Assembly: GCF_002975405.1 (NCBI RefSeq)
Contig: NZ_PCPS01000004.1
Location: 124,001-188,000, forward strand
Source of the DNA: Arthrobacter sp. MYb229
Lineage (GTDB): Bacteria > Actinomycetota > Actinomycetes > Actinomycetales > Micrococcaceae
Reading direction: 5' to 3'
Length of the DNA stretch: 64,000 bases
Shown here in pieces: positions 1-64,000 of the stretch (positions within the stretch are counted from its first letter, which is position 1; every line of letters starts with the position of its first letter). A program made the translations under genes and the position numbers. The notes beneath the pieces are model-generated. The model was given only the letters and a program-made list of their open reading frames with translations. It had not been told where the DNA came from and did not search any database.

Positions 1-113
1 AGCGCAACTAGGGGATTCTGCTCTCTATGGCTGACGGGCCATCAGGACCGCCGATGCGATTACGGCGCTTTGGGCTCGGCCCCGGGCTGCGCGCATGACC
101 GGGCACCGGGTGC

Positions 114-590
114 CTATTCGGCCACGAGACTTTTCCGCATCTTTACGCTTGTGGTTTCGTATCCGAGCGACTCGTAGAGCCCTCGCGCCGAGCGATTGAA
201 GCCGAATACGCTCAGCCCCAGGGTGCACGCTCCTTGTGATCGCGCATAATCTTCGGCCAGCAGCATGCCTGCCTTGCCATGTCCCCTGCCGCGGGCATCG
301 GAGTCGACGACAATGTCCCACACCCACCAAGAGGTCGGATCCTTCGACTGATCCGGTCCGACCCAGATATAGCCGACCGCAGATCCGTTCTCGTCGATCA
401 GATTAAATACCGCATTCGCTGAATTGGGGCGCTCCGTGGGAAACGCCCCGCGGAGCGTAAGCTCCGCCTGCGACCTGGCGGCTTCGGTGGTGCTTCCCAA
501 CGAGACCAGATCGGCGGCATACTCGCTGGCGCTTCGTTCCATCCATGCTGGGAACTCTGCGGGCTCCAAGGCAACCAGTCGAATAGTCAT
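114..590 (-). CDS. GNAT family N-acetyltransferase
   Basis: A 158-residue single-domain GNAT protein that would transfer an acetyl group from acetyl-CoA to an amine; the substrate cannot be told. The acetyl-CoA loop is visible near residues 98-106 (ARGRGHGKA, fitting the R/Q-x-x-G-x-G/A motif), preceded by the beta-4 strand WVWDIVVD and followed by the typical C-terminal YESLGYE. The ATG at 590 has no ribosome site, but a TAGGCT box lies exactly 6 nt upstream (minus strand, 602 to 597), the pattern of a leaderless actinobacterial mRNA. It lies 180 bp downstream of the siderophore-binding protein, with a hairpin between, so it is probably a separate unit. Confidence 0.85.
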   Translation of the reverse strand: MTIRLVALEPAEFPAWMERSASEYAADLVSLGSTTEAARSQAELTLRGAFPTERPNSANAVFNLIDENGSAVGYIWVGPDQSKDPTSWWVWDIVVDSDARGRGHGKAGMLLAEDYARSQGACTLGLSVFGFNRSARGLYESLGYETTSVKMRKSLVAE

Positions 591-685
591 GGCTCAAGCC
601 TAAGCCGATTTCTGCCACGGGATGAACGCCGCAATCGGCTACCAGCCGGTGAGCCCGGTGGCAGGCACCGCCCGGACGGCAACGA

Positions 686-727
686 ATCCGGTTCCCGCGT
701 TCGCCCTAAAACGGGCGGAAACCGGAT
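686..727 (-). terminator. Hairpin after siderophore-binding protein gene
   Basis: Inverted repeat ATCCGGTT / AACCGGAT with an inner CGCCC-TAAAA-GGGCG stem, 43 nt past the stop of the binding-protein gene on the minus strand. There is no clear T-run, so it could be a transcript-end hairpin rather than a classical intrinsic terminator. Confidence 0.4.
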
Positions 728-769
728 CTCGTGCCGAGATGTGGGCAACACCTTCGAGCCGGCCAGCCG

Positions 770-1759
770 CTAGGAACCGAAGGTTTTGGCATCTTCGAGA
801 ATGTCGATGAGCTGATCGAACCACTGCACGTAGCTGGCGTAGGTGTAGGGGCGTTTGTCATCCCACTCCACGACTTGGCCGGACTGCACCGCAGGCAGTG
901 AGGAGAACACCGGATGGTCTTTGACCTGTGCTGCCGTCCCCGAGTAGCTGAGCACCACGTCTGCCGGGTAGTCACTGACCTTTTCCCAACTCAGTGAGGC
1001 CCACCCGCTATCAGCGGTCGGGCCGGCTATTTCGAATCCCAGGTCCTCGAGCAAGGCGAGCTGGCCGATGGTTTTCTGACCGACGTAGAGCTCATCGTAA
1101 CCGTTGAGCGCGATGATCCTCAGCCCGGGCTTTTCGGCAGCGATGCCCTTCAGCGTCTCGAGCCGCTCGGTGAAAGCCGTTTTGTCTTGCACCGCCGACT
1201 CGGTGTTCGTATCACCGCCGAGCGCTTCGGCTAGGGCGGCATAGTCCTCGATGACGCTTTGAACCGGGCGGCCGCCTGATTTAATCGGCAGGTATGGTGC
1301 GGTGGCGGTAGCTTCGCCCTGGACCTTCTCATCCCACCAGGTCCAGCCGGTGCCTTCGGAGTTGCCGTAGCCGATAATCACCTCGGGGTCCAAGGAGAGC
1401 AGCTTCTCCAGGTTGAACTCCGCGTCCTTGCCGACGATCGTCATCTGGCTGACATCCGCGTTGCCTACCGAAAGTCCGCCTTCTTCGGTGAGTCCATAGC
1501 CAAAGACACCGGTGGGGCGGACGCCGTAGTCCCACAGCGCGGCCGCGGAGTAGGAATCCACGACAATCGATTCGGGCAGCTGGTCCAGGGTAGTGGTCTT
1601 CTCATAGAACGAGTCGGTAAACGACCACGAGCCGTGCAGGGTCTCTGGCGAAGCGCCGGTGCTCGCATTTTCAGCGCTCTGCGCTCCACAGCTGGTGAGC
1701 GCGATGATTGAGGCGGCGCTGAGCATGGTCAGCAGCGTGCGTCGGGTAGGTGCAGTCAT
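770..1759 (-). CDS. Iron-siderophore ABC transporter substrate-binding lipoprotein
   Basis: A 329-residue extracytoplasmic solute-binding protein of the ferric-siderophore/cobalamin class (PeripBP_2). A twin-arginine-like start (TRRTLL) leads into a hydrophobic segment and the lipobox LTSC, giving lipidation at Cys24. Typical later segments are present, such as the strand pattern LEKLLSLDPEVIIGYG and the ending VQWFDQLIDILEDAK. It is the last gene of the importer unit, 80 bp after the ATPase gene. It would capture an Fe(III)-siderophore outside the membrane and hand it to the two FecCD-type permeases; the specific ligand is not determinable, though the hydroxamate made by the operon at 36-41 kb is the obvious candidate. 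Confidence 0.88.
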   Translation of the reverse strand: MTAPTRRTLLTMLSAASIIALTSCGAQSAENASTGASPETLHGSWSFTDSFYEKTTTLDQLPESIVVDSYSAAALWDYGVRPTGVFGYGLTEEGGLSVGNADVSQMTIVGKDAEFNLEKLLSLDPEVIIGYGNSEGTGWTWWDEKVQGEATATAPYLPIKSGGRPVQSVIEDYAALAEALGGDTNTESAVQDKTAFTERLETLKGIAAEKPGLRIIALNGYDELYVGQKTIGQLALLEDLGFEIAGPTADSGWASLSWEKVSDYPADVVLSYSGTAAQVKDHPVFSSLPAVQSGQVVEWDDKRPYTYASYVQWFDQLIDILEDAKTFGS

Positions 1760-1839
1760 ATTCGGTTCATCTTTCGGTTAGGTGCGGCGCGTCCGGAGCC
1801 GGCCGGCCAAGGCAATATTCTGGTGGTGTTGACGAGCCG

Positions 1840-2727
1840 CTAGGCCCAGCTCTCTACGTCACCCAGGGGAACGACCAGCGGCGTCCGGGATACGGGGTCC
1901 TCGATGATCCGGCAGCGCAGCCCGAAGACCTCGTGAATCAGCTCTTCGGTGACGATCTCGGACGGCGCACCGGTGGCCACGATGGCGCCGTCCTTCATGG
2001 CAATCAGATGATTGGCATAACGGCATGCGTGATTCAGATCGTGGAGCACCGCGACCACCGTGTGCCCCTTGCTCCGGTTGAGCTGGCGGCAGAGCTCCAT
2101 GATTTCTATCTGGTGCGAAATATCGAGGTAGGTGGTGGGTTCGTCCAGTAGCAGCAGCGGGGTTTGCTGCGCAAGCACCATCGCGACCCAGACGCGTTGG
2201 CGTTGTCCTCCGGAGAGCTCATCGACCAGCCTGCGTGAAAGGCTGGCCGTATTGGTCGCTAGCAGGGCTTCGAGCACCGCGCTCTCGTCCGCTGCAGACC
2301 ATTGCGAGAGTAGCTTCTGATGCGGGTAGCGACCGCGAGCCACCAGATCTGCGACGGTGATTCCATCCGGGGCAATCGAGGACTGGGGGAGCAGCCCCAA
2401 CCGCTTGGCAACGTCCTTGGCAGGAAGCCTATGGATCGGTTTTCCGTCCAAGATAACCTGCCCGGCCAGGGGCTTGAGCAGACGCGACAGCGCGCGCAGC
2501 AAGGTTGATTTGCCGCAGGCGTTCGGACCGATAATGACGGAAAATGATCCGTCGGGGATCGCGACGTTCAGCTCCTGGGAGATGGTGCGCTGTTCGTAGC
2601 CCAGAGTAAGATCGTGGCCGCTTAGCCGAGAGGTGGTTGACTCCCCAAGGCGGCCAGGGGCATTGGTGAGCTGGGGATCTCGAACCGATGGCTGGCTTGT
2701 TCTCATCTGCAACTTATTGCCTTTCAA
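1840..2727 (-). CDS. Iron-siderophore ABC transporter ATP-binding protein
   Basis: FecE/FepC-type ATPase, 295 residues from the TTG at 2727. It has Walker A GPNACGKST, signature LSGGQRQRVW and Walker B LLLLLDEPTTYLD, followed by the H-loop VLHDLNHACRYA. The TTG start overlaps the upstream permease stop as TTGA, implying translational coupling. An in-frame ATG at 2706 (288 residues, starting MRTSQ) is an equally possible start because the first residues are not conserved family sequence. It powers ferric-siderophore import with the two neighbouring permeases. Confidence 0.9.
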   Translation of the reverse strand: MKGNKLQMRTSQPSVRDPQLTNAPGRLGESTTSRLSGHDLTLGYEQRTISQELNVAIPDGSFSVIIGPNACGKSTLLRALSRLLKPLAGQVILDGKPIHRLPAKDVAKRLGLLPQSSIAPDGITVADLVARGRYPHQKLLSQWSAADESAVLEALLATNTASLSRRLVDELSGGQRQRVWVAMVLAQQTPLLLLDEPTTYLDISHQIEIMELCRQLNRSKGHTVVAVLHDLNHACRYANHLIAMKDGAIVATGAPSEIVTEELIHEVFGLRCRIIEDPVSRTPLVVPLGDVESWA

Positions 2728-3806
2728 CTTCTTTTCGCCTCGCGGAGCAAGAGCCAGATCAAATAAATGCCGCCTACGCTGACCGTGACCACGCCGACCG
2801 GTAGCGCGGTCTCCGGAACCAGGCGCTGGGCCATCAGATCGCTGAAAAGCAAGAGCACCGCACCGAGAATGGCCGATGAGCCCATGCGGACTCCCGCGCT
2901 GCGCGTTAAACGCCGGGCTACTTGGGGTGCGGCCAGGGCGATAAACGAAATAGGCCCGGCGGCGGCCGTGGCCAGTGCGGTGAAGCCGACGCCGACCACC
3001 ATCAGCAGGAGCCTGGCGGGCTCAACTCGAATGCCCAACGCGCTGGCGGCGTCGTCTCCCATCTCCAGCATGTGCATCCGCGGGGCCAGCATGGCGGCGG
3101 CGATGAAAAAGACGGTGACCGCGAGCAACGCCGGTTGTGCGTGCTCCCACCCCATCGCATTGAGCGACCCGGCGCCCCAGACGGCCGCGGACATCGCTTC
3201 TTCGAGCCCGGCACGCAGGATCAGCCAAGTATTCAGCGACGCGAGAATGGCGCTGAACGCAATCCCGACGATGATCAACCGGAAACCTTGGGACCCGCGG
3301 CGATAAGCCAAGAGATATACCAATGCAGCCGTCAGCAGGCCTCCGAGAAGTGCCCCAGCGGCAATCTGAAAATATCCTCCGCCAGCGAGAAAAATAACCG
3401 CCAAGGCGCCGGTGTATGCGCCGGTGTTGAACCCGATGATGTCCGGGCTGCCCAAAGGGTTCCGAGTCAGCGACTGGAAAATCGCTCCGCTGATACCCAA
3501 AGCCGCGCCGAGCGCCAGGGCCATGACTACCCGCGGCAAGCGCCAGGAGAGCACCACCAGCTCGCTCGAGCTGCTGCCGGTGCCGAGCAGCGCACGCAGA
3601 AGCTCTATGGCCGAGAAAGTTATTTCGCCTGTGGCTAGGGCCCAGAGCGCTAGCACGAGACCGAGCGCAGCAAAGATCGCGCAGACGATGATCGAACGGC
3701 GCTGCACGCGGAGCGAGAAGCGGCCGCCAGGCGATGAAAGCACCGTGTGCCCTGGCCCGAAATCCACGCGTTGAGCGGAAGCGAGAGTGTTGCCCGTGGT
3801 GGTCAT
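2724..3806 (-). CDS. FecCD-family iron-siderophore permease (second)
   Basis: A 360-residue polytopic permease of the FecCD family with about ten membrane spans. Family hallmarks are LTRNPLGSPDIIGFNTGA in the N-terminal third and GPISFIALAAPQVARRL near residue 290, the coupling region facing the ATPase. The ATG at 3806 overlaps the stop of the first permease gene by 4 nt (ATGA). It forms a heterodimeric channel with the product of 3803-4948. Confidence 0.92.
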   Translation of the reverse strand: MTTTGNTLASAQRVDFGPGHTVLSSPGGRFSLRVQRRSIIVCAIFAALGLVLALWALATGEITFSAIELLRALLGTGSSSSELVVLSWRLPRVVMALALGAALGISGAIFQSLTRNPLGSPDIIGFNTGAYTGALAVIFLAGGGYFQIAAGALLGGLLTAALVYLLAYRRGSQGFRLIIVGIAFSAILASLNTWLILRAGLEEAMSAAVWGAGSLNAMGWEHAQPALLAVTVFFIAAAMLAPRMHMLEMGDDAASALGIRVEPARLLLMVVGVGFTALATAAAGPISFIALAAPQVARRLTRSAGVRMGSSAILGAVLLLFSDLMAQRLVPETALPVGVVTVSVGGIYLIWLLLREAKRS

Positions 3807-4948
3807 AGCCCGCTGACCTGCTTTCGGCGGACCAGCCAGATCAGCACCGGCGCGCCCACGAAGGCCGTCACGATGCCGACCTGCAACTCACCGGGCGGAG
3901 CAACTACGCGGCCGATGACGTCCGAGACCAAAAGCAGCACCGGTCCCAACGCCAGGCTATAGAGGACAATCCACCGTTGATCCGCGCCGACGATCCATCG
4001 GGCGATGTGCGGAACCATCAGCCCCACGAACCCGATGGGGCCGGCAGCCGCGGTGGCGGCGCCGCACAATAATGTCACCGCAACGATGACCGCAACGCGG
4101 GTTCGCGTGACGTTGCTTCCCAATGCGCGGGCCATGTCCTCACCCAGCGAAACCGCATTGAGCGAGCGTGTGCAGAAAAAGGCCAGGCATAATCCTGCCA
4201 CGACAAAAGGCAGGATCACCCAGACCATATCCAAGGTCCGGTTGTTCAAGGTACCGGCGCCCCAAAACCGCATCCGGTCGAATGCCTCCGGGTTCAGCAA
4301 CGTGATGCCACTTGAGATCCCGCCGAGCATGGCGCCCAAGGCAACGCCCGAGAGGGTCAGCTTGATCGGTGTAGCGCCGGACCGTCCACGGGAGCCTATG
4401 AGATACACCAGCACGGTGGTGATGATTGCTCCACCGAATGCGAACCAGATGTAATCGGCAATGGAGACGATGCCGAATACGGCAACTGCAAGGACAACCG
4501 CGAAGGCGGCACCCGCGTTGACACCAAGAATTCCCGGGTCAGCTAGCGGATTGCGGGTCAAGGCCTGGATCAACGCGCCGCCCACGGCTAGCGCCAGCCC
4601 AGCCATGAGGCCGACCAACGTACGCGGTACGCGCAGTTCGTTGAGTATCACTAAATTTTCCTGGGTGCCCAGGCCTGCTAAACCCCGGAATACCTCGACG
4701 GCCGGAATCCACTTAGCGCCAACAGCGAGCGACAAGAGCACCGATACGCCGAGCGCTGCGAGTGCTAGCGCGAATCCAACCGCGCGGGTCGCATTGCTCG
4801 CAGCTAAACCGGTACGGGTTTCAGTTGAATTTGCTTCGGGGGCAGCAAGGCCAGGCAGGGACGCGACGGCCTCATCGGTCGCCGGAGCGGGTTCGACCCC
4901 TGGGACTAATTCCTCGGGCTCTGCGGAGATCTGCGTCGGAGTTCGCAT
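3803..4948 (-). CDS. FecCD-family iron-siderophore permease (first)
   Basis: A 381-residue FecCD permease and the first gene of the importer operon. LTRNPLADPGILGVNAGA and GPIGFVGLMVPHIARW are the family signatures. The start is set at ATG 4948 because AGAAGG stands 6 nt upstream; a longer reading to 4993 would put the start inside the iron box and adds no conserved residues. The N-terminal 65 residues are a variable cytoplasmic tail rich in E, P and A. The IdeR/DtxR-type box at 4963-4981 lies just upstream of the ribosome site, so the operon is probably repressed when iron is plentiful. Confidence 0.92.
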   Translation of the reverse strand: MRTPTQISAEPEELVPGVEPAPATDEAVASLPGLAAPEANSTETRTGLAASNATRAVGFALALAALGVSVLLSLAVGAKWIPAVEVFRGLAGLGTQENLVILNELRVPRTLVGLMAGLALAVGGALIQALTRNPLADPGILGVNAGAAFAVVLAVAVFGIVSIADYIWFAFGGAIITTVLVYLIGSRGRSGATPIKLTLSGVALGAMLGGISSGITLLNPEAFDRMRFWGAGTLNNRTLDMVWVILPFVVAGLCLAFFCTRSLNAVSLGEDMARALGSNVTRTRVAVIVAVTLLCGAATAAAGPIGFVGLMVPHIARWIVGADQRWIVLYSLALGPVLLLVSDVIGRVVAPPGELQVGIVTAFVGAPVLIWLVRRKQVSGL

Positions 4949-4962
4949 CAGACCTTCTTGAG

Positions 4963-4981
4963 TTAGGTAATGCTCACCTAT
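4963..4981 (-). promoter_or_regulatory. IdeR/DtxR-type iron box, importer operon
   Basis: TTAGGTAATGCTCACCTAT matches the 19-bp DtxR/IdeR consensus TTAGGTTAGGCTAACCTAA at 15 of 19 positions, with both outer TTAGGT and ACCTA half-sites kept. It sits 15 bp upstream of the chosen start of the first permease gene, where a bound iron-loaded repressor would block transcription. Confidence 0.8.
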
Positions 4982-5254
4982 CTGATGGCACAAAAGAAAA
5001 CAGTATCATCTTCTTATTCGGAAGTATCGCAAGATTACGACGGGGACCCCGTGGCCCCTCGGTCGAATAACCGGTCGCCGGCTTGGAATGATGGACGAGC
5101 TATGAAGAAATTCGGGTTGGAGGACCCAGTGTTGGGTGCCCTAACTAACTTCGCTGAAACGCCTTGCTCGAGCGGCAGGCGTACCGCGCTTCACGCGGTG
5201 TGCATGAAATGCTCTATTTGATCCATCGGCTGGCGCTGAGCAATTGCATTGAGA

Positions 5255-5297
5255 TAAAAAACCGCCATCGTGCCCTGAAATAGGGCACGAAGGCGGG
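5255..5297 (-). terminator. Rho-independent terminator after DUF5671 gene
   Basis: On the minus strand a long stem (CCGCC-TTCGTGCCCT pairing with AGGGCACGA-GGCGG) with a 4-5 nt loop is followed directly by TTTTTTAT. It lies 55 bp beyond the stop of the membrane-protein gene and ends that transcript. Confidence 0.85.
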
Positions 5298-5351
5298 GTG
5301 AAGCAGGTCGCAACCGGGGCTGGAATTTCCCTATTCGGGTCGCATCTGGGC

Positions 5352-7001
5352 TCAGGCCAGTGAGACGAATTGCGCTTTGCCGGAAGAATCAACGGTTACC
5401 AGCAGCCCGGACGCTTCAGAATCGATTCGGGTGGAGACTTCAGTGAGCAGCTGGTCCAGGGCGTCCTGCGCAGGAGCAGTGCCTGTGCAGGGCACCCAGT
5501 GAAGTTGGATGTGCTTCAGTTGACGCAGTCCTTCGAGCAGGTAATCGGAGCCTTGCGGCGCAACGATCATCAGGCTGCGTGCAATTTCGGCTGCCGGGAG
5601 ATTCTCCGAGGACACGGAGCTCAGCAGCTGGCGATCCGAACGCCACAAGAAGAAGTGGTACGTGGCAACCAGCGCGGTGGCAACTAGCCAGCCGAAAGGT
5701 GCTCGGATCATCTCCAAGAGGCTTCCCGAGCCGGTGCTAACCAGCAGGAATTCGAAGATTCGGTAGCCAACAACAAGCAGCGAAATCAGGGCCACCAGTG
5801 CACTGCAACCGAAGAACATCACCAGGTAGACGCGTCGGGAGGCCGGTTTGGCAGGTGCCATGGGGCGGAAGAAAAACACCCAAGCTAGCGCGCCGACAAC
5901 CAGAAACGCGATTCCGGCGCGGAGCACCGATGCCGAGGTGCCTGTGGAGAACGGAACCGCGAGCGAGGCCAGAAGGGCATTGATGACCATGCCCAAACCG
6001 CTGGCGCCGATGGCCAGTGCGGCGCCGCTAACGATCTGCCGGGAAACCTCCGCTGACCACGTGCCGCGTGTGTTCAATTTTGCCTGATGATAGATCCACA
6101 CGATTAAACTGACCAGCAGCCCGGCGATTAATGGCGGGCCGTCGATGGTGAGGTCCTCGACCCAGGTGTCCGACCCCACGGGTAGCGGGAGCAGTAGGGA
6201 CAGCAGCCCCGCCGCGCAGAGCAGCGAGAACACCGCGGGCAAAGAAATTCCGATGATGACGTAGCTGAAATCCGTAAAATCATCAACCATGCTGTGCACG
6301 CGCTGCACTGTCCAATGCCACCACCATAGGAGGAGTGCGCCAAACGTCCAGACTGCAGCCGCCAATAACTGGGGGAGAGCGGTGGGCGCTCCTAGCAGGA
6401 TTTCCTGCGGTGAAAGGAGCTCGCTGACGGCACGCTGCACCAAGTACACGGACGAAATGCCGGCCAGTACCAGGGCGTAGGCAGAACCCAGCGCAGGAGC
6501 GAGCGAGGGGAGCTCTGTGGGTGCGTACTTCGGGCTATTGATCAAGCGGTACTGCCACACAAAAACCAGGCCCCAGCCCAATCCGGCGCCCAGCAACGAC
6601 TGCCAGCCGGTGCCGTTCCTGGGGTCGACCAACTCGGCGAATAATCGGAGGAAGGATATTGAAGACATTGCCAGGGCAAGCACGTACACGGCCGCGGCCT
6701 GCAAGGACCAAATAGCGGCGTCAACCGGATTGACCTGTTGGAGGTTTTTTCGGACCGTGCGCCACAGCAGCCAGGTGAGGGGGCCGGCGATCAAGGTGAA
6801 AGACAGTCCCACCGCGAGTTCGGTGGATCCGCTGTAGGCCGGAACGAAGCCACGCAAGAGCATCGAGATCAGGGTCGAAAGTCCCGAGCCGAGGACCATG
6901 AGCAAAATGAACAACAAGCCGTGCAGAATTAGTTGGCGAAGGCTGGTCACCGTTTGCCCGGCCACCGCGTGATTGGGCCGTTGCGTGGTGGGGTTGCTCA
7001 T
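5352..7001 (-). CDS. DUF5671-type multispanning membrane protein
   Basis: A 549-residue integral membrane protein with roughly 11-12 predicted spans and no catalytic motif that I recognise. The opening segment (SLRQLILHGLLFILLMVLGSGLS) and repeated blocks of similar hydrophobic pairs resemble DUF5671 repeats; the C-terminal 60 residues form a soluble tail ending in LLVTVDSSGKAQFVSLA. Start chosen at ATG 7001, 2 nt after the upstream stop, rather than at 7070 inside the neighbouring gene. It is probably cotranscribed with the 156-residue protein upstream. Function unknown. Confidence 0.75.
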   Translation of the reverse strand: MSNPTTQRPNHAVAGQTVTSLRQLILHGLLFILLMVLGSGLSTLISMLLRGFVPAYSGSTELAVGLSFTLIAGPLTWLLWRTVRKNLQQVNPVDAAIWSLQAAAVYVLALAMSSISFLRLFAELVDPRNGTGWQSLLGAGLGWGLVFVWQYRLINSPKYAPTELPSLAPALGSAYALVLAGISSVYLVQRAVSELLSPQEILLGAPTALPQLLAAAVWTFGALLLWWWHWTVQRVHSMVDDFTDFSYVIIGISLPAVFSLLCAAGLLSLLLPLPVGSDTWVEDLTIDGPPLIAGLLVSLIVWIYHQAKLNTRGTWSAEVSRQIVSGAALAIGASGLGMVINALLASLAVPFSTGTSASVLRAGIAFLVVGALAWVFFFRPMAPAKPASRRVYLVMFFGCSALVALISLLVVGYRIFEFLLVSTGSGSLLEMIRAPFGWLVATALVATYHFFLWRSDRQLLSSVSSENLPAAEIARSLMIVAPQGSDYLLEGLRQLKHIQLHWVPCTGTAPAQDALDQLLTEVSTRIDSEASGLLVTVDSSGKAQFVSLA

Positions 7002-7003
7002 GG

Positions 7004-7474
7004 CTAGTACCCCAACATTTCTTCGTCGGTGCACATATTGACCTGCCATGGGGCAACCAGGATTTTCCACTCCGAGCCGACCTGGGTCAGCTGGAAGGAA
7101 TCCTGGTACGCGTACATGCCGAAGAAGGAATCGTAAACAGCGCTGGTGTCATCGTTGAAGGTCACGTGGACCTCGGCGCTGTTGCCGGTGATCACGGTTT
7201 TTATCAGGCTCACCTCGGGGTCGCGCAGCTCTGCAGACAAGGGGTCGCAGAGCTGCTTGTCTGCAGCGTTATGAACGAAATTCTTCGCGGTATCCATATC
7301 GGCGTCGGCGATGGCCATGATGTAGCGCTGGACGGCGCCCTCCGGGGTGTTCTCGGCAAGCAACGGGGCCGCGGGGCGCAGGGCAACGGAGATCAGGGCG
7401 GCTATAACCAATGCCACACAGAGCGCACCAAGGGCTATCAATGACAGCCGTACGCGCGAATAATTACTTGTCAT
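7004..7474 (-). CDS. Membrane-anchored small protein, possible NTF2-like domain
   Basis: A 156-residue protein with one N-terminal membrane span (LSLIALGALCVALVIAALISV) and an extracytoplasmic domain. The segment TPEGAVQRYIMAIADADMDTAKNFV resembles the start of DUF4878/NTF2-like lipoprotein-associated domains, but without a lipobox. It ends 2 nt before the DUF5671 gene, so the two are likely translated from one message. The ATG at 7474 lacks a ribosome site; CAGAAT lies 6 nt upstream, a weak leaderless signal. The function is not known. Confidence 0.65.
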   Translation of the reverse strand: MTSNYSRVRLSLIALGALCVALVIAALISVALRPAAPLLAENTPEGAVQRYIMAIADADMDTAKNFVHNAADKQLCDPLSAELRDPEVSLIKTVITGNSAEVHVTFNDDTSAVYDSFFGMYAYQDSFQLTQVGSEWKILVAPWQVNMCTDEEMLGY

Positions 7475-7541
7475 CCCATAATTCTGCCTGTTAGATATAA
7501 GATAATCCAGCTACGCATGGTTGCGATTTGATATAGATCTC

Positions 7542-7570
7542 ACCCGAGATTTGCTCGGGTTTGAGATAAT
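7542..7570 (+). promoter_or_regulatory. dusB promoter with perfect 7-bp dyad
   Basis: GATAAT (7565-7570) ends 6 nt before the GTG start and is the likely -10 of a leaderless transcript. Just upstream, ACCCGAG-ATTTG-CTCGGGT (7542-7560) forms a perfect 7-bp inverted repeat covering the -35 to -10 interval, which could be a repressor site or, less likely, an RNA hairpin. Confidence 0.5.
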
Positions 7571-7576
7571 GGTTGT

Positions 7577-8773
7577 GTGACGATCCTTTCTGCTACCCAA
7601 ACCACCGAGTCGACCGACGTTCCGGCCCTTGAGCTGCCCCCGCTACAGCTGGGCAAGCACACCATCGAAACCCCGGTGATCCTGGCCCCCATGGCTGGCA
7701 TCACCAACCGAGCGTTCCGTCGACTGTGCCGTGAATACGGTGGCGGCGTGTATGTAACCGAAATGGTCACCGCACGCGCCCTGGTGGAGCGAAACGCCGA
7801 GTCGATGCGCATCATCTCCCACGACGAGGATGAGGAGCTGCGCTCCATCCAGATTTACGGTGTGGACCCGAATACCGTGCGCGCCGCGGTGCGCATGGTC
7901 ATCGACGAAGACCGCGCCGACCATATCGACCTGAATTTCGGTTGCCCGGTCCCGAAGGTCACCCGCAAGGGCGGTGGCGCCGCGCTGCCGTGGAAGACGG
8001 ACCTTTTCACCTCCATTATCGAAGCGGCCACCTCCGAGGCAGCCAAGGGCGAGGTGCCGTTGACCATCAAGATGCGCAAGGGCATCGACGAGGACCACCT
8101 GACGTACATCGAGTCGGCCAAAATCGCTCGTGACCACGGCGCCGCCGCAGTCACCCTGCACGGCCGCACCTCCCGCCAGTACTACGCAGGAAAGGCCGAC
8201 TGGGAAGCCATCGCCACCTTGCGCGAAGCCCTGGCGGATATTCCGGTGCTGGGCAATGGAGACATCTTCAGTGCCGAAGACGCCATCGAGATGGTCGAGC
8301 AGACCGGAGTCGACGGCATCGTGGTGGGCCGCGGCTGCCAGGGGCGCCCGTGGCTTTTCGGCGATCTGCAGGCCGCTTTCGAAGGGCGGCCGCAGCGTTT
8401 CCGCCCCGGCGTGCGCGAAGTGGCGGACACCGTGTACCGCCACGGAGAGCTGCTGGCCGAGTACTTCGAGGATGAAGGCAAGGGGATGCGCGACATCCGC
8501 AAGCATATTGCCTGGTACTTCAAGGGCTATCCGGTGGGCGGCGATATCCGCGCCCAGCTGGCCCAGGTGCCGTCCTTGGAGCGCCTGCGCGAACTGCTGA
8601 ATGAACTCGATCTGGATTTGGGCTACCCGGGCTCTGCCGCCGAGGGGACCCGTGGACGTGCCGGAACGCCGAAGAAAACCCACCTGCCAGACGGCTGGCT
8701 GAGCTCGCGTGAGATGTCCGATGAGCATCGGGTCATGATCAAGGCAGCTGAGTTAGACATCTCCGGTGGATAA
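7577..8773 (+). CDS. dusB: tRNA-dihydrouridine synthase DusB
   Basis: A 398-residue flavin enzyme that reduces uridine to dihydrouridine in tRNA D-loops using NADPH. The TIM-barrel landmarks are in order: LAPMAGITNRAFRRL (FMN site), the catalytic Cys123 in NFGCPVPKVTRKGGG, the FMN phosphate region GNGDIFSAEDA and GVDGIVVGRGCQGRPWLF. Length is slightly above the usual 330-390 because of an N-terminal tail. The GTG start has no ribosome site but has GATAAT 6 nt upstream, so it is probably leaderless. Followed 37 bp later by dgt, a gene order common in Micrococcaceae. Confidence 0.93.
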   Translation: MTILSATQTTESTDVPALELPPLQLGKHTIETPVILAPMAGITNRAFRRLCREYGGGVYVTEMVTARALVERNAESMRIISHDEDEELRSIQIYGVDPNTVRAAVRMVIDEDRADHIDLNFGCPVPKVTRKGGGAALPWKTDLFTSIIEAATSEAAKGEVPLTIKMRKGIDEDHLTYIESAKIARDHGAAAVTLHGRTSRQYYAGKADWEAIATLREALADIPVLGNGDIFSAEDAIEMVEQTGVDGIVVGRGCQGRPWLFGDLQAAFEGRPQRFRPGVREVADTVYRHGELLAEYFEDEGKGMRDIRKHIAWYFKGYPVGGDIRAQLAQVPSLERLRELLNELDLDLGYPGSAAEGTRGRAGTPKKTHLPDGWLSSREMSDEHRVMIKAAELDISGG

Positions 8774-8810
8774 GTGAACGAGTGACCCAAAAAGTCACTA
8801 GACTCTTTAT

Positions 8811-10094
8811 ATGACCGAGATCAACGGATATACCGAAGCTGATCAGGAACGTTGGGTGCCCGAACCGGCTAAGAAGTCGTATCGCACCGCGTTCGCACGT
8901 GATCGCGCCCGGGTTTTGCACTCCTCGGCGCTGCGCCGGCTGGGTGCCAAAACCCAGGTGGTCTCACCCACGCTGAACGATTTCGTGCGGACCAGGCTGA
9001 CCCACTCCCTGGAAGTGGCGCAGGTGGGACGCGAACTCGGGGCCGCCTTGGGCTGCGATCCCGACATCGTAGACACCGCGTGCCTGGCCCACGACCTAGG
9101 CCACCCGCCCTTCGGCCACAACGGTGAGAAAGCCTTGAACAAGCTGTCCAAGGACATCGGTGGTTTCGAAGGCAATGCGCAGACCCTGCGCCTGCTCACT
9201 CGGCTGGAGACCAAGACATTCCGTCATAACGGCCATTCGGCCGGGCTGAACCTTTCACGAGCTGCCCTGGACGCCTCGTGCAAGTACCCTTGGCGGCGTG
9301 AAGATGCGCCGATGCGAAACGGGAAGAAGACGAAGAAATTCGGCGTCTATACCGATGACCGGCCGGTCTTCGACTGGCTGCGCAGCGGCCCGGATTCGGT
9401 GCTCGGCCAGGTGTGCATGGAAGGCCAAGTCATGGATCTGGCCGATGACATCTCCTACTCGGTGCATGACGTGGAAGACGCGATAGTCGGAGGGCGCCTG
9501 CAACTGCGCTGGCTGCTCGAATCCGCGCAAAGGGACCGCGCCCTGCAAGTGACCAAGGACTGGTACCTGCCCACCACGAACGAGTCAGATATCGAGGCGG
9601 CATTGGCTCGCCTGGAAGCCTCGGCCGAGTGGGTATCGCACGCCGACGGCTCACGCCGGGCACGAGCGGCGCTCAAGGATATGACCAGCCAATTCATCGG
9701 ACGGTTCTGCCAGGCGGCCATGGACGCCACGCGCAGCGAGTACGGGCAGGGAAGCCTGACCCGGTACAACGCACAGCTGATCGTTCCCGAGGAAACCGAA
9801 CACGAGATCGCGGTGATGAAGGGGATCGCCGCGAACTTCGTGATGACCAACGAAGAGCGCCAGCCAATCTATGCGCGGCAGCGGGAAATACTCACCGACC
9901 TGGTGGAGTTGTTATCCGATAAGGAAGACAAATACCTCGATTCCATCTTCGCCGCCGACTACAAGGACGCGGCGGACTCGCATGAACGTTTGCGGGTGAT
10001 CATCGATCAGGTCGCCTCGTTGACCGACGCTTCGGCCCTGGAATGGCACACGGCGCTGGTCAAGGGCGAGAGCTTCGAACCGAAGCTTTTCTAG
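8811..10094 (+). CDS. dgt: Deoxyguanosinetriphosphate triphosphohydrolase-like protein
   Basis: A 427-residue HD-domain dNTP triphosphohydrolase, which splits dNTPs into nucleoside and triphosphate. Metal ligands and catalytic residues are visible: H65 in RLTHSLEVAQ, H94-D95 in CLAHDLGHPPFGHNGE with H98 and H103, and a later D in DLADDISYSVHD. TAGACT at 8799-8804 ends 6 nt before the ATG with no ribosome site, so it appears leaderless. A short dyad AGTGAC/GTCACT overlaps this -10 region (8781-8799). Likely role is control of dNTP pools just upstream of primase. Confidence 0.92.
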   Translation: MTEINGYTEADQERWVPEPAKKSYRTAFARDRARVLHSSALRRLGAKTQVVSPTLNDFVRTRLTHSLEVAQVGRELGAALGCDPDIVDTACLAHDLGHPPFGHNGEKALNKLSKDIGGFEGNAQTLRLLTRLETKTFRHNGHSAGLNLSRAALDASCKYPWRREDAPMRNGKKTKKFGVYTDDRPVFDWLRSGPDSVLGQVCMEGQVMDLADDISYSVHDVEDAIVGGRLQLRWLLESAQRDRALQVTKDWYLPTTNESDIEAALARLEASAEWVSHADGSRRARAALKDMTSQFIGRFCQAAMDATRSEYGQGSLTRYNAQLIVPEETEHEIAVMKGIAANFVMTNEERQPIYARQREILTDLVELLSDKEDKYLDSIFAADYKDAADSHERLRVIIDQVASLTDASALEWHTALVKGESFEPKLF

Positions 10095-10162
10095 GCTGAG
10101 CATCATGCACAGCCCGTGACGCGCGCAGCCTAGGCGGCGCGCAACTTCTTAGAATGGGAAAC

Positions 10163-12043
10163 ATGGCAGGGCTGATTAAACGAGAAGACATCGACGAGGT
10201 GCGTAACCGCATCGACCTTCGTGAGGTCGTCGAATCCTATGTCACGCTCAAATCCGCGGGCGTGGGCTCCTACAAGGGCCTGTGCCCGTTCCACGATGAA
10301 CGCAGTCCTTCCTTCCATATCCGCCCTCAGCTGGGAACCTTCCACTGCTTCGGCTGTGGCGAGTCCGGGGACGTGATTGCGTTCATCCAGCAGATGGACC
10401 ACTCTTCATTCACCGAGACCGTTGAATCCCTGGCGGCTCGCATCAACTACGAGCTGCATTATGAGGATGGCGGAACCGGGCCCCGCCGCGAAGAATACGG
10501 TAAGCGCCAGCGACTGGTCGACGCCCATAAGGTGGCCGAGGAATTCTTCCGCACCCAGCTAGCCAGCGACGAGGCGCAAACCGCTCGAGAATTCCTGAAC
10601 GGGCGCGGCTTCGAGCCTCAGGCAGCAGCCGATTTCTCCGTGGGGTACGCACCCAAGGGGTGGGACGCGCTGCTCAAGCACCTGCGTTCAAAGGGTTTTG
10701 CCGACGAGGAACTCAAACTCACCGGCATGTTCTCGGAAGGCAACCGCGGGATCTACGACCGGTTCCGTGGCCGGCTGGTATGGCCCATCCGCGACCTGTC
10801 AGGTGCCACGATTGGCTTCGGCGCGCGCAAACTCTACGAGGATGATCAGGGCCCTAAATACCTGAACACCCCCGAGACCCAGCTGTATAAGAAATCGCAG
10901 GTGCTCTACGGGCTGGATCTGGCTAAAAAACAGATTTCCAAGACCAGGCAAATCGTCGTTGTCGAAGGCTACACCGACGTGATGGCCTGCCACCTTGCGG
11001 GGATCACCACGGCGGTGGCGACCTGTGGCACCGCCTTCGGCACCGACCACATCAAGATCGCCAGGCGGCTTTTGCAGGATGACGGTACCGGTGGCGAAGT
11101 GATCTTCACCTTTGACGGCGATGCCGCCGGGCAGAAGGCGGCTTTGCGTGCCTTCGAAGAAGACCAGCGTTTTATCGCGCAAACCTATGTGTGCGTTGAG
11201 CCGACCGGTGCGGATCCCTGCGATCTGCGTTTGCATCGCGGGGATGAAGCGGTGCGTGAACTGATCGAGCTCAAGCGCCCGCTGTTCGAGTTCGCGATCC
11301 GCGCGGAGCTGAAGAAGTTCAATCTGGACACCGTTGAAGGCCGTGTGCAGGCCCTGCGGCAGACCGCACCGATCCTCGCGCAGATTCGTGACTCGTCGAT
11401 CCGTCCGGCCTACGCGCGTGAACTGGCCGGCTGGCTGGGCATGAACAATGAAGACGTGAACCGTTCGGTTGCCGCCTCCATCAAACGCGCCCGGCTGCCT
11501 AAGAACACCCAGGCGGCCGCCGGTAGCGCCCAGGCTGCGGGGGAGGCGCAAGAGCAGCCCGGCAACGCCTTCGAACGTCCCGACAAGCGTGATCCGGTGA
11601 TGCGTTTGGAGCGTCAGGCGCTGGAAGTTGTCATTCAGCAACCTCACCGGCTCAGTGAAGAGCAGTGGCAAGCCTTTTACGAGGCCCGCTTCATGGCTCC
11701 GGCGCACGCTGCCGTACACGACGGGGTGGTGGCTGCCAGTGCGGTAGGCGCTTCGGCATCGTCGTGGGTCGAGGTGATTCGTGATGAGGTGCCCGAACAG
11801 TTGCGTTCTTTCGTCTCCGAGCTTGCGGTGACCAGCATTCCGGCCTCCGATGAGCACAACTTGTCCCGCTATTGTTCAGACATCATCAATGGGCTGATTG
11901 AGCTTCAAATCACACATCGCAAAGCCGAGCTCATTGGCCGGTTGCAGCGGGCCGAAATGGAACCCGAAGGGGAGGAATACACCCAGATCAACCGCGAACT
12001 TATGGAACTTGAGATGCGTCGCCGAATCCTCCGTGGGACCTGA
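10163..12043 (+). CDS. dnaG: DNA primase DnaG
   Basis: A 626-residue primase that makes the RNA primers of replication. The N-terminal zinc ribbon is C41-P-F-H44 ... C62-F-G-C65; the catalytic TOPRIM core follows with VVEGYTDVMACH and FTFDGDAAGQKAAL; the C-terminal 150 residues are the helicase-binding region. Start chosen at ATG 10163 rather than the in-frame ATG 10154, because TAGAAT at 10150-10155 forms a leaderless -10 element and covers the first ATG. The gene is followed by tRNA-Asn. Confidence 0.95.
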   Translation: MAGLIKREDIDEVRNRIDLREVVESYVTLKSAGVGSYKGLCPFHDERSPSFHIRPQLGTFHCFGCGESGDVIAFIQQMDHSSFTETVESLAARINYELHYEDGGTGPRREEYGKRQRLVDAHKVAEEFFRTQLASDEAQTAREFLNGRGFEPQAAADFSVGYAPKGWDALLKHLRSKGFADEELKLTGMFSEGNRGIYDRFRGRLVWPIRDLSGATIGFGARKLYEDDQGPKYLNTPETQLYKKSQVLYGLDLAKKQISKTRQIVVVEGYTDVMACHLAGITTAVATCGTAFGTDHIKIARRLLQDDGTGGEVIFTFDGDAAGQKAALRAFEEDQRFIAQTYVCVEPTGADPCDLRLHRGDEAVRELIELKRPLFEFAIRAELKKFNLDTVEGRVQALRQTAPILAQIRDSSIRPAYARELAGWLGMNNEDVNRSVAASIKRARLPKNTQAAAGSAQAAGEAQEQPGNAFERPDKRDPVMRLERQALEVVIQQPHRLSEEQWQAFYEARFMAPAHAAVHDGVVAASAVGASASSWVEVIRDEVPEQLRSFVSELAVTSIPASDEHNLSRYCSDIINGLIELQITHRKAELIGRLQRAEMEPEGEEYTQINRELMELEMRRRILRGT

Positions 12044-12053
12044 GCGGCCAGTT

Positions 12054-12082
12054 TTGGTTTTTGGTTGAGCGTCGGGTAAAGT
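12054..12082 (+). promoter_or_regulatory. tRNA-Asn (copy 1) promoter
   Basis: TTGGTT, 17 bp, TAAAGT, ending 15 bp before the tRNA. The sequence between -10 and tRNA shares CTCGTTG with the copy-3 promoter and CTCGTAG-like sequence with copy 2. Confidence 0.6.
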
Positions 12083-12097
12083 TATATCTCGTTGCAT

Positions 12098-12170
12098 TCC
12101 TCCATAGCTCAATTGGCAGAGCATTCGACTGTTAATCGAAGGGTTACTGGTTCAAGTCCAGTTGGAGGAG
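12098..12170 (+). tRNA. tRNA-Asn (GTT), copy 1
   Basis: A 73-nt cloverleaf with acceptor TCCTCCA/TGGAGGA, D-arm GCTC/GAGC, anticodon GTT at 12131-12133 and T-arm CTGG-TTCAAGT-CCAG, discriminator G. CCA is not encoded. Identical in sequence to the copies at 44471 and 56104. It stands 54 bp after dnaG with its own promoter and terminator. Confidence 0.97.
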
Positions 12171-12176
12171 CTTTCA

Positions 12177-12213
12177 AAAGGCCCCGGTTCTCATTGCGAG
12201 ATTCGGGGCCTTT
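12177..12213 (+). terminator. Terminator of tRNA-Asn copy 1
   Basis: AAAGGCCCCG pairs with CGGGGCCTTT, with a further inner TCTC/GAGA helix, followed by a T-rich stretch. It begins 6 nt after the tRNA. Confidence 0.85.
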
Positions 12214-12287
12214 GCCTTTGAGTATTCCTGCCGGATGTTTGAAGCCTCACGCCCGCCTAGGGCGCTAAAGGGATCCACTGTTGGGGC

Positions 12288-13121
12288 CTATGCCTGCGCG
12301 GGGTGGTTCCACAGTCTTCGAGATTCCAAATACCAGAAATAGGTGAAGAGGCCGATCTCGTACCACTCGATGATAAATAGCGCCTGCGCTACGCCCATGA
12401 GGGTAAGCACGAGCCATCCGACGATGCCCAAAGCCATGAGTACCAGCAAGACGGCGTACTGGGTTGAACGCCCACCGCTGGTATCGGTGTCGCAGAGGTC
12501 TTCGCGCCCCAGATGGCTGGCGATGGCTACTCCCATGCTGATAATCAATAGAAACGCGGCAGCATAGTGAACACCGGCAAAGTCTGTGCCTTCGATGCTG
12601 CGCCACAACAGCAAGCCGATAAACGCGATCAGCAGCACGGTACTGACGAGGGTCAAAGTTTTACTGAGCGTGCTGAAGTGCAACGAGCGCGGCGACCACT
12701 TGCTAGTTTTCCATTCAAGCCAGACAAATACCGCGGAAACCACGAGGACGGCAAACACCGATATTTGCACGGAGCGGATCAGCTGTAGTTGACCGTGCGG
12801 GGTCAGCGTGGAGAGCGTCTCGCCCAGCCGGGTTGGAACCAAGGCTACAAATATCGCGTAGAAACCGGCAAGGTTCAGGGCATAGTCCTCCAGGGGCGCG
12901 CCTTTGTAAACTACGAGCATTACTCCGGTGGCGACAAGCATTGCGACGAATAGGTCCCGGCTAGGTCCCAAGTAGTAGGAACTGATCGAGTCTTCAACTT
13001 TTCCGTTTAAAAGCCCATAAATCACGATGGCAACAACCAGTAAAAGCGGTAGGACCAGCAGAGCTAGCCTGACGTAGCGTAGCGTGTCGCGGCCATGATC
13101 GATTTCGTCGTTGGTGCCCAT
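12288..13121 (-). CDS. Seven-to-eight-span membrane protein, unknown function
   Basis: About 277 residues from ATG 13121 (or 284 from the in-frame TTG at 13142). A short polar N-terminus leads into seven or eight hydrophobic spans. The segment DSISSYYLGPSRDLFVAML followed by LEDYALNLAGFYAIFVALVPT is characteristic of a widespread uncharacterised membrane family related to DUF998-like proteins. No ribosome site precedes either start; CAGAAT lies 6 nt before ATG 13121. No functional clue comes from the neighbours. Confidence 0.7.
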   Translation of the reverse strand: MGTNDEIDHGRDTLRYVRLALLVLPLLLVVAIVIYGLLNGKVEDSISSYYLGPSRDLFVAMLVATGVMLVVYKGAPLEDYALNLAGFYAIFVALVPTRLGETLSTLTPHGQLQLIRSVQISVFAVLVVSAVFVWLEWKTSKWSPRSLHFSTLSKTLTLVSTVLLIAFIGLLLWRSIEGTDFAGVHYAAAFLLIISMGVAIASHLGREDLCDTDTSGGRSTQYAVLLVLMALGIVGWLVLTLMGVAQALFIIEWYEIGLFTYFWYLESRRLWNHPAQA

Positions 13122-13292
13122 ACTTGAATTCTGCAACAGCAACTGCGCTGGCTAGGAATTGTTTTCATCTCAGCGTGTCGCTGGGTTAAGCGGTTGAGCA
13201 CCGTGAATCCCCGCATCGCTTAGCCGAGCAGCAGCCGGGATAGCGAATCCAGAACTTCCTGGATCTCTGGATCCTTCGAGGAGAATGTACGT

Positions 13293-13622
13293 ATGCGCAT
13301 CGAATTGTTGGTTATCGAGAATTGCCCCAACTCCGCCCTTGCGGCCGAGCGACTGGGCGCTGCCCTCGAAGCACTCGGAGTCAGGAATACGCCGATACTG
13401 CAACACGTTTTGAAAACAAGCGCCGAGACGCTTGGCACTGGTTTTGCCGGTTCCCCAACGATCATTGCAGGAGGCATTGATCTTTTTCCGGCGGCGACTA
13501 CGCGCGAACTCGCTTGCCGCATCTATCCGACGCCGGATGGCCTGCAAGGTGCGCCAACTGTTGACCAGCTGACCGCGGCATTGTCGGCCCGAGGCTACGG
13601 GCAGCGGCAGGCAAACCGCTAG
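13293..13622 (+). CDS. Small thioredoxin-fold-like protein
   Basis: A 109-residue protein, RBS GAGGAGA about 9 nt upstream of the ATG. The pattern MRIELLVIENCPNS (one Cys after the first strand), then GSPTIIAGGIDLFP with a cis-Pro-like position, fits a family of short thioredoxin-fold proteins found in actinobacteria next to mercury or alkyl-lyase genes. Only one Cys of a would-be CxxC is present (CPNS), with a second Cys further on (ACRIYP). It overlaps the end of the convergent ROK gene by 4 bp. A redox role is only an inference. Confidence 0.65.
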   Translation: MRIELLVIENCPNSALAAERLGAALEALGVRNTPILQHVLKTSAETLGTGFAGSPTIIAGGIDLFPAATTRELACRIYPTPDGLQGAPTVDQLTAALSARGYGQRQANR

Positions 13623-14824
13623 GGCGTCTGGTCTGCGGCCCTGTACCCGGCTGGGTCCGAAAGCAATTGGGCGAATGCCAATTCGGCGGCGCCAATGAGC
13701 AATAGATCCGAACCCAGCACAGCCTTTCTGATTCTGACCTCGCGGCCTAGCCCTGCAATGGGGCCGCTGGAGACCGCATCGGTCAACCGTTCGGCGCGCA
13801 TTGCGTAGATGGTTCCCAAGAAACCGCCAAGGACGATCATTTCTGGGTTGAATATATTAACGAAATTGGTAAGCGCCACGGACAGCAGATCAATCTGCCG
13901 GTCGATTTCTTGGTGAAGCTGCGCGGACTCATTGCCGGCAATTGCCTGCTCAAGAGAGTCTAGGTCGGCGCTGTCGAACTGGAGGATATCCAAGAGACTT
14001 TCAACCCGCACCTCGGCATCGAGGCAACCTCGGCGCCCGCAATGGCAGAGGACCCCGCCGGTTCTGACCAAGGTATGCCCCAGTTCTCCGGCAAAGCCCG
14101 AGGCTCCACGAAGCGGGGCACCGCCGGTGAGAATGCCGCCGCCAATGCCACTGGCGCTTCCATTGAGATAGAGCACATTGGCGTAACCTTGCGCGGCACC
14201 GTGAATGCTTTCGGCAACGGAGCCTAGGGTTGCGTCGTTTCCTACGAGTACCGGAAGTCCGAGCGCGGGTTCCAGCAATGACGACAAGGATTCATTCGCC
14301 CATTGCAGGTGCGGTGCGAGGAGGATCTTTCCGTCGCTGTCTTGCACCAGAGCGGGCACCGCTACGCCCACGGCGACGATGCGATCCAGCACATCGATAT
14401 CCGCGCGCATGCCGTCAAGAATTGCCTTGCTGATGTTGGCGGTTTCAACAGGAGTCGGTTTCGCGGCGGCTTCATAGCGAATTCTGCGATGGACCTTGCC
14501 GCCGAGCCCGACAAGCCCAACATGCACGGCATCGATGTCCGGGTTGATGGCGACCGCGACGACTTTGTCGTTGGGATGAACGAGCGGGCTGGGCCGGCCA
14601 GCCCTGCCAGCTGCTTGTGGCTCGCTTTCGAAGACCAGCCCCAGCTCGCAAAGTTCGGCGACTAGTGCGCCGACCGTGGAACGGTTAAAACCGGTGCGCT
14701 CGGTAAGTTGGGCACGCGATAGCCTGCCTTCGCGGTGCAACAAGGTGAGAATGACAGACAGATTATTGCGCCGCATGGTTTCAGGGCTCTGCACCGCCTT
14801 GGACGCACGGGGTGAGGCCGTCAT
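13619..14824 (-). CDS. ROK-family repressor of the xylose genes
   Basis: A 401-residue XylR-like regulator. The N-terminal winged helix (residues about 15-75, with LSRAQLTERTGFNRSTVGALVAEL) binds DNA, and the ROK sugar-kinase-like domain follows with GIGGGILTGG and the zinc motif CHCGRRGCLDAE. Start ATG 14824 has AAGGA about 7 nt upstream. It is divergent from xylA across 486 bp that carry a palindrome and a half-similar site over the xylA -10, so it probably represses xylA and itself until xylose binds. Confidence 0.88.
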   Translation of the reverse strand: MTASPRASKAVQSPETMRRNNLSVILTLLHREGRLSRAQLTERTGFNRSTVGALVAELCELGLVFESEPQAAGRAGRPSPLVHPNDKVVAVAINPDIDAVHVGLVGLGGKVHRRIRYEAAAKPTPVETANISKAILDGMRADIDVLDRIVAVGVAVPALVQDSDGKILLAPHLQWANESLSSLLEPALGLPVLVGNDATLGSVAESIHGAAQGYANVLYLNGSASGIGGGILTGGAPLRGASGFAGELGHTLVRTGGVLCHCGRRGCLDAEVRVESLLDILQFDSADLDSLEQAIAGNESAQLHQEIDRQIDLLSVALTNFVNIFNPEMIVLGGFLGTIYAMRAERLTDAVSSGPIAGLGREVRIRKAVLGSDLLLIGAAELAFAQLLSDPAGYRAADQTP

Positions 14825-15129
14825 CTAGTGTCCTTCAATTCTTCATTCTTAGGCTGAGCTGGCTAGCTGATGGATGAGCAACGGCGGCCAGCGACCGAGT
14901 GCCATAAATTCAACCGGCTGGGCAGGGGTAACGAGCCACGAGCACCAGTGGCGTCCGTCTTGTCAGTCGTTGGAACATCTTCAAACTTTCGCCATTTTAT
15001 CAACTACGTTGCCGCTCCCAATGACCGTTCTTGCGCCTGCAACCCACGTGACGTGACGATGGGATGCCATGCGGCACGGGCGCGGCAGAAGATTGCCGCG
15101 TTTCAAGGAAATGGACAATCAAAATTCCC

Positions 15130-15152
15130 ATAAGTTGTAAACGTAAACTTAT
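15130..15152. promoter_or_regulatory. ROK/XylR operator candidate (perfect palindrome)
   Basis: ATAAGTT-N9-AACTTAT, seven perfect base pairs on each arm with an AT-rich centre, typical in size for ROK-family operators. It is about 100 bp upstream of the xylA -35 and 306 bp from the repressor start. Confidence 0.65.
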
Positions 15153-15249
15153 AGGAGTTAGGGCGCTACATCAAGTCTATACCCCTTGTTTTACTTGGTG
15201 GAGGAACTCTGCCAATTTCGTTTATTCGCGAATGAGGGGGAAATTTTCC

Positions 15250-15291
15250 TTGACTCTGAGGATCGTTCTGCAATAAGTTGTTGCTAACTAC
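15250..15291 (+). promoter_or_regulatory. xylA promoter with overlapping operator half-site
   Basis: TTGACT (15250-15255), 18 bp, TAAGTT (15274-15279). The -10 lies inside ATAAGTTG-ttgct-AACTAC (15273-15291), whose left arm repeats the first 8 bases of the palindrome at 15130. A repressor bound here would cover the -10. Confidence 0.6.
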
Positions 15292-15310
15292 AAATCATTC
15301 AGGAGTACGC

Positions 15311-16498
15311 ATGACTTTGCAACCAACGCCAGCAGACCGTTTCACCTTTGGCCTATGGACGGTGGGATGGACCGGGAACGATCCGTTCGGCACGCCAACC
15401 CGCCAGGCACTCAACCCGGTCGAAGCGGTCAATCGGCTCAGCGAGCTGGGTGCTTACGGTATTACCTTCCACGACAACGACCTGATCCCGTTTGATGCAA
15501 CGGCAGCAGAACGCGAGAGCATCCTCAAGGATTTCCGTGGCGCCTTGGAAACGACCGGTTTGAAGGTCCCAATGGTTACCACCAACCTGTTCAGCCATCC
15601 GGTCTTCAAGGACGGCGGCTTCACTTCCAACGATCGCTCCATTCGCCGCTATGCCTTGCGCAAGGTGTTGGAAAACATTGATCTCGCTGCCGAGATGGGT
15701 GCCGAAACCTTTGTCATGTGGGGTGGCCGCGAAGGCAGCGAATACGACGGATCCAAGGATCTGGCATCTTCGCTCGATCGCATGAAGGAAGGCGTTGATA
15801 CCGTCGCCGCCTATATCAAGGAAAAGAACTACGGGCTGCGCCTTGCGCTGGAACCTAAGCCAAACGAGCCACGCGGTGACATCTTCCTGCCCACGGTAGG
15901 CCACGCGCTGGCTTTCATTGCCGAGCTTGAGCACGGCGATATCGTAGGCGTTAACCCGGAAACCGGCCATGAACAGATGGCAGGATTGAACTTCACGCAC
16001 GGCATCGCGCAGGCGCTTTGGGCAGAAAAGCTGTTCCACATCGACCTCAACGGACAGCGCGGAATCAAGTACGACCAGGACCTCGTCTTCGGCCACGGCG
16101 ATCTCACCAGCGCCTTCTTCACTGTCGACCTGCTTGAAAATGGATTCCCGAACGGCGGGCCAACCTACAACGGTCCACGCCACTTCGACTACAAGCCATC
16201 GCGAACCGACGGCTATGACGGGGTATGGGACTCCGCCAAGGCGAATATGTCCATGTACTTGTTGCTCAAGGAACGCGCTACCGCATTCCGCGCCAACCCA
16301 GAGGTGCGGGAAGCGCTGAAGACCGCAGGCGTCTTCGAGCTGGGCGAAAGCACTCTGGCCGTCGGCGAAACCACCGCGGATCTGCTGGCGGATACGTCGG
16401 CATTCGAAGGCTTTGATGCAGACGCTGCCGCCGAGCGTTCCTTCGGGTTCATCCGCTTGAACCAGCTGGCCTTGGAACACCTGATGGGCGCACGCTAA
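15311..16498 (+). CDS. xylA: Xylose isomerase
   Basis: A 395-residue TIM-barrel isomerase converting D-xylose to D-xylulose with two divalent metals. Class I/short actinobacterial type. Landmarks: catalytic His in [11 protein letters not shown], metal-site region [31 protein letters not shown] and the substrate strand [16 protein letters not shown]. The ATG at 15311 has AGGAG 5 nt upstream; a longer reading from 15278 is not supported. Followed by a strong 12-bp hairpin, then xylB. Confidence 0.96.
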
Positions 16499-16526
16499 GC
16501 CTGAGGTTTTTACAAGAAAAGTTTGA

Positions 16527-16564
16527 CCGCGTCCCCGGTTCTGTTGCCAGATCCGGGGACGCGG
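16527..16564 (+). terminator. Hairpin between xylA and xylB
   Basis: Perfect 12-bp stem CCGCGTCCCCGG / CCGGGGACGCGG with a 14-nt loop, no T-run. It could attenuate readthrough so that xylB is expressed less than xylA, or end the xylA message. Confidence 0.65.
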
Positions 16565-16599
16565 CGCTGTTATTCATCCCAAGCCCGAAAGTTACCTAA

Positions 16600-17994
16600 A
16601 TGCAGCTGGTTGCCGGAGTGGATAGCTCCACCCAATCTTGTAAGGTCGTCATTCGTGACGCCGGTTCCGGAGCCCTGATCCGACAGGGCTCCGCGCGCCA
16701 TCCATCGGGCACCGAGATCGACCCAGAGCACTGGTGGACGGCACTGCAGCAAGCCATCGAAGAGGCCGGCGGCCTGGAGGATGTCTCGGCTATTTCGGTG
16801 GCAGGCCAGCAACATGGCATGGTTTGCCTCGACGCCGACGGCGCGGTAGTTCGTCCCGCCCTGCTGTGGAACGACACTCGCTCGGCGGGCGCAGCTCGGC
16901 AGCTCGTCGAAGAATTCGGCGCCGACTATTGGGCGCGAAGCATTGGAACCATCCCGGTGGCCTCGCTCACCGCGACCAAGCTGTTGTGGCTGGCTACCGC
17001 GGAACCAGGGAACGCCGCGCGCACTGCCGCGGTATGCCTACCTCACGATTGGCTCAGCTGGCGCCTGGCAGGATTTGGCCCAGGCAGCGGTGCCGAAGGC
17101 CTAGCCGCGTTGCGCACCGACCGTTCGGATGCCTCGGGAACCGGGTACTGGTCACCGAGCACCGGCGAGTATCTGCCAGAGGTGCTCGAACGCACTCTGG
17201 GGCATGTGCCGGTCCTGCCAAAGGTCCTGGGGCCATTGGAAGTCGGACAGTTGACCTCAGCTGGAATGCTGATCGGCCCCGGCTGCGGCGATAACGCCGG
17301 AGCGGGATTAGGCGTGAACGCCACGCTGGGCACCGTGGTGATCTCGGTTGGCACCTCCGGGACGGTATTCACCGTGTCCGACCAGCCTACCGGGGATCGT
17401 TCGGGGCTGGTGGCCGGATTCGCCGATGCCACCGGCAGCTACCTGCCACTGGCTTGCACCTTGAATGCCTCCCGCGTGCTGGATGCGACGGCGGCGCTGC
17501 TGAAAGTCGATCTTCCGCAACTGTCCCAGCTGGCATTGACCGCGCCTGCCGGTGCCGAAGGTTTGAGCCTGATCCCTTACTTTGAGGGGGAACGAACCCC
17601 TAATCTGCCCGACGCTACAGGCTCGCTGCACGGGCTGACCTTGGAGAACTTCACCGCCCAGAATCTGGCTCGAGCCGCCTTCGAGGGGATTATCTGTTCG
17701 CTGGCGGACGGGCTGAAGGCACTGACGGACTTGGGGGTGCTGGCCGAGCGTATTGTGCTGGTCGGTGGGGCGGCGCGTTCGGTTGCACTGCAGGAAATTT
17801 CGGCCAGTGTGCTGGGCCTGCCGGTAAGCGTTCCGGAACCCGGGGAGTACGTTGCCGATGGGGCAGCGCGCCAGGCGGCGGGAGTGTTAAGCGGAGTATT
17901 GCCGCTCTGGCCAACCAATGAGGCCCTGCTGGCGACAAGCGAACCGGACAGCCGGGTCCTCCGCCAGTACCGGCAGGCTGCTTCCGGTTACTGA
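16600..17994 (+). CDS. xylB: Xylulokinase
   Basis: A 464-residue FGGY-family kinase that phosphorylates D-xylulose to xylulose-5-phosphate. The N-terminal phosphate loop is [16 protein letters not shown], the family segment [13 protein letters not shown] follows, and the C-terminal domain has [19 protein letters not shown] and [17 protein letters not shown]. No ribosome site precedes ATG 16600, so translation may be leaderless or coupled. It completes the xylose catabolic module with xylA and the ROK repressor. Confidence 0.94.
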
Positions 17995-18002
17995 GAGCCC
18001 AG

Positions 18003-18053
18003 AGGACTGCCCTTCGACTACATGGTCAACTTGAAATCGAGGGGCAGTCCTTT
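18003..18053 (+). terminator. Terminator after xylB
   Basis: Fifteen-base stem AGGACTGCCCTTCGA pairing with TCGAGGGGCAGTCCT (one G-T pair), loop 19 nt, followed by TT. It begins 9 nt after the xylB stop. Confidence 0.8.
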
Positions 18054-18250
18054 GCCGGAAGCGCGAGCTAAGCCGAGGCAGGGGCGGAACTTCTCGGGAG
18101 CTGAAAATTTACTGTGAGGCTAAAGTGTCGGAGCGTCCTCGTAGTGTCGTTGATGGATCAAGCAAGATTCAATCCGGATCACGACCATGGGGTATGAGCC
18201 GGTTTCACTTAGGCGCTGGCTAAGCGCCGTCATCACTTGAGGAAATATTC

Positions 18251-19060
18251 ATGTCTGCTGGAACTCCACTGGAGCCTGCACCGCACTCGCAGCTCCCACC
18301 CGCAAAGTCCACTGCCGGCAAGGGGCTGGGAATTGCCGCACTGGTCATTGCCATCGTTGCCCTGACCCTGTGCTGGGTCCCGATCGTGAACAACTTCGCC
18401 GCGGTTCTAGGTTTTGTCGCCCTGATCCTCGGCATCATCTCGCTCGCCATCGCCGCGAAGCGGCGCGGCAGCAAGGGGCTGGGGATCGCCTCTAGCGTGA
18501 TCGCCATCGTTGCCATCGTGCTGGTCTTCGTCACCCAGTCCGCCTACGTCAAGGCCTTGGACGGTGTCTCGGCTGCCATCGATGACGCCGCGGACGGAGA
18601 GGTCGCGGCTCCGGAGAAGGTCATCGAGCAGGCGGCAGATGAGTCTCAGGTGCTCAAGCTGGGTGAGGCGGCCACTATCGGTGAATATTCGGTCAACGTC
18701 AGTTCCGTGAACCTCGAAGCCGACGAGGCCATGGCCAAGGCCAACACATTCAATGAAAAGGCCGAGGGGCAATATGTCCTCGTAGATCTTTCCGTGGTGT
18801 ACAACGGCGAGGAAGAAGGCGACGCCTGGCTTGACCTGTCTCCAGAGCTGGTTGGCTCCGATTCGCGCATCTACAGCACCTCTAGCTCCATGGCCATGGC
18901 TCCGAAACCAGCCATGGATGTGCCTACGCTGACCAAGGGCGGCAAGGGAACCTACCAGGTCGTCTTCGATGTACCGGCCGATGCGCTCGATGACGCGAAG
19001 ATCCGCGTCACCGAAACCCTGTCCTTCGACGACGAAGCGGGACTCTGGGAGACCAAATAG
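18251..19060 (+). CDS. DUF4190/DUF4352 membrane protein
   Basis: A 269-residue protein with a short proline-rich N-terminus, two or three membrane spans (about residues 26-95, containing GLGIAALVIAIVAL and the matching KGLGIASSVIAIVAI repeat typical of DUF4190) and an extracytoplasmic beta-sandwich of DUF4352 type (GEYSVNVSSVNLEA ... GQYVLVDLSVVYNG ... KGTYQVVFDVP). GAGGAAA precedes the ATG. DUF4352 domains occur in many surface proteins and suggest binding, not catalysis. Monocistronic, with a hairpin at its end. Confidence 0.82.
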   Translation: MSAGTPLEPAPHSQLPPAKSTAGKGLGIAALVIAIVALTLCWVPIVNNFAAVLGFVALILGIISLAIAAKRRGSKGLGIASSVIAIVAIVLVFVTQSAYVKALDGVSAAIDDAADGEVAAPEKVIEQAADESQVLKLGEAATIGEYSVNVSSVNLEADEAMAKANTFNEKAEGQYVLVDLSVVYNGEEEGDAWLDLSPELVGSDSRIYSTSSSMAMAPKPAMDVPTLTKGGKGTYQVVFDVPADALDDAKIRVTETLSFDDEAGLWETK

Positions 19061-19091
19061 TCGAACCGCAATAACGAGCTCCAACGCGAAT

Positions 19092-19137
19092 GCACGGGCT
19101 GCGCCGCAAGAAAAGACCATGCGGCGCAGCCCGTGCC
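19092..19137 (+). terminator. Hairpin after DUF4352 gene
   Basis: Perfect 17-bp stem from 19092-19108 pairing with 19120-19136 (GCACGGGCTGCG... / ...CGCAGCCCGTGC), loop 11 nt. No long T-run, but stem strength suggests a transcript end. Confidence 0.75.
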
Positions 19138-19224
19138 TTGTGCGCCGCAAGCCGGTAGGCGCCCCCACGCCGGAGCCATCGAACTCACCGTCGCGCAGAC
19201 CGTGATCGGGAGCCCGTAAGGTAC

Positions 19225-19250
19225 CTTCTCACCTTCTCATATTCTTCTCA
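19225..19250 (+). promoter_or_regulatory. CTTCTCA direct repeats upstream of sensor operon
   Basis: Three exact CTTCTCA heptamers at 19225, 19233 and 19244 (spacings 8 and 11 bp), with a fourth at 19333 inside the small gene and a related CTCTCA near 19266. Short direct repeats upstream of a kinase operon are typical of OmpR-type response-regulator sites. The regulator is not in this window. Confidence 0.4.
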
Positions 19251-19317
19251 TCGACGAATCATAAACCTCTCACCAGTACTTAATTTGTGTCTCACAAGGG
19301 TTTTCTAATGTAGAAGC

Positions 19318-19509
19318 ATGATCCGTCGCATACTTCTCATCCTTGCTGTCCTGGCCGTTCCCGCCGGGCTGGCAAGCGCCAGCCAAGCGCTGGCCGACTC
19401 CGCAAGTCCGCCGACTCCGCACCAGCAGCCGATCGTGGTTCAGCTGGACGTGCGACCGCAAACTGCGCTGCCCAGCGCGCAGCCGGAACGCGGTGGCGAG
19501 GATGGCTGA
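19318..19509 (+). CDS. Small secreted peptide (63 aa)
   Basis: A 63-residue protein with a clear signal peptide (MIRRILLILAVLAVPAGLA, probable cleavage after ASQALA or nearby) and a short polar, proline-rich mature part with no cysteines. TAATGT at 19306-19311 ends 6 nt before the ATG, a leaderless promoter that argues for expression. The stop lies 5 nt beyond the start of the kinase-like gene (8-nt overlap), implying coupled translation. Mature peptide could be an accessory of the sensor or a leader for translation of the next gene. No known family. Confidence 0.55.
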   Translation: MIRRILLILAVLAVPAGLASASQALADSASPPTPHQQPIVVQLDVRPQTALPSAQPERGGEDG

Positions 19510-21028
19510 ATCTGCTGAGCAGCAGGGGTCCACGGTCTCGGCCCGGTTGCGGATTGTCGGCTGGATCGTTCTCACCACGGCGCTGGCCTTGCTCGCGGTG
19601 ACGGTCACCATGCGTTCGATCATTTTCGGGCAGGTCGCCGAGGCGGCCAATGTGGGCATCACCCAGGAGATCGAGGAATTCAGGACCTTCGCCGCCGAGG
19701 GGCTGGATCCGCAGACCGCGCGCCCCTTCGCCTCGATGGACGAACTGCTCGAACGTTATCTCGCCCGGCAGCAGCCCATGGCGGGCGAAGCAATTGTCGG
19801 CCAGGCCAACGGCCGCGTGTTCAGCGCGCACGGCGCCTTGGACCAGACCGGTGTTGTGCTGGCCGCGGATGCGCAGCTGCTGGCTCGGATCCTCGATGAT
19901 TCGCGGACCTCGGCGGTGTATGAAACCAAGTACGGCACCGTGCGCTGGGCCAAGGCGGTAGCCGAGGAAGCCGCTACCGCTAACCGGTCCGGCCCGATGC
20001 AACAAGCCCAGCTGGTCGTCGCACAGTTCACCGCCGGCGCGCAGGAAGAAGCCAACCGGCAGGCGGTGCTCCTGTTCGCGGTGGCCGCCGGAGGGTTGGT
20101 GCTGACCGCGGGGATCGCCTGGCTAGTGGCAGGCCAAATCATGCTCCCGATCCGCACCGTGCGCGAGACCTCTGCTGCCATTACGGCGCATGACCTTTCG
20201 GCCCGCATCCCGGTGTCCGGGCGCGACGATCTGGCGCAGCTGGCCCAGACGCTCAACGCAATGCTCGACCGGGTCGAGTCCTCCCATCTGGCCCAGCGGC
20301 ACTTCATCGCCGAAGCGCGCGAGCATCTCAACGAACCGCAACGTCGGCTCGCGGCGACGCTGCACGAACTGGTCCGTGAAGACCTGCCCGCGGTACAACG
20401 CGCCGACATCGCTTGCGGGGCGCAGGAGCTCATCTCGCAGATGGGCCAAACCCTCGCCGACCTCGACGTACTTGCACACAGCGGCCACCCGGATTTCGTC
20501 AGGCCGCAGCTGGTGGCCGTGGGCGAGGTCACCGCGGATATTGCCGCCGAGGCAGCGCAATCGGACACCTACCTGCAACGGCATTTCCGCATCGAGCAGT
20601 CGGCTGGCGCCGAGGCGTGGCTTGACCCGGAGCGCATCACCGATGCCTTGCGCCAACTGATCCAGAACGCCGTCGCGCACACGGACCACGGGGACACCAT
20701 TCGACTGGGCTCCGCCGCCGATGAACAGTCAGTCAGCTTCTGGGTGGCCAATGACGGCCCGGGCCTGGATTCCGAGGTGGCCCGCGCATTGCTTGATACC
20801 TATCGCAGCGGGGGCACCGGCACTGACCAGGAACCGGGCATGGGCCTTGGGCTGGCCGTGGTCAAGGCGGTAGCCCAAGCGCATCGGGGGACCGCGTGGG
20901 TCGAATCCGGCCCAGGCGCCGGAGCCCGCTTCGGCCTCTCGCTACCGCGACTGGCTTTGGCTCCGGAAGCAGGCTCCGAGGAGAACTTCGCCGAGCGCAT
21001 GGCGAGCACTCTGGGAGCCGAGTCATGA
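19502..21028 (+). CDS. Orphan histidine-kinase-like sensor with altered H-box
   Basis: A 508-residue membrane sensor: span at about residues 16-42, extracytoplasmic domain 43-188, span 189-212, HAMP (LPIRTVRETSAAITAHDLSARIP), dimerisation segment, then an HATPase domain with N-box LIQNAVAHT, G1 NDGPGLDSE and G2 GMGLGLAVVKAVAQAH. The H-box reads FIAEAREHLNEPQ where kinases have F-x-D-A-S-H-E-L-R-T-P: the phosphoacceptor position is Glu274 and the next residue is His275. No response regulator is nearby. Start taken at ATG 19502, overlapping the small peptide gene; a reading from 19343 would cover that gene entirely. It may sense an organic acid moved by the next gene. Confidence 0.8.
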   Translation: MAESAEQQGSTVSARLRIVGWIVLTTALALLAVTVTMRSIIFGQVAEAANVGITQEIEEFRTFAAEGLDPQTARPFASMDELLERYLARQQPMAGEAIVGQANGRVFSAHGALDQTGVVLAADAQLLARILDDSRTSAVYETKYGTVRWAKAVAEEAATANRSGPMQQAQLVVAQFTAGAQEEANRQAVLLFAVAAGGLVLTAGIAWLVAGQIMLPIRTVRETSAAITAHDLSARIPVSGRDDLAQLAQTLNAMLDRVESSHLAQRHFIAEAREHLNEPQRRLAATLHELVREDLPAVQRADIACGAQELISQMGQTLADLDVLAHSGHPDFVRPQLVAVGEVTADIAAEAAQSDTYLQRHFRIEQSAGAEAWLDPERITDALRQLIQNAVAHTDHGDTIRLGSAADEQSVSFWVANDGPGLDSEVARALLDTYRSGGTGTDQEPGMGLGLAVVKAVAQAHRGTAWVESGPGAGARFGLSLPRLALAPEAGSEENFAERMASTLGAES

Positions 21029-22584
21029 GCACGAGGCAACGCACTACGGATACCGGATTCCGCTACAGCACCGACGCACCGCAGCCGGCGGCTGCCGTTG
21101 GACCGGCACAACGCGCCCCGCGGCGGCGCTGGAACCACCGGCGCGCCAGCGGGTTGCTGGCCGCGATGCTGCTCGCCGCCTTTCTGGTCTGGTGCGCCTT
21201 CGGGGCTTTTGGCTCCGCGGCGGGAACGGCGACCGCGCTGCCGTCCCAGGGCGCACTGACCCTGGCGGTCTTCGCCGTCGCGATCTGGCTATGGGTCTTC
21301 TCCCCGGTCGGGGACACCTATGTCGCTCTCGGCGCGGCCTTGGTGCTGGTGCTCATGGGCGTGCTGCCCGAGGACGTCCTCTTCGCCTCGCTGGGTGAAG
21401 ACACCATCTGGCTGCTGTTGGCCGCGTTCGTGATTGCCGCCGGAATCACGGCAACTGGTTTGGCCACCCGCGCCGCCGCCTGGATCGCTGTCGGAGCCCG
21501 CAACCCGAGACAGTTGATGCACCTGACCACCGGTGCACTGGTGGCCACCGCATTCGCGGTGCCTTCCACCTCGGGCCGGGCGGCGCTGGCAATTCCCGTC
21601 TTCATGGCCTTGGCCAAGGTGCTTGCCGCCCGCCCGAGGGTTGTCCTGGCCCTGTCGCTGCTCTTCCCCTCGGTCATCCTGCTTTCTGCGGTCGCCTCGT
21701 ATTTGGGGGCCGGGGCGCATCTGATCACCAGCCAGATCCTCGCCACCTCCGGCTATCAGGACTTCTCATTCGCAGGTTGGCTGCTCTACGGGCTGCCGCT
21801 GGCCTTCGTCTCCTCGCATCTGTGCGCGGAACTGGTGCTATGGCTCTTCACCCGCGGCTCGGATCGCCGCCAAGCGCTGGAGGTGAGCATTGGGCAGCTC
21901 CAAGAGCATTCCCTGGTACCGCTGACCGGACCGCTGAGCGTCGGGCAATCGCGCGCCGCCTTGCTGGTATCCGCGGTGGTGGTGCTCTGGTGCACCGAAC
22001 CATTGCACCACTTGCACCCGGCCGTTGTGGCTCTGCTCGGATCCTTGCTCGTGGCCAGTCCGGGCTTCGGCTCGGTGGGCCTGGCCAAGGCGCTGAAGGC
22101 GGTGCCGTGGTCAATGCTGATCTTCATGGCCGCCACGCTGACCCTGGGCACCGCGCTGGCCCGCACCGGCGCCGCCGACTGGCTGGCACGCCGCGTGCTT
22201 GGACCGGTCGAGGGGCTGGGAGCCGCCGCCCCGTGGGTGTTCACCATCGTGGTGGTGGTCGTATCCGCCGCGGCCCACCTGGTGATCCAGTCCCGTTCGG
22301 CGCGCTCGGCGGTGCTGATTCCGCTGGTCGTTTCGCTTGCCCCGGGTGTGGGGGTGGACGCGGTGGCTATCGCTTTCGCCTCCACTGCCGCCGCAGGTTT
22401 CTGCCACACGCTCACCAGCAGCGCGAAGCCCGTCAACTTGTTTTCCGATATCGAAGGTGTGGACAGCTATCAACCCGCGGACCTGCTGCGGCTCAGCGCG
22501 GTGCTGGGACCGGTCATGGTCGCCCTGATCCTAGTGTTCTCCTTCTGGATCTGGCCGGCCATGGGCCTGCCGCTGTTCACCTGA
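21025..22584 (+). CDS. SLC13/DASS-family anion permease
   Basis: A 519-residue transporter with 11-13 spans. Helix-hairpin signatures SNT-like STSGRAALAIPVFMALAKV and the C-terminal HTLTSSAKPVNLFSDIEGV match the divalent-anion:Na+ symporter group, which carries dicarboxylates or sulfate. The first 45 residues are a cytoplasmic tail. The ATG at 21025 overlaps the sensor stop by 4 nt (ATGA). With glycerate kinase immediately downstream, the substrate may be glycerate or a related carboxylate (inference). Confidence 0.82.
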   Translation: MSTRQRTTDTGFRYSTDAPQPAAAVGPAQRAPRRRWNHRRASGLLAAMLLAAFLVWCAFGAFGSAAGTATALPSQGALTLAVFAVAIWLWVFSPVGDTYVALGAALVLVLMGVLPEDVLFASLGEDTIWLLLAAFVIAAGITATGLATRAAAWIAVGARNPRQLMHLTTGALVATAFAVPSTSGRAALAIPVFMALAKVLAARPRVVLALSLLFPSVILLSAVASYLGAGAHLITSQILATSGYQDFSFAGWLLYGLPLAFVSSHLCAELVLWLFTRGSDRRQALEVSIGQLQEHSLVPLTGPLSVGQSRAALLVSAVVVLWCTEPLHHLHPAVVALLGSLLVASPGFGSVGLAKALKAVPWSMLIFMAATLTLGTALARTGAADWLARRVLGPVEGLGAAAPWVFTIVVVVVSAAAHLVIQSRSARSAVLIPLVVSLAPGVGVDAVAIAFASTAAAGFCHTLTSSAKPVNLFSDIEGVDSYQPADLLRLSAVLGPVMVALILVFSFWIWPAMGLPLFT

Positions 22585-22641
22585 GATCGCTGACCCAACA
22601 ACCATTGCCTACACCTAATCACATTAAAAGGACTCATCCTC

Positions 22642-23868
22642 ATGGTTCACGCATTGCCGCAACGCATCCTGGTTGCCCCCTCCGGATTCAAGGAATCCCT
22701 CGACGCCTCGGCCGTCGCCGCGGCAATCGGCGCCGGCGTGCGCCGCGCCTTGCCCGGGGCAGTGGTCAAGGCCGTCCCGATCGCCGATGGCGGGGAAGGG
22801 ACCGCCGAAACCCTTGCCCGCGCCACCGGCGGCCATCTCGTCCCAGCGGTCGTCACCGGACCGGTAGGGCAAAAGGTCGGCTCTCACTATGCGATGCTCG
22901 GCGGAGAATCCGCCGGCACCGCCGTCGTGGAGATGGCCGCCGCGGCCGGTCTGCGGCTCGTTCCCCGGGCCCAGCGCGACCCGGGAACCACCACCAGCTA
23001 CGGCGTCGGCGAACTGATCGCCGCGGCAATCGACGCGGGCGCGACCAAGGTGCTTGTCGGATGCGGAGATTCCGGAACCTCCGACGGCGGCATGGGGGCG
23101 CTGCAGGCGCTCGGGGCACGGATCCTAGATGGAAAAGGCCGGGAGCTCACCGCCGGAGGAAATCAGCTCGGACGCATCGACCGGCTTGATTTAGCCGGGC
23201 TGCACCCGGCGCTCGCCGCCGGAACCGTGCAGATCACGCTTGCGCTCAATCAGCACAACATCCTGACCGGGCCGCGCGGCGTGGCCCGAGTCTTCGGCCC
23301 GCAAAAGGGCGCGACGCCTCAGCAGGTCGAGGCAATGTCCACTGGTTTTGAGCGCTGGGCCGCGGTGCTGCGCCGCGATGCGCTTGCCTCGGCGCGTGAG
23401 ACCGACTTCGCGACCGCGCCGGGCACCGGGGCCTCGGGAGGGCTGGGCGCCGGACTCGCCGCAGTGGGAGCGGTGCTGCTGCCCCGCTTCGAAGCGATCC
23501 TCGACTCCGGGCTGGCCGGAATCGACCTCGATTCGATGCTGCGCGGAGCGGACCTGGTGATCACCGCCGAGGGCGCCATCGATTTTCAGACGCCTAAGGG
23601 CAAGGTTCCCGCGGAGGTCGCGCGCCGTGCCGGCCTGCAAGGAGTGCCGGTGGTGGCTCTCGCCGGAACGCTGGGGCGCGGCTGCCGCGACGTCCACGAC
23701 ATCGGCATCGATGCGATTGCCTCGATCGTGCCGATCCCGATGACCCTGCAAGAAGCGGTGGATGACGGGGAACGGCTGCTCATCGAGGCCGCCGAGCGCT
23801 TCATGCGCACCATCATCCTCGGCGCCTCGATGGCAGCCAGCAAACTGAGCCCGCACGAGGCCTGGTGA
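22642..23868 (+). CDS. Glycerate kinase
   Basis: A 408-residue member of the GlxK/GarK family, phosphorylating D-glycerate, usually to 2-phosphoglycerate. Family sequence is continuous: VAPSGFKESLDASAVAAAI, PIADGGEGTAETL, GCGDSGTSDGGMGALQALG, VARVFGPQKGATPQQV and GLGAGLAAVGA. It is slightly longer than the usual 375-385 residues because of the tail ETEAWW-like C-terminus. It is 57 bp downstream of the anion permease, and the two make a plausible uptake-and-phosphorylation pair. Confidence 0.9.
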   Translation: MVHALPQRILVAPSGFKESLDASAVAAAIGAGVRRALPGAVVKAVPIADGGEGTAETLARATGGHLVPAVVTGPVGQKVGSHYAMLGGESAGTAVVEMAAAAGLRLVPRAQRDPGTTTSYGVGELIAAAIDAGATKVLVGCGDSGTSDGGMGALQALGARILDGKGRELTAGGNQLGRIDRLDLAGLHPALAAGTVQITLALNQHNILTGPRGVARVFGPQKGATPQQVEAMSTGFERWAAVLRRDALASARETDFATAPGTGASGGLGAGLAAVGAVLLPRFEAILDSGLAGIDLDSMLRGADLVITAEGAIDFQTPKGKVPAEVARRAGLQGVPVVALAGTLGRGCRDVHDIGIDAIASIVPIPMTLQEAVDDGERLLIEAAERFMRTIILGASMAASKLSPHEAW

Positions 23869-23896
23869 GCGGACGCCGGTGAGAGCCAAGGGTGCG

Positions 23897-24451
23897 CTAG
23901 CCGGAGGCGCCAGCCCGGTCGATGTGCAGTTGGACCGCCGCCGCATACTGCTCGACGACCTCGTCGGAATCGAAATCCTCGGCCGCGAAATAGCCTAGGA
24001 CTCGAATGCCCTCGGCCAGGCCCAGCAGCTGGCAGGCCACGGCCGAGGCATGGCGGTGGTCGGCGGTGGTATCTGCGATGGTCCTTGCCAACCCGGCCAG
24101 ATAGGTCTCGCGCAGCTCGCGCTGGGTTACCTCCGGTGTGGGCGATTGCCTGATCCGCGGGACCAGGGTCTCCCATGGATCAACCACCGCGGCATCACGC
24201 CGGTTGAGGATCTGCTGCACCAGCGCCCGGCCCAGGCGTTCGCGGGGCAGGTCCAGGTCTGCCAGCGGAACGGTGATGGTGCTGGCCACGGTGTACAGCT
24301 CGGCCTTGGAACCGAAGAGCTTGATCACCAAGGCGGGGGAGACCTGGGCGGCCTCGGCGATCTCGCGCACGGTAACATCATGAAATCCGCGCTCGCCGAA
24401 CAAGGCCGACGCCGCTTGGCGGATGCGTCCCCGGCCATCGATGGCGCTCAT
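23897..24451 (-). CDS. TetR-family regulator of the adjacent MFS gene
   Basis: A 184-residue repressor. The N-terminal helix-turn-helix (residues about 8-52) reads IRQAASALFGERGFHDVTVREIAEAAQVSPALVIKLFGSKAELY. The C-terminal part is a ligand-binding helical domain. The ATG overlaps the MFS stop by 4 nt (ATGA), so it is cotranscribed with its likely target and would be autoregulated through the dyad at 26427-26443. Confidence 0.87.
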   Translation of the reverse strand: MSAIDGRGRIRQAASALFGERGFHDVTVREIAEAAQVSPALVIKLFGSKAELYTVASTITVPLADLDLPRERLGRALVQQILNRRDAAVVDPWETLVPRIRQSPTPEVTQRELRETYLAGLARTIADTTADHRHASAVACQLLGLAEGIRVLGYFAAEDFDSDEVVEQYAAAVQLHIDRAGASG

Positions 24452-26361
24452 GCTGGCAACTCGATATCCACACGCTCGGTCCGCGCCCGCAGAATGAGCT
24501 TGACCGAAGTGGCGGTGTCACTGTGCGGTGACGCGGCGGTTAAAACGTAGGTTCCCACCGGAGGCAGATCCAAGGTGTAACTCCCGCGCCCGTCGGTGTG
24601 GGTCGCGGCGATGAAGTCGCCGGCTCCGGCACTCAGGCTGACCAGGGCCCCGGTCACGGCCATATTGCCGGTAGCCACCACGCCACTGAGCGAAAGCGTA
24701 TCGTGCAGTTCCACATTGTGCTCCGTGGTTCCGCCGGAGAAGGTCACCAGCTGGGAATTTGGCACCCAGCCTGCGGCGTTGGCGACCACGAGATAGCGTC
24801 CTGGTCCGGGCAGCGCCGCGGTGAAAAGCCCCTCATGGTCGGTGCGCGCCCAGTCACCGGGGACGCCGTCCTGGCGCACAAAGGTCACAATGGCCGGACG
24901 CTGGGTACCGCCGGCAGCGGACATGATGACCCGGCCATGCACCATGGTCTCTTCGACGTTGTTGTCTGCCTTCGGCGTGCGCCCGCCGCTGGGGATGAAC
25001 AAGGCAATGGCGATGCCGATGGCCGCGGCCAGCGCCGCGAGCCAGAACGCCAAATGCAGCGCGTCGATCGAGGGCAGCACGGTGCCGTTGTGCTCGACGA
25101 CCAGCGTGGCGAGGATCAGGCCGGTCAGTGCGCTGGCCACGCTGGTGCCCAGCGAACGGATCAGCGCATTGACCCCGTTGGCCGAGGCGGTTTCGGTAAT
25201 CGGCACCGCGCTCATGATCAGCGTCGGCATCGCGGCGTAGGAGAAGGCGACTCCGACGTTGACCAGGGTTGCCCCGACGATCACCTGCCACACAGCGTCA
25301 TCCAGGAAGACCCGGCCCACGTAGGTGAGGGCCATAATCGCCGCGCCGAAGATCATCGTCGGTTTGCCTCCCCAGCGATTGAGCATCGCGCCGGCAACCG
25401 GGGACAAGAAGACCATGGCCAGCCCCGAAGGCACCATGGCGAGCCCGGCGACCAGCACCGACAAGCCAAAACCATAGCCGGTCTGCGTGGGGATCTGCAG
25501 CTGTTGGGTGGTGATGAGCATGTTGACGAACATCGCCACGCAGAGGAAGAACGAGGCGACGTTGGTCAGAAGCACCGGCCGCTTCACCGCGGTGCGCAGG
25601 TCCACCATCGGCTGGTTGACGCGCAGCTGCAGCGGGATCCAACCGGCAAGCAGCGCGAGTGCCAGAGCAAATAGGCCGAGTGTGAGCGGACTGTTCCAGC
25701 CCCAACTGGCACCCTTGGTGACGGCCAATAGGGCGGCGGTGAGTATTACGGAGAGGACCAGCGCCCCGGAGATGTCGAAGCGGCCGGGGGTGGTGATCGT
25801 CGATTCCTTGACCAGCAGCAGCACGCCTACGAGGAATACCAGGCCCAGGCCTGCGGAAACCCAGAACAGCGATTCCCAGCCATAGGCGTTGTAGAGCAGT
25901 CCGGACATCGGCATGCCCAGCGCCGAGCCGATGCCCAAGGTTGCGCTCATCAGCGCGACGGCCGAGGCCACCTTTTCCTTGGGCAATTCGTCGCGAAGCA
26001 CCGAGATTCCCACCGGGATCAGCGAGGAGGCGAAGCCCTGCATGGCCCGCCCGGCGATCAGTGCGCCAAAGGATCCGCCGAGGGCGGCAACAAGCGAGCC
26101 GAGGGTCATCACGGCCAAAGCGAGCAGCAGCATTTTGCGCTTGCCGTACATGTCGGCCATGCGGGAAATGACCGGGGTGAAAATCGCCGCGCTGAGCAGC
26201 GTGGCGGTGACCAGCCAGGAGGAATCTTCGGCCGAGACGTCGAGGATCACCGGAAAATCAGGCAATAGTGGGACAACGAGGGTCTGCTGGAGCGCTACCA
26301 CCATCCCGCACAAGGCGAGGATGGCGGTGGTCGCCCACGCGGGAACGGAACGTATCGGCAC
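24448..26361 (-). CDS. MFS exporter with carboxypeptidase-regulatory-like tail
   Basis: A 637-residue protein. Residues about 1-460 form a 14-span DHA2-type drug:H+ antiporter (motif A RMADMYGKRKMLL, motif C-like GIGSALGMPMSGLLYNAYGWESLFWV). After LFIPSGGRTPKADNN, two beta-sandwich repeats follow (about 475-555 and 560-637), each with the pattern GRV-x-t-x-DG-x-Y-x-L-P-P-G-Y typical of CarboxypepD_reg/PEGA-like domains. GTG start. Exported substrate unknown. The tail probably lies on one face of the membrane as a binding or assembly domain. Confidence 0.85.
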   Translation of the reverse strand: MPIRSVPAWATTAILALCGMVVALQQTLVVPLLPDFPVILDVSAEDSSWLVTATLLSAAIFTPVISRMADMYGKRKMLLLALAVMTLGSLVAALGGSFGALIAGRAMQGFASSLIPVGISVLRDELPKEKVASAVALMSATLGIGSALGMPMSGLLYNAYGWESLFWVSAGLGLVFLVGVLLLVKESTITTPGRFDISGALVLSVILTAALLAVTKGASWGWNSPLTLGLFALALALLAGWIPLQLRVNQPMVDLRTAVKRPVLLTNVASFFLCVAMFVNMLITTQQLQIPTQTGYGFGLSVLVAGLAMVPSGLAMVFLSPVAGAMLNRWGGKPTMIFGAAIMALTYVGRVFLDDAVWQVIVGATLVNVGVAFSYAAMPTLIMSAVPITETASANGVNALIRSLGTSVASALTGLILATLVVEHNGTVLPSIDALHLAFWLAALAAAIGIAIALFIPSGGRTPKADNNVEETMVHGRVIMSAAGGTQRPAIVTFVRQDGVPGDWARTDHEGLFTAALPGPGRYLVVANAAGWVPNSQLVTFSGGTTEHNVELHDTLSLSGVVATGNMAVTGALVSLSAGAGDFIAATHTDGRGSYTLDLPPVGTYVLTAASPHSDTATSVKLILRARTERVDIELPA

Positions 26362-26426
26362 GACGGTGGCCTTCGGATAATAGATGGCGCAAATGGGGTG
26401 AACGGCTGTTTACCCTCTCTAAGAAC

Positions 26427-26451
26427 ACACGGACATTCGGTGTACTGTCAA
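26427..26451 (-). promoter_or_regulatory. Probable TetR operator and -35 of the MFS-tetR unit
   Basis: On the minus strand a perfect -35 TTGACA (26451-26446) is followed 2 bp later by ACACCGAATGTCCGTGT (26443-26427), an imperfect 17-bp dyad of the form ACACSGAnnnTCSGTGT. The site lies in the spacer where a repressor would block RNA polymerase. A GGTTCCGG/CGGAACC inverted repeat further upstream (26456-26497) may also matter. Confidence 0.5.
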
Positions 26452-26623
26452 GTAGGTTCCGGTGCCGGAGGGGGCGATGAGACCGTCGGAACCGGACTAT
26501 CGGATCCTCAGCGTGCACGGCAGCAGGGCGTTCAGTGCCCTTTCGGTTGCATGGATTCCAGCTAGCAATTGTTGATCCGGAAAAGTTCATCCCGGACAAT
26601 TTTTCAAAAGCGCCAGCGTACTT

Positions 26624-26998
26624 CTACAGAACGTAGCCGGCGATCACTTGGGAGAGGGCGCGAATATCGACTTTGCCCTTGAAATCCAGGCTCACCTTGC
26701 CCAGACCGCTAAACCACAGCTCCAATTCCGCGTCGAGATCAAAGGTTCCGGCCGTTTCGACGGAGAAGGCCTGGATGCGGGAGTAGGGCAGCGAGGTGTA
26801 GTCGCGTTTCTTGCCGGTCAGGCCTTGGACATTGACCGCAACGAGCCGCTTATTGGTGAAGACTACATAGTCGCGTGCACCCTTGAACGCGGCGAGCAGT
26901 TCTTCCCCGGAGACGAGCATGGGAGTTATTTCCGGGGCTACCTCGGCCAGATTCCATGGGCCGAGCTTGAACACCGAGGAGTTATTAAAATCGATCAT
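26624..26998 (-). CDS. Bacterial PH-domain protein
   Basis: A 124-residue soluble protein that is essentially one bacterial pleckstrin-homology domain (bPH_1/PF08000 type): FKGARDYVVFTNKRLVAVNVQGLTGKKRDYTSLPYSRIQAFSVETAGTFDLDAELELW. The TNKRLV strand and S-L-P-Y-S-R-I motif are diagnostic. TAGGAT lies exactly 6 nt before the ATG (minus strand 27010-27005) with no separate ribosome site, so it is probably leaderless. Members form oligomers; function unknown. Confidence 0.85.
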   Translation of the reverse strand: MIDFNNSSVFKLGPWNLAEVAPEITPMLVSGEELLAAFKGARDYVVFTNKRLVAVNVQGLTGKKRDYTSLPYSRIQAFSVETAGTFDLDAELELWFSGLGKVSLDFKGKVDIRALSQVIAGYVL

Positions 26999-27157
26999 GC
27001 CTTGATCCTAGGCATGACTTGGGACAATTTGGAGCGCATTTCTCGGTGGGCGTGCCTATGTGATGTTGGCAAGGAATGAAGCGCTCCGGGCGCATCTGTC
27101 GGAAGCTGGTGATACGTTGAGCCCATCGGGCCTTCGGGCGCATTACAGGGGGAACAC

Positions 27158-27844
27158 GTGCCACTTTTCGCAATGAATTCGATCGAGCATGACGACGCAG
27201 TCGCCGATCTCAAGAAGTACTTTGAAATCCGAGAGAACGGTCGACCTCGATATTCAGGTTCGCAGTTCGAATCCTTCGCAGGTGGAGGTGACCTTCGCGA
27301 ACCCAACAAGATCACTGCCGAGGATTTGATAGCGGTTTCGATGCTCTCGGTTCACGTTCCAGGACAGGCCGCATTGGGGATTTTGGGAACCTATGCGGAA
27401 CAGCTCGGCGAACAACTTGCTCAGATTCCAGTGGGCCTTCGATTCGAGGAGCTGACCGAAGGAGAATTCCAGAAATTTCTGGCCGACGGATCTCCCGCAG
27501 ACAAGTTGTGGGAGATCCTTCGTCAACCAGGGAACAGGTGGGGGATTGGGCAGACTACCGCGAGCAAGATCCTGGCCCGCAAGCGTCCGCATCTGATTCC
27601 TATATTCGATTCCGTGATCGCCAAGCGGGTAAAAATACCTGGCTCCGGTACTCAATGGACTCGTTGGTGGGACGCGTTCCATCAGGATCCAGCTGAGGAT
27701 GTAAAACTCGTTGAGAAGCTGAAGAGCATTCGCGAGGACGCGGGGCAAACGCACCTCTCGCTCTTGCGAGTGCTGGATATTGTGCTGTGGACAAGCGGCG
27801 GAAGGCAAGGCATCGTTCCCGATGCAACACTCGACGAGGCGTAA
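27158..27844 (+). CDS. DUF6308 family protein
   Basis: A 228-residue soluble protein. The pattern YFEIRENGRPRYSGSQFESFAGGGD ... ITAEDLIAVSMLSVHVPG ... GIGQTTASKILARKRPHLIPIFDSVIAKRV matches an uncharacterised actinobacterial family (DUF6308). The conserved W-x-I-x-R/G-x-G-x-T-x-A-S-K-x-x-A-R-K-R-P segment resembles a helix-hairpin-helix DNA-binding element, which is only a suggestion. GTG start with AGGGGGA 5 nt upstream. It is divergent from the PH-domain gene. Confidence 0.75.
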   Translation: MPLFAMNSIEHDDAVADLKKYFEIRENGRPRYSGSQFESFAGGGDLREPNKITAEDLIAVSMLSVHVPGQAALGILGTYAEQLGEQLAQIPVGLRFEELTEGEFQKFLADGSPADKLWEILRQPGNRWGIGQTTASKILARKRPHLIPIFDSVIAKRVKIPGSGTQWTRWWDAFHQDPAEDVKLVEKLKSIREDAGQTHLSLLRVLDIVLWTSGGRQGIVPDATLDEA

Positions 27845-27910
27845 CGAGCTGAACGACGAGCATCCCGCTTAGCTCCGCAAATTCCCGCCAACGGGTCAAG
27901 AATTTCATAC

Positions 27911-27964
27911 GAAAAAATGCGTGATGGTCGCTCCGGATAGTTCTCGAAGCGACCATCACGCATT
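27911..27964 (-). terminator. Terminator of ribH
   Basis: Perfect 17-bp stem (27916-27932 with 27948-27964), 15-nt loop, followed on the minus strand by TTTTTTCG. Ends the ribH transcript 19 bp after the stop. Confidence 0.9.
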
Positions 27965-27982
27965 GCGTATTAGAAGCGAACG

Positions 27983-28420
27983 CTACTCGCCGAGCGCCGC
28001 GATTGCACGCACCGCGCGCGCGGCTTCGGCGCCCTTCGTGACGAAGTGCTCGAAGTAGAACTTTTCGTGCTCTTCGCTGGAGTGGAAGTGGTGCGGGGTC
28101 AGGCTCACCGAGAAGGTCGGCACATTCGTGTCCAGCTGCACGCGCATCAACCCATCGACAACCGCCTGAGCGACAAAATCGTGGCGGTAGATCCCGCCGT
28201 CGACTACTAGCGCGGCGGCCACCACGGCATCATACTTTTCCGACTGCGCTAGCCGCTTGGCCTGCAGCGGCATCTCGTAGGCACCAGGCACGGTGACCAC
28301 ATCGATGCCGTATTCAACACCGGAAGCATCCATATCTGCTTTGAACCCTGCCAGCGACTGGTCCACGATATCTGCATGCCAGCTGGCCTTGATGAATGCG
28401 ATATTTAGTGGCTTGCTCAT
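27983..28420 (-). CDS. ribH: Type II lumazine synthase (RibH2-like)
   Basis: A 145-residue 6,7-dimethyl-8-ribityllumazine synthase, which condenses a ribityl-uracil with 3,4-dihydroxybutanone phosphate in riboflavin synthesis. The sequence follows the decameric RibH2 type known from Brucella and Mesorhizobium: IAFIKASWHADIVDQSL, VPGAYEMPLQAKRLA, DGGIYRHDFVAQAV, and SVSLTPHHFHSSEEH, rather than the icosahedral GTVIRG type. ATG 28420 has AGGAGA 5 nt upstream. It stands alone, not in a rib operon, and no FMN riboswitch is visible upstream. Confidence 0.9.
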   Translation of the reverse strand: MSKPLNIAFIKASWHADIVDQSLAGFKADMDASGVEYGIDVVTVPGAYEMPLQAKRLAQSEKYDAVVAAALVVDGGIYRHDFVAQAVVDGLMRVQLDTNVPTFSVSLTPHHFHSSEEHEKFYFEHFVTKGAEAARAVRAIAALGE

Positions 28421-28824
28421 GTAATTCTCCTGTGTCAGTTTTTCTTGTATTAGGCAAAATCTCATCGGAGCCATTCGAACTGCTCAACGGCTCGGGCAGT
28501 CTGAAAACCAAGCTCTCCCTATCCAGCCTAGTGTCCTGCGTCTCATTCGCTTCAATGGCGGCGAGAATTGTTGTAACGATTGCTCTCCGCCGAGTGCCTA
28601 CCCCGTAGCAGCGCCAGCGGCACCGATCTGGAATCGATGGCTGGCCCGTTGTACTTGATGCCCGGCTAGTTCGGGGCAACCGGACTATTTTCCTGCGGCG
28701 TGCTGCACTAGGCTTAAATCGCCTCGGAATCGCGTCTGATCTCGACATCTTGTTCATCGCGACGCGCTGTGGAGTGCCATCCGGCGGAACCTGCCCCGAC
28801 AAGATCAAACCGAACGGAAACTTG
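28421..28824. other. Divergent intergenic region, ribH side
   Basis: 404 bp between ribH and the DinB-fold gene. I looked on the minus strand for the conserved RFN blocks of an FMN riboswitch and did not find them. A TAATAC on the minus strand near 28450 could be a ribH -10. Open frames running through here (for example 28314-28808 minus) lack support. Confidence 0.5.
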
Positions 28825-29454
28825 ATGCACGAGTATGATTTCTGGAATGCAATCCACGCTGAACGGCACAGGCTCCTGGAAATATTGTCGCGACTGGATC
28901 ATGAGGCTTGGCAATCTCCCACGCTGTGCAGCAATTGGTCGGTCTCCCAGGTTGTCGCGCATCTGAGCGCCGCCGCAAACACCGGCACGATGTCTTGGCT
29001 GCGCAGCATCGTGTTGGCAGGTTTCAACTCCGCTGTGCATAACGAGCGTAGGCTGCGCAGATATTTGGGCGACACTCCTGCCCAGACGCTCGCGAACCTG
29101 CGTGCATCCGCCGAGAACACAGTCGCCCCGACCAAGGATTACGCGGCGATGCTCGGGGAAGTGATCGTCCACGGTCAGGACATCGCCCGGCCGCTTGCCC
29201 TCGAGCTGATCCCTGATCCGGATGCGGTGCACGAGGTTGCCAAATTCTTCTCCGAGCGGGATTTCGCGGTGAACAGCAAACGCCTCGTCACTGGTCTGGC
29301 CCTGAAAGCCGAAGATTCTTCCTTCTCGGCGGGAGACGGGCCGCTGGTCAAAGGCAAGCAACTCGATCTTGTCATGATCATGGCGGGACGGCCTGACTAC
29401 CTGTCTTCCCTTCGCGGCGACGGGGTAGCGGTGCTCGCACAGCGGCTAGCCTAG
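28825..29454 (+). CDS. Mycothiol-dependent maleylpyruvate isomerase-like protein
   Basis: A 209-residue DinB-fold protein of the mycothiol-dependent maleylpyruvate isomerase family. Features: EYDFWNAIHAERHRLLEILSRLDHEAWQSPTLCSNWSVSQVVAHLSAAA at the N-terminus (metal ligand His in VVAHL) and GEVIVHGQDIARPL (second ligand region), ending in a C-terminal MDMP-like domain. The start at ATG 28825 begins the family sequence; an extension to 28750 does not. Mycothiol use fits an actinobacterium. Exact substrate unknown. Confidence 0.8.
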   Translation: MHEYDFWNAIHAERHRLLEILSRLDHEAWQSPTLCSNWSVSQVVAHLSAAANTGTMSWLRSIVLAGFNSAVHNERRLRRYLGDTPAQTLANLRASAENTVAPTKDYAAMLGEVIVHGQDIARPLALELIPDPDAVHEVAKFFSERDFAVNSKRLVTGLALKAEDSSFSAGDGPLVKGKQLDLVMIMAGRPDYLSSLRGDGVAVLAQRLA

Positions 29455-29503
29455 GGAATCCCGTGAAGTAGCCAGGCCGGTAAAGATCAGCTCGGCGTTC
29501 TCC

Positions 29504-30526
29504 CTAGCGCCAGCCCAGCAGCGGAGCGACATGTTTGAGCACCGATTCGATAACGTGTGCGTTGTACTCGACTCCTAGCTGATTGGGCACGGTCAGCAGC
29601 AAGGTATCCGCCGCGGCAATGGCCTCATCCTCGGCCAGCGTCTTGGCCAGTTCATCGGGTTCTCCGGCATAGGACTTGCCGAAAATTGCGCGGGTTTTGG
29701 CGTCGATGTTGCCGATCTGGTCGGAGCTGTAGCGGTCGCGTCCGAAGTACTGCCAGTCCCGCTCATCGGTCAGGGCAAAGATGCTGCGGCTCACCGAGAC
29801 CCGCGGTTCGCGTGCATGGCCAGCGTCTTTCCATGCCTGTCGGTAGAGCTCGATTTGCTCGGCCTGCTGCACATGGAACGGTTTGCCGGATTCGTCGTCT
29901 TTCAGCGTGGAGCTTTGCAGGTTCATTCCAAGTTTCGCCGCCCACACGGCGGTGGCGTTCGAGCCCGAGCCCCACCAGATGCGCTCGCGCAAACCCTCGG
30001 AGTGAGGTTCTATGCGCAAGAGCCCCGGGGGATTGGGGAACATCGGCTTGGGGCTGGGCTGGGCGAATCCTTCTCCGGAGAGCACTTGGAGCAGACGCTC
30101 GGTATGCCGGCGTCCCATCTCGGCGTCGCTCTCGCCCTCATGCGGTTCGAAACCAAAATGGCGCCACCCGTCGATGACCTGTTCCGGTGAACCGCGGCTG
30201 ATGCCCAACTGCAGGCGGCGGTTGGAGATGAGGTCGGCGGATCCGGCGTCCTCGGCCATGTACAACGGGTTTTCGTAGCGCATGTCGATGACGCCGGTGC
30301 CGATTTCGATGCGGCTGGTGCGCGCTCCGATGGCGGCGAGCAGCGGGAAGGGGGATGCGTATTGCTGGGCGAAGTGGTGCACGCGGAAGTATGCGCCGTC
30401 CGCGCCGAGTTCCTCGGCCGCAACCGCTAGATCGATTGCTTGCAGCAGCGCATCCGAGGCACTGCGGGTTCCTGACTGTGGGTGATCAGTCCAATGCCCA
30501 AAGGACAAAAATCCGATGTTCTTCAT
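29504..30526 (-). CDS. LLM-class flavin-dependent oxidoreductase
   Basis: A 340-residue luciferase-like monooxygenase with TIM-barrel segments FLSFGHWTDHP, AVAAEELGADGAYFRVHHFAQQYASPFPLLAAIGART, IEIGTGVIDMRYENPLYMAEDAGSADLISNRRLQLGISRGSPEQ. It would use FMNH2 or F420 supplied by a partner reductase. Start ATG 30526 opens the first beta strand. It lies 60 bp after bioD in the same direction and could be read as the distal gene of the biotin operon, but may have its own promoter. Confidence 0.85.
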   Translation of the reverse strand: MKNIGFLSFGHWTDHPQSGTRSASDALLQAIDLAVAAEELGADGAYFRVHHFAQQYASPFPLLAAIGARTSRIEIGTGVIDMRYENPLYMAEDAGSADLISNRRLQLGISRGSPEQVIDGWRHFGFEPHEGESDAEMGRRHTERLLQVLSGEGFAQPSPKPMFPNPPGLLRIEPHSEGLRERIWWGSGSNATAVWAAKLGMNLQSSTLKDDESGKPFHVQQAEQIELYRQAWKDAGHAREPRVSVSRSIFALTDERDWQYFGRDRYSSDQIGNIDAKTRAIFGKSYAGEPDELAKTLAEDEAIAAADTLLLTVPNQLGVEYNAHVIESVLKHVAPLLGWR

Positions 30527-30585
30527 ACTTGTGCCCAACGCATATTGCCCGGCCGGTATTCCGCAAGGTCGCCGCGCCCGGGGGG

Positions 30586-31296
30586 CTAGGCGGGAATCGG
30601 AGCCAGCGCACGGGCCGCTGCGGCCAGCGCCTCCGGGCGGCGTGCCGGATCGCGGACCAGATTTGCGGGCAGTCTCCCGGCGAAGCTCCACCCGAAACGG
30701 GTGGCTAAGGCCCGCAGACCCGCCAGATTGCATTCGGCAAGCTGCGTGGGGCGGTCCGGGTAGCTGCCCAGCACCAGCGTGCCGCGGGAGAAGCCGCGGG
30801 CCGCACAGGCCTCCAAGGTCAGCGCGGTGTGGTTCAGGGTTCCCAGGTCCGGGCGGGTGACGACCACCAGCTCCGCCGAGACGGCCGCGGCCAGATCAGC
30901 GATGGTTTCGCCCGCGGACGTCAGCTCGACCAAGAGCCCTCCGGCGCCCTCGACAAGCACCTCGTCATAGGCAGCTGCCAGCTCGCGGATCCGCCGCACG
31001 TGCTCGGCCAGGGGCGGCAGGACCTCGGCGGGGTCGGCGAATCCCGCGCACCGGGCCGCATCCAGCGGTGCCATCGGCGCACACAGCCGCACCCCCTCGG
31101 CGGTGCCCAGCCGCTCCGGGTGGCCAAGCCAGCCGGCCGCGTCTTGCACGTCTCCGGGCTGTCCGGGAAGCACACCGGTCTGCGCCGGCTTGTAGATCGC
31201 CGCCCGGGCACCGCGGGCCAGCGCCCGGGCGGCGAGCACGGCGGTGGCCACCGTCTTGCCCACCTCGGTGTCGGTTCCGGTGATGGCGTGGATCAT
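30586..31296 (-). CDS. bioD: ATP-dependent dethiobiotin synthetase
   Basis: A 236-residue P-loop enzyme that closes the ureido ring of dethiobiotin using CO2 and ATP. P-loop GTDTEVGKT at residues 7-15; conserved VEGAGGLLVELTSAGETIADLA (EGAGG Mg/ATP loop). The ATG overlaps the P450 stop by 4 nt (ATGA). A long frame continuing upstream on the same strand is the shadow of the P450 gene. Last bio gene of the bioB-A-F-P450-D operon. Confidence 0.93.
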   Translation of the reverse strand: MIHAITGTDTEVGKTVATAVLAARALARGARAAIYKPAQTGVLPGQPGDVQDAAGWLGHPERLGTAEGVRLCAPMAPLDAARCAGFADPAEVLPPLAEHVRRIRELAAAYDEVLVEGAGGLLVELTSAGETIADLAAAVSAELVVVTRPDLGTLNHTALTLEACAARGFSRGTLVLGSYPDRPTQLAECNLAGLRALATRFGWSFAGRLPANLVRDPARRPEALAAAARALAPIPA

Positions 31297-32471
31297 CGGT
31301 GGGTCCTTTCGAAGGGGAATCCAGTCGGCACCGCGACCGGCGCCTGGAAGGAGAGCAGGTGGGCGAAGCGTGGGGCCGCGCCGGCGGCTTCGAGGTCCGG
31401 AAGGCAACGGGCCGTTTCGGCGAGCACCAGTTCGGCCTCCATCCGGGCCAGGCCCGCCCCCAAGCAGCGGTGGACGCCATGGCCGAAGGCCAGCGAATCG
31501 TCGCCGCCGGTGCCGAGGATTCCGCCGGACAGGCGCAGCACCAGCTCCTCGCCGACGGCGAATTCGTGATCGCCGACGCGGGCGTCCACCGCGGCGATGC
31601 GCCGCCAGGTTGGCACCGAGGAGGCGACGGCCAACACCTCGCGCACCACGGCTTGGGCCGCGGCTGGTCCGGTGTCCGGGTCGGCGCAGGCGGCCCAGTG
31701 GCCCTCGCGCAGCGCCGCGTGCAGAGTGCTCTGGATGAGCATCGCGGTGGTCTCCTGTCCGGCGATCCCCAGGAAGTAGGCCAGCGAGCGGATTTGGCGT
31801 TCGGGAACTCCCGAGCGATGCAGCACGGCATAGAGGTTCGGCTCCTGGCTCCTGACCGCCTCGTGAACCGTCTGATCCAGCCAGGCATAGAATTCGGCGG
31901 CGCTGGCGGCGAGCACCAGCTGTCGTTCCTCCTCGGGCCACCCCCAGAACAATTCCAGCGAATCCTGGCTCCAGCGTTTGAGTTTTTCGGCCGGCGGCAC
32001 GCGCACCCCGGTCAGCACCGCCATGATTTCGACGGGGATCACCGCGGCCAGCTCTACGGCCAGATCCAGGGATTCCCCGTTGCGGTAGCGCGGTTCGAGC
32101 CGGGCGCAGATTTCCCGCACTCGTTCGGTGACCGGCTGGCGCTGCGACTGGACCTTGGCGGGGCTGAAGAATCCGGCGACGAGCCGGCGCACGGAGAGGT
32201 GTTCGCTGCCCGAGGCGCTGGCGAGCACCGGTGGCAGCGCGAATTTCACCGCGGCCAGGATCCGCAACGCGGCCGGGGTGAGGTTGATGGCGGTGCTCAG
32301 CGCGTTGGCCGTGGTGAATTCCCCGGGGCGGCGCAAGATGCCGCGCACCGTGTCCGGGTCCTCGACGCTGCGGTAGCGCCGGTTGATGGCTTCGGGAAAG
32401 GCCGCGGGCAGCGGGCCGGCCAGCGGGGCGTCGGCCAAGCTGCCGGCGGTGGGGGCGTAGGGGCAATTCAT
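31293..32471 (-). CDS. Cytochrome P450 embedded in the biotin operon
   Basis: A 392-residue soluble class P450 of the CYP107-like type. The I-helix oxygen motif is AGQETT (237-242) and the heme loop is FGHGVHRCLG with thiolate Cys336. The K-helix ExxR motif is E278-V-L-A281: the arginine is replaced by alanine, which is rare. ATG overlaps bioF by 4 nt and the stop overlaps bioD by 4 nt, so it is an integral operon member. By position it resembles Bacillus BioI, which cleaves fatty acyl-ACP to pimeloyl-ACP; that role here is an inference. No redox partner gene is nearby. Confidence 0.88.
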   Translation of the reverse strand: MNCPYAPTAGSLADAPLAGPLPAAFPEAINRRYRSVEDPDTVRGILRRPGEFTTANALSTAINLTPAALRILAAVKFALPPVLASASGSEHLSVRRLVAGFFSPAKVQSQRQPVTERVREICARLEPRYRNGESLDLAVELAAVIPVEIMAVLTGVRVPPAEKLKRWSQDSLELFWGWPEEERQLVLAASAAEFYAWLDQTVHEAVRSQEPNLYAVLHRSGVPERQIRSLAYFLGIAGQETTAMLIQSTLHAALREGHWAACADPDTGPAAAQAVVREVLAVASSVPTWRRIAAVDARVGDHEFAVGEELVLRLSGGILGTGGDDSLAFGHGVHRCLGAGLARMEAELVLAETARCLPDLEAAGAAPRFAHLLSFQAPVAVPTGFPFERTHR

Positions 32472-33643
32472 GATTCCTCCTCGATGGCCGCCCGGGCTAC
32501 CTTCCCGATGGCCGTGGACAGTTCGGCCGGTTGCTGGTGGGCGTGGGCGGTCAGCCGGATACGGGAGATTCCGTCGGGGACGCTGGGCGGGCGGAAGCAG
32601 GATACCGCGATGCCCTGCGCGGCCAGGGTGGCGGCGGCCCGCACGGCGGCCGCGGCGCTGGGCATCTTCACCGAGTGGATCGGTCCGGCCCCGGATTCCA
32701 CCCGCCCGGCCAGTTCCGGGTACTCCGCCAACAGACCGCGGATCAACCGCTGGTTCCGGGCCAGCGCGGCAAGCCGGGCCCGGTCCGCCAAGCGCAGGGC
32801 GGCCAAGGCACCGCCGGCGGCGGCGGGGGCCAGCGCGGTGTCGAAGATGAAGGTGCGGGCGGTATTGAGCAGATGTTCGCGCAGCGCTGCGGCAGCCGGG
32901 CCGCCGAAAAGCACCGCTCCGCCTTGGGCGCCCAGCGACTTGGACAGGGTTGCGGTGGTGATTACCTGGCCGCGAGCTTCGAGGCCGGCGGCGCGCAGCG
33001 CCGACCCGGATTCGCTGGCGGCCAGCGAGTGGGCCTCATCCACCAGCAGCAGCGCGCCGAACTCCCGGCACGATGCTGCCAGCTCGGTTAGCGGCGCAGC
33101 GTCGCCGAAAACCGAGTAAACCGATTCGACGGCCAGCAGCACCCGAGGCTTGGGGTGCGCGCTGCTGTGGTTGGCTTGGAGCAGCCGCCGGAAGCTGGCC
33201 AGGTCGTTGTGCCCGGCGGTGGCCACAGCCGCGCCGGAGAGCCTGGCCCCGTCGACCAGGCTGGCATGGGCATGCTCGTCCAGGATGAACAGGCTGCCCG
33301 GACCGCCCAGGGAGCCGAGCACCCCGAGGTTGGCGGTATACCCGCTGGAGAAGACCAAGGCGGCATCCCGGTGCGTATACCGGCACAGCGCGGCCTCCAG
33401 CTCCCGGTGCACTGCTAGAGTTCCGCTGGCCATTCGGCTTGCACCGGCCCCGGTGCCGTAGCTTTCCAGGGTTTCGGCGGCGGCCCGGAGCACCTCGGGA
33501 TGATTCGAGAGACCCAGATAGTCGTTGGAGGCCAAATCAATGGATCCGGCCCGCAGCGCATCGCTGCGGCGCAGGCCGCGGCGCTCGCGCACGGTGGCTC
33601 GGGCGGACAGCCAGCGCTCCCAGCCGGAGGTATTCTCAGCCAT
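32468..33643 (-). CDS. bioF: 8-amino-7-oxononanoate synthase
   Basis: A 391-residue PLP enzyme condensing pimeloyl-CoA/ACP with alanine, the first step of the biotin ring assembly. Alpha-oxoamine synthase features: DLASNDYLGLSNHP, GTGAGASRMASGTLAVHRELE, the aspartate in LLVDEAHSLA and the PLP lysine in TATLSKSLGAQGG. Overlaps bioA by 8 nt and the P450 gene by 4 nt. The start ATG 33643 sits inside the bioA 3' end, consistent with coupled translation. Confidence 0.93.
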   Translation of the reverse strand: MAENTSGWERWLSARATVRERRGLRRSDALRAGSIDLASNDYLGLSNHPEVLRAAAETLESYGTGAGASRMASGTLAVHRELEAALCRYTHRDAALVFSSGYTANLGVLGSLGGPGSLFILDEHAHASLVDGARLSGAAVATAGHNDLASFRRLLQANHSSAHPKPRVLLAVESVYSVFGDAAPLTELAASCREFGALLLVDEAHSLAASESGSALRAAGLEARGQVITTATLSKSLGAQGGAVLFGGPAAAALREHLLNTARTFIFDTALAPAAAGGALAALRLADRARLAALARNQRLIRGLLAEYPELAGRVESGAGPIHSVKMPSAAAAVRAAATLAAQGIAVSCFRPPSVPDGISRIRLTAHAHQQPAELSTAIGKVARAAIEEES

Positions 33644-34994
33644 GGACCTGCTCCACCGCGGCCAGCAGTCCGCGGCCGAGCGCGGCGAGCTCTTCGGGGG
33701 TGCTGATATAGGGAGGCATGACGTAGACCAGATCGCGGAACGGGCGCACCCAGACCCCCTGCGCTACCGCCGCTCGAGTCACTTCGGGTACGTCAACCGG
33801 GGCGTGAAGTTGGATGACTCCAACCCCGCCGAGCACCCGCACGTCCTTGACTGATGCCAGTCCGGCCGCCGGGGCGAGCCCGGTGCGCAGCCCGGATTCC
33901 AGCGCGGTAACCTGGGCCTGCCAGGGTGCCGCCGGTGGGCTGCCGGCCGGTGCCCCGACGAGCAGGTCAAGCGAGGCGCAGGCCACCGCGCAGGCCAGCG
34001 GGTTGCCCATGAAGGTCGGCCCATGCAGCAGCGCGGACCCGGCGGACCGAGTTCCGCTGGCAAGCGCGGAGCCGATTTTGCTGGTGCAAAGCATCGCGGC
34101 CAGGGTGAGATACCCTCCGGTCAGCGCCTTGCCCACGCACATGATGTCCGGGACGATGCCTGCATGCGCCACGGCGAACAGCTCGCCGGTGCGTCCGAAT
34201 CCGGTGGCGATTTCATCGGCAATCAGCGGCAGGTCGTGTTCGTCGGCGAGTTCGCGCAGGATGCCGAGCGCCGCCGGCGGGTAGATGTGCATCCCTCCGG
34301 CGCCCTGGAGCACCGGTTCGCACACGATCCCGGCCAGCTGTGCGGAGTTTTCGGAGATCAATGCGCGCACCGTGCATTCCCAATCGGCCAGCTCGGAGAC
34401 GAGGTATTCCCAGTGCCCCTGTGCGCTGCGGCGTGCGCTCGGGGGCTTGGGCAGGAACAGCTCGGCGGAGGAGCGCGGCGCGAAAGCCGCGTGCATTCCG
34501 TCCTGCGGGTCGCAGATGCCCATGGTGGCGAAGGTGTCCCCGTGGTAGCCGCCGCGCAGGGCCGCGAAGCGGTGGCGCGTGGTGCGGCCCTTTGCCTCCT
34601 GGTATTGGAGGGCGAGCTTCAGGGCCACCTCGACGCTGATCGACCCGGAATCGGCGAGGAACACGTGGCGCAGCTCGCCCGGGGCCAGGTCCACCAGCCG
34701 CTCGGCCAATTCGATGGCCGGGGCGTGGGTCAGCCCGCCGAACATCACATGGCTGAATTTCTCCAGCTGCCCGCGCGCCGCGGCATCCAGCGCCGGGTTG
34801 CGGTAGCCGTGCACGGCTGACCACCACGAGGACATCCCGTCGATCACCTCGCGGCGGATGCCGGTTTCGTCTTCGAGGACCAGCCGGGCGCCGCGTGCCT
34901 CGGTGACCGCGTAGCCTGCCCCGGCATCAAGCGCGGCATAGGGGTGCCAGAGCAATCCTGCGTCGCGGGAGAGCAGGCTGGCATCGGTGGGCAT
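33636..34994 (-). CDS. bioA: Adenosylmethionine-8-amino-7-oxononanoate aminotransferase
   Basis: A 452-residue class III aminotransferase giving 7,8-diaminononanoate from KAPA with S-adenosylmethionine as amino donor. Signatures: GMSSWWSAVHGYRNP and SHVMFGGLTHAPAIELAERL (substrate side), YHGDTFATMGICDP, LIADEIATGFGRTGELFA and the PLP lysine in CVGKALTGGYLTLAA. Start ATG 34994 overlaps the bioB stop by one nucleotide (TGATG). The longer reading to 35126 lies within bioB and is rejected. Confidence 0.93.
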   Translation of the reverse strand: MPTDASLLSRDAGLLWHPYAALDAGAGYAVTEARGARLVLEDETGIRREVIDGMSSWWSAVHGYRNPALDAAARGQLEKFSHVMFGGLTHAPAIELAERLVDLAPGELRHVFLADSGSISVEVALKLALQYQEAKGRTTRHRFAALRGGYHGDTFATMGICDPQDGMHAAFAPRSSAELFLPKPPSARRSAQGHWEYLVSELADWECTVRALISENSAQLAGIVCEPVLQGAGGMHIYPPAALGILRELADEHDLPLIADEIATGFGRTGELFAVAHAGIVPDIMCVGKALTGGYLTLAAMLCTSKIGSALASGTRSAGSALLHGPTFMGNPLACAVACASLDLLVGAPAGSPPAAPWQAQVTALESGLRTGLAPAAGLASVKDVRVLGGVGVIQLHAPVDVPEVTRAAVAQGVWVRPFRDLVYVMPPYISTPEELAALGRGLLAAVEQVHG

Positions 34995-36229
34995 CACGCG
35001 TTGGGGTTCTCTGCGGTCCCGGCGCCGCGGCGGCGCAGCACCGGTTCGGTCTCGCCGGTGCCGCCACCGGAGGCCGCTTTGCCGCAGGCCGCCGAGGCCG
35101 CGGAGGAGCAGCAGGATCCGGCGCACCCGGCCGCCGCGGCATTGCCTGCGTCCGCTGGTTGGCGGGCGGCGTGGGCGGCGGCTGCGTGCAGGGTCTGGGC
35201 GATCTGCGCGGTGTTTTTGCCCTCCTGGCCCAGCACCACGAATCCGGCGTCGGCGATCATCGCCAGATCGGCGCGCGCATCCTGGCCTTCACTGGTCAGG
35301 TAGTCGCCCAGGAAGAGCGAATTGGCCACTTCCAGCGCGGTGGACTGCAGGGAGCGCAGGTGCATTTCTCGGCCGGCGGCGATGCGCAGTTCCTTGTCTG
35401 GACAGGCCAGACGAACCAGTGCGAGGATGCGCAGGCAAGCCAGCGGGGTGAGGTTCCAAGTTCCTTCCAGCGGAGTGCCGTCAAAGGGCATCAGGAAATT
35501 GACCGGAATTGAGTCGGTATCCAACGCACGCAGCGCGAAGACCGCTTCGATGAGCTGGTCGGTGCTTTCGCCCATGCCGACAATGAGTCCAGAACAGGGG
35601 GAGAGGCCTGCCCCCTTGGCCTGTTCGACGGTGGCTATGCGCTCCTGGTAGCTGTGTGTGCTGCAGATTTCCGGGTAGAGGGATTCTGCGGTGTTGAGAT
35701 TGTGGTTGTAGGCATCGGCGCCGGCCGTCTTGAGCTGTTCGGCCTGTCCGCCTTTGAGGATGCCCAGGCAAGCGCAGACCTCTACCTGCGGATGTTCTTC
35801 TTTGAGCTGGTCAATCATGGTGCTTACGCGATTGACATCCCGGTCGGTGGGTCCTTTGCCCGAAGCCACCAAGCAGACTCGCGAGGCACCTGCGGCAATG
35901 CCAAGTCCGGCCTGGCGGACCGCTTCGTCTGGTTTGAGCCAGGTGTATTTCAGGATTTCTGCCTTGGATCCCAGGCGTTGCGAGCAGTAGGTGCAGTCTT
36001 CCGGGCACAATCCAGATTTGAGGTTCACCAAATAGTTCACCTTCACGGTGTTGGAGAAGTGCTTCCTGCGTAGCCGGCCGGCTGCCGTGACGAGCGTTAG
36101 TGTCTGCTCATCGGATGTGGCCAGGATAGCGCGGGACTCGGACGCGGTCAGGCGGTGCCCTTCGCTAATCCGTGCGGCGAGGGCAAAGGGGTCAAGCGCG
36201 GTGCGCTTCGGGCCGGTTAGTGTTGGCAT
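34994..36229 (-). CDS. bioB: Biotin synthase with Cys-rich C-terminal tail
   Basis: A 411-residue radical-SAM enzyme inserting sulfur into dethiobiotin. The SAM cluster motif is C75-P-E-D-C79-T-Y-C82; later [21 protein letters not shown] and [14 protein letters not shown] belong to the auxiliary cluster and substrate site. Beyond about residue 345, where E. coli BioB ends, a low-complexity A/G tail carries GCAGSCC and AACGK before ending [19 protein letters not shown] lies 6-7 nt before ATG 36229, and a TTG directly before it (36232) is a less likely start. First gene of the operon; two BioQ-like sites lie upstream. Confidence 0.93.
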
Positions 36230-36243
36230 CAAAAATCTCCTGT

Positions 36244-36256
36244 TGAACAGTGTTCA
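36244..36256. promoter_or_regulatory. BioQ-like operator, proximal
   Basis: TGAACAGTGTTCA, a 13-bp TGAAC-N3-GTTCA palindrome 14 bp upstream of the bioB start, matching the half-site form TGAAC-N3-GTT reported for the actinobacterial biotin repressor BioQ. Confidence 0.7.
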
Positions 36257-36296
36257 ATATTGTTTGAATTCACTGTACAGCGGATTTCCGAATCAT

Positions 36297-36309
36297 TGAA
36301 CACTGTTCA
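36297..36309. promoter_or_regulatory. BioQ-like operator, distal
   Basis: TGAACACTGTTCA, differing from the proximal site only in the three central bases. Centre-to-centre distance is 53 bp, about five helical turns, so two repressor dimers would lie on one DNA face around the intervening promoter. Confidence 0.7.
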
Positions 36310-36329
36310 GGTAATTGACTCGAAGATTA

Positions 36330-36377
36330 AATGAAGCAGCTCGCGTCGTTTGATGCCAACCAAACGACGCGAGCTGC
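36330..36377 (-). terminator. Terminator of the siderophore operon
   Basis: Perfect 17-bp stem (36336-36352 with 36361-36377), 8-nt loop, followed on the minus strand by TTCATTTAATC. It starts 13 bp beyond the stop of the NIS synthetase gene. Confidence 0.88.
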
Positions 36378-36389
36378 GAGAAACTAGCG

Positions 36390-38741
36390 CTAAACCGGAG
36401 AAACCACCTGAACCAAGGGATTGTCCAAATCGCCGGCATAGAGCAACCCGCCGGATTGATCCGAAAGATCCAGCATCTGCTGGTTATTTCGCAGTTGCAG
36501 TCTGTTCAGGCAGGAGAGCGGGAAGCTGTCGGCAAACAGGCCCAAGGCCTCGAAGCGGTCTGCAAAATCAGGATGCTGTTCCCGGTAGTTCAACAGGCTT
36601 TCGGTGACGACCTGCCAGAATTCGGCTTCCGGAAGCAAGTCTTCGGCATCCAATAACGGGGCGAGGAAGCGGAAGAAGGAATCAAAAACATCGGTGAATA
36701 TCGAAAGCACCGGGTCGCCACCGGTGCGCACCCGACGAATTGTTTCCGGAAGTTCTACGCGGTCCGAGAGCACCGCAATTTCTTCGCCCAGGTCCTTGAG
36801 CAGCACCCGCTGCACCGCCCCGTCGCGCAGAACCAGGATGATGTTCTCGCCGTGCGGCATGAACACCAAGTCATAGGCCGCGAGGCAATGCACCAATGGA
36901 GCCAGATAGGCGTCCAGGTATTGGTTAAGCCACACCTTCGGTTCAAGTCCGCTGCGGCGGATAAGCGCCGCGGCGTAGCTCTTGCCGTGGGCATCGACAT
37001 GGAGCAAGCTGGCCATCGTGGCAAGGGTTTCGCCCGGTTCCAGCATGTCGATGGGCGACTCACGCCAGAGCGCGGCAAGCATCTTGCGCTGTGGTGCGCT
37101 GGGCGTGGTGGCCGCCTCGAACTGCTGGTTTCGATATCCGACTGCCGCGACCTCGCGCAGCAACGCTACCGGTTGCGAGGCGAGTACCGGATCCGCGGCG
37201 AAGAGCTCATAAAGCCACTGATTGATGGCCGGGGTGACCTTCATATAGTCGGCGCTGAGTCCGCGCATGAACCCCATGTTAAGAATTGACATCGCGGTCT
37301 TGACATAGTGCTTGCGCGGTGAGGTGACATTGAAGAATGTGCGTATCGACTGTTGCGCCTGATACTCGTCCGCAGAATATCCCAGCCAAATCAACTGACC
37401 ACGAGCAATGTCGTTGGCAAAGGTGGTGGACAGCCGGTTCTCCCACTGCCAGGGGTGGACCGGAAGATAAATGTATTGCGCAGGATCGAGTTCGGTGCCG
37501 GCCAGGCGCCGGGAGAGGTGCCGATCCAATGTCGCTTTGGCTTCACCGCCCAGTTCTTGTTCAAGCAACGACTGGTAGTCCAGCCCGTCGATGGAGTCGA
37601 ATGAGGCCTGTGAAATATGCGCGGCAACCCAACCGAGCCGGATAGCGGATCCGGTTTCCGGCGCATAACGCAGGTAGTCGGAGCTTCCTACGCCGATGCG
37701 CCCATTATTGGCCACGAAGCACGGATGCCCCTCGGTCATGGAGGATTCGATGCGCTGGAAGGATTCTGCCGGGCTGCCGGTGGCTTCGGCAAGCTGTGTG
37801 CTGTCGTGGAGCGCATGCGCCTGCTTGTAGCAATGGCTGCCTAGCGTGCTGTTTAGCTCCTCTAGATAAGTGGGGAGCTGTGCCTCGCTGAGCGTGAGTT
37901 CGGTGGCGAAAAGGGTGACAAAATCCAATACGTCTACGTCGCCACCGTGCCAGCCCTCGGCGGCCTGGATTAGATGTTCAACCGATGACTGCGAGATCTG
38001 CCAGTGATTCAGCGCGTAGCGTTGGGCGGTAAATTCGTAGCGGTGTCCCTGCTTTTCGACCCGGTAACGGTCCTCTCCCAGGGGGAGCGGCTCCAGCAGG
38101 CGCTCGTGGCTGAATTCGCCTAGGGCCTTGGCCAGAACATGCCTATTCGCCCGTTCCCAGCGGGCCGGACTTAAGTGGTTGGCGCCGGCTGATATCCCGG
38201 TGGTGCGCTCAAAATCCTCGCGGGTACAAATCGAAAGCAACGCCTGCTTGGGACCTTGCGGCTCATCAAGCGTGACTTCCTTCAGCGGCTGTAAGCCGAC
38301 GCGCGAGTTGAGAGCTTGAATCGCCTTGTTCCGTACATCGGGTTCGACCACCACCCGTTCAATTCCCGGTTGCGCGAAAGCGTGCCGGATGGCCGCACCG
38401 AGGGCATGCAAGGTAAACCCGGTCTCGACTTTCCCCGCGGGGACCGGAGCAAGGAAGTGCAGCCCGCGGTCTCCACGGACATACGGGTACTTTCCCGCGA
38501 GCGTGGATGTCGAGGGATCGTAGAGTTCAACCAGGAAGCGTGGTTCACCGCGAAGCTCTCCAAGGAGCACCTCATAGTTGGGGAGCTCCAGCAGTCCGCG
38601 ATATTCGGTTTCAACCTCGTCAAGGCTCGCGGTGGCCATTCCCCAATAGCGGGCATGCTCGGTGGCGATCCAGGAGTGCAATAGCTCAGCGTCGGAGGGC
38701 AGCTGAATGCTGCGGAAGGTAAATGAGTCGTAGGTCGTCAT
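36390..38741 (-). CDS. Fused acyltransferase / NIS siderophore synthetase (DfoC-like)
   Basis: A 783-residue fusion. Residues 1-190 form a GNAT-type acyltransferase (FRSIQLPSDAELLHSWIATEHARYWGM ... ERVVVEPDVRNKAIQALNSRVGL) that would succinylate or acetylate N-hydroxycadaverine. The rest is an IucA/IucC NIS synthetase (EGHPCFVANNGRIGVGSSDY, LPVHPWQWEN, SPRKHYVKTAMSILNMGFMRG, FMPHGENIILVL) that ATP-dependently joins hydroxamate units. In Streptomyces these are separate DesC and DesD; in Erwinia they are fused as DfoC. ATG 38741 has AGGAG 5 nt upstream and follows the hydroxylase stop by 7 bp. Product is probably a desferrioxamine- or bisucaberin-type siderophore. Confidence 0.9.
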   Translation of the reverse strand: MTTYDSFTFRSIQLPSDAELLHSWIATEHARYWGMATASLDEVETEYRGLLELPNYEVLLGELRGEPRFLVELYDPSTSTLAGKYPYVRGDRGLHFLAPVPAGKVETGFTLHALGAAIRHAFAQPGIERVVVEPDVRNKAIQALNSRVGLQPLKEVTLDEPQGPKQALLSICTREDFERTTGISAGANHLSPARWERANRHVLAKALGEFSHERLLEPLPLGEDRYRVEKQGHRYEFTAQRYALNHWQISQSSVEHLIQAAEGWHGGDVDVLDFVTLFATELTLSEAQLPTYLEELNSTLGSHCYKQAHALHDSTQLAEATGSPAESFQRIESSMTEGHPCFVANNGRIGVGSSDYLRYAPETGSAIRLGWVAAHISQASFDSIDGLDYQSLLEQELGGEAKATLDRHLSRRLAGTELDPAQYIYLPVHPWQWENRLSTTFANDIARGQLIWLGYSADEYQAQQSIRTFFNVTSPRKHYVKTAMSILNMGFMRGLSADYMKVTPAINQWLYELFAADPVLASQPVALLREVAAVGYRNQQFEAATTPSAPQRKMLAALWRESPIDMLEPGETLATMASLLHVDAHGKSYAAALIRRSGLEPKVWLNQYLDAYLAPLVHCLAAYDLVFMPHGENIILVLRDGAVQRVLLKDLGEEIAVLSDRVELPETIRRVRTGGDPVLSIFTDVFDSFFRFLAPLLDAEDLLPEAEFWQVVTESLLNYREQHPDFADRFEALGLFADSFPLSCLNRLQLRNNQQMLDLSDQSGGLLYAGDLDNPLVQVVSPV

Positions 38742-38748
38742 GGGGCTC

Positions 38749-40104
38749 CTAGTCTTGGGCCGAGATTGGCTGCGGTTGGGAAGTTGGCAAGTTCTCCAGC
38801 GATGCGGCACCGAACCGTTGGAAGGAGATGCGCTCCTCGACTCGGTAGACCTCGCGCCCGGCAATGCGGTTGATGAGTACCGAATTCCTGTAGGCGCCCA
38901 TGCCGAGATCCGGGGCGGTGAATCCGTGCGTGTGCAGTTCAGCGTTTTGCACGAAGATGTCGTGGTTCGTGCCTACCGAGTAGTTGCGGTCCACGTCCAG
39001 GCGGCCGTCGGGCAGGCGGGTGATTCGGTCTTCGAGGCCTTCGAGGAAGTCTGGTGTGCCGTTGCGGTAGCCAGTGGCAAGGACCAGCGCGTCGGTGAGG
39101 AATGCGAGATTCTCCTTTTCCCGTTCGTGGTGCAGCTCGACAAGGATCGCTCCGTCCTGAGGGGCCACGGCTGTTGCGGCGCATCCTGTGCGCAGGTGAA
39201 TGGGGGCCGGAGAAGTCACGCTGCGCTGGTAGAGCTCTTCATGTATTTCATCGATCAGGTCGGCATTGATGCCCTTGTACAGGCCTTTTTGCGCCTTGGA
39301 CAGCGCGTCGCGCTCCGAGATCGGCAGGGCATGGAAGTGGTCAATATATTCTGGCGAAGTCATTTCCAAGGTCAGCTTCGTATACTCCAGCGGGAAGAAA
39401 CGCTCGGAGCGTGTCGCCCATACCAAATGGTCTTGTTCCGGCAGGTTGCGCAGCAGGTCGAGGAAGATTTCCGCGGCGCTCTGTCCACTGCCCAGCACCG
39501 TGACGACCTTGGGCGTCTGCTCGGCCTTTGGCTCAATGATGCTCTGCCGTGAATGCAGGTACTCGGAGGAATGGGTCACCGAGCTCGTGGACAGCAACTG
39601 CTCGTCGACAAAGTCCGGGAGATAGGGCTGGGAACCGGTGCCGAGCACCAGCTTGTCCGCGCTGAAATGGGTCAGGCCTCGATCGGTGAGCACCGAAAGC
39701 TGGTAGGCGCCGTCCGCAAATTCGGCAGAAAGTACGCGATGTCCGAAGCGGACACTGGGCAGCAGTTGCGCAGCCCACGCTAGATAGTCGCTGTATTCGT
39801 TGCGCAGCGCGTAGAAGTTTTCGCGGATGTAGAACGGGTAGATTCGCCCCTTTTCCTTCAGATAGTTCAGGAAGGAAAACTTGTTGGTGGGATCTGCGAG
39901 CGTGACAAGATCTGCCATGAAGGGCACCTGCAGGTGCGCGCCGTCCAGCATCATGCCCGGGTGCCACACGAAGTTGTCGCTGGCCTCCAGCACCGCGACC
40001 TTCAACTCCGGGAGCGGGTCGGTGAGGGCAGCGAACCCTAGATTGAAGGGGCCAGCGCCAATGGCGATCACATCAAAGTGCTCCTGGGCTAATCCACGGT
40101 TCAT
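38749..40104 (-). CDS. desB: Lysine/cadaverine N-hydroxylase
   Basis: A 451-residue flavin N-monooxygenase (IucD/PvdA/DesB family) that hydroxylates the terminal amine of cadaverine (or lysine) with FAD, NADPH and O2. The FAD-binding segment is VIAIGAGPFNLGFAAL near residue 13, then WHPGMMLDGAHLQVPFMADLVTLADPTNKFSFLNYLKEKGR, NADPH loop VLGSGQSAAEIFLDLL and the closing ATGYRNGTPDFL. ATG overlaps the decarboxylase stop by 4 nt. Middle gene of the siderophore operon. Confidence 0.92.
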   Translation of the reverse strand: MNRGLAQEHFDVIAIGAGPFNLGFAALTDPLPELKVAVLEASDNFVWHPGMMLDGAHLQVPFMADLVTLADPTNKFSFLNYLKEKGRIYPFYIRENFYALRNEYSDYLAWAAQLLPSVRFGHRVLSAEFADGAYQLSVLTDRGLTHFSADKLVLGTGSQPYLPDFVDEQLLSTSSVTHSSEYLHSRQSIIEPKAEQTPKVVTVLGSGQSAAEIFLDLLRNLPEQDHLVWATRSERFFPLEYTKLTLEMTSPEYIDHFHALPISERDALSKAQKGLYKGINADLIDEIHEELYQRSVTSPAPIHLRTGCAATAVAPQDGAILVELHHEREKENLAFLTDALVLATGYRNGTPDFLEGLEDRITRLPDGRLDVDRNYSVGTNHDIFVQNAELHTHGFTAPDLGMGAYRNSVLINRIAGREVYRVEERISFQRFGAASLENLPTSQPQPISAQD

Positions 40105-41621
40105 GCGCGAGCTCCTTCTAAGCGTTCGAGCAGCAAGTCATTGCCGACGCGGCAAATTGCGTCGAGTATCTCGGTCAGGTCTTTCATGGTGGTATTCGGG
40201 TTCAGCAAGGTCAGCTTGAGCACGCGCTGACCGTCCACGGTGGTGGCAGCGATCATCGCTTCGCCGGTGCGGTAGAGCCGCTGGCGAATCTGGTTAGTCA
40301 GTTCATTCATTTCGGAGCAATTCAGGTGGCTGCCGGGATCTTTGAAGCTGAAGACCAAGGTGCTCAGTTGCACCGGGGCCGCCAGCTCCAGCTGCGGCCG
40401 GAGAGAGACCTCGGCCTCGAGGGATTCGGCGAGTTCGATCACCCGGTCGAACATGGCACCCAGACGCACCGCCCCAAGTGTGCGGAGGGTAACCCAAAGC
40501 TTCAGCGCATCGAAGCGCCGAGTGGTCTGCAGCGACTTGTCGACCTGGTTGGGGGTCTGCTGGGCTTGGGACTTCGGGTTCAGGTATTCGGCGTAGTGGA
40601 CAATGGATTCGAAGGAATCTGCCTCGCGCAGGATCAAGGCGCTGGAACCTATTGGCTGGAAGAAGGACTTGTGGAAGTCCACGGTCACCGAGTCTGCAAG
40701 CTCTATGCCCGACAGCCGTTCGCGGTGCGAGGAGGAAAGCAGCAGTCCACCGCCATATGCGGCGTCGACGTGGAACCATGCGCCGACCTCATTGGCCAGG
40801 GCAGCTATGGGTCCCAGCGGATCGATGGCCCCGAAATCGGTGGTTCCCGCGGTCGCCGAGATCGCCATCGGAACCAATCCACGATTGATATCGCGGGCAA
40901 TCTGCTCGCGTAACTTGTCGGCGTCCATCCGGTGGTGGCCGTCGGTTTCAATGCCGACGGCGGCCTCATGCCCCAGCCCCAGCATCATCGCTGCGTTAGA
41001 GATACTGAAGTGGGCATCTTGTGAGGTATAGATGCGCAGGTTCTGCAGCCGCTGAGGCAAGGAGCCGGAGGTTTTCGACACCGCGGCGTTGCGGGCGATC
41101 AACATGGCTTGCAGATTGGACTGGGTGCCACCGGAGGTGAAGATGCCATCCGCGGCGAGTTGCGGGAATCCAATGAGCTGCGCGGTCCACGCGGTGAGGC
41201 GACGCTCAATGAGCGTGGCCCCGGCGCTCTGGTCAAAGGTATCCATTGAGGTGTTCAGGCTGGTGACGAATGCTTCGGCGGCCACCGCAGGAATTACCAC
41301 CGGGCAATTGAGATGCGCGGCGTATTTCGGGTGATGGAAATAGACGGCGTCACGCAGGTAGATCTTTTTCAGCTCGTCAAAAGACTCGGCGTTGCTCCCA
41401 AGCGGTGAGTCGAGGTCGATGGCATCGACCAGGCCTTGCAGATCCTCCGGCGAGGGGCCGGTGGTGGGTGATTCGACGGCGGCTAGCTGATCGGTGACCC
41501 GCAACAGTGCCTCTCGGGCCTCGGACTCATAATGATCTAAGGTGCCCGAGCACAGCAATGAGTCATCAAAAAGCTGCGAGTCAAACAGGGGGATGTGCAG
41601 GGTCTCAAGAGAGGTTCCCAC
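40101..41621 (-). CDS. desA: PLP-dependent lysine decarboxylase (DesA/DfoJ-like)
   Basis: A 506-residue group II decarboxylase expected to convert lysine to cadaverine, the siderophore backbone. Family features: FTSGGTQSNLQAMLIARNAA, SQDAHFSISNAAMMLGLG, WFHVDAAYGGGLLLS (PLP aspartate) and the PLP lysine in TVDFHKSFFQPIGSSALI. GTG start at 41621 with GAGGAG 7 nt upstream. First gene of the operon, preceded by the iron box at 41650-41668. Diaminobutyrate decarboxylase activity is the alternative, less likely given the next gene. Confidence 0.9.
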   Translation of the reverse strand: MGTSLETLHIPLFDSQLFDDSLLCSGTLDHYESEAREALLRVTDQLAAVESPTTGPSPEDLQGLVDAIDLDSPLGSNAESFDELKKIYLRDAVYFHHPKYAAHLNCPVVIPAVAAEAFVTSLNTSMDTFDQSAGATLIERRLTAWTAQLIGFPQLAADGIFTSGGTQSNLQAMLIARNAAVSKTSGSLPQRLQNLRIYTSQDAHFSISNAAMMLGLGHEAAVGIETDGHHRMDADKLREQIARDINRGLVPMAISATAGTTDFGAIDPLGPIAALANEVGAWFHVDAAYGGGLLLSSSHRERLSGIELADSVTVDFHKSFFQPIGSSALILREADSFESIVHYAEYLNPKSQAQQTPNQVDKSLQTTRRFDALKLWVTLRTLGAVRLGAMFDRVIELAESLEAEVSLRPQLELAAPVQLSTLVFSFKDPGSHLNCSEMNELTNQIRQRLYRTGEAMIAATTVDGQRVLKLTLLNPNTTMKDLTEILDAICRVGNDLLLERLEGARA

Positions 41622-41938
41622 GGATACTCCTCACATGGTGAATTAAGTATTTGGTTAGTCTTCCCTAACCGCGAACTATTAACATCACAACTAGGTAACG
41701 TATTGCAAGCCCTTTGCGGATATGACGATCCGCGGGGAACCATTTGAAGATGCTCAAGGAGTCGAAATCGCAGCGAATCTTGGGCGCGAGACGAAGATGG
41801 GAATCTCGCCAAATTTCGCCGCTCAAACACGCAAGATTGCCGGTCGACAAGGAGAAATGCTGGTCGACTCGGTTCGCGATGAGGTAGCGTTGCCGTGAGG
41901 CCTCGGTGTGACCTTTCTGACAATTTTCATGGAGCGTA
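41622..41938. other. Divergent control region of the siderophore locus
   Basis: 317 bp between the decarboxylase (leftward) and the exporter (rightward) genes. The iron box lies 29-47 bp from the decarboxylase start. AT-richer sequence at 41640-41710 probably holds the promoter. I see no second iron box near the exporter. Confidence 0.6.
41650..41668 (-). promoter_or_regulatory. IdeR/DtxR-type iron box, siderophore operon
   Basis: TTTGGTTAGTCTTCCCTAA matches the 19-bp DtxR/IdeR consensus at 15 of 19 positions; the core also reads as GGTTAG-N6-CTAACC. It would couple siderophore synthesis to iron status and pairs functionally with the box at 4963. Confidence 0.8.
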
Positions 41939-43207
41939 ATGGAAACGATTTTGCGTGGTGAGCGACGTTTCCTTTATTCAAATGCCAGCGACGCAGCCGG
42001 CAGAAACCTGGCGGACTTCACCGTGGACCTCATCTTCGTCACCGCACTTGGTGCAAGCGCCTGGCAAATGGGCCTGCTCAACACCTTGGGTTCCGCCGCA
42101 TTCCTCGTCGCCACAATTCCCATCGGATACCTGGTTGACCGTTACCGGCCTCTGCGGTTGCTGCGCATTGGGCTTGCCGCCAAGCTCGTGCTGGCCGGTT
42201 GCCTCTTGCTGTTGACCTTCACCGGGACCCTGAACATCGGCTACGGATTCCTGCTGGTCACGCTGCTGGGCGTCTGCAATGTCGTAGCAGAGACTGCACA
42301 AGTCTCGGCCGTCCCGCAATTGAACACGAACACCGGCGCGAAACGCGCAACCTCGATGAGTCGGCTGATCGCTAAACTCACCGCCGCGGATCAGTCGCTG
42401 GCGATTATCATCCCTGTTGTCGCGGGCACCAGCTTCGTCATCTTCGGAGCGTCAACCCTTCTGGCGGTCGTCGTGGTTCTAGCCATGCTGGCCCTGGGGT
42501 TCGCCTATCTGGTCAGGCTCCCACGCAAGCCAGGGTCGCAAGGAAATCAAAGTCCCGGTACTGAGGAAGAAAAACACGATACCCGCTGGCTTTCCGGGCT
42601 GAAATACCTGCGCACAAACCGGATTCTGATTGCGGTCACCGTTGCGGTCATGTGCTCAAACTTCGGGCTCGCGCTAGGCTCCGCGGTAGAAGCGTTGTTC
42701 ATCGTGAATTATCTAGGATTCGGTGCCCAAGGATTTGGCATTTTTGCCGGACTTGGCGGTGCCGGTGGGCTGCTAGGCGCCGCGCTGGCCACACGCATTG
42801 CCACTCGGTTTTCAACGGCTCGGCTGACGACGGTGACATTGCTCAGTCAATTTTTCTTGGCCTCCATGGTTTTTATCGCCGCATTCACTGCCCCGTTGGT
42901 TTCCATGATTCTGCTCGGTGTGCAAGCAGTGGCGTGGGGGATCGTGGTGATTGTTTTCAACATCGCCGTCTCGGCGTGGGTTGCAGAAATTACGCCGGAG
43001 CAGCTCTTGGGCAGGGTGAGCAGCGCTCGCCGATTGTTCACTTTCGGCGCGATACCGTTGGGAAGCCTTGCCGGCGGCGCCATCGGTTCGGCCTTCGGCA
43101 TTCCGGCTGCGCTGGGGCTGTGGCCGCTGGCCGTTGCCGCCGGGCTCATCGGATACCTCATGGTGCGCCCGCGAAAGGCACTTTTGAGCGCAGGTCAGAC
43201 TCGGTGA
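41939..43207 (+). CDS. MFS transporter, probable siderophore exporter
   Basis: A 422-residue 12-span MFS protein (motif GYLVDRYRPLRLLRIGL after span 2; central loop rich in E and K). GGAG lies 5 nt before the ATG. Its divergence from the siderophore operon over a shared iron-regulated region and its resemblance to enterobactin-exporter-like MFS proteins suggest export of the apo-siderophore; a role in intracellular release is possible. Stop overlaps the start of the following glycosyltransferase (GTGA). Confidence 0.82.
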   Translation: METILRGERRFLYSNASDAAGRNLADFTVDLIFVTALGASAWQMGLLNTLGSAAFLVATIPIGYLVDRYRPLRLLRIGLAAKLVLAGCLLLLTFTGTLNIGYGFLLVTLLGVCNVVAETAQVSAVPQLNTNTGAKRATSMSRLIAKLTAADQSLAIIIPVVAGTSFVIFGASTLLAVVVVLAMLALGFAYLVRLPRKPGSQGNQSPGTEEEKHDTRWLSGLKYLRTNRILIAVTVAVMCSNFGLALGSAVEALFIVNYLGFGAQGFGIFAGLGGAGGLLGAALATRIATRFSTARLTTVTLLSQFFLASMVFIAAFTAPLVSMILLGVQAVAWGIVVIVFNIAVSAWVAEITPEQLLGRVSSARRLFTFGAIPLGSLAGGAIGSAFGIPAALGLWPLAVAAGLIGYLMVRPRKALLSAGQTR

Positions 43208-44346
43208 CCTTAAACGATAAGCTTGGAAAACCAGCTCCCCAAACGAAGGCTTCCACGCTCGTGAAACTCGTCATCGATGCCCGATATACCCGGGTCACCC
43301 ATCACGACGGAATCAGCCGCTATACCGCGGGACTCATCGAAGCAACGGCCAAGATCGCCGACGTGACGATGCTGATCAACGATCTGCGGCAGTTGGACCT
43401 GCTGCCAGATGTTCCGCACCTCAAGATTTCTGCCCCCACGAGCGTCCTTGAACCGTTGGTGGCGCTGCAGATCAATAAGCTGCAGCCAGATGTGGTGTTC
43501 TCCCCGATGCAAACCATGGGCACGCTGGGGCGAAAATTCCCGGTCATTCTCACCCTGCACGATCTGATTTACTATGCGCACCCGCATGCCCCGAAATTCT
43601 TGCCCGCGCCCATCCGCTGGGGCTGGTTCCTGTTCCACCAGGTCTACTTCCCGCAACGAATTCTGCTGAACCGTGCCGACGCGGTAGCTACCGTTTCACA
43701 AACCACCGCGGATCTGATGCGCAAGCACAGGCTCACTAAGCGACATATCGGCTTGGTATCCAATGCTCCGTCGCGCGAGAGCGCAAGCCGCGATCTGCGA
43801 GCGACCGCGAAGAACACGCTGCTCTACATGGGATCATTTATGGAATATAAAAACGTCGAGACGTTGATCCGGGCCATGCGGCTGCTGCCCGATTACGAGT
43901 TGCACCTGCTCAGCGGCATCAGCCAGCAGCGTCGCGCCGAGTTGGAAGCTGAAATTCCGCACAACGCCAAGGTGGTATTCCATGGGGGAGTGAGCGACGA
44001 AGAGTATGCCCGCTTGCTGGCTTCGTGCACCGCCTTGGTGACCCTGTCGCGTGAAGAAGGATATGGGCTTCCGCTGGTGGAAGCGATGAGTGCGGGCACT
44101 CCGGTGGTAGTCACCGACATGCCGATCTTCCGAGAAGTGGCCCAAGATGCGGCCCTTTTTGCGGACCCCGATAGCGCGGAAGCCTTCGCGCAACAGGTGC
44201 AGAAGCTCTCGGACCGGGATGTCTGGAGAGAATATGCGGACCGTTCGCTTGTTCGTGCCGGCCAATATTCGTGGGATGCCTCGGCCCGGCAATTAGTTGA
44301 ACTGGCGCAGTACGCGATTGAGAACTCGCGCCGTTCGCCAAAATAG
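43204..44346 (+). CDS. GT4-type glycosyltransferase
   Basis: A glycosyltransferase of family 4, 380 residues from GTG 43204, which overlaps the MFS stop as GTGA. A second GTG at 43261 (361 residues) begins exactly at the first Rossmann strand VKLVIDARYTRVTHHDGISRYT and may be the true start. Donor-site features: LLYMGSFMEYKNVETLIRAMR, FHGGVSDEEYARLLASCTALVTLSREEGYGLPLVEAMSAGTPVVV (E-x7-E). Acceptor unknown; envelope polysaccharide or, by position, the siderophore. Confidence 0.83.
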   Translation: MTLNDKLGKPAPQTKASTLVKLVIDARYTRVTHHDGISRYTAGLIEATAKIADVTMLINDLRQLDLLPDVPHLKISAPTSVLEPLVALQINKLQPDVVFSPMQTMGTLGRKFPVILTLHDLIYYAHPHAPKFLPAPIRWGWFLFHQVYFPQRILLNRADAVATVSQTTADLMRKHRLTKRHIGLVSNAPSRESASRDLRATAKNTLLYMGSFMEYKNVETLIRAMRLLPDYELHLLSGISQQRRAELEAEIPHNAKVVFHGGVSDEEYARLLASCTALVTLSREEGYGLPLVEAMSAGTPVVVTDMPIFREVAQDAALFADPDSAEAFAQQVQKLSDRDVWREYADRSLVRAGQYSWDASARQLVELAQYAIENSRRSPK

Positions 44347-44426
44347 GTTTCGACTTGGATTTGAAAGGAATCGCCGACTCTCGGGTCGGGTAGCTGCATG
44401 CCTTGCGCGCGAGTTGAATCCCTGAT

Positions 44427-44456
44427 TTCAAAACAGTACTTGGCTAGTGCTAAAGT
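44427..44456 (+). promoter_or_regulatory. tRNA-Asn (copy 2) promoter
   Basis: TTCAAA, 18 bp, TAAAGT preceded by TGC (extended -10). Near-identical in layout to the copy-3 promoter. Confidence 0.6.
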
Positions 44457-44470
44457 AGTTCTCGTAGCTT

Positions 44471-44543
44471 TCCTCCATAGCTCAATTGGCAGAGCATTCG
44501 ACTGTTAATCGAAGGGTTACTGGTTCAAGTCCAGTTGGAGGAG
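44471..44543 (+). tRNA. tRNA-Asn (GTT), copy 2
   Basis: Identical 73-nt sequence to copy 1, acceptor TCCTCCA/TGGAGGA, anticodon GTT. Own promoter 14 bp upstream and terminator 7 bp downstream. Marks the left edge of the accessory-looking 44.5-56.1 kb segment. Confidence 0.97.
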
Positions 44544-44550
44544 CCAAGTG

Positions 44551-44592
44551 AACACCCCGTATTCATCTTCAGATGAATACGGGGTGTTTTTT
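44551..44592 (+). terminator. Terminator of tRNA-Asn copy 2
   Basis: AACACCCCGTATTCATC pairs with GATGAATACGGGGTGTT around a TTCA loop and is followed by TTTT. Unrelated in sequence to the terminators of copies 1 and 3. Confidence 0.92.
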
Positions 44593-44833
44593 AGTATCGA
44601 TCCGTTGTTCGGCACCCGGGCACGCGAATGGTCCTTCTGGTGGGTCAATGCCTGTGCGTTTACAGAACTATTACGCGCCACGACGGTCTCAAAAATTGCG
44701 TTGGGTTGCTGGGCGCAGCCGTCGGCGTCAATCAGGAACAAGCTTCCTCACTGGCCTAGTTGGAGAAGGAGTTATTTTCCGCGAAAACGAGTAGGGTCGG
44801 CGGTCACGAAACCAATTGATGCAAGAGGGTCCT

Positions 44834-45868
44834 TCACTTCCGACGCTCACGTGTTTCATGGTGGTTCTTGCCACGTCTGTTTTCGTTCGTATCATTGATA
44901 TTTGCAACTGTATCCACGCGAGGGCGCGCAGACGGACGCTCCAGGAGCAGGCCAACTCCGGCAAGAATGATGAAAAGTCCGCCAATGAGTCCGAAGGTCA
45001 CGGGCTCGTCCAGCCACAGCACGCCTATGGTGGAGGCCGAAATGGGAACCAGAAGCGCAACGGTCGATGCAGTCACCGGCCCAGCTTGGCGAATAACCCA
45101 GAAATAGACCAAATAGCCCGCGGCGGTAGCTCCGAGGCCCAGCGCAAGGACGGCAATTAGCGGACCGCCAGTGATTGGGCCAATCGGGGGTGCGATGGCG
45201 GTAAGTGGGACCAGAAGTGTTGCAGCGGCAAGTTGCTGGCCGAGGGCGAGTGTCATGGGAGGAGTGCCGAGAAATGACTTTCGGGCGTAGACGCCGCCCA
45301 CAGCGTATAGCAGAGCCGCTGTCAAGGAGGCTCCAACCGCCACCAGTGCGCGGCTATCGACCTGCAACGGAGCTCCTCCCACGAGCATCGATACACCGAC
45401 AATGCCAGTTATGACACCTACCATCTGGCGTCGAGTGACCCTTTGCCTAAGCCAGAAAGCGGCAACGAATACCGTGAACATTGGTGTTGTGGCGTTCAAG
45501 ATCGACGCCATCGACGCGTTGAGTCCAACGATTGCCGTTGCGACAAGCGTGAGTGGAGCCGCGACATTAAGGGCCGCTAACAGTAGGAATGCAGGGAACC
45601 GCCGGCCGACTGCGTGCCAAGTTGCTTTGCTGGCAGCAGTCATAAGCGTAAGCGCCAACGCTGCGACGATGAAGCGACCATGGGTCGTTCCGACGGCTCC
45701 GAATGCCGGAGCGGCAATGGCAATCAAGGGGAACGAACTTCCCCAGAGCAGGCCAACTAGCAGTAGGGCGCCGGTTACTCGTACTCGGCCGGACAGGGCA
45801 ACTCGCGCGCGTCGCCTTGGCCTTTGGTTGTAAGTTTTCGAAATGTCCGGTCGATGTGCGTCAGTCAT
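44834..45868 (-). CDS. EamA/DMT-family permease
   Basis: A 344-residue drug/metabolite transporter with ten spans in two EamA repeats (LLLVGLLWGSSFPLIAIAAPAFGAV ... MVGVITGIVGVSMLVGG; second repeat LVAVGASLTAALLYAVGGVYARK ... GLLFIILAGVGLLLE-like end). C-terminal tail is highly charged. Only one nucleotide separates its ATG from the stop of the 97-residue upstream gene, so the two are coupled. Substrate unknown; exporters of amino acids and metabolites are common in this family. Confidence 0.83.
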   Translation of the reverse strand: MTDAHRPDISKTYNQRPRRRARVALSGRVRVTGALLLVGLLWGSSFPLIAIAAPAFGAVGTTHGRFIVAALALTLMTAASKATWHAVGRRFPAFLLLAALNVAAPLTLVATAIVGLNASMASILNATTPMFTVFVAAFWLRQRVTRRQMVGVITGIVGVSMLVGGAPLQVDSRALVAVGASLTAALLYAVGGVYARKSFLGTPPMTLALGQQLAAATLLVPLTAIAPPIGPITGGPLIAVLALGLGATAAGYLVYFWVIRQAGPVTASTVALLVPISASTIGVLWLDEPVTFGLIGGLFIILAGVGLLLERPSARPRVDTVANINDTNENRRGKNHHETRERRK

Positions 45869-45869
45869 G

Positions 45870-46163
45870 CTAAATCGCGACCTTTCGCTTCAGATCTTGG
45901 AACAACTGGAAATGCGCGGAGGATCCGTACCACGCGCTCCCTGACTGGAGTAAGTTGCTGATTCGCCGTCGTTCTCCTTGGCGCCACCGCACGGCCGTGT
46001 CACGCGGCATGTCCCGATCAATATTGGCGTTCGTGCCACTGATTCCAGCTGCGTCCAGCCGATTCGCAACGGAGTGTTCGGCTTGGTGCCAATCGAAGCC
46101 AACGGTCTCAATGCGTTTCGTCAGCAAATTAGATGCGCCGAAGAGTTCTGTGGACTCTCTCAT
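45870..46163 (-). CDS. Hypothetical protein (97 aa) upstream of EamA
   Basis: A 97-residue soluble protein with no domain I recognise, rich in R, D and S, with the segment FDWHQAEHSVANRLDAAGISGTNANI. An excellent ribosome site AAGGAGA stands 6 nt before the ATG, and its stop is 1 nt from the EamA ATG, both favouring a real coding gene. It could be a truncated remnant of a larger protein. Divergent from the DHA2 exporter over a 240-bp region. Confidence 0.5.
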   Translation of the reverse strand: MRESTELFGASNLLTKRIETVGFDWHQAEHSVANRLDAAGISGTNANIDRDMPRDTAVRWRQGERRRISNLLQSGSAWYGSSAHFQLFQDLKRKVAI

Positions 46164-46298
46164 TAGGTCTCCTTGGGTGAGGTTTCCGGAAATTCGATGT
46201 TGTTTGCCCTATGAAGAGCGTTAGCTGTCATTTGAGGTCAGCCATCGGGCCTTTCTCCTGCCGTATGACCGGTCGTGATGACGTCTCGGTGTGCTTAA

Positions 46299-46328
46299 TT
46301 GACAGATATACCCCCCTATGGGTATACC
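46299..46328 (+). promoter_or_regulatory. DHA2 exporter promoter
   Basis: Consensus -35 TTGACA (46299-46304), 18 bp, TATACC (46323-46328). The first CsoR-like box lies exactly between -35 and -10. Confidence 0.65.
46307..46326. promoter_or_regulatory. CsoR-like operator 1
   Basis: TATACCCCCC-TA-TGGGTATA, AT-flanked C-tract facing a G-tract, the type bound by CsoR/CstR/RcnR-family repressors. Fills the promoter spacer of the DHA2 gene. An interlaced GGGTAT-ACCTT-ATACCC inverted repeat links it to the second box. Confidence 0.65.
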
Positions 46329-46336
46329 TTATACCC

Positions 46337-46353
46337 ATACCCCCTATGGGTAT
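46337..46353. promoter_or_regulatory. CsoR-like operator 2
   Basis: ATACCCCCTATGGGTAT, 17 bp, with ATACCC-N5-GGGTAT symmetry. Lies 50 bp upstream of the first ATG of the DHA2 gene, just past the expected transcription start. Confidence 0.65.
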
Positions 46354-46403
46354 AGATTGTATCCATACCGGATATATCCTGGAATCTTTCAGGAGGAACT
46401 CAC

Positions 46404-47846
46404 ATGTCTGTCCACCCACCACCATCGCCAGCAAAGCGATGGTTCGGCTGAGCTGTCATGATGGCACTGATCGCCACGGCCCAGTTCGTAGTCATCATGG
46501 ACACTTCGATCATTGGCGTCGCCCTGCCCGACATGCAACGAGATCTCGGTTTCACCCCGGAGTCCCTATCATGGGTATTCAACGCCTACGTAGTGGCATT
46601 CGGCGGCTTGCTCTTACTTGGGGGTCGTCTTGCGGATGCCTTCGGAGCGCGGAAGGTCTTTGTGTTGGGCTGGCTCGTATTGATCGCAGGATCGCTGATG
46701 GCTGGAGCAGCCACCAGCATTGGGCTTGAGATCGCAGGCCGCGCCGTTCAGGGTGCCGGATCTGCCCTGATCGCGCCGGCGGCGCTGACTCTGCTCATGA
46801 TGCTCTTTGGCGGCACTGCCGATCTTCCTAAGGCCTTCGCGGTCTACGGAGCTGCGGCACCAATCGGGGGCACCGCCGGCGTCTTCCTCGGCGGAGTGCT
46901 GACCGAATACGCGAGCTGGCCCTGGGTTTTCTATGTCACCATTCCGATCGCGGTCTTCGTGCTGGCATTCACCGCAACGGTGCTTCCTCGAACCGCGAGG
47001 AAGGCGTCGGGATCAATTGACATCGCCGGGGCATCCACCGTGACTGGCGGGCTTGCTGCGACCGTCTACGCTATTGTGAATGCCCCAGAAGTGGGGTGGC
47101 TTACCGCGCCTACTCTCGGCGTCCTGGCCGGAGGCCTCGTCCTTTTGGCTATTTTCTTCGTGATTCAGGCAAGAAGTCGCAACCCCCTGCTGCGCCTCGG
47201 ACTGCTTCGCACGCCGCTCCTCGGGGCGGCCAATGGCGCACAGCTCCTGCTGGGTGCGGCATGGGTATCCATGTGGTTCTTCCTGAATCTGTATCTACAG
47301 CAGGTGCTTGGTGCTACCGCTTTCGCTGCTGGTGCCGCGCTCCTGCCGATGACCGGCCTGGTCGTGCTCGTCATGGTCGCGTTGGCGCCACGGCTTCAAG
47401 CCCGGTTCGGTGCCAAGGCGCTGATTGTCACCGGGCTGCTCGTGCTGGCGGCCGGACTCATGTGGCTCTCCTTGATGCAACCGGACGGAAACTATGCCAC
47501 AGACGTTCTACCGGCATCGCTGCTGGCGGCCCTCGGGATGTCATTGGCGTTCGTCCCCTCACTTGGTACCGCGATCAATGCCGCACCGCCCGTCGAAACG
47601 GGTGTTGCCTCCGGGTTGGTGAGTACCAGCTACCAGATCGGATCGGCCCTCGGCCTCGCAGCCCTCACGGCAATCGTTTACGGTATCTCCGGTGCCGAAC
47701 CGTCCGCGGTGGATCTGACGCGGGGGTATTCGGCGGCCTTCATCGGTGCCGCCATCCTCGCCTTTGCAGGAGCGGTGATAACTGCCACCACTATGAGCAA
47801 ATCCGCTGCTTCCACTCCCTCGTCAGGCGAATCAATCTCCGCATGA
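46404..47846 (+). pseudogene. DHA2-type MFS transporter with in-frame TGA at codon 16
   Basis: AGGAGG (46391-46396) points to ATG 46404, giving MSVHPPPSPAKRWFG, then TGA at 46449-46451, then AVMMALIATAQFVVIMDTSIIGVALP in the same frame. The body is an intact 14-span QacA/EmrB-type exporter, 462 residues if translation restarts at ATG 46458 (46458-47846), which keeps the whole first helix. So it may be a nonsense mutant, a sequencing error, or a functional gene using reinitiation. Motifs: RLADAFGARKVFV and GRAVQGAGSALIAPAALTL. Controlled by the CsoR-like boxes upstream. Confidence 0.7.
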
Positions 47847-48661
47847 CAGCGGGGACGAGGTATTAGGGCGCATCACTTCAGCTTCTTTTATTTCAGTCTG
47901 GATGCATCAACAGGTAATCAATAATCGACAGGCGGATACAAAAAGCCCAACACCAACTGCTGATCGCTCGCGAAGGGTCACTCAACTCATTGGGAGCCAA
48001 GCGATCCGCGGCAACCCTAAATCCAGAGGTAATGGGGGTGTGGCTCATAACCTGTGAGGAATTGAGGGCCGTGCGGCGGATTTAGCAGCGTCTTGACATC
48101 GCAGCCAATTCGCTAGTTTAGAAACTGGGGCCGGAGGCGGGCAACTAGCTCGTCTTCGGTTTCGTTAACTGTCCGTTGAGTTCTTCAATTATTGATACGG
48201 CTTCCGGAGCCTATATGGACACCGTCAAAGAACCGACCGTGAACTTCATGATTCGAGAGTACTGCGGACTAAGTGGGAGCTGTCACGGACCGTTGGACCG
48301 TAAAAACGTAGGCGGCCTCATTCTCTGGTGTAACGAGTGAGCATGGAGATTTTGGCATGCGGATTTGCACGCTGAAAGAAAGAAGCCAACGTGCACGGGA
48401 ATCAGCTGGAGAACCTACCCTATTGAGCCGTCCGTGGTAGGGGCAGCGCACCTGCGCGAACGCTGGTGAACCGGTACCTCGCGGCGCAATCCACCATGTC
48501 ACGATGGACCCCCGAAGTGAACTACAGCCAGTAGCCGGGCGATGGAACCAGTACCCTGGTCGGCGGCCCATAGGTTCTTGGCGTTACCGAAAACACGACG
48601 ATCCGCCGATCTGTGTAATGCCGTGGAGCCAGCGTTCATCCGAAACCCCATGAAAAGCTCG
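47847..48661. other. Gene-poor 0.8-kb stretch
   Basis: No open frame here has a ribosome site, family signature or plausible composition; the longest (48269-48571, minus, 100 codons) reads like non-coding sequence. No terminal inverted repeats or transposase fragments could be recognised by eye. Probably decayed sequence between two accessory units. Confidence 0.5.
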
Positions 48662-49564
48662 TTAATGGGCCAAGGCGTGACGCAGGACAGTAAGTTCGTG
48701 TTTGGTCTGTACCGTTCGGGTTTGCTCCATAGCGGAAATTGTCTGGACTAGAACGTCGGCCACCAACAGGGAGGTCAGCGCTTCTGCGGTGAGTCCCGTC
48801 GGGGTATGTGGAGCGTGCAGGCAGACCTCGACCTCGCCGCTGAGTTCCTCTTGTAGTTCGTCGCTAATCAGTACGACTTTTGCTCCTACGTCGCGAGCGC
48901 GTTGGAGCAATACGCGAAGGTCGGCAAGCATTCGCCCAGGGGCGAAAACCATCACTGCGTCCTCGGCGCTGATCATCAGCAGTTGGTCGGCCAGTTGAAA
49001 GCCACTGGCGGATATGAAATGGGAGGGAAGCCCGATGCGATTGAGCTTGAGAGCAAGATGCTCCGCTGCCAATCCCGAGGCTCCGACGCCATAGGTGATT
49101 ACCCGCGGGGCCGCCAGCGCCAAGTGCACGGCGCGCGTCATTGGTTCGATGGAGGATTCGGCGAAAGCCAGTTCCAAGCGTTCCGAGGCCTCCGTGTTCA
49201 CGCTGCGCCAGACCTCCTCAATGTTCCCTCCGATACTCTTGATCCGTTGGCGTGCCCGAATCTCGGGGGAGACCGCGGCGGAGAACGGCGCCGCGACCTG
49301 CTGTTTGAGTTCGGAGAGACCGCTGTATCCGAGTGACTGGATGGTGCGCACCACCGTGGCGTTGCTGGTTCGGCTCTCTGCGCCAAGGTCTTGCGCCCCG
49401 GCGTAGAGCAGCCGCTCGGCAGTGGTGCGCACTAGTAGTTGGGCCACCGAACGTTCGGCCTTTGATAGTTCTTCCCAGTGGTCGCGGACCCGCTGCTGTA
49501 AAACTAACAAGCCTGGATTCTCCGTAATGTCTGTTACATCACCAGATTTTGTTGTATCGTTCAT
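48662..49564 (-). CDS. MurR/RpiR-family transcriptional regulator
   Basis: A 300-residue repressor/activator from ATG 49564 (a start at 49594 gives 310). The N-terminal HTH_6 domain has LSKAERSVAQLLVRTTAERLLYAGAQDLGAESRTSNATVVRTIQSLGYSGLSELKQQV, followed by a SIS sugar-phosphate-binding domain (RVITYGVGASGLAAEHLALKLNRIGLPSHFI ... VLISDELQEEL). AAGGGAAG precedes ATG 49564. Divergent from the peptide-import operon it most likely controls through the TGTCTGTTACA repeats. Confidence 0.87.
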   Translation of the reverse strand: MNDTTKSGDVTDITENPGLLVLQQRVRDHWEELSKAERSVAQLLVRTTAERLLYAGAQDLGAESRTSNATVVRTIQSLGYSGLSELKQQVAAPFSAAVSPEIRARQRIKSIGGNIEEVWRSVNTEASERLELAFAESSIEPMTRAVHLALAAPRVITYGVGASGLAAEHLALKLNRIGLPSHFISASGFQLADQLLMISAEDAVMVFAPGRMLADLRVLLQRARDVGAKVVLISDELQEELSGEVEVCLHAPHTPTGLTAEALTSLLVADVLVQTISAMEQTRTVQTKHELTVLRHALAH

Positions 49565-49593
49565 TTCAAGCACTTCCCTTCTTGTAACAGACA
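49528..49593. promoter_or_regulatory. Inverted TGTCTGTTACA repeats at the RpiR gene
   Basis: TGTCTGTTACA at 49528-49538 and its exact inverse TGTAACAGACA at 49583-49593, centres 55 bp apart, with a smaller ACAGA/TCTGT dyad overlapping the second. One arm lies in the coding start of the regulator. Candidate binding sites for the RpiR protein. Confidence 0.45.
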
Positions 49594-49658
49594 ATACATC
49601 TGTTTATGGGAGCGGCACCAACGGCAACGGGCATTCGCGCCAATAAGGAACACCTTCA

Positions 49659-50834
49659 ATGGAACAGTTGAAACTTCGCACCCTAGAGATTTCGGGAACC
49701 CCGCGAGAACGGGGTAGGCAATACGGACAAGGAGCTGCCGACCTAATCACGAAGGCCATTTCCTTCTACACGGAGGCCTTTGACCAACAACTCGGACGCA
49801 GTTGGGAGGGGATGCGTGAACGGGCGGCGGCTTGGGTGCCACTGTGCGCCGAGAAGGCTCCGGAGATCATGGAGGAGATCGCCGGGATTGCCGAGGGCGC
49901 CGGGGTCCAGATGCTTGACATCCTGTTGTTGAACCTGCGAGGGGAGGTCATCTACGACGCGGCGGCTCTGCCCGCCCCGGACGAAGATGAAGTTGAGGGT
50001 TGCACGAGCTTTGCGCTGCTGGATTCTGCCAGCGGAGACGGGCACGTCTACGCTGGACAAAACTGGGATTGGCGCCATGGCACTCGGGACACGGTGCTGA
50101 TCCTGCGCGTTGTTCAGGACCCGCTGCCAACGCTGATCATGCAGGTGGAGGCCGGGCAGATCGGCCGGCACGGGGCCAATAGCGCGGGCATTGCGCTGAA
50201 CGCCAATGGGTTGGGTGGCCGATTCGGCACTGCCTTGGGGCTACCGCAGACCTTCATCCGCCGTATGGTGCTGAATCAGAGCGAATTCGCCGACGCCCTG
50301 AACACGCTGGTGCGCACCAAGACTCACATCGCCTCCAACGCGTTACTCACTTTCGCGGACGGATTTGCCATTGACGTGGAAACCACCCCGGGGCGCAGTG
50401 GCTGGATGTATCCCACGAACGGGCTGCTCGTGCACGGAAACCACTACCAGGCATTCATCCCCGCCCAGCTGGCTGAGAGCTACCAGCCGGTCTCGGTGGA
50501 CTCCCTCTTCCGGGTACCGCGCACAGAAGCGGGCTTGAGCCAGGTACGCATGGCCACGGACAGCCAGCAGGCACGCCAGCTGATTCATCAAGCCATGTCT
50601 GATCATCTGGGCTACCCGGAGTCGGTGTGCACCCACCCGGATGTGCGCCGTCCCGAAGTCCGCCAGTGGTCGACGCTGCTCTCCAGCTGCATCGACTTGA
50701 CCACAGGCGAGTACTTCATTGCCCCGGGCAACCCCTGCACCAATGACTACCAAATTCTTCCCTGGAACGTCCTTGATGGCCCGGGCAGCCGCAACTCAAT
50801 CGCAATGGGAACCACGAAGGAGAACGCATCATGA
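49659..50834 (+). CDS. C45-family Ntn-hydrolase / acyltransferase
   Basis: A 391-residue relative of the penicillin acyl-CoA:6-APA acyltransferase (C45 peptidases). The expected self-cleavage nucleophile is Cys in DEVEGCTSFALLD (about residue 114), followed by GQNWDWRHGT, IGRHGANSAGIALNANGL and NALLTFADGFAIDVETTPG. Autocleavage would expose the N-terminal Cys that hydrolyses or transfers an amide-linked acyl group. AAGGA precedes the ATG. First gene of an operon with a full Dpp-type importer; stop overlaps the binding-protein start. No signal peptide, so it acts in the cytoplasm on imported substrate. Confidence 0.85.
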   Translation: MEQLKLRTLEISGTPRERGRQYGQGAADLITKAISFYTEAFDQQLGRSWEGMRERAAAWVPLCAEKAPEIMEEIAGIAEGAGVQMLDILLLNLRGEVIYDAAALPAPDEDEVEGCTSFALLDSASGDGHVYAGQNWDWRHGTRDTVLILRVVQDPLPTLIMQVEAGQIGRHGANSAGIALNANGLGGRFGTALGLPQTFIRRMVLNQSEFADALNTLVRTKTHIASNALLTFADGFAIDVETTPGRSGWMYPTNGLLVHGNHYQAFIPAQLAESYQPVSVDSLFRVPRTEAGLSQVRMATDSQQARQLIHQAMSDHLGYPESVCTHPDVRRPEVRQWSTLLSSCIDLTTGEYFIAPGNPCTNDYQILPWNVLDGPGSRNSIAMGTTKENAS

Positions 50835-52483
50835 ACAGTCCACTTCGCCGTAGCGCCGGACGCCGCACCATTCCGGCGCTGCTCGCCGCCCTTGCTCTCG
50901 GCCTCAGCGCCTGCTCCGGAGCCGGAGGCCCCACGGCGGTGCCCGAGGTCGAAGTGAGCTTCGGGCCCACCACCACACCTGCAACCGGGGACCTGGCCAA
51001 GGCAGTGTGGATGCTCTCGAAGGAACCGAGCACGCTGGATCCCGACGCCGACAGTGCCACCAGCGCCAGTACCGTGCTGGCCAATATCTGTGAGCGTCTC
51101 ATGCAGCTCCAGCCGGACCTGAGTATTTCCGGCCATCTGGCGCAAAAGGCCGAATGGGTGGACAAAGCCACGGTCGTGTTCACGCTCCGCAAGGACGTGA
51201 CGTTCCACGATGGAACCCCGATGACCGCCGATGACGTGCTTTATAGCATGAAACGCCACATGGCCGAGGGCGCCGAGGAATCGGACGAATACGCCAACGT
51301 GAAATCGCTGGAGAAGACCGGATCGCACGAGGTCACTGCCCACATGCTGGACGAAGACGCCATCTTCATCCAGGCGATGGCAGGCAACGGTGGCATCATC
51401 TACAACCGCAAGGCCCTCGAAGCTCAGGGCGAGGCTTTTGGCGGCCCGAGCGGCTCCGATGCCTGCAGCGGCCCCTATGAGCTTGGCAGCTGGAAGTCCG
51501 GCAGCGAGGTCGTTCTGAACCAGGCCGTCGAATACTGGAACCCGGCCAAGGCCGCGAAGACCGAAACCCTAACTTTCCGGTGGGCAGACGAAAATGCTGT
51601 GGTGAACGCGTTGATCAGCGGGGAAGCCCAAGGCGCCTACCTGGACTCGCCGGCCGCAGCCGTTCCGCTGCAGGGCAAGGACAATGTCGCCGTGTCCCAG
51701 GGGCCGGCCACCAACGTCTGGTCGCTGATTGCCACCGAACGCGGGATCCTGAAGGATGCGAACATCCGCAAGGCGCTGTCCCTGGTGCTCGACCGGCAAG
51801 GCATCGCCACCGCCGCATTCGGATCACTGGCCGAACCCTGGAAGACCCCCGTGGGCCCGGGCTCCTGGGGTTATGAACGCGAGACGTTCGAAACCGCCTA
51901 CGACGCGCTTGAGGGCGCGCCCGCCAAACCGAGCGAGGCAGACATTGCCGCGGCCAAGCAGCTCGTTGCATCCTCCGCATTCCCCAACGGCGAGTTGGTC
52001 ATTGCCAGCGACGGCAGCTCGGTTCGCAACGTGGTGTCCAACGCCCTGGTCGCGGCCGCCCAAAGCATCGGCCTGAGCGCAAAGATCATCACCGTCCCGC
52101 CACAGCAATACGGCGACTTCTATTCGGACGAGACCCTGCGCACCAGTGCCGACTTCTTCTCCGATGAGTACTACATCTCCAAGAACGACCCGGTGGGCTT
52201 CTACAAGAACGGCGAGAGCACCGCCCGGGTGAACTATGTCGGATTCTCCGATCCGGCCTACGACGCACTGGTGGCCAAGGCCAAGGCAACCACCGACGAC
52301 GCGGCGCGCGCCAAGCTCTCCATCGAGCTGGAAGCGCGCTGGACCGAAGCCATGGTCTGGGTTCCGGTGGTTCAGACCCCCGCGACGGTGGCGCTGAATG
52401 CCGAAGTCACCGGCGCCCCCTCGTCGGCCGCCTTCATCTACTACCCGTGGGCCGCCGACCTTGGCGCGGCGGCGGGAAAGTAG
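50831..52483 (+). CDS. Peptide-type ABC transporter substrate-binding lipoprotein
   Basis: A 550-residue family 5 (DppA/OppA) solute-binding protein. Signal with RR and lipobox LSAC (Cys28). Family segments: SKEPSTLDPDADSATSAS, CERLMQL, KAEWVDKATVVFTLRKDVTFHDGTPMTADDVLYSMKRH and ANIRKALSLVLDRQGI. ATG overlaps the C45 stop by 4 nt. It would deliver a peptide or acylated peptide-like compound to the permeases; ligand unknown. Confidence 0.9.
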   Translation: MNSPLRRSAGRRTIPALLAALALGLSACSGAGGPTAVPEVEVSFGPTTTPATGDLAKAVWMLSKEPSTLDPDADSATSASTVLANICERLMQLQPDLSISGHLAQKAEWVDKATVVFTLRKDVTFHDGTPMTADDVLYSMKRHMAEGAEESDEYANVKSLEKTGSHEVTAHMLDEDAIFIQAMAGNGGIIYNRKALEAQGEAFGGPSGSDACSGPYELGSWKSGSEVVLNQAVEYWNPAKAAKTETLTFRWADENAVVNALISGEAQGAYLDSPAAAVPLQGKDNVAVSQGPATNVWSLIATERGILKDANIRKALSLVLDRQGIATAAFGSLAEPWKTPVGPGSWGYERETFETAYDALEGAPAKPSEADIAAAKQLVASSAFPNGELVIASDGSSVRNVVSNALVAAAQSIGLSAKIITVPPQQYGDFYSDETLRTSADFFSDEYYISKNDPVGFYKNGESTARVNYVGFSDPAYDALVAKAKATTDDAARAKLSIELEARWTEAMVWVPVVQTPATVALNAEVTGAPSSAAFIYYPWAADLGAAAGK

Positions 52484-52489
52484 CCTCAC

Positions 52490-53440
52490 ATGAAACGCAT
52501 TATTGGCCGGCTGGCAGGTATGCTGGTGACCCTGCTGGCCGGGTCGTTCATCATCTTCATGGCCATGCACGCGGCCCCGGGGGATCCGGTCACCTTCCTG
52601 ATCGGCAACCCCGAGGGCATCACCCCGGAACGAATCGCGGCCGTGCGCGCCCAGTACAACCTCGACCAGCCGGTGCTTGTCCAGTACTGGCTGTGGCTCA
52701 CCCACGCGTTCACCGGCGACTTCGGGACCTCGTTCCACTACCTGCAGCCGGTGTCGGACTTGATGGCCACCCGGTTGCCCAACACGCTGTGGCTGGTTGG
52801 CTATGCCTCGGTGCTGTTCATCATCCTGGGCATCGGGCTTGGCATCGTTTCGGCGATCCGCCGTGGCTCGCGGGTCGACTCGGCGATCACCGGCTCGACG
52901 ACGCTTGCAGCATCGATCCCCTCCTTCGTGACCGGCTTGCTGCTGGTCTACTTGTTGTCCGTCACCTTGGGCTGGTTCCCGGTCACCGGGGCCGGGGACG
53001 GAATCGCCGGACGGCTGCACCACTTGTTCCTTCCCGCGGTCTCCCTGTCCATCGGGGCGCTGGCCATCGTCAGCCGGGTGACCCGGCAGTCGATGATCGA
53101 ACAGTTGGACGCAGACCACGTCGAGGCGGCCCGCAGCTTCGGGCTGGCGGAACGCAAGCTGGTGGTGCGGCATGTACTGCGCAACGCCTGGGGTCCGGTG
53201 ATCACCATGGTCGCCCTGGTGGTGGCGAGCATGCTCGCCGGCACCGTGGTGATCGAGGGGGTCTTCGGGATCAGCGGCGTCGGCGCGCTGCTGGTCGACG
53301 CCATAAACACCCATGACTTTGCCGTCGTGCAGGCGGTGCTGCTCTACATGATCGTCGCCTACATGCTGGTGACCACGCTGGTGGACATCGTCCACCCACT
53401 ATTGGATCCACGGATCCGTGCCAGAACGGGGAAACCATGA
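52490..53440 (+). CDS. Peptide-type ABC permease (DppB-like)
   Basis: A 316-residue, six-span permease: GSFIIFMAMHAAPGDPVTFLIGNPEGITPERIAAVRAQYNLDQPVLVQY is the standard N-terminus, and VSRVTRQSMIEQLDADHVEAARSFGLAERKLVVRHVLRNAWGPVITM the coupling (EAA) loop. Starts 6 bp after the binding protein gene. Confidence 0.93.
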   Translation: MKRIIGRLAGMLVTLLAGSFIIFMAMHAAPGDPVTFLIGNPEGITPERIAAVRAQYNLDQPVLVQYWLWLTHAFTGDFGTSFHYLQPVSDLMATRLPNTLWLVGYASVLFIILGIGLGIVSAIRRGSRVDSAITGSTTLAASIPSFVTGLLLVYLLSVTLGWFPVTGAGDGIAGRLHHLFLPAVSLSIGALAIVSRVTRQSMIEQLDADHVEAARSFGLAERKLVVRHVLRNAWGPVITMVALVVASMLAGTVVIEGVFGISGVGALLVDAINTHDFAVVQAVLLYMIVAYMLVTTLVDIVHPLLDPRIRARTGKP

Positions 53441-54291
53441 GCACCTCAACGACCCTGATCAATGCGCCGCGGAAACGCACCATGGGGTATGGTGCGGCCT
53501 TCAACACCTGCCTGGGATTTCTGGTCCTGGTGATCCTGGGAGCGGTCCTCGCGCCCTGGATCGCACCGTATGCCCCGGACGAGATCGACTTCTCGGCCAT
53601 TTGGACCTCGCCCGGGGCCGGGCACCTGTTCGGCACCGACCAATTGGGCCGGGACATCTTCTCCCGAGTGCTCTTCGGGGCGCGCGAAAGCCTGATCGGA
53701 CCGCTGCTGCTGCTCGCCCTGGCCACGGTGCTCGGGGTGTTGATCGGCACGCTCGCGGCCTGGCACGGCGGATGGGTCGATACGCTGCTGGCCCGCATCA
53801 CCGACGTGATGTTTGCCTTCCCCGGGCTGCTCTTCGTGGTGCTGGTCATCGCCGTCTTTGGCAAGGGGCCGGCCACCGCGATCCTGGCCCTGGCGCTTGC
53901 CTACGCGCCGGTGATCGCGAAGTTCACTCGCAGTATTGCGCTGGCCGAACTTTCCCGCCCCTACATCGACGCCTACAGGATCCAAGGCGTGAGCGCGCCG
54001 ATGATCTGCCTGCGCTACCTGATCCCCAACATGTCCCCGGCCTTACTGGGCTACCTGGTGGTGCTCTTCGGAGAGGGCCTAATGAGCCTCGCCACGCTGA
54101 GCTTCCTCGGCTTCGGTGCCCAACCGCCAAGCTCCGAATGGGGGCTCATGGTCCAGGAGGGCCAGGCCGGGATTATCCAGGGCCATCTCTGGCCAACGCT
54201 CGCCCCGGGCTTGGTCATTGCCGCCGTCGTCGTCGCGGTGAACATCGTCGGCGTCCGACTCTCGGACCAGCTCAACGTCAAGAAGCCATAA
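53437..54291 (+). CDS. Peptide-type ABC permease (DppC-like)
   Basis: A 284-residue partner permease. Features: LAPWIAPYAPDEIDF, GHLFGTDQLGRDIFSRVLFGARESL and the EAA-type loop RPYIDAYRIQGVSAPMICLRYLIPNMSPALL. Overlaps the DppB-like gene by 4 nt. Confidence 0.93.
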   Translation: MSTSTTLINAPRKRTMGYGAAFNTCLGFLVLVILGAVLAPWIAPYAPDEIDFSAIWTSPGAGHLFGTDQLGRDIFSRVLFGARESLIGPLLLLALATVLGVLIGTLAAWHGGWVDTLLARITDVMFAFPGLLFVVLVIAVFGKGPATAILALALAYAPVIAKFTRSIALAELSRPYIDAYRIQGVSAPMICLRYLIPNMSPALLGYLVVLFGEGLMSLATLSFLGFGAQPPSSEWGLMVQEGQAGIIQGHLWPTLAPGLVIAAVVVAVNIVGVRLSDQLNVKKP

Positions 54292-54299
54292 GGAAGACA

Positions 54300-55091
54300 A
54301 TGCTCCTGGAGATCAAGAACCTGCAACTGGATTTCGCCACGCCCGGAGGCAGCACTCGCGTGCTGCACGGGGTGGATCTGCACGTGGAACGCGGCGAGGT
54401 GGTTGGCCTGGTAGGGGAGTCCGGCTCCGGCAAGTCGACCACCGTCAGGGCGGCCCTTCGGCTGTACCCCCAGTCGGCCTCATGTACCGGCACCGTCAAC
54501 GTCAATGGCGAGAACGTGCTTACCTGCGGGGAGGATGCACTCCACTCGGTGCGTTCCCGGGAGGTGGCCATGATTCACCAGGATCCGCGGGGCAGCTTGA
54601 ACCCGGTGCGGCGCATCGGTGACTCGCTGACCGAACGCCTGGTCCACGTGCTGGGCGTGGACAAGTTCGCCGCACGCGCCAAGGGCACGGAGCTGCTGCG
54701 CGCCGTGGGGCTGACCCAGCCGGAGAAACGCATGCGCCAATACCCGCATGAGTTCTCCGGCGGCATGCTCCAGCGTGTGGTGATAGCTGCGGCGCTCAGC
54801 AGCGAACCTCAGTTGATCCTGGCCGACGAGGCTACCAGTGCCTTGGACGTCACCACTCAGGCTGAGGTGCTATCGGTGCTGCGCGAGGCCCAACGCTCAC
54901 GAGGTTTGGGCATGCTCTTCATTACCCACGACCTGCACCTGGCCGCCGCCTATTGTGACCGGGTCTATGTCATGTTCAAGGGTCGCATCGTCGAGGAGCT
55001 GGAAGGCAATAACCTATTTGCCGCCGCGCGTGAGGAATACACCAGGGAATTGTTGTCGGCAGTTCCGAGCTTGAAGGGACAAAGACTGTGA
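54300..55091 (+). CDS. Peptide-type ABC ATPase (DppD-like)
   Basis: A 263-residue ATPase: Walker A GESGSGKSTT, signature FSGGMLQRV, Walker B LILADEATSALD, H-loop FITHDLHLAA. AAGGAAG precedes ATG 54300 by 4 nt. Shorter than usual DppD (about 320-340), lacking the C-terminal oligopeptide-transporter extension. Reading frames extending to 53418 are shadows of the permease gene. Confidence 0.93.
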   Translation: MLLEIKNLQLDFATPGGSTRVLHGVDLHVERGEVVGLVGESGSGKSTTVRAALRLYPQSASCTGTVNVNGENVLTCGEDALHSVRSREVAMIHQDPRGSLNPVRRIGDSLTERLVHVLGVDKFAARAKGTELLRAVGLTQPEKRMRQYPHEFSGGMLQRVVIAAALSSEPQLILADEATSALDVTTQAEVLSVLREAQRSRGLGMLFITHDLHLAAAYCDRVYVMFKGRIVEELEGNNLFAAAREEYTRELLSAVPSLKGQRL

Positions 55092-55921
55092 GTATCGTCG
55101 TTCGGGAGCTTTGTAAGAGCTTCGACATGGGCAAGGGGCGCCCCGCCGTGGTGGCTGCGAACAAGGTCTCTTTCGACTTGGCGCCGGGGGAATCCCTGGG
55201 ACTGGTGGGTGAATCCGGGTCCGGCAAGACCACGGTGGCACGTATGCTCGTGGGCTTGGAGACTCCGGATTCCGGTAGCGTTGAAATTGCTGGCCGCGAC
55301 CGCGCACTCAATCGGCGGGGTGCCGCGGGGCGAAAGGAACGGGCCGCAGAAATTCAGATGGTGTTCCAAGATCCGTATGGATCCCTGGACCGCAGGCTGT
55401 CGGTGAGCCAGTGTTTGGGCCAGGCGCTGAAGTTGCAATCGCCCCTGCGCGGCGACGAGCTGCAGCGGGCAATCACAGAGCTCATGAACTCTGTGCGTCT
55501 TGAACCGCGACTTCTGTCTTCCTTCCCGCATCAACTCAGTGGCGGCCAACGCCAACGTCTGGCCATTGCCCGCGCGTTGGCCAGCAGCCCGAAGCTGTTG
55601 GTCCTCGACGAGGCCGTGTCGGCACTGGACGTGTCGGTGCAGGCACAGATTCTTCAGGTGCTCAACGAGATCCGCGCGGAGCGCGGCATCGCGTTGCTCT
55701 TTGTTAGCCATGATCTAGCAGTCATCCAGGAGGTCAGTGACAAGGTGATGGTCATGTATCGAGGGGATCCCATCGAGCAGGGGATAGTGTCAGACGTGTT
55801 GCAGAATCCGCAGCACGACTACACCAAGCTGCTGATTTCTTCGGTCCCCGGTCTCGGGTGGGACCCAGACGAGGTCATGGCACGTCGTCGGGAATTCGAT
55901 CTGCTCCAGTCAGTACGCTGA
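55088..55921 (+). CDS. Peptide-type ABC ATPase (DppF-like)
   Basis: A 277-residue second ATPase: Walker A GESGSGKTTV, Q-loop MVFQDPYGSLDRRLSV, signature LSGGQRQRLA, Walker B LLVLDEAVSALD, H-loop FVSHDLAVIQEVS. GTG start overlapping the previous stop (GTGA). Closes the importer operon; no terminator is evident before tRNA-Asn copy 3, 180 bp away. Confidence 0.93.
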   Translation: MSIVVRELCKSFDMGKGRPAVVAANKVSFDLAPGESLGLVGESGSGKTTVARMLVGLETPDSGSVEIAGRDRALNRRGAAGRKERAAEIQMVFQDPYGSLDRRLSVSQCLGQALKLQSPLRGDELQRAITELMNSVRLEPRLLSSFPHQLSGGQRQRLAIARALASSPKLLVLDEAVSALDVSVQAQILQVLNEIRAERGIALLFVSHDLAVIQEVSDKVMVMYRGDPIEQGIVSDVLQNPQHDYTKLLISSVPGLGWDPDEVMARRREFDLLQSVR

Positions 55922-56059
55922 CATAGCAGATTCGAATTATTGGTTCGACAGTGTCAAGGCTCCATGTTGAGATTGGTCGGCCGGCAGTCACTACGATCCT
56001 CTTTTTTGGGCTATTAAAATTAACTGGGCACGTTGTTCTGGACGCAGCGTGTAGTCGAT

Positions 56060-56089
56060 TTGAAAACGTCATTTGGCCGATGCTAAGGT
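56060..56089 (+). promoter_or_regulatory. tRNA-Asn (copy 3) promoter
   Basis: TTGAAA, 18 bp, TGC-TAAGGT; ends 14 bp before the tRNA. Same spacing and extended -10 as copy 2, with shared TTGGC in the spacer. Confidence 0.65.
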
Positions 56090-56103
56090 ATTACTCGTTG
56101 TAT

Positions 56104-56176
56104 TCCTCCATAGCTCAATTGGCAGAGCATTCGACTGTTAATCGAAGGGTTACTGGTTCAAGTCCAGTTGGAGGAG
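56104..56176 (+). tRNA. tRNA-Asn (GTT), copy 3
   Basis: Identical to copies 1 and 2 over all 73 nt. Right edge of the accessory-looking segment. Confidence 0.97.
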
Positions 56177-56692
56177 CTTTCTTAAGGCCCCAACCGCATG
56201 ACGCGGTTGGGGCCTTATTCATTAAAGCTTCACCCATTGGACTTCGGGATATCTGCGCGATCTTCAGGGGAAACCCTGATAGCGTCGCGAGTTGGGCTCT
56301 GGCTAGGATATTTATTAGGTAATCGCGTGTTCGCTCCGGTGCGTTTTGAGACGCGGCGGACGGCTAGAGGTTCGGGTAGTCAGCATGGACTATATAAAAC
56401 TGATCCTTGAGAGCGAATCGGATTTCTGGTCGGTGAGGTATTGACGGGCCTCGGACACGATTAGTCGGCAGGTAACTGATGAACAGGATGTGAACTACGG
56501 GGCATGCATATTGATGCGGTCGCTTCCTATAAGCTCAAGTGGATAGACGATAGACTTTCAAATCGTTAACAGTTACACCCGTGGCATGAGATTTAGCTGT
56601 GGGGTTTACGCCTGAAGACTGATACGTAGGCGGTAACCGGAGTGCTAGCGTGGAAACACCGGTTGCCGAGCGATCGAGAATATGGAGAAACC
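56177..56692. other. Intergenic stretch after tRNA-Asn copy 3
   Basis: About 500 bp. Besides the terminator, it holds a tRNA-like fragment around 56527-56576 (AGCTCAAGTGGATAGAC then a TTTCAAA loop flanked by CGAT/ATCG) without T-arm or acceptor stem. No gene is supported. Confidence 0.5.
56184..56216 (+). terminator. Terminator of tRNA-Asn copy 3
   Basis: AAGGCCCCAACCGC pairs with GCGGTTGGGGCCTT around ATGAC, followed by ATTCATT. Shares the GGCCCC core with the copy-1 terminator. Confidence 0.9.
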
Positions 56693-57532
56693 ATGTCTGA
56701 AGCTGATTCGATGCAAGCAGATGAAAGCCTGAAGTCGAGCGTCAAGAGTGCCAAGGCGCAAGTCGATGGACTCAAGGAGCTTGTCCCGCAGCAGCTCTCG
56801 GACGAGATCAAGCTAGGAACCACCTTGCTCAAGAGCAAGGGCATCAGTTTGGGTGTGGCCGCCGGACTTGCGGCGGGCGCACTTGTAGTAGTTTCGCTGT
56901 TTGTAGTTGCAGTGGTTGTCACCTTGGTGAACGTGTTGGCTATCTGGTTCCAGGGCTGGGCAGCTGCACTGATCGTCGCAGGTTTCTTCCTGCTGGTGGC
57001 AGCAATTCTTGCCCTTGTTATTTATCTCAAGGTTAAGAAAGCCTTGCCGCTGACTCCAGAAGCAGCGATTCGCGGCCTGCGCCACGATATCGGTGTGATC
57101 AAGGACGGCAGCAACTTCGACGTCAGCACCTTGGATGAGCCAATGCGCAAGAAGGACGAATCCGAAGAGTCCGCAAAGGACAAGAAGAAGGAACCTAAAC
57201 CTCCGGCTCCTAGCGCGGATGAATTGGTACTTCGCACAAAGCGTCGCCGCCGCCAGATACAGGCGTTGCGCGACAACTTGGGTCAGAGCGTTCTAGGACC
57301 CAAAGCCAAAATCGACAAAGCACGCCAGTTTGCCGAAAACGCCGGAGACTCGGTGACTAACGCTGCTGCCAAGGCACGTAGTTTCGTCACCCCGTCGGTG
57401 AACAATGGTGAGAACAGCGAAGCTGATCGTGCAGGACAAGAACGGGTGGAGAAGGCTAAGCCTTTTGCGATCATTGCAGCGTCGGCCGGGGCTCTCGTTG
57501 CGATCATTCGTAAGCTGGTCAAGCGCTCCTAG
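56693..57532 (+). CDS. Phage-holin-family-like membrane protein with C-terminal charged domain
   Basis: A 279-residue protein: acidic N-terminus, then KELVPQQLSDEIKLGTTLLKSKGISLGVAAGLAAGALVVVSLFVVAVV and a second span AALIVAGFFLLVAAILALVIYLKVKKALPLTPE, the layout of the DUF1469/phage holin superfamily III group found in actinobacterial chromosomes. A long Lys/Glu-rich region and a possible third helix (KPFAIIAASAGALVAIIRKL) follow. GGAGA precedes ATG 56693. It is not evidence of a prophage by itself. Function unknown. Confidence 0.75.
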   Translation: MSEADSMQADESLKSSVKSAKAQVDGLKELVPQQLSDEIKLGTTLLKSKGISLGVAAGLAAGALVVVSLFVVAVVVTLVNVLAIWFQGWAAALIVAGFFLLVAAILALVIYLKVKKALPLTPEAAIRGLRHDIGVIKDGSNFDVSTLDEPMRKKDESEESAKDKKKEPKPPAPSADELVLRTKRRRRQIQALRDNLGQSVLGPKAKIDKARQFAENAGDSVTNAAAKARSFVTPSVNNGENSEADRAGQERVEKAKPFAIIAASAGALVAIIRKLVKRS

Positions 57533-57623
57533 GTTCTTGAACCGATGAGGTGGCGCGGCGATATCACGCAACCGCGCAGCATGGCCTCTCGGAATACAAG
57601 GAACTAGTGGGAAAGGCACTGAC

Positions 57624-58538
57624 ATGGTTTGGATCGCTATTGCAGCGGCACTATGCGGTGCCTTTTGCCTTGCCTTCGGCGCGCACTTCCAATCGAGCGC
57701 CGTAAAGTCTGCCGCCGGTGGTTTGGATGTCACCCTCGGCAATATTGGCAAGCTGATGGGCAATGGCCGGTGGATGAGTGGTTTGCTGCTGCTCGGGCTT
57801 GGCATGGTGCTCAATGTCTTCGCATTGGCCAGCGCCCCGCTGACCGTCGTACAGCCAATTGGCGCCATCGCGCTGGTGGTGACCACGGTGGTCAATGCGC
57901 GCGAACACAAGCTCACGATGAATCTTCCGACGGTACTCGCGATCGCCGCTTGTATGGTTGGCTCGGCCACGTTCGTACTGATGGCAATCAACGTTACCGG
58001 TGATCAGCATCAGGTCAGCAACTCCGAGGAGTTGCTGATCGAGGTGATTCTGGCGTGTGTTATCGCAATGATCGGAATCACTGCACTGTTTTTCCACCGG
58101 AAACTCGGGGCTATCTTCTACATCGTAGGGGCCGGTGTGCTCTTTGGCTTCGTAGCGGTGCTGGTACGTACCGTCGCAATCGATGTGCTGCACTTGGGCA
58201 GCCAATTCTGGTCATCGGTGCCATGGCTTGCTCTAGCAGCTGTGGTGGTGGCGGGGCTGCTTGGTTCATATTTTGTGCAAAACGCCTATTCAAAGGGACC
58301 GCCGGACTTGGTTATCGCAGGACTGACGGTAATTGACCCGATTGTCGGCATCGCCATAGGCATTACGATCCTGGGTGAGCTTCGTCCGGATGTGCCTGCC
58401 ATGCTGGCTGTGGCCATGGCGCTGGCCGGGGTGCTTGCGATCGTTGGCGTGGTGGCGCTGTCTCGTCATCATCCGGTGGTTCTGGATCGCAAAGCCAAGG
58501 CGCGGCATTTAAAAACCCTGTCTAGCCATGACACATAG
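57624..58538 (+). CDS. DMT-family permease
   Basis: A 304-residue permease with nine or ten spans (WIAIAAALCGAFCLAFGAHFQSSAVKSA, LASAPLTVVQPIGAIALVVTTVVNAREH, SYFVQNAYSKGPPDLVIAGLTVIDPIVGIAIGITILGE). The QPIGAIALV and TVIDPIVGI pair is typical of the actinobacterial DMT subgroup distantly like NIPA magnesium transporters. GGGAAAGG precedes the ATG. It lies directly ahead of a glycosyltransferase; substrate unknown. Confidence 0.8.
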   Translation: MVWIAIAAALCGAFCLAFGAHFQSSAVKSAAGGLDVTLGNIGKLMGNGRWMSGLLLLGLGMVLNVFALASAPLTVVQPIGAIALVVTTVVNAREHKLTMNLPTVLAIAACMVGSATFVLMAINVTGDQHQVSNSEELLIEVILACVIAMIGITALFFHRKLGAIFYIVGAGVLFGFVAVLVRTVAIDVLHLGSQFWSSVPWLALAAVVVAGLLGSYFVQNAYSKGPPDLVIAGLTVIDPIVGIAIGITILGELRPDVPAMLAVAMALAGVLAIVGVVALSRHHPVVLDRKAKARHLKTLSSHDT

Positions 58539-58591
58539 AAATAGCTAAGTACTTCTCACAAGACAATATGTTGATCGAACAAGGACAATAC

Positions 58592-59773
58592 GTGGCCGAG
58601 GAAAAACCGCTGACGATCGTCATCGCCGCCGATACCTACCTGCCGGATATCAATGGCGCGGCCATGTTCTGTTATCGCTTGGCCACCGCCATGAAAGAGC
58701 GTGGGCATCGCGTGCACGTCTTGGCGGTACGCGGGGAGAACGGCAAGACCTTCACCGAAGTTCGTCCGGAGGCGATTGTGCATCGCCTGCAATCCCACGC
58801 CGTACCAACCCACGAGTACTTCCGGATCGTTTTTCCTTGGGAAGTTAACTCACAGATCAATAAGCTCCTGGCTGATATCAAGCCGGATGTGGTGCACGCG
58901 CAGAGCCACTATATGATCGGCCAGCAGACGATTGCCTACGCACGGAAGCACGGTGTGCGCTCGGTCGCAACAAATCACTTCATGCCCGAGAACCTCGACC
59001 CGTTCTTGCCATTCCCGAAGTGGTTCAAGAAAATTGTCGCGCGTAACTCCTGGCGCGATATGGGAAAGATCTTCGGCAAGGCCGACGCGGTTACCACGCC
59101 CACCCCTCTGGCGGCCAAAGCCATGAAAGACTATGCACGACTGACCAAGGTTTTGCCGCTGTCCAATGGCATTGAAGCCGGAAATTATGAGTTGGCTGAG
59201 GGCGAAGAGATAGTTCGCAACGAAGCGCCGACGATTCTTTTTGTTGGCCGTTTAGCTGTTGAGAAGAACGTCAATGAACTGATCGAGGCGTTGGCCATCA
59301 TGAAGCAGGTTCCCGACGCAGTCCTCGAAGTAGTCGGAGGCGGTGAACAGCGCGCACCCCTGGAGCGTATTGCCCACGAGCAGGGATTGAGCGATCGAGT
59401 TCGGTTCCTAGGCCACGTCACTACCGAGGAGCTTCGCCTTGCGTACCTGCGCTGCGACGTATTCTGTCAGCCGGGCACCGCCGAATTGCAGTCTCTGGTG
59501 ACGTTGGAGGCGCTCTCCGCATCGAAGCCTGTGGTGCTCGCCAATGCGATGGCACTGCCGCATCTTGTCGATGTGGGGGTGAACGGCTACATGTTTGAAC
59601 CCGGGAACCGCGAAGACCTGGCGCAGAAGCTTGATACGGTGCTGAGCATGGACCAGCAGGCCCGCGAACGACTGGGCGAAGCTGGCCATCGCAAGGTCAT
59701 GAATCATGCGCAGGAGAAGACCATGAATTCCTTCGAAGCGCTATACCGCGGTCAAAGCGTCAACCAGCATTAG
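58592..59773 (+). CDS. GT4-family glycosyltransferase (mannosyltransferase-like)
   Basis: A 393-residue retaining glycosyltransferase. N-domain: IVIAADTYLPDINGAAMFCYRLATAMKERGHRVHVLA, ADIKPDVVHAQSHYMIGQ. C-domain: TILFVGRLAVEKNVNELIEALAIM, FLGHVTTEELRLAYLRCDVFCQPGTAELQSLVTLEALSASKPVVL (E-x7-E type). The pattern resembles PimB-like mannosyltransferases and digalactosyl-type enzymes; the acceptor is probably a lipid. GTG 58592 is chosen because AAGGA lies 7 nt upstream; ATG 58568 has no ribosome site. Confidence 0.83.
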   Translation: MAEEKPLTIVIAADTYLPDINGAAMFCYRLATAMKERGHRVHVLAVRGENGKTFTEVRPEAIVHRLQSHAVPTHEYFRIVFPWEVNSQINKLLADIKPDVVHAQSHYMIGQQTIAYARKHGVRSVATNHFMPENLDPFLPFPKWFKKIVARNSWRDMGKIFGKADAVTTPTPLAAKAMKDYARLTKVLPLSNGIEAGNYELAEGEEIVRNEAPTILFVGRLAVEKNVNELIEALAIMKQVPDAVLEVVGGGEQRAPLERIAHEQGLSDRVRFLGHVTTEELRLAYLRCDVFCQPGTAELQSLVTLEALSASKPVVLANAMALPHLVDVGVNGYMFEPGNREDLAQKLDTVLSMDQQARERLGEAGHRKVMNHAQEKTMNSFEALYRGQSVNQH

Positions 59774-59872
59774 AGCGTGAGGACACCACCGCGACCTCGA
59801 ATCGAGATTTTGGCTGGTCATGCCCTAGAATATTTCGAGTGTGGTTACCGCTGTGGCGGTAATTCTCATAGT

Positions 59873-59946
59873 GGGGCGTTAGCTCAGTTGGTTAGAGCAG
59901 GGAACTCATAATTCCTTGGTCGCCGGTTCAAGTCCGGCACGCCCTA
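59873..59946 (+). tRNA. tRNA with CAT anticodon (elongator Met or Ile2)
   Basis: A 74-nt cloverleaf: acceptor GGGGCGT/ACGCCCT (G1 opposite U72), D-arm GCTC/GAGC, anticodon stem GGGAA/TTCCT with CAT at 59907-59909, T-arm GCCGG/CCGGC, discriminator A. Not an initiator (no three G-C anticodon-stem pairs). The CTCATAATxxxTTGGTCG run is seen both in elongator Met and in lysidine-modified Ile2 tRNAs, so identity is left open. Confidence 0.93.
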
Positions 59947-59950
59947 CGGT

Positions 59951-60001
59951 AAAAGCCACCGAGCGACTTGTGGAAACAAGTCACTCGGTGGCTTTCCTTT
60001 T
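59951..60001 (+). terminator. Terminator after the CAT tRNA
   Basis: Long stem AAGCCACCGAG(C)GACTTGT / ACAAGTC(A)CTCGGTGGCTT with a GGAA loop, followed by TCCTTTTT. It may also serve the convergent M23 gene. Confidence 0.92.
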
Positions 60002-60037
60002 TGCTATGTCGGCCATGAGCCGAGCGAATCCGCAAGT

Positions 60038-60559
60038 TCAGTCGTTCAGCGGCAATAGGATTGACGGGCGCAAGTCCTCGATCAAGAGCGCTGGATCAAT
60101 ATATTCTCCGTCCAGTCGCACGCCCCAGTGAATGCATCGGCCGGTGCAGTGCGCCCCCACCGCCACGAACCCGAGTTTGGCGCCGGGCTCAACCCAGCTG
60201 CCCACCTGCAGCTCACTGGTTACCGGTTCCAGGCTCGTCTTAAAGCCGTAGCCGTGGTCAATAACCAGCACGGGACGGTCCACGACCACCCCGGTGAAGG
60301 TGATGCGTCCACGATTCGGGGCAATCACTTGGGCGCCTTCTGCTGCGGCAAGATCCACGCCACGATGACCGGCCGACCATTTTTCGGCCGGCTTATCAAA
60401 GGCATTCAGGACCTTCGGCTCACCGGTCAACGGCCAACGCCACACGGCCGCAGCGGTTGGTTGCGCGAGGGAATCCACTGGCTGTGCGTGGGCTCCCGGA
60501 GGAATCAATGACAGCACTAGCAGTGCTTGGGTCAGCAGCAGGAGGTGTTTCGAATTCAT
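60038..60559 (-). CDS. Secreted M23/LytM-like protein, partly degenerate active site
   Basis: A 173-residue protein with a signal peptide (cleavage about after AHA, residue 25) and a LytM fold. Zinc ligands H65 and D69 (HRGVDL) and H144 (CIHWG) are present, but the HxH motif is C142-I-H144 and the usual Y-x-H-L catalytic histidine is replaced (SLEPVT). Cys138 and Cys142 could form a disulfide. Actinobacteria commonly carry such a protein beside rpsB. Likely a cell-wall binding or activating factor rather than an active endopeptidase, by analogy with EnvC-type LytM proteins. Confidence 0.82.
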   Translation of the reverse strand: MNSKHLLLLTQALLVLSLIPPGAHAQPVDSLAQPTAAAVWRWPLTGEPKVLNAFDKPAEKWSAGHRGVDLAAAEGAQVIAPNRGRITFTGVVVDRPVLVIDHGYGFKTSLEPVTSELQVGSWVEPGAKLGFVAVGAHCTGRCIHWGVRLDGEYIDPALLIEDLRPSILLPLND

Positions 60560-60965
60560 CTATTCAGCATGCGCGGCCGAATCTGGCTAGACCTCGGATC
60601 GATGGCCGTTTGTGGGTAACTTCCGGGATGAGTTTATAGGCGCTAGATCACCAAGGATCTCTGTCAGCCGGACGGGGTCGGTGTAGTACACTTGGAACTG
60701 CAGTTTCTTGTCATAGGTGTGTCCAAAATTGGTGCACCAGTCAAGAGATTGACTTCGCGTGCGAGGTTCCACGACCTTTACAGGAAGTGGGCGCAAGTTC
60801 CAGTGGTCCGAGAGAATCGGTGGACTTGCGCGGACTGTCAAGCAGTCCGGGCCGCGCACTAGGGCAGATAACCAAAACGGGGATCTGCGTACAACCCAAA
60901 CAACTAAGAGCAGTTACCGCGGACGCGCATGCGTCCGGTCCGCCACTGCTGAGAGGAGTTGCGAC
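60560..60965 (+). promoter_or_regulatory. Structured rpsB leader region
   Basis: About 400 bp between the divergent M23 and rpsB genes. The last 175 bp form strong helices: GCGCAAGT (60791-60798) with ACTTGCGC (60824-60831); an alternative TGCGC-GGACTG (60827-60837) with CAGTCC...GCGCA (60843-60858); and AGCAGT...GGACGC-GCAT-GCGTCC...ACTGCT (60909-60950), directly before the ribosome site GAGGAG. The first two share bases and exclude each other. Candidate S2 autoregulatory leader. Confidence 0.5.
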
Positions 60966-61838
60966 ATGCCAGTCGTAACCATGCGAGAGCTGCTTAACAG
61001 CGGCGTCCACTTCGGCCACCAGACCCGTCGCTGGAACCCAAAGATGAAGCGCTTCATTCTGACCGAGCGCAACGGCATCTACATCATTGACCTGCAGCAG
61101 TCGCTGTCGTTCATTGACCGTGCCTACGAGTTCGTCAAGCAGACCGTCGCCCACGGTGGCACCGTTCTGTTCGTCGGTACCAAGAAGCAGGCTCAGGAAT
61201 CCATCGCCGAGCAGGCTAACCGCGTTGGCCAGCCATACGTGAACCAGCGCTGGCTCGGCGGTATGCTGACCAACTTCCAGACCGTCTCCAAGCGCGTTCA
61301 GCGCATGAAGGAACTGGAAGAGATCAACTTCGAGGACGTTGCCGGTTCGGGCCACACCAAGAAGGAACTTCTGCTGCTCAAGCGCGAGCTGACCAAGCTG
61401 CAGAACAACCTCGGTGGTATCCGTAACCTGACCCGTACCCCTTCCGCTATCTGGATCGTTGACACCAAGAAGGAACACTTGGCTATCGACGAAGCTCAGA
61501 AGCTGGGTATCCCAGTTGTGGCCATCTTGGACACCAACTGCGATCCGGACGAAGTTACGTTCCCAATCCCAGGTAACGACGACGCCATCCGCTCCGTCAA
61601 CCTGCTCACCCGCGTTGTCGCAGACGCTGTTGCTGAAGGCCTCATCGCCAAGAACAACAAGGCTGCCGGCAAGACCGAGGGCGCTGCAGAGCCAATGGCC
61701 GAGTGGGAGCGCGAGCTGCTCGAAGGCGAGAAGGCAAAGGCCGAGGCTCCTGCCGAAGCTGCAACCGAAGCACCAGCTGAAGCAGCAACCGAGGCACCAG
61801 CTGAAGCTGCTGCTGAAGAGGCTCCAGAAGCCAAGTAG
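60966..61838 (+). CDS. rpsB: 30S ribosomal protein S2
   Basis: A 290-residue S2, which joins the small subunit late and helps mRNA binding. Standard opening [28 protein letters not shown], then [13 protein letters not shown] and [31 protein letters not shown] 60966 follows GAGGAG by 8 nt; longer frames start in the leader. The C-terminal 40 residues are a low-complexity Ala/Glu tail with repeats of APAEAATE, longer than in most bacteria. Confidence 0.97.
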
Positions 61839-61904
61839 TCATCTGACTATCTCTTAGAGTTTGCTTTCACGCGCTACCATGCGTGGAAGGATGCTCAATA
61901 AAGT

Positions 61905-61942
61905 CTCGTGGGACGGGTTGGTTATCCGACCCGTCCCACGAG
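61905..61942 (+). terminator. Hairpin between rpsB and tsf
   Basis: Seventeen-pair stem (61905-61921 with 61926-61942, one G-T pair) and TTAT loop, 66 bp after rpsB and 40 bp before tsf, without a T-run. May attenuate or separate rpsB and tsf transcripts. Confidence 0.6.
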
Positions 61943-61981
61943 CGACATAAACTTGAAACCTCCTAGTGAACGGGGATGCAC

Positions 61982-62818
61982 GTGGCAAACTACACCGCTG
62001 CTGATATCAAGGCTCTGCGCGAACGCACTGGCGCTGGCATGATGGACGTGAAGAAGGCTCTCGACGAGGCTAACGGCGACGCCGAGAAGGCCATCGAGAT
62101 CATCCGCGTCAAGGGTCTGAAGGGCGCTACCAAGCGCGAAGGCCGCTCGACCGCAGAAGGCCTCGTAGCCGCCAAGGTCGATGGCACCGTTGGTGTCATG
62201 ATCGAGATCAACTGCGAGACCGACTTCGTCGCCAAGAACGAGAAGTTCATCGAGCTGGCAAACAAGGTTCTGGATGCCGCTGTGGCCTCCGGTGCCGCAG
62301 ACGCCGAAGCACTGCAGGCTTACGAGCTGGACGGCAAGCCACTTTCGGAGATCGTCATCGAAGAGGGCGCAATCCTCGGCGAGAAGATCGTTGTCCGCCG
62401 TGTTGCCCGCGTCGAGGGTGCAAGCGTTGCAGCGTACCTGCACAAGACCAGCAAGGACCTGCCTGCACAGGTTGGCGTCCTGATGGCCGTTGATGCGGAT
62501 TCCGAAGCCGCCGCAACCGTCGCCCACGACGTTGCAGTGCACACCGCCGCATTGGCTCCTACCTACCTGTCCCGCGATGAAGTTCCTGCGGACAAGGTTG
62601 CAGACGAGCGTCGCATCGCCGACGAAACCGCACGCGCCGAGGGCAAGCCAGAGGCCGCCCTCACCAAGATCGTTGAAGGCCGCTTGACCGGTTTCTTCAA
62701 GGAAATCGTGCTGGTTGACCAGGCTTTCGCCAAGGACGCAAAGAAGTCCGTAGCCAAGGTCTTCGAAGAAGCTGGCACGAAGCCAGTTGCCTTCGCCCGT
62801 TTCCGTGTTGGTGCCTAA
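61982..62818 (+). CDS. tsf: Elongation factor Ts
   Basis: A 278-residue guanine-nucleotide exchange factor that regenerates EF-Tu-GTP. N-terminal ANYTAADIKALRERTGAGMMDVKKALDEANGDAEKAIE, the TDFVAKNEKF motif that inserts into EF-Tu, and the end AKDAKKSVAKVFEEAGTKPVAFARFRVGA. GTG 61982 is chosen as the family start, with GGGG about 7 nt upstream; ATG 61976 would add two residues. Confidence 0.96.
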   Translation: MANYTAADIKALRERTGAGMMDVKKALDEANGDAEKAIEIIRVKGLKGATKREGRSTAEGLVAAKVDGTVGVMIEINCETDFVAKNEKFIELANKVLDAAVASGAADAEALQAYELDGKPLSEIVIEEGAILGEKIVVRRVARVEGASVAAYLHKTSKDLPAQVGVLMAVDADSEAAATVAHDVAVHTAALAPTYLSRDEVPADKVADERRIADETARAEGKPEAALTKIVEGRLTGFFKEIVLVDQAFAKDAKKSVAKVFEEAGTKPVAFARFRVGA

Positions 62819-62872
62819 GGGTTCAGCCACACAGTAAGCGAATGCCGCTTCTAGCGAGCGGCTAAACAAGTC

Positions 62873-62916
62873 AAGGGAGGTGAGCCACCGAGCAACTCGG
62901 TGACTCGCCTCCCTTT
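62873..62916 (+). terminator. Terminator after tsf
   Basis: GGGAGGTGAGCCACCGAG pairs with CTCGGTGACTCGCCTCCC (minor mismatches), loop CAA, followed by TTTTCTT. Ends the rpsB-tsf unit before pyrH. Confidence 0.9.
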
Positions 62917-62985
62917 TCTTGAGCCCGGATGACAAGATAGTTTGAGATCCGGATACAGATTTCTCAACCCCAGGAGACAGACCCC

Positions 62986-63708
62986 ATGCCTACCAGCCCA
63001 GAAACCAAACGCCGCCGCGTCTTATTGAAGCTTTCCGGAGAGGTCTTCGGCGGAGGCAACGTCGGCGTTGACCCAATCACCGTGCGTGGTGTCGCCGAAC
63101 AGATCGCTGCGACCGTCGGCGAGGTCGAGGTGGCAATCGTCGTCGGCGGCGGCAACTTCTTCCGTGGCGCCGAACTTTCGGCCGCGGGCATGGACCGCTC
63201 CCGTGCGGACTACATGGGCATGCTCGGCACCGTGATGAACTGCTTGGCGCTGCAGGATTTCCTGGAACAGTGCGGCGTGGAAACCCGCGTGCAGTCGGCC
63301 ATCGCCATGGCGCAGGTTGCGGAGAACTACATCCCGCGCCGCGCCATCCGCCACATGGAAAAAGATCGCGTGGTCATCTTCGGCGCCGGCGCCGGCCTGC
63401 CGTACTTCTCCACCGACACCGTGGCCGCCCAGCGTGCCCTGGAGGTGGACGCGGACGAAGTCTTGATGGCCAAGAGCGGCGTTGACGGCGTGTACACCGC
63501 GGACCCGAAAAAGGACCCAAGCGCGAAGAAGCTCGAGACCCTGACCTACTCGGAGGCGCTGCAGCGCGATATCCGGGTTATGGACCAGACCGCGATGACC
63601 ATGTGCCAGGACAACAACGTGAACATGCTGGTCTTCGGCATGGAAGGCGAAGGAAATGTGGCAAGCGCCATCCGCGGCGAGCGGATCGGCACCACCGTCA
63701 CCCCATAA
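62986..63708 (+). CDS. pyrH: Uridylate kinase
   Basis: A 240-residue hexameric UMP kinase (amino-acid-kinase fold), converting UMP to UDP. Motifs: [50 protein letters not shown] and [21 protein letters not shown] lies 9 nt upstream of the ATG. Gene order tsf-pyrH-frr is standard for bacteria. Confidence 0.96.
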
Positions 63709-63815
63709 GGGTGTTCGTGGCATAGGATTGATTTAGATCTATTTGTTCGGTTGCTTCACCTGCGTGTTATCGCGGTTGAGGCAGCAGAGCGCAGGCAAAG
63801 TACTGAGGAGTACCG

Positions 63816-64000
63816 GTGATTGACGAAACGTTGGCGGATGCCGCCGAAAAGATGGACCGCACCATTGAAGCCGCCAAGGAGGACTTCGCGACGATCCGTA
63901 CCGGTCGCGCCCACCCTGGCATGTATTCCAAGGTCATGGTGGACTACTACGGTTCCCCAACCCCACTGATGCAGCTAGCCTCCTTCGCTGTTCCAGAAGC
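63816..64000 (+). CDS. frr: Ribosome recycling factor (partial, runs off the window)
   Basis: First 61 codons of [23 protein letters not shown] then [26 protein letters not shown] and [19 protein letters not shown] start with GAGGAG 5 nt upstream. RRF with EF-G splits post-termination ribosomes. The gene continues past 64000. Confidence 0.95.

Follow-up and report, generated by a model that had tools for sequence, protein, structure and literature searches.

Layout of the biotin locus

A biotin operon with the order bioB-bioA-bioF-P450-bioD lies on the minus strand of the window, by which we mean the whole 64,000-nucleotide stretch analysed (Table 1). This is where the original prediction had placed it, and gene identities were assigned by scores against NCBIfam models and their cut-offs. 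The overlaps between neighbouring genes also agree with the 1-8 nt range given earlier: 4 nt for bioB/bioA (1 nt if bioA starts at the alternative ATG), 8 nt for bioA/bioF and 4 nt (ATGA) for both bioF/P450 and P450/bioD. The larger ORFs elsewhere in the window were also scanned with NCBIfam models (10 ORFs at E<=1e-30 and 29 at 1e-40). No model named BioC, BioH, BioW or BioZ appeared among these 39 ORFs, as had been claimed for the window. No redox partner gene is present in the operon.

Table 1. Genes, P450 motifs and upstream boxes of the biotin locus (window coordinates).
Feature	Position	Strand	Basis and remarks
bioD, dethiobiotin synthase	30586..31296	-	TIGR00347, 108.7 bits (cut-off 83.3)
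Cytochrome P450 of the biotin-operon family, 392 aa	31293..32471	-	homologues and predicted structure
Heme-thiolate loop FGHGVHRCLG, residues 329-338, axial Cys336	31458..31487	-	present in 30/30 family loci
Place of the K-helix ExxR, E278-V-L-A281, arginine lost	31629..31640	-	alignment to EVLR of CreJ
I-helix AGQETT, residues 237-242	31746..31763	-	kept in 30/30 family loci, invariant in 64/64 homologues
bioF	32468..33643	-	best model TIGR00858, 304.2 bits, below its cut-off of 426.45
bioA, DAPA aminotransferase	33636..34997	-	TIGR00508, 491.9 bits (cut-off 405); start GTG, alternative ATG at 34994
bioB, biotin synthase, Cys-rich C-terminal tail	34994..36229	-	TIGR00433, 378.8 bits (cut-off 225)
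Proximal BioQ-type box TGAACAGTGTTCA	36244..36256	.	exact; G000:C18:160244-160256
Distal BioQ-type box TGAACACTGTTCA	36297..36309	.	exact; G000:C18:160297-160309

The two boxes upstream of the bio genes are the only exact matches in the whole genome to TGAAC-N3-GTTCA, the BioQ motif given in the available text of PMC3398298. Boxes with at most one mismatch were found upstream in 27 of 70 named loci and in 0/70 coding control stretches. The 70 are those of the 80 named loci (the best 80 of 134 relatives) in which bioB was on the plus strand and enough sequence was available ahead of it. One-mismatch sites in the genome comprised one bioMN-like site and one at C19:54870, among whose ORFs no biotin gene was recognised. 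At two mismatches the pattern occurred at 84 places in the genome versus 18 for a reversed control, and weak boxes were therefore set aside.

Distribution of the P450 and its fusion to BioF

The suggestion that the P450 is a fixed member of the operon held beyond chance. Biotin genes adjoin it in 30/30 family loci and in all 80 named loci, the best 80 of 134 confirmed relatives, with at least three such genes in 77 of them; the two sets come partly from the same genomes. The gene order is bioF-bioD-P450 in 28 of these best 80, and the P450 is retained across a change of BioB type (BioB tails were read in 71 loci, one of which, L111, was misread).

Across 149 family genomes, the P450 was found in 43 of 54 with BioF and in 1 of 95 without it (Fisher p 7e-26, which is not a true probability as the genomes are related). 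That one genome, where it lies at a contig end, is also the sole carrier among the 20 genomes with BioB but without BioF; the P450 tracks BioF far more closely than BioB. Close P450s were split by us from paralogues at >=44% versus <=32% identity and true BioF at >=47% versus <=36%, with G036 and G144 counted as BioF though partial or broken. The first 4 to 17 candidates were scored per genome, which makes single absences less sure. On a BioF tree built after removal of 24 near-duplicate loci and of BioF fragments shorter than 280 aa (including G036), P450 presence required 5 changes, compared with 23.6 when shuffled (0/500 as low), a result that shows clustering only.

The operons of the 11 family genomes with BioF and no P450 were read directly. 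One of them, G133 (96% complete), sits inside the P450 clade: it retains bioBAFD but no P450, although the closest relatives of its BioF come from genomes with the P450. The surroundings of the bio operons in genomes lacking the P450 showed no recognisable pimelate gene, either among the ORFs of 12 loci (crude filter, by eye) or among 10 proteins from other such loci compared with Pfam. At order level BioF was present in 11/11 P450 genomes, and 26 of 37 BioF genomes lacked the P450, so BioF can work with another source; five of these 26 BioF matches, at only 37-42% identity, could represent different enzymes. In the class-level sample, the P450 gave matches at E 1e-50 or better in 15 of 296 genomes. 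Three were already known (G000, G009, G265) and five have biotin genes near (G549, G567, G601, G621, G692). G210, G522, G537, G539, G561 (one of two matches read) and G672 had no biotin gene in the neighbouring 7-8 kb or as far as the contig end, and G710 was read only 1.5 kb out.

Moreover, BioF and the P450 form a single protein in eight genomes, with the P450 C-terminal of BioF (ten fusion reads, L027 being L097 and L029 being L116). On a P450 tree rooted on CreJ-like rows and holding seven of the eight fusions (not G139), the fusion state changes at least three times. The fusion model, built from 8 sequences (pLDDT 75.5, pTM 0.54), is too poor to place the domains.

Motifs and predicted fold of the P450

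The P450 scored 29.2 bits against PF00067 (cut-off 22.8), the best-matching stretch being the Cys loop. Its predicted structure (pLDDT 93.8, pTM 0.93) matches P450s in the PDB, which points to a P450 fold. The heme-ligand loop FxxGxHxCxG is in place, and the cysteine and its motif residues (FGxGxHRCLG) are invariant in 64/64 homologues. The I-helix acid-alcohol pair is likewise kept in the predicted fold.

The K-helix ExxR and the K'/meander expected of a cytochrome P450 are absent. The ExxR arginine is present in just 3/30 family loci and in 4 of 79 scored loci, having been lost in 75; these are the best 80 of 134 relatives less L108, which is without a scorable motif. The K'/meander stretch, from WRR to the Cys loop, has 37 residues in the window P450 versus 51 in five CreJ-like rows. 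The canonical form is replaced in 87 of 88 rows, only L172 being canonical-like as judged by eye. With both features gone, this is an odd P450. A decayed one-off gene was rejected because the motif changes recur in 75/79 relatives. The protein is still filed as a P450 on account of its fold and Cys loop, given that exceptions to ExxR are known.

Proposed role and comparison with known systems

In Glutamicibacter and many relatives, the P450 is inherited together with BioF and is the probable maker of the seven-carbon precursor chain of biotin. By analogy, we consider it fairly likely that it supplies the pimeloyl thioester that BioF uses. As proposed for BioI, its substrate would be a long-chain acyl group carried by free acyl carrier protein; adjacent carbons of the chain would be hydroxylated and the bond joining them broken, giving pimeloyl-ACP. 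This would pass to BioF, which would condense pimeloyl with alanine, the two enzymes acting as one polypeptide in some species. From the same reasoning we infer the substrate and product of the P450, its carbon-carbon cleavage, redox partner and heme content, and the need for the gene. A candidate ACP gene in the genome (57.7 bits, below the cut-off of 70.45) lies between ORFs that by eye are FabH- and FabF-like. The idea of a BioI-like step survives in part: the P450 tracks BioF, is fused to it and occurs without BioW or an over-cut-off BioC, but it is not BioI itself (21% identity). Counting against the proposal are the BioF genomes without the P450 (11 of 54 in the family, G133 among them, and 26 of 37 in the order sample), the presence of a Tam-like methyltransferase, the lack of a redox partner in the operon and the loss of the ExxR arginine and meander. 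In addition, BioI itself is dispensable in B. subtilis (available text of PMC12915131), and most P450s in which ExxR residues were altered became inactive and misfolded (accessible part of PMC3990721). No paper on this P450 turned up in searches of the open-access literature, and the accessible portion of published Arthrobacter vitamin-need data holds no growth data for a strain known to carry it.

It appears unlikely that pimeloyl-ACP instead comes from a BioC-BioH-type route with dispersed genes, like that of Mycobacterium, with Tam and generic hydrolases serving as BioC and BioH and the P450 playing a subsidiary part, such as the tuning or salvage of chains. In the available sections of PMC9302846, Tam is the mycobacterial BioC, and the genes for BioC and BioH are located away from the bio operon. 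As for BioC, 0/149 family genomes exceeded the cut-off of TIGR02072. The best BioC match in the genome studied here (68.3 bits, cut-off 184.95) is the same gene as a Tam-like methyltransferase (C1:740035-740820; 243.7 bits, below the cut-off of 297). Tam is found in 40/44 P450 genomes, and the P450 is missing from 11 of 54 BioF genomes, both in keeping with such a route. However, Tam is as common without the biotin genes (66 of 94 genomes lacking both BioF and the P450; Tam versus BioF p 0.11) and its distribution does not separate P450 genomes from others. Moreover, four P450 genomes (G020, G076, G090, G128) gave no Tam match at E 1e-20, and its fusion to BioF in eight genomes would be hard to reconcile with a subsidiary role for the P450. 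Acyl-CoA ligases are numerous in such genomes, which would suit a rather improbable scheme in which the product of the P450 is free pimelate, derived from fatty acids, and an unrecognised CoA or ACP ligase activates it for BioF. According to a review (PMC11089781, as far as its text is available), BioI cleaves both acyl-ACP and free fatty acids. Such a scheme sits poorly with the absence of BioW (TIGR01204) from 149/149 family genomes, in a search whose control found B. subtilis and M. jannaschii, and with the lack of a ligase in the operon or the fusions; that the P450 is joined directly to BioF suggests that its product is a thioester.

The loss of the arginine (75/79, from the best 80 of 134 relatives), the replaced meander (87/88, by eye) and the eight fusions would also fit a decayed, non-catalytic protein that stabilises or regulates BioF, for instance as a heme or redox sensor. 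We hold this to be very improbable, as AGQETT and the Cys loop residues, invariant in 64/64, would be superfluous in a scaffold, and Streptomyces P450s without the ExxR arginine are reported functional (available parts of PMC3990721 and PMC3599690). The fused Micrococcus, Kocuria and Rothia forms, moreover, keep the arginine, whereas those of G013 and the Propionibacterium MAG have lost it (in this reading the rows of L108 and L172 were incomplete, and L172 was then read by hand). That the P450 serves another pathway and is merely co-transcribed is scarcely credible. Some class-level relatives lie away from biotin genes (e.g. G672) and the P450 reaction is predicted only, but the association in 80/80 named loci (best 80 of 134), the fusions and the retention through changes in gene order and BioB type all argue against it.

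What varies in biotin synthesis is where the pimeloyl chain comes from, and the P450 route is described as restricted to B. subtilis or to a limited number of microorganisms (PMC12915131, PMC9302846 and PMC11089781, in the text available). If the P450 does supply the pimeloyl thioester, a BioF-bound P450 would fill this step for a common group of bacteria, including Arthrobacter, Glutamicibacter, Paeniglutamicibacter, Kocuria, Micrococcus, Rothia and others. The protein would also lend itself to asking how far the P450 core can be stripped down, and the BioF-P450 fusions would make chain cleavage linked to KAPA formation readily accessible.

BioI (CYP107H1) of Bacillus subtilis is likewise encoded in a biotin operon, and its proposed product is pimeloyl-ACP. 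Orthology to BioI was rejected: it ranked 20th in the sequence search (59.8 bits versus 97.8 for CreJ), and the fold search placed it below CreJ and CYP116B. In that search, only CreJ, CYP116B and one self-sufficient P450 came ahead of the BioI-ACP complexes. Neither VIA-align nor Foldseek singled BioI out, its Z of 34.2 (VIA-align) being tied with CYP109A2 (34.9) and P450cin (33.7). Members of one CYP family share over 40% identity (PMC3599690, available part), and the 21% over the fold alignment places the window P450 outside the family of BioI. Unlike BioI, which one paper calls 'unique to B. subtilis' (PMC12915131, in its accessible text), the window P450 adjoins or is fused with BioF, is without a BioW partner and has lost the ExxR arginine and meander. 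Its closest solved relatives are CreJ (97.8 bits, 26% identity, Z 40.4) and CYP116B (CYP116B5, Z 40.5). The WRR motif after the K helix is common to it and CreJ, but the CreJ-like rows have ExxR and the meander intact and branch separately in the P450 tree, for which they served as root, and CreJ was solved with an aryl phosphate (PDB title). We know of no link of CreJ or CYP116B to biotin. It is possible, at slightly less than an even chance, that actinomycetes of several families use a P450 route to pimelate with an origin independent of Bacillus BioI. In this view, a CreJ/CYP116-like P450 with standard motifs joined the biotin genes, and the K-helix arginine and meander were then lost as the protein came to work exclusively with BioF. 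Repeated fusion would then have yielded a single acyl-cleaving and condensing enzyme that hands pimeloyl over directly.

Among P450s of other pathways, the CYP157 family of Streptomyces, likened here by description, is reported functional without the ExxR arginine, but in the available parts of PMC3990721 and PMC3599690 only ExxR is described as changed, whereas here the K'/meander is replaced as well. The Streptomyces mkp cluster, compared by description from the accessible text of PMC13336041, offers a precedent for the proposal in that it also pairs a P450 (MkpG) with a BioF-like enzyme (MkpD) in an actinobacterium. The two are placed in series and deletion of either gene abolished the product; unlike the present pair, they belong to secondary metabolism (alpha-methyl-KAPA), and MkpG is termed a BioI homologue. 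Finally, the BioWF fusion (PMC9544090, in the part available), which also speaks for the proposal, likewise joins a maker of pimeloyl thioester to BioF, but there an ATP-dependent ligase, BioW, is N-terminal of BioF, whereas here a predicted oxygenase is C-terminal of it.

The biotin operon and its surroundings

The window's genome (4.0 Mb, 23 contigs) has a completeness rating of 100%. On the minus strand, bioB, bioA, bioF, the P450 gene and bioD are consecutive, with overlaps of 4 (or 1), 8, 4 and 4 nt. The four bio genes are backed by NCBIfam, bioF under its cut-off, and the overlapping five-gene biotin operon with a P450 described in the original prediction holds for order, overlaps and these matches. 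Two palindromes upstream of bioB are the sole exact matches genome-wide and are identical in motif to the predicted BioQ site, TGAAC-N3-GTTCA (PMC3398298). A further one-mismatch box and a two-mismatch box, 20 nt apart, precede two genes, one for an ABC ATPase and the other EcfT-like, a pair read by eye as bioMN. Among named relatives, a BioQ-type box (≤1 mismatch) was found upstream of bioB in 27/70, against 0/70 for a control coding stretch of equal length. The luciferase-like gene listed in the table could be co-transcribed with the operon.

Coordinates of features in the window and in fetched loci (L)
Feature	Sequence	Coordinates	Remarks
Ferric siderophore-type ABC importer	window	1840-4993	close to window start
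Lumazine synthase, PRK12419 type	window	27983-28474	near operon; 225.6 bits, cut-off 160
Luciferase-like flavin oxidoreductase (by eye)	window	29504-30526	starts ~60 nt past bioD, same strand; no NCBIfam match at E 1e-30
Cys-rich C-terminal tail of BioB	window	34994-35220	
Palindrome TGAACASTGTTCA	window	36244-36256	upstream of bioB; exact match
Palindrome TGAACASTGTTCA	window	36297-36309	upstream of bioB; exact match
Siderophore-type locus	window	36390-41621	adjoins biotin operon; under-cut-off matches only, to the models for SbnF, diaminobutyrate decarboxylase and histamine N-monooxygenase
bioBAFD without P450	L054 (genome G133)	2655-7321	inside P450 clade
NADPH-dependent FMN reductase-like gene (by eye)	L158	4773-5327	between bioB and bioA
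NADPH-dependent FMN reductase-like gene (by eye)	L159	1841-2539	between bioB and bioA
Biotin-related P450 directly behind methyltransferase-like gene (by eye)	L194	8176-10026	family f53
Biotin-related P450 directly behind methyltransferase-like gene (by eye)	L201	6805-8853	family f53; second genome

Distribution of the P450 and its linkage to BioF

Close homologues of the P450 (at least 44% identity, separate from a distant set at ≤32%) were found in 44 of 149 family genomes, the window's nearest named relatives by this protein being Glutamicibacter nicotianae and kin. All 30 close loci fetched are arranged bioA-bioF-P450-bioD. A pattern scan of named species genomes confirmed 134 P450 relatives, of which the best 80 were analysed. 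Biotin genes lie beside the P450 in 80/80 of these loci, with at least three in 77; the remaining three have one neighbour only, and two of these sit at contig ends. BioD follows the P450 in 49 loci (bioF-P450-bioD) and precedes it in 28 (bioF-bioD-P450). These best 80 include Micrococcaceae (Glutamicibacter, Paeniglutamicibacter, Arthrobacter, Citricoccus, Nesterenkonia, Kocuria, Micrococcus, Rothia and others), Intrasporangiaceae, Ornithinimicrobiaceae, Microbacteriaceae and one Propionibacterium MAG. With both sets, which share some genomes, in agreement, the proposal that the P450 is a fixed member of the operon is borne out as a family trait.

The P450 occurs in 43/54 family genomes with BioF and 1/95 without it, and in the latter it sits at a contig end. 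This same genome is the only P450 carrier among 20 that have BioB and no BioF, an absence for which they resemble Corynebacterium glutamicum (PMC3398298). At order level, P450 was found in 11/396 genomes, all 11 with BioF. P450 presence can be explained by 5 changes on a 91-row BioF tree, shuffled labels averaging 23.6 (0/500 as low); this shows label clustering only, near-copies favouring a low count. A second BioB type, mostly 339 aa long and 35-39% identical to that of the window, accompanies the P450 in 27 of the best 80 of 134 loci, all Arthrobacter, Pseudarthrobacter or Paenarthrobacter (among L115-L153). These operons place the P450 after bioD, and a BioQ-type box was present upstream of bioB in none of those scored. 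These distributions indicate that the P450 is tied to BioF.

The second BioB type is without the Cys-rich tail of the window's BioB. At least three Cys fall within the last 75 BioB residues in 21/71 loci scored (one misread), and window-type BioB in relatives mostly ends, by eye, in R-x-RGAGT-x(2-3)-(P/A)N(A/V).

In eight genomes bioF and the P450 form a single open frame with no intervening stop: Micrococcus lacusdianchii, M. lylae, a further Micrococcus (G139), Rothia koreensis, Kocuria sp. 36, its relative G118, G013 and the Propionibacterium MAG. A P450 tree that includes 7/8 fusions requires at least three switches between the fused and the separate state.

Structure, motifs and origin of the P450

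The AlphaFold model has a P450 fold (pLDDT 93.8, pTM 0.93) and is closest to CreJ and CYP116B. BioI-acyl-ACP complexes follow in the Foldseek ranking after one further self-sufficient P450, at 21% identity, and by VIA Z are tied with unrelated P450s; orthology to BioI was rejected on the sequence and fold searches. The residues of the I-helix AGQETT and the FGxGxHRCLG loop are invariant (64/64), in line with what a heme enzyme that activates oxygen should show. The K helix departs from ExxR, with EVLA in the window opposite EVLR in CreJ, and the Arg is kept in 3/30 close loci and 4/79 of the best 80 of 134 relatives. The WRR-to-Cys-loop stretch is 51 residues in five CreJ-like rows versus 33-44 in 61/88 biotin-linked rows; longer stretches are unrelated sequence by eye, L172 alone of the 88 rows looking canonical. 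ExxR is said to stabilise the meander, and altering it inactivated most P450s tried; CYP157 of Streptomyces is an exception, reported as functional (PMC3990721, PMC3599690). Joint loss of the Arg and the meander is coherent; heme binding by the protein is putative.

At class level (296 genomes, E 1e-50) 15 genomes passed. Among those read, orders were bioA-F-D-B-P450 (G621), bioB-A-P450 (G549) and bioF-D-P450 (G567); in G601 and G692 the P450 lies ~2 and ~4 kb, respectively, from bioD-bioF with other genes in between, and six others have no biotin gene within 7-8 kb or to the contig end. G437, from the order sample, has bioB-A-F-D-P450. ExxR and the 51-residue spacing are kept in G621, G549, G601, G692 and G437, a pattern suggesting that the P450 was still of standard type when it came to lie with the biotin genes and that the K-helix and meander changed later.

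Pimelate supply and comparison with known systems

Searches for other routes to pimelate in the 149 family genomes covered BioW, BioC and Tam. BioW (TIGR01204) was found in none, the control search recovering B. subtilis, and BioC (TIGR02072) exceeded its cut-off in none (window's genome, 68.3 bits vs 184.95). The absence of bioC from the window, noted in the original prediction, extends to its genome at this cut-off, qualified by the best match falling in a Tam-like gene (243.7 bits vs 297). This gene is relevant because Tam is described as the BioC of Mycobacterium (PMC9302846). Tam matches occur in 112/149 genomes, unlinked to BioF, and are absent in four P450 genomes. Counting against a P450 role are 11 BioF-bearing family genomes without it. 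Six sit in BioF branches lacking P450 and G036 is too short to place; the G114/G097/G144 group adjoins P450 carriers on the BioF tree, bioF being broken in G144, and G133, called a natural P450 knock-out, keeps bioBAFD. In the order sample the P450 is missing from 26/37 BioF genomes. So either BioF is able to draw on another supply, or the strains concerned require pimelate. BioI itself is dispensable in B. subtilis (PMC12915131). Two P450-less operons of another family (L158, L159) carry the reductase-like gene listed in the table.

The window's genome has a single ACP (57.7 bits vs 70.45) between two fab-like ORFs, read by eye as FabH and FabF; acyl-ACP substrates should therefore exist. Of the BioI-like pimelate step originally proposed, the role in pimelate supply is well supported by comparison, the catalytic step being putative. 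We lean towards the P450 forming the pimeloyl thioester. It is a separate, structurally odd family that travels with BioF, and not BioI.

In the titles, abstracts and partial text of the open-access literature searched, neither a P450 in Micrococcales biotin operons nor a BioF-P450 fusion was found. BioI is stated to be unique to B. subtilis (PMC12915131). Novelty is lowered because the Streptomyces P450 MkpG, called a BioI homologue, acts before a BioF-like enzyme (PMC13336041), a precedent for the chemistry; the likeness is a P450 preceding a BioF-like enzyme, there in a Streptomyces pathway. Natural fusions among biotin enzymes are described as few, those named being BioAD and BioWF (PMC9544090), and BioF-P450 resembles BioWF in joining a pimeloyl-thioester maker, as the P450 would be, to BioF.
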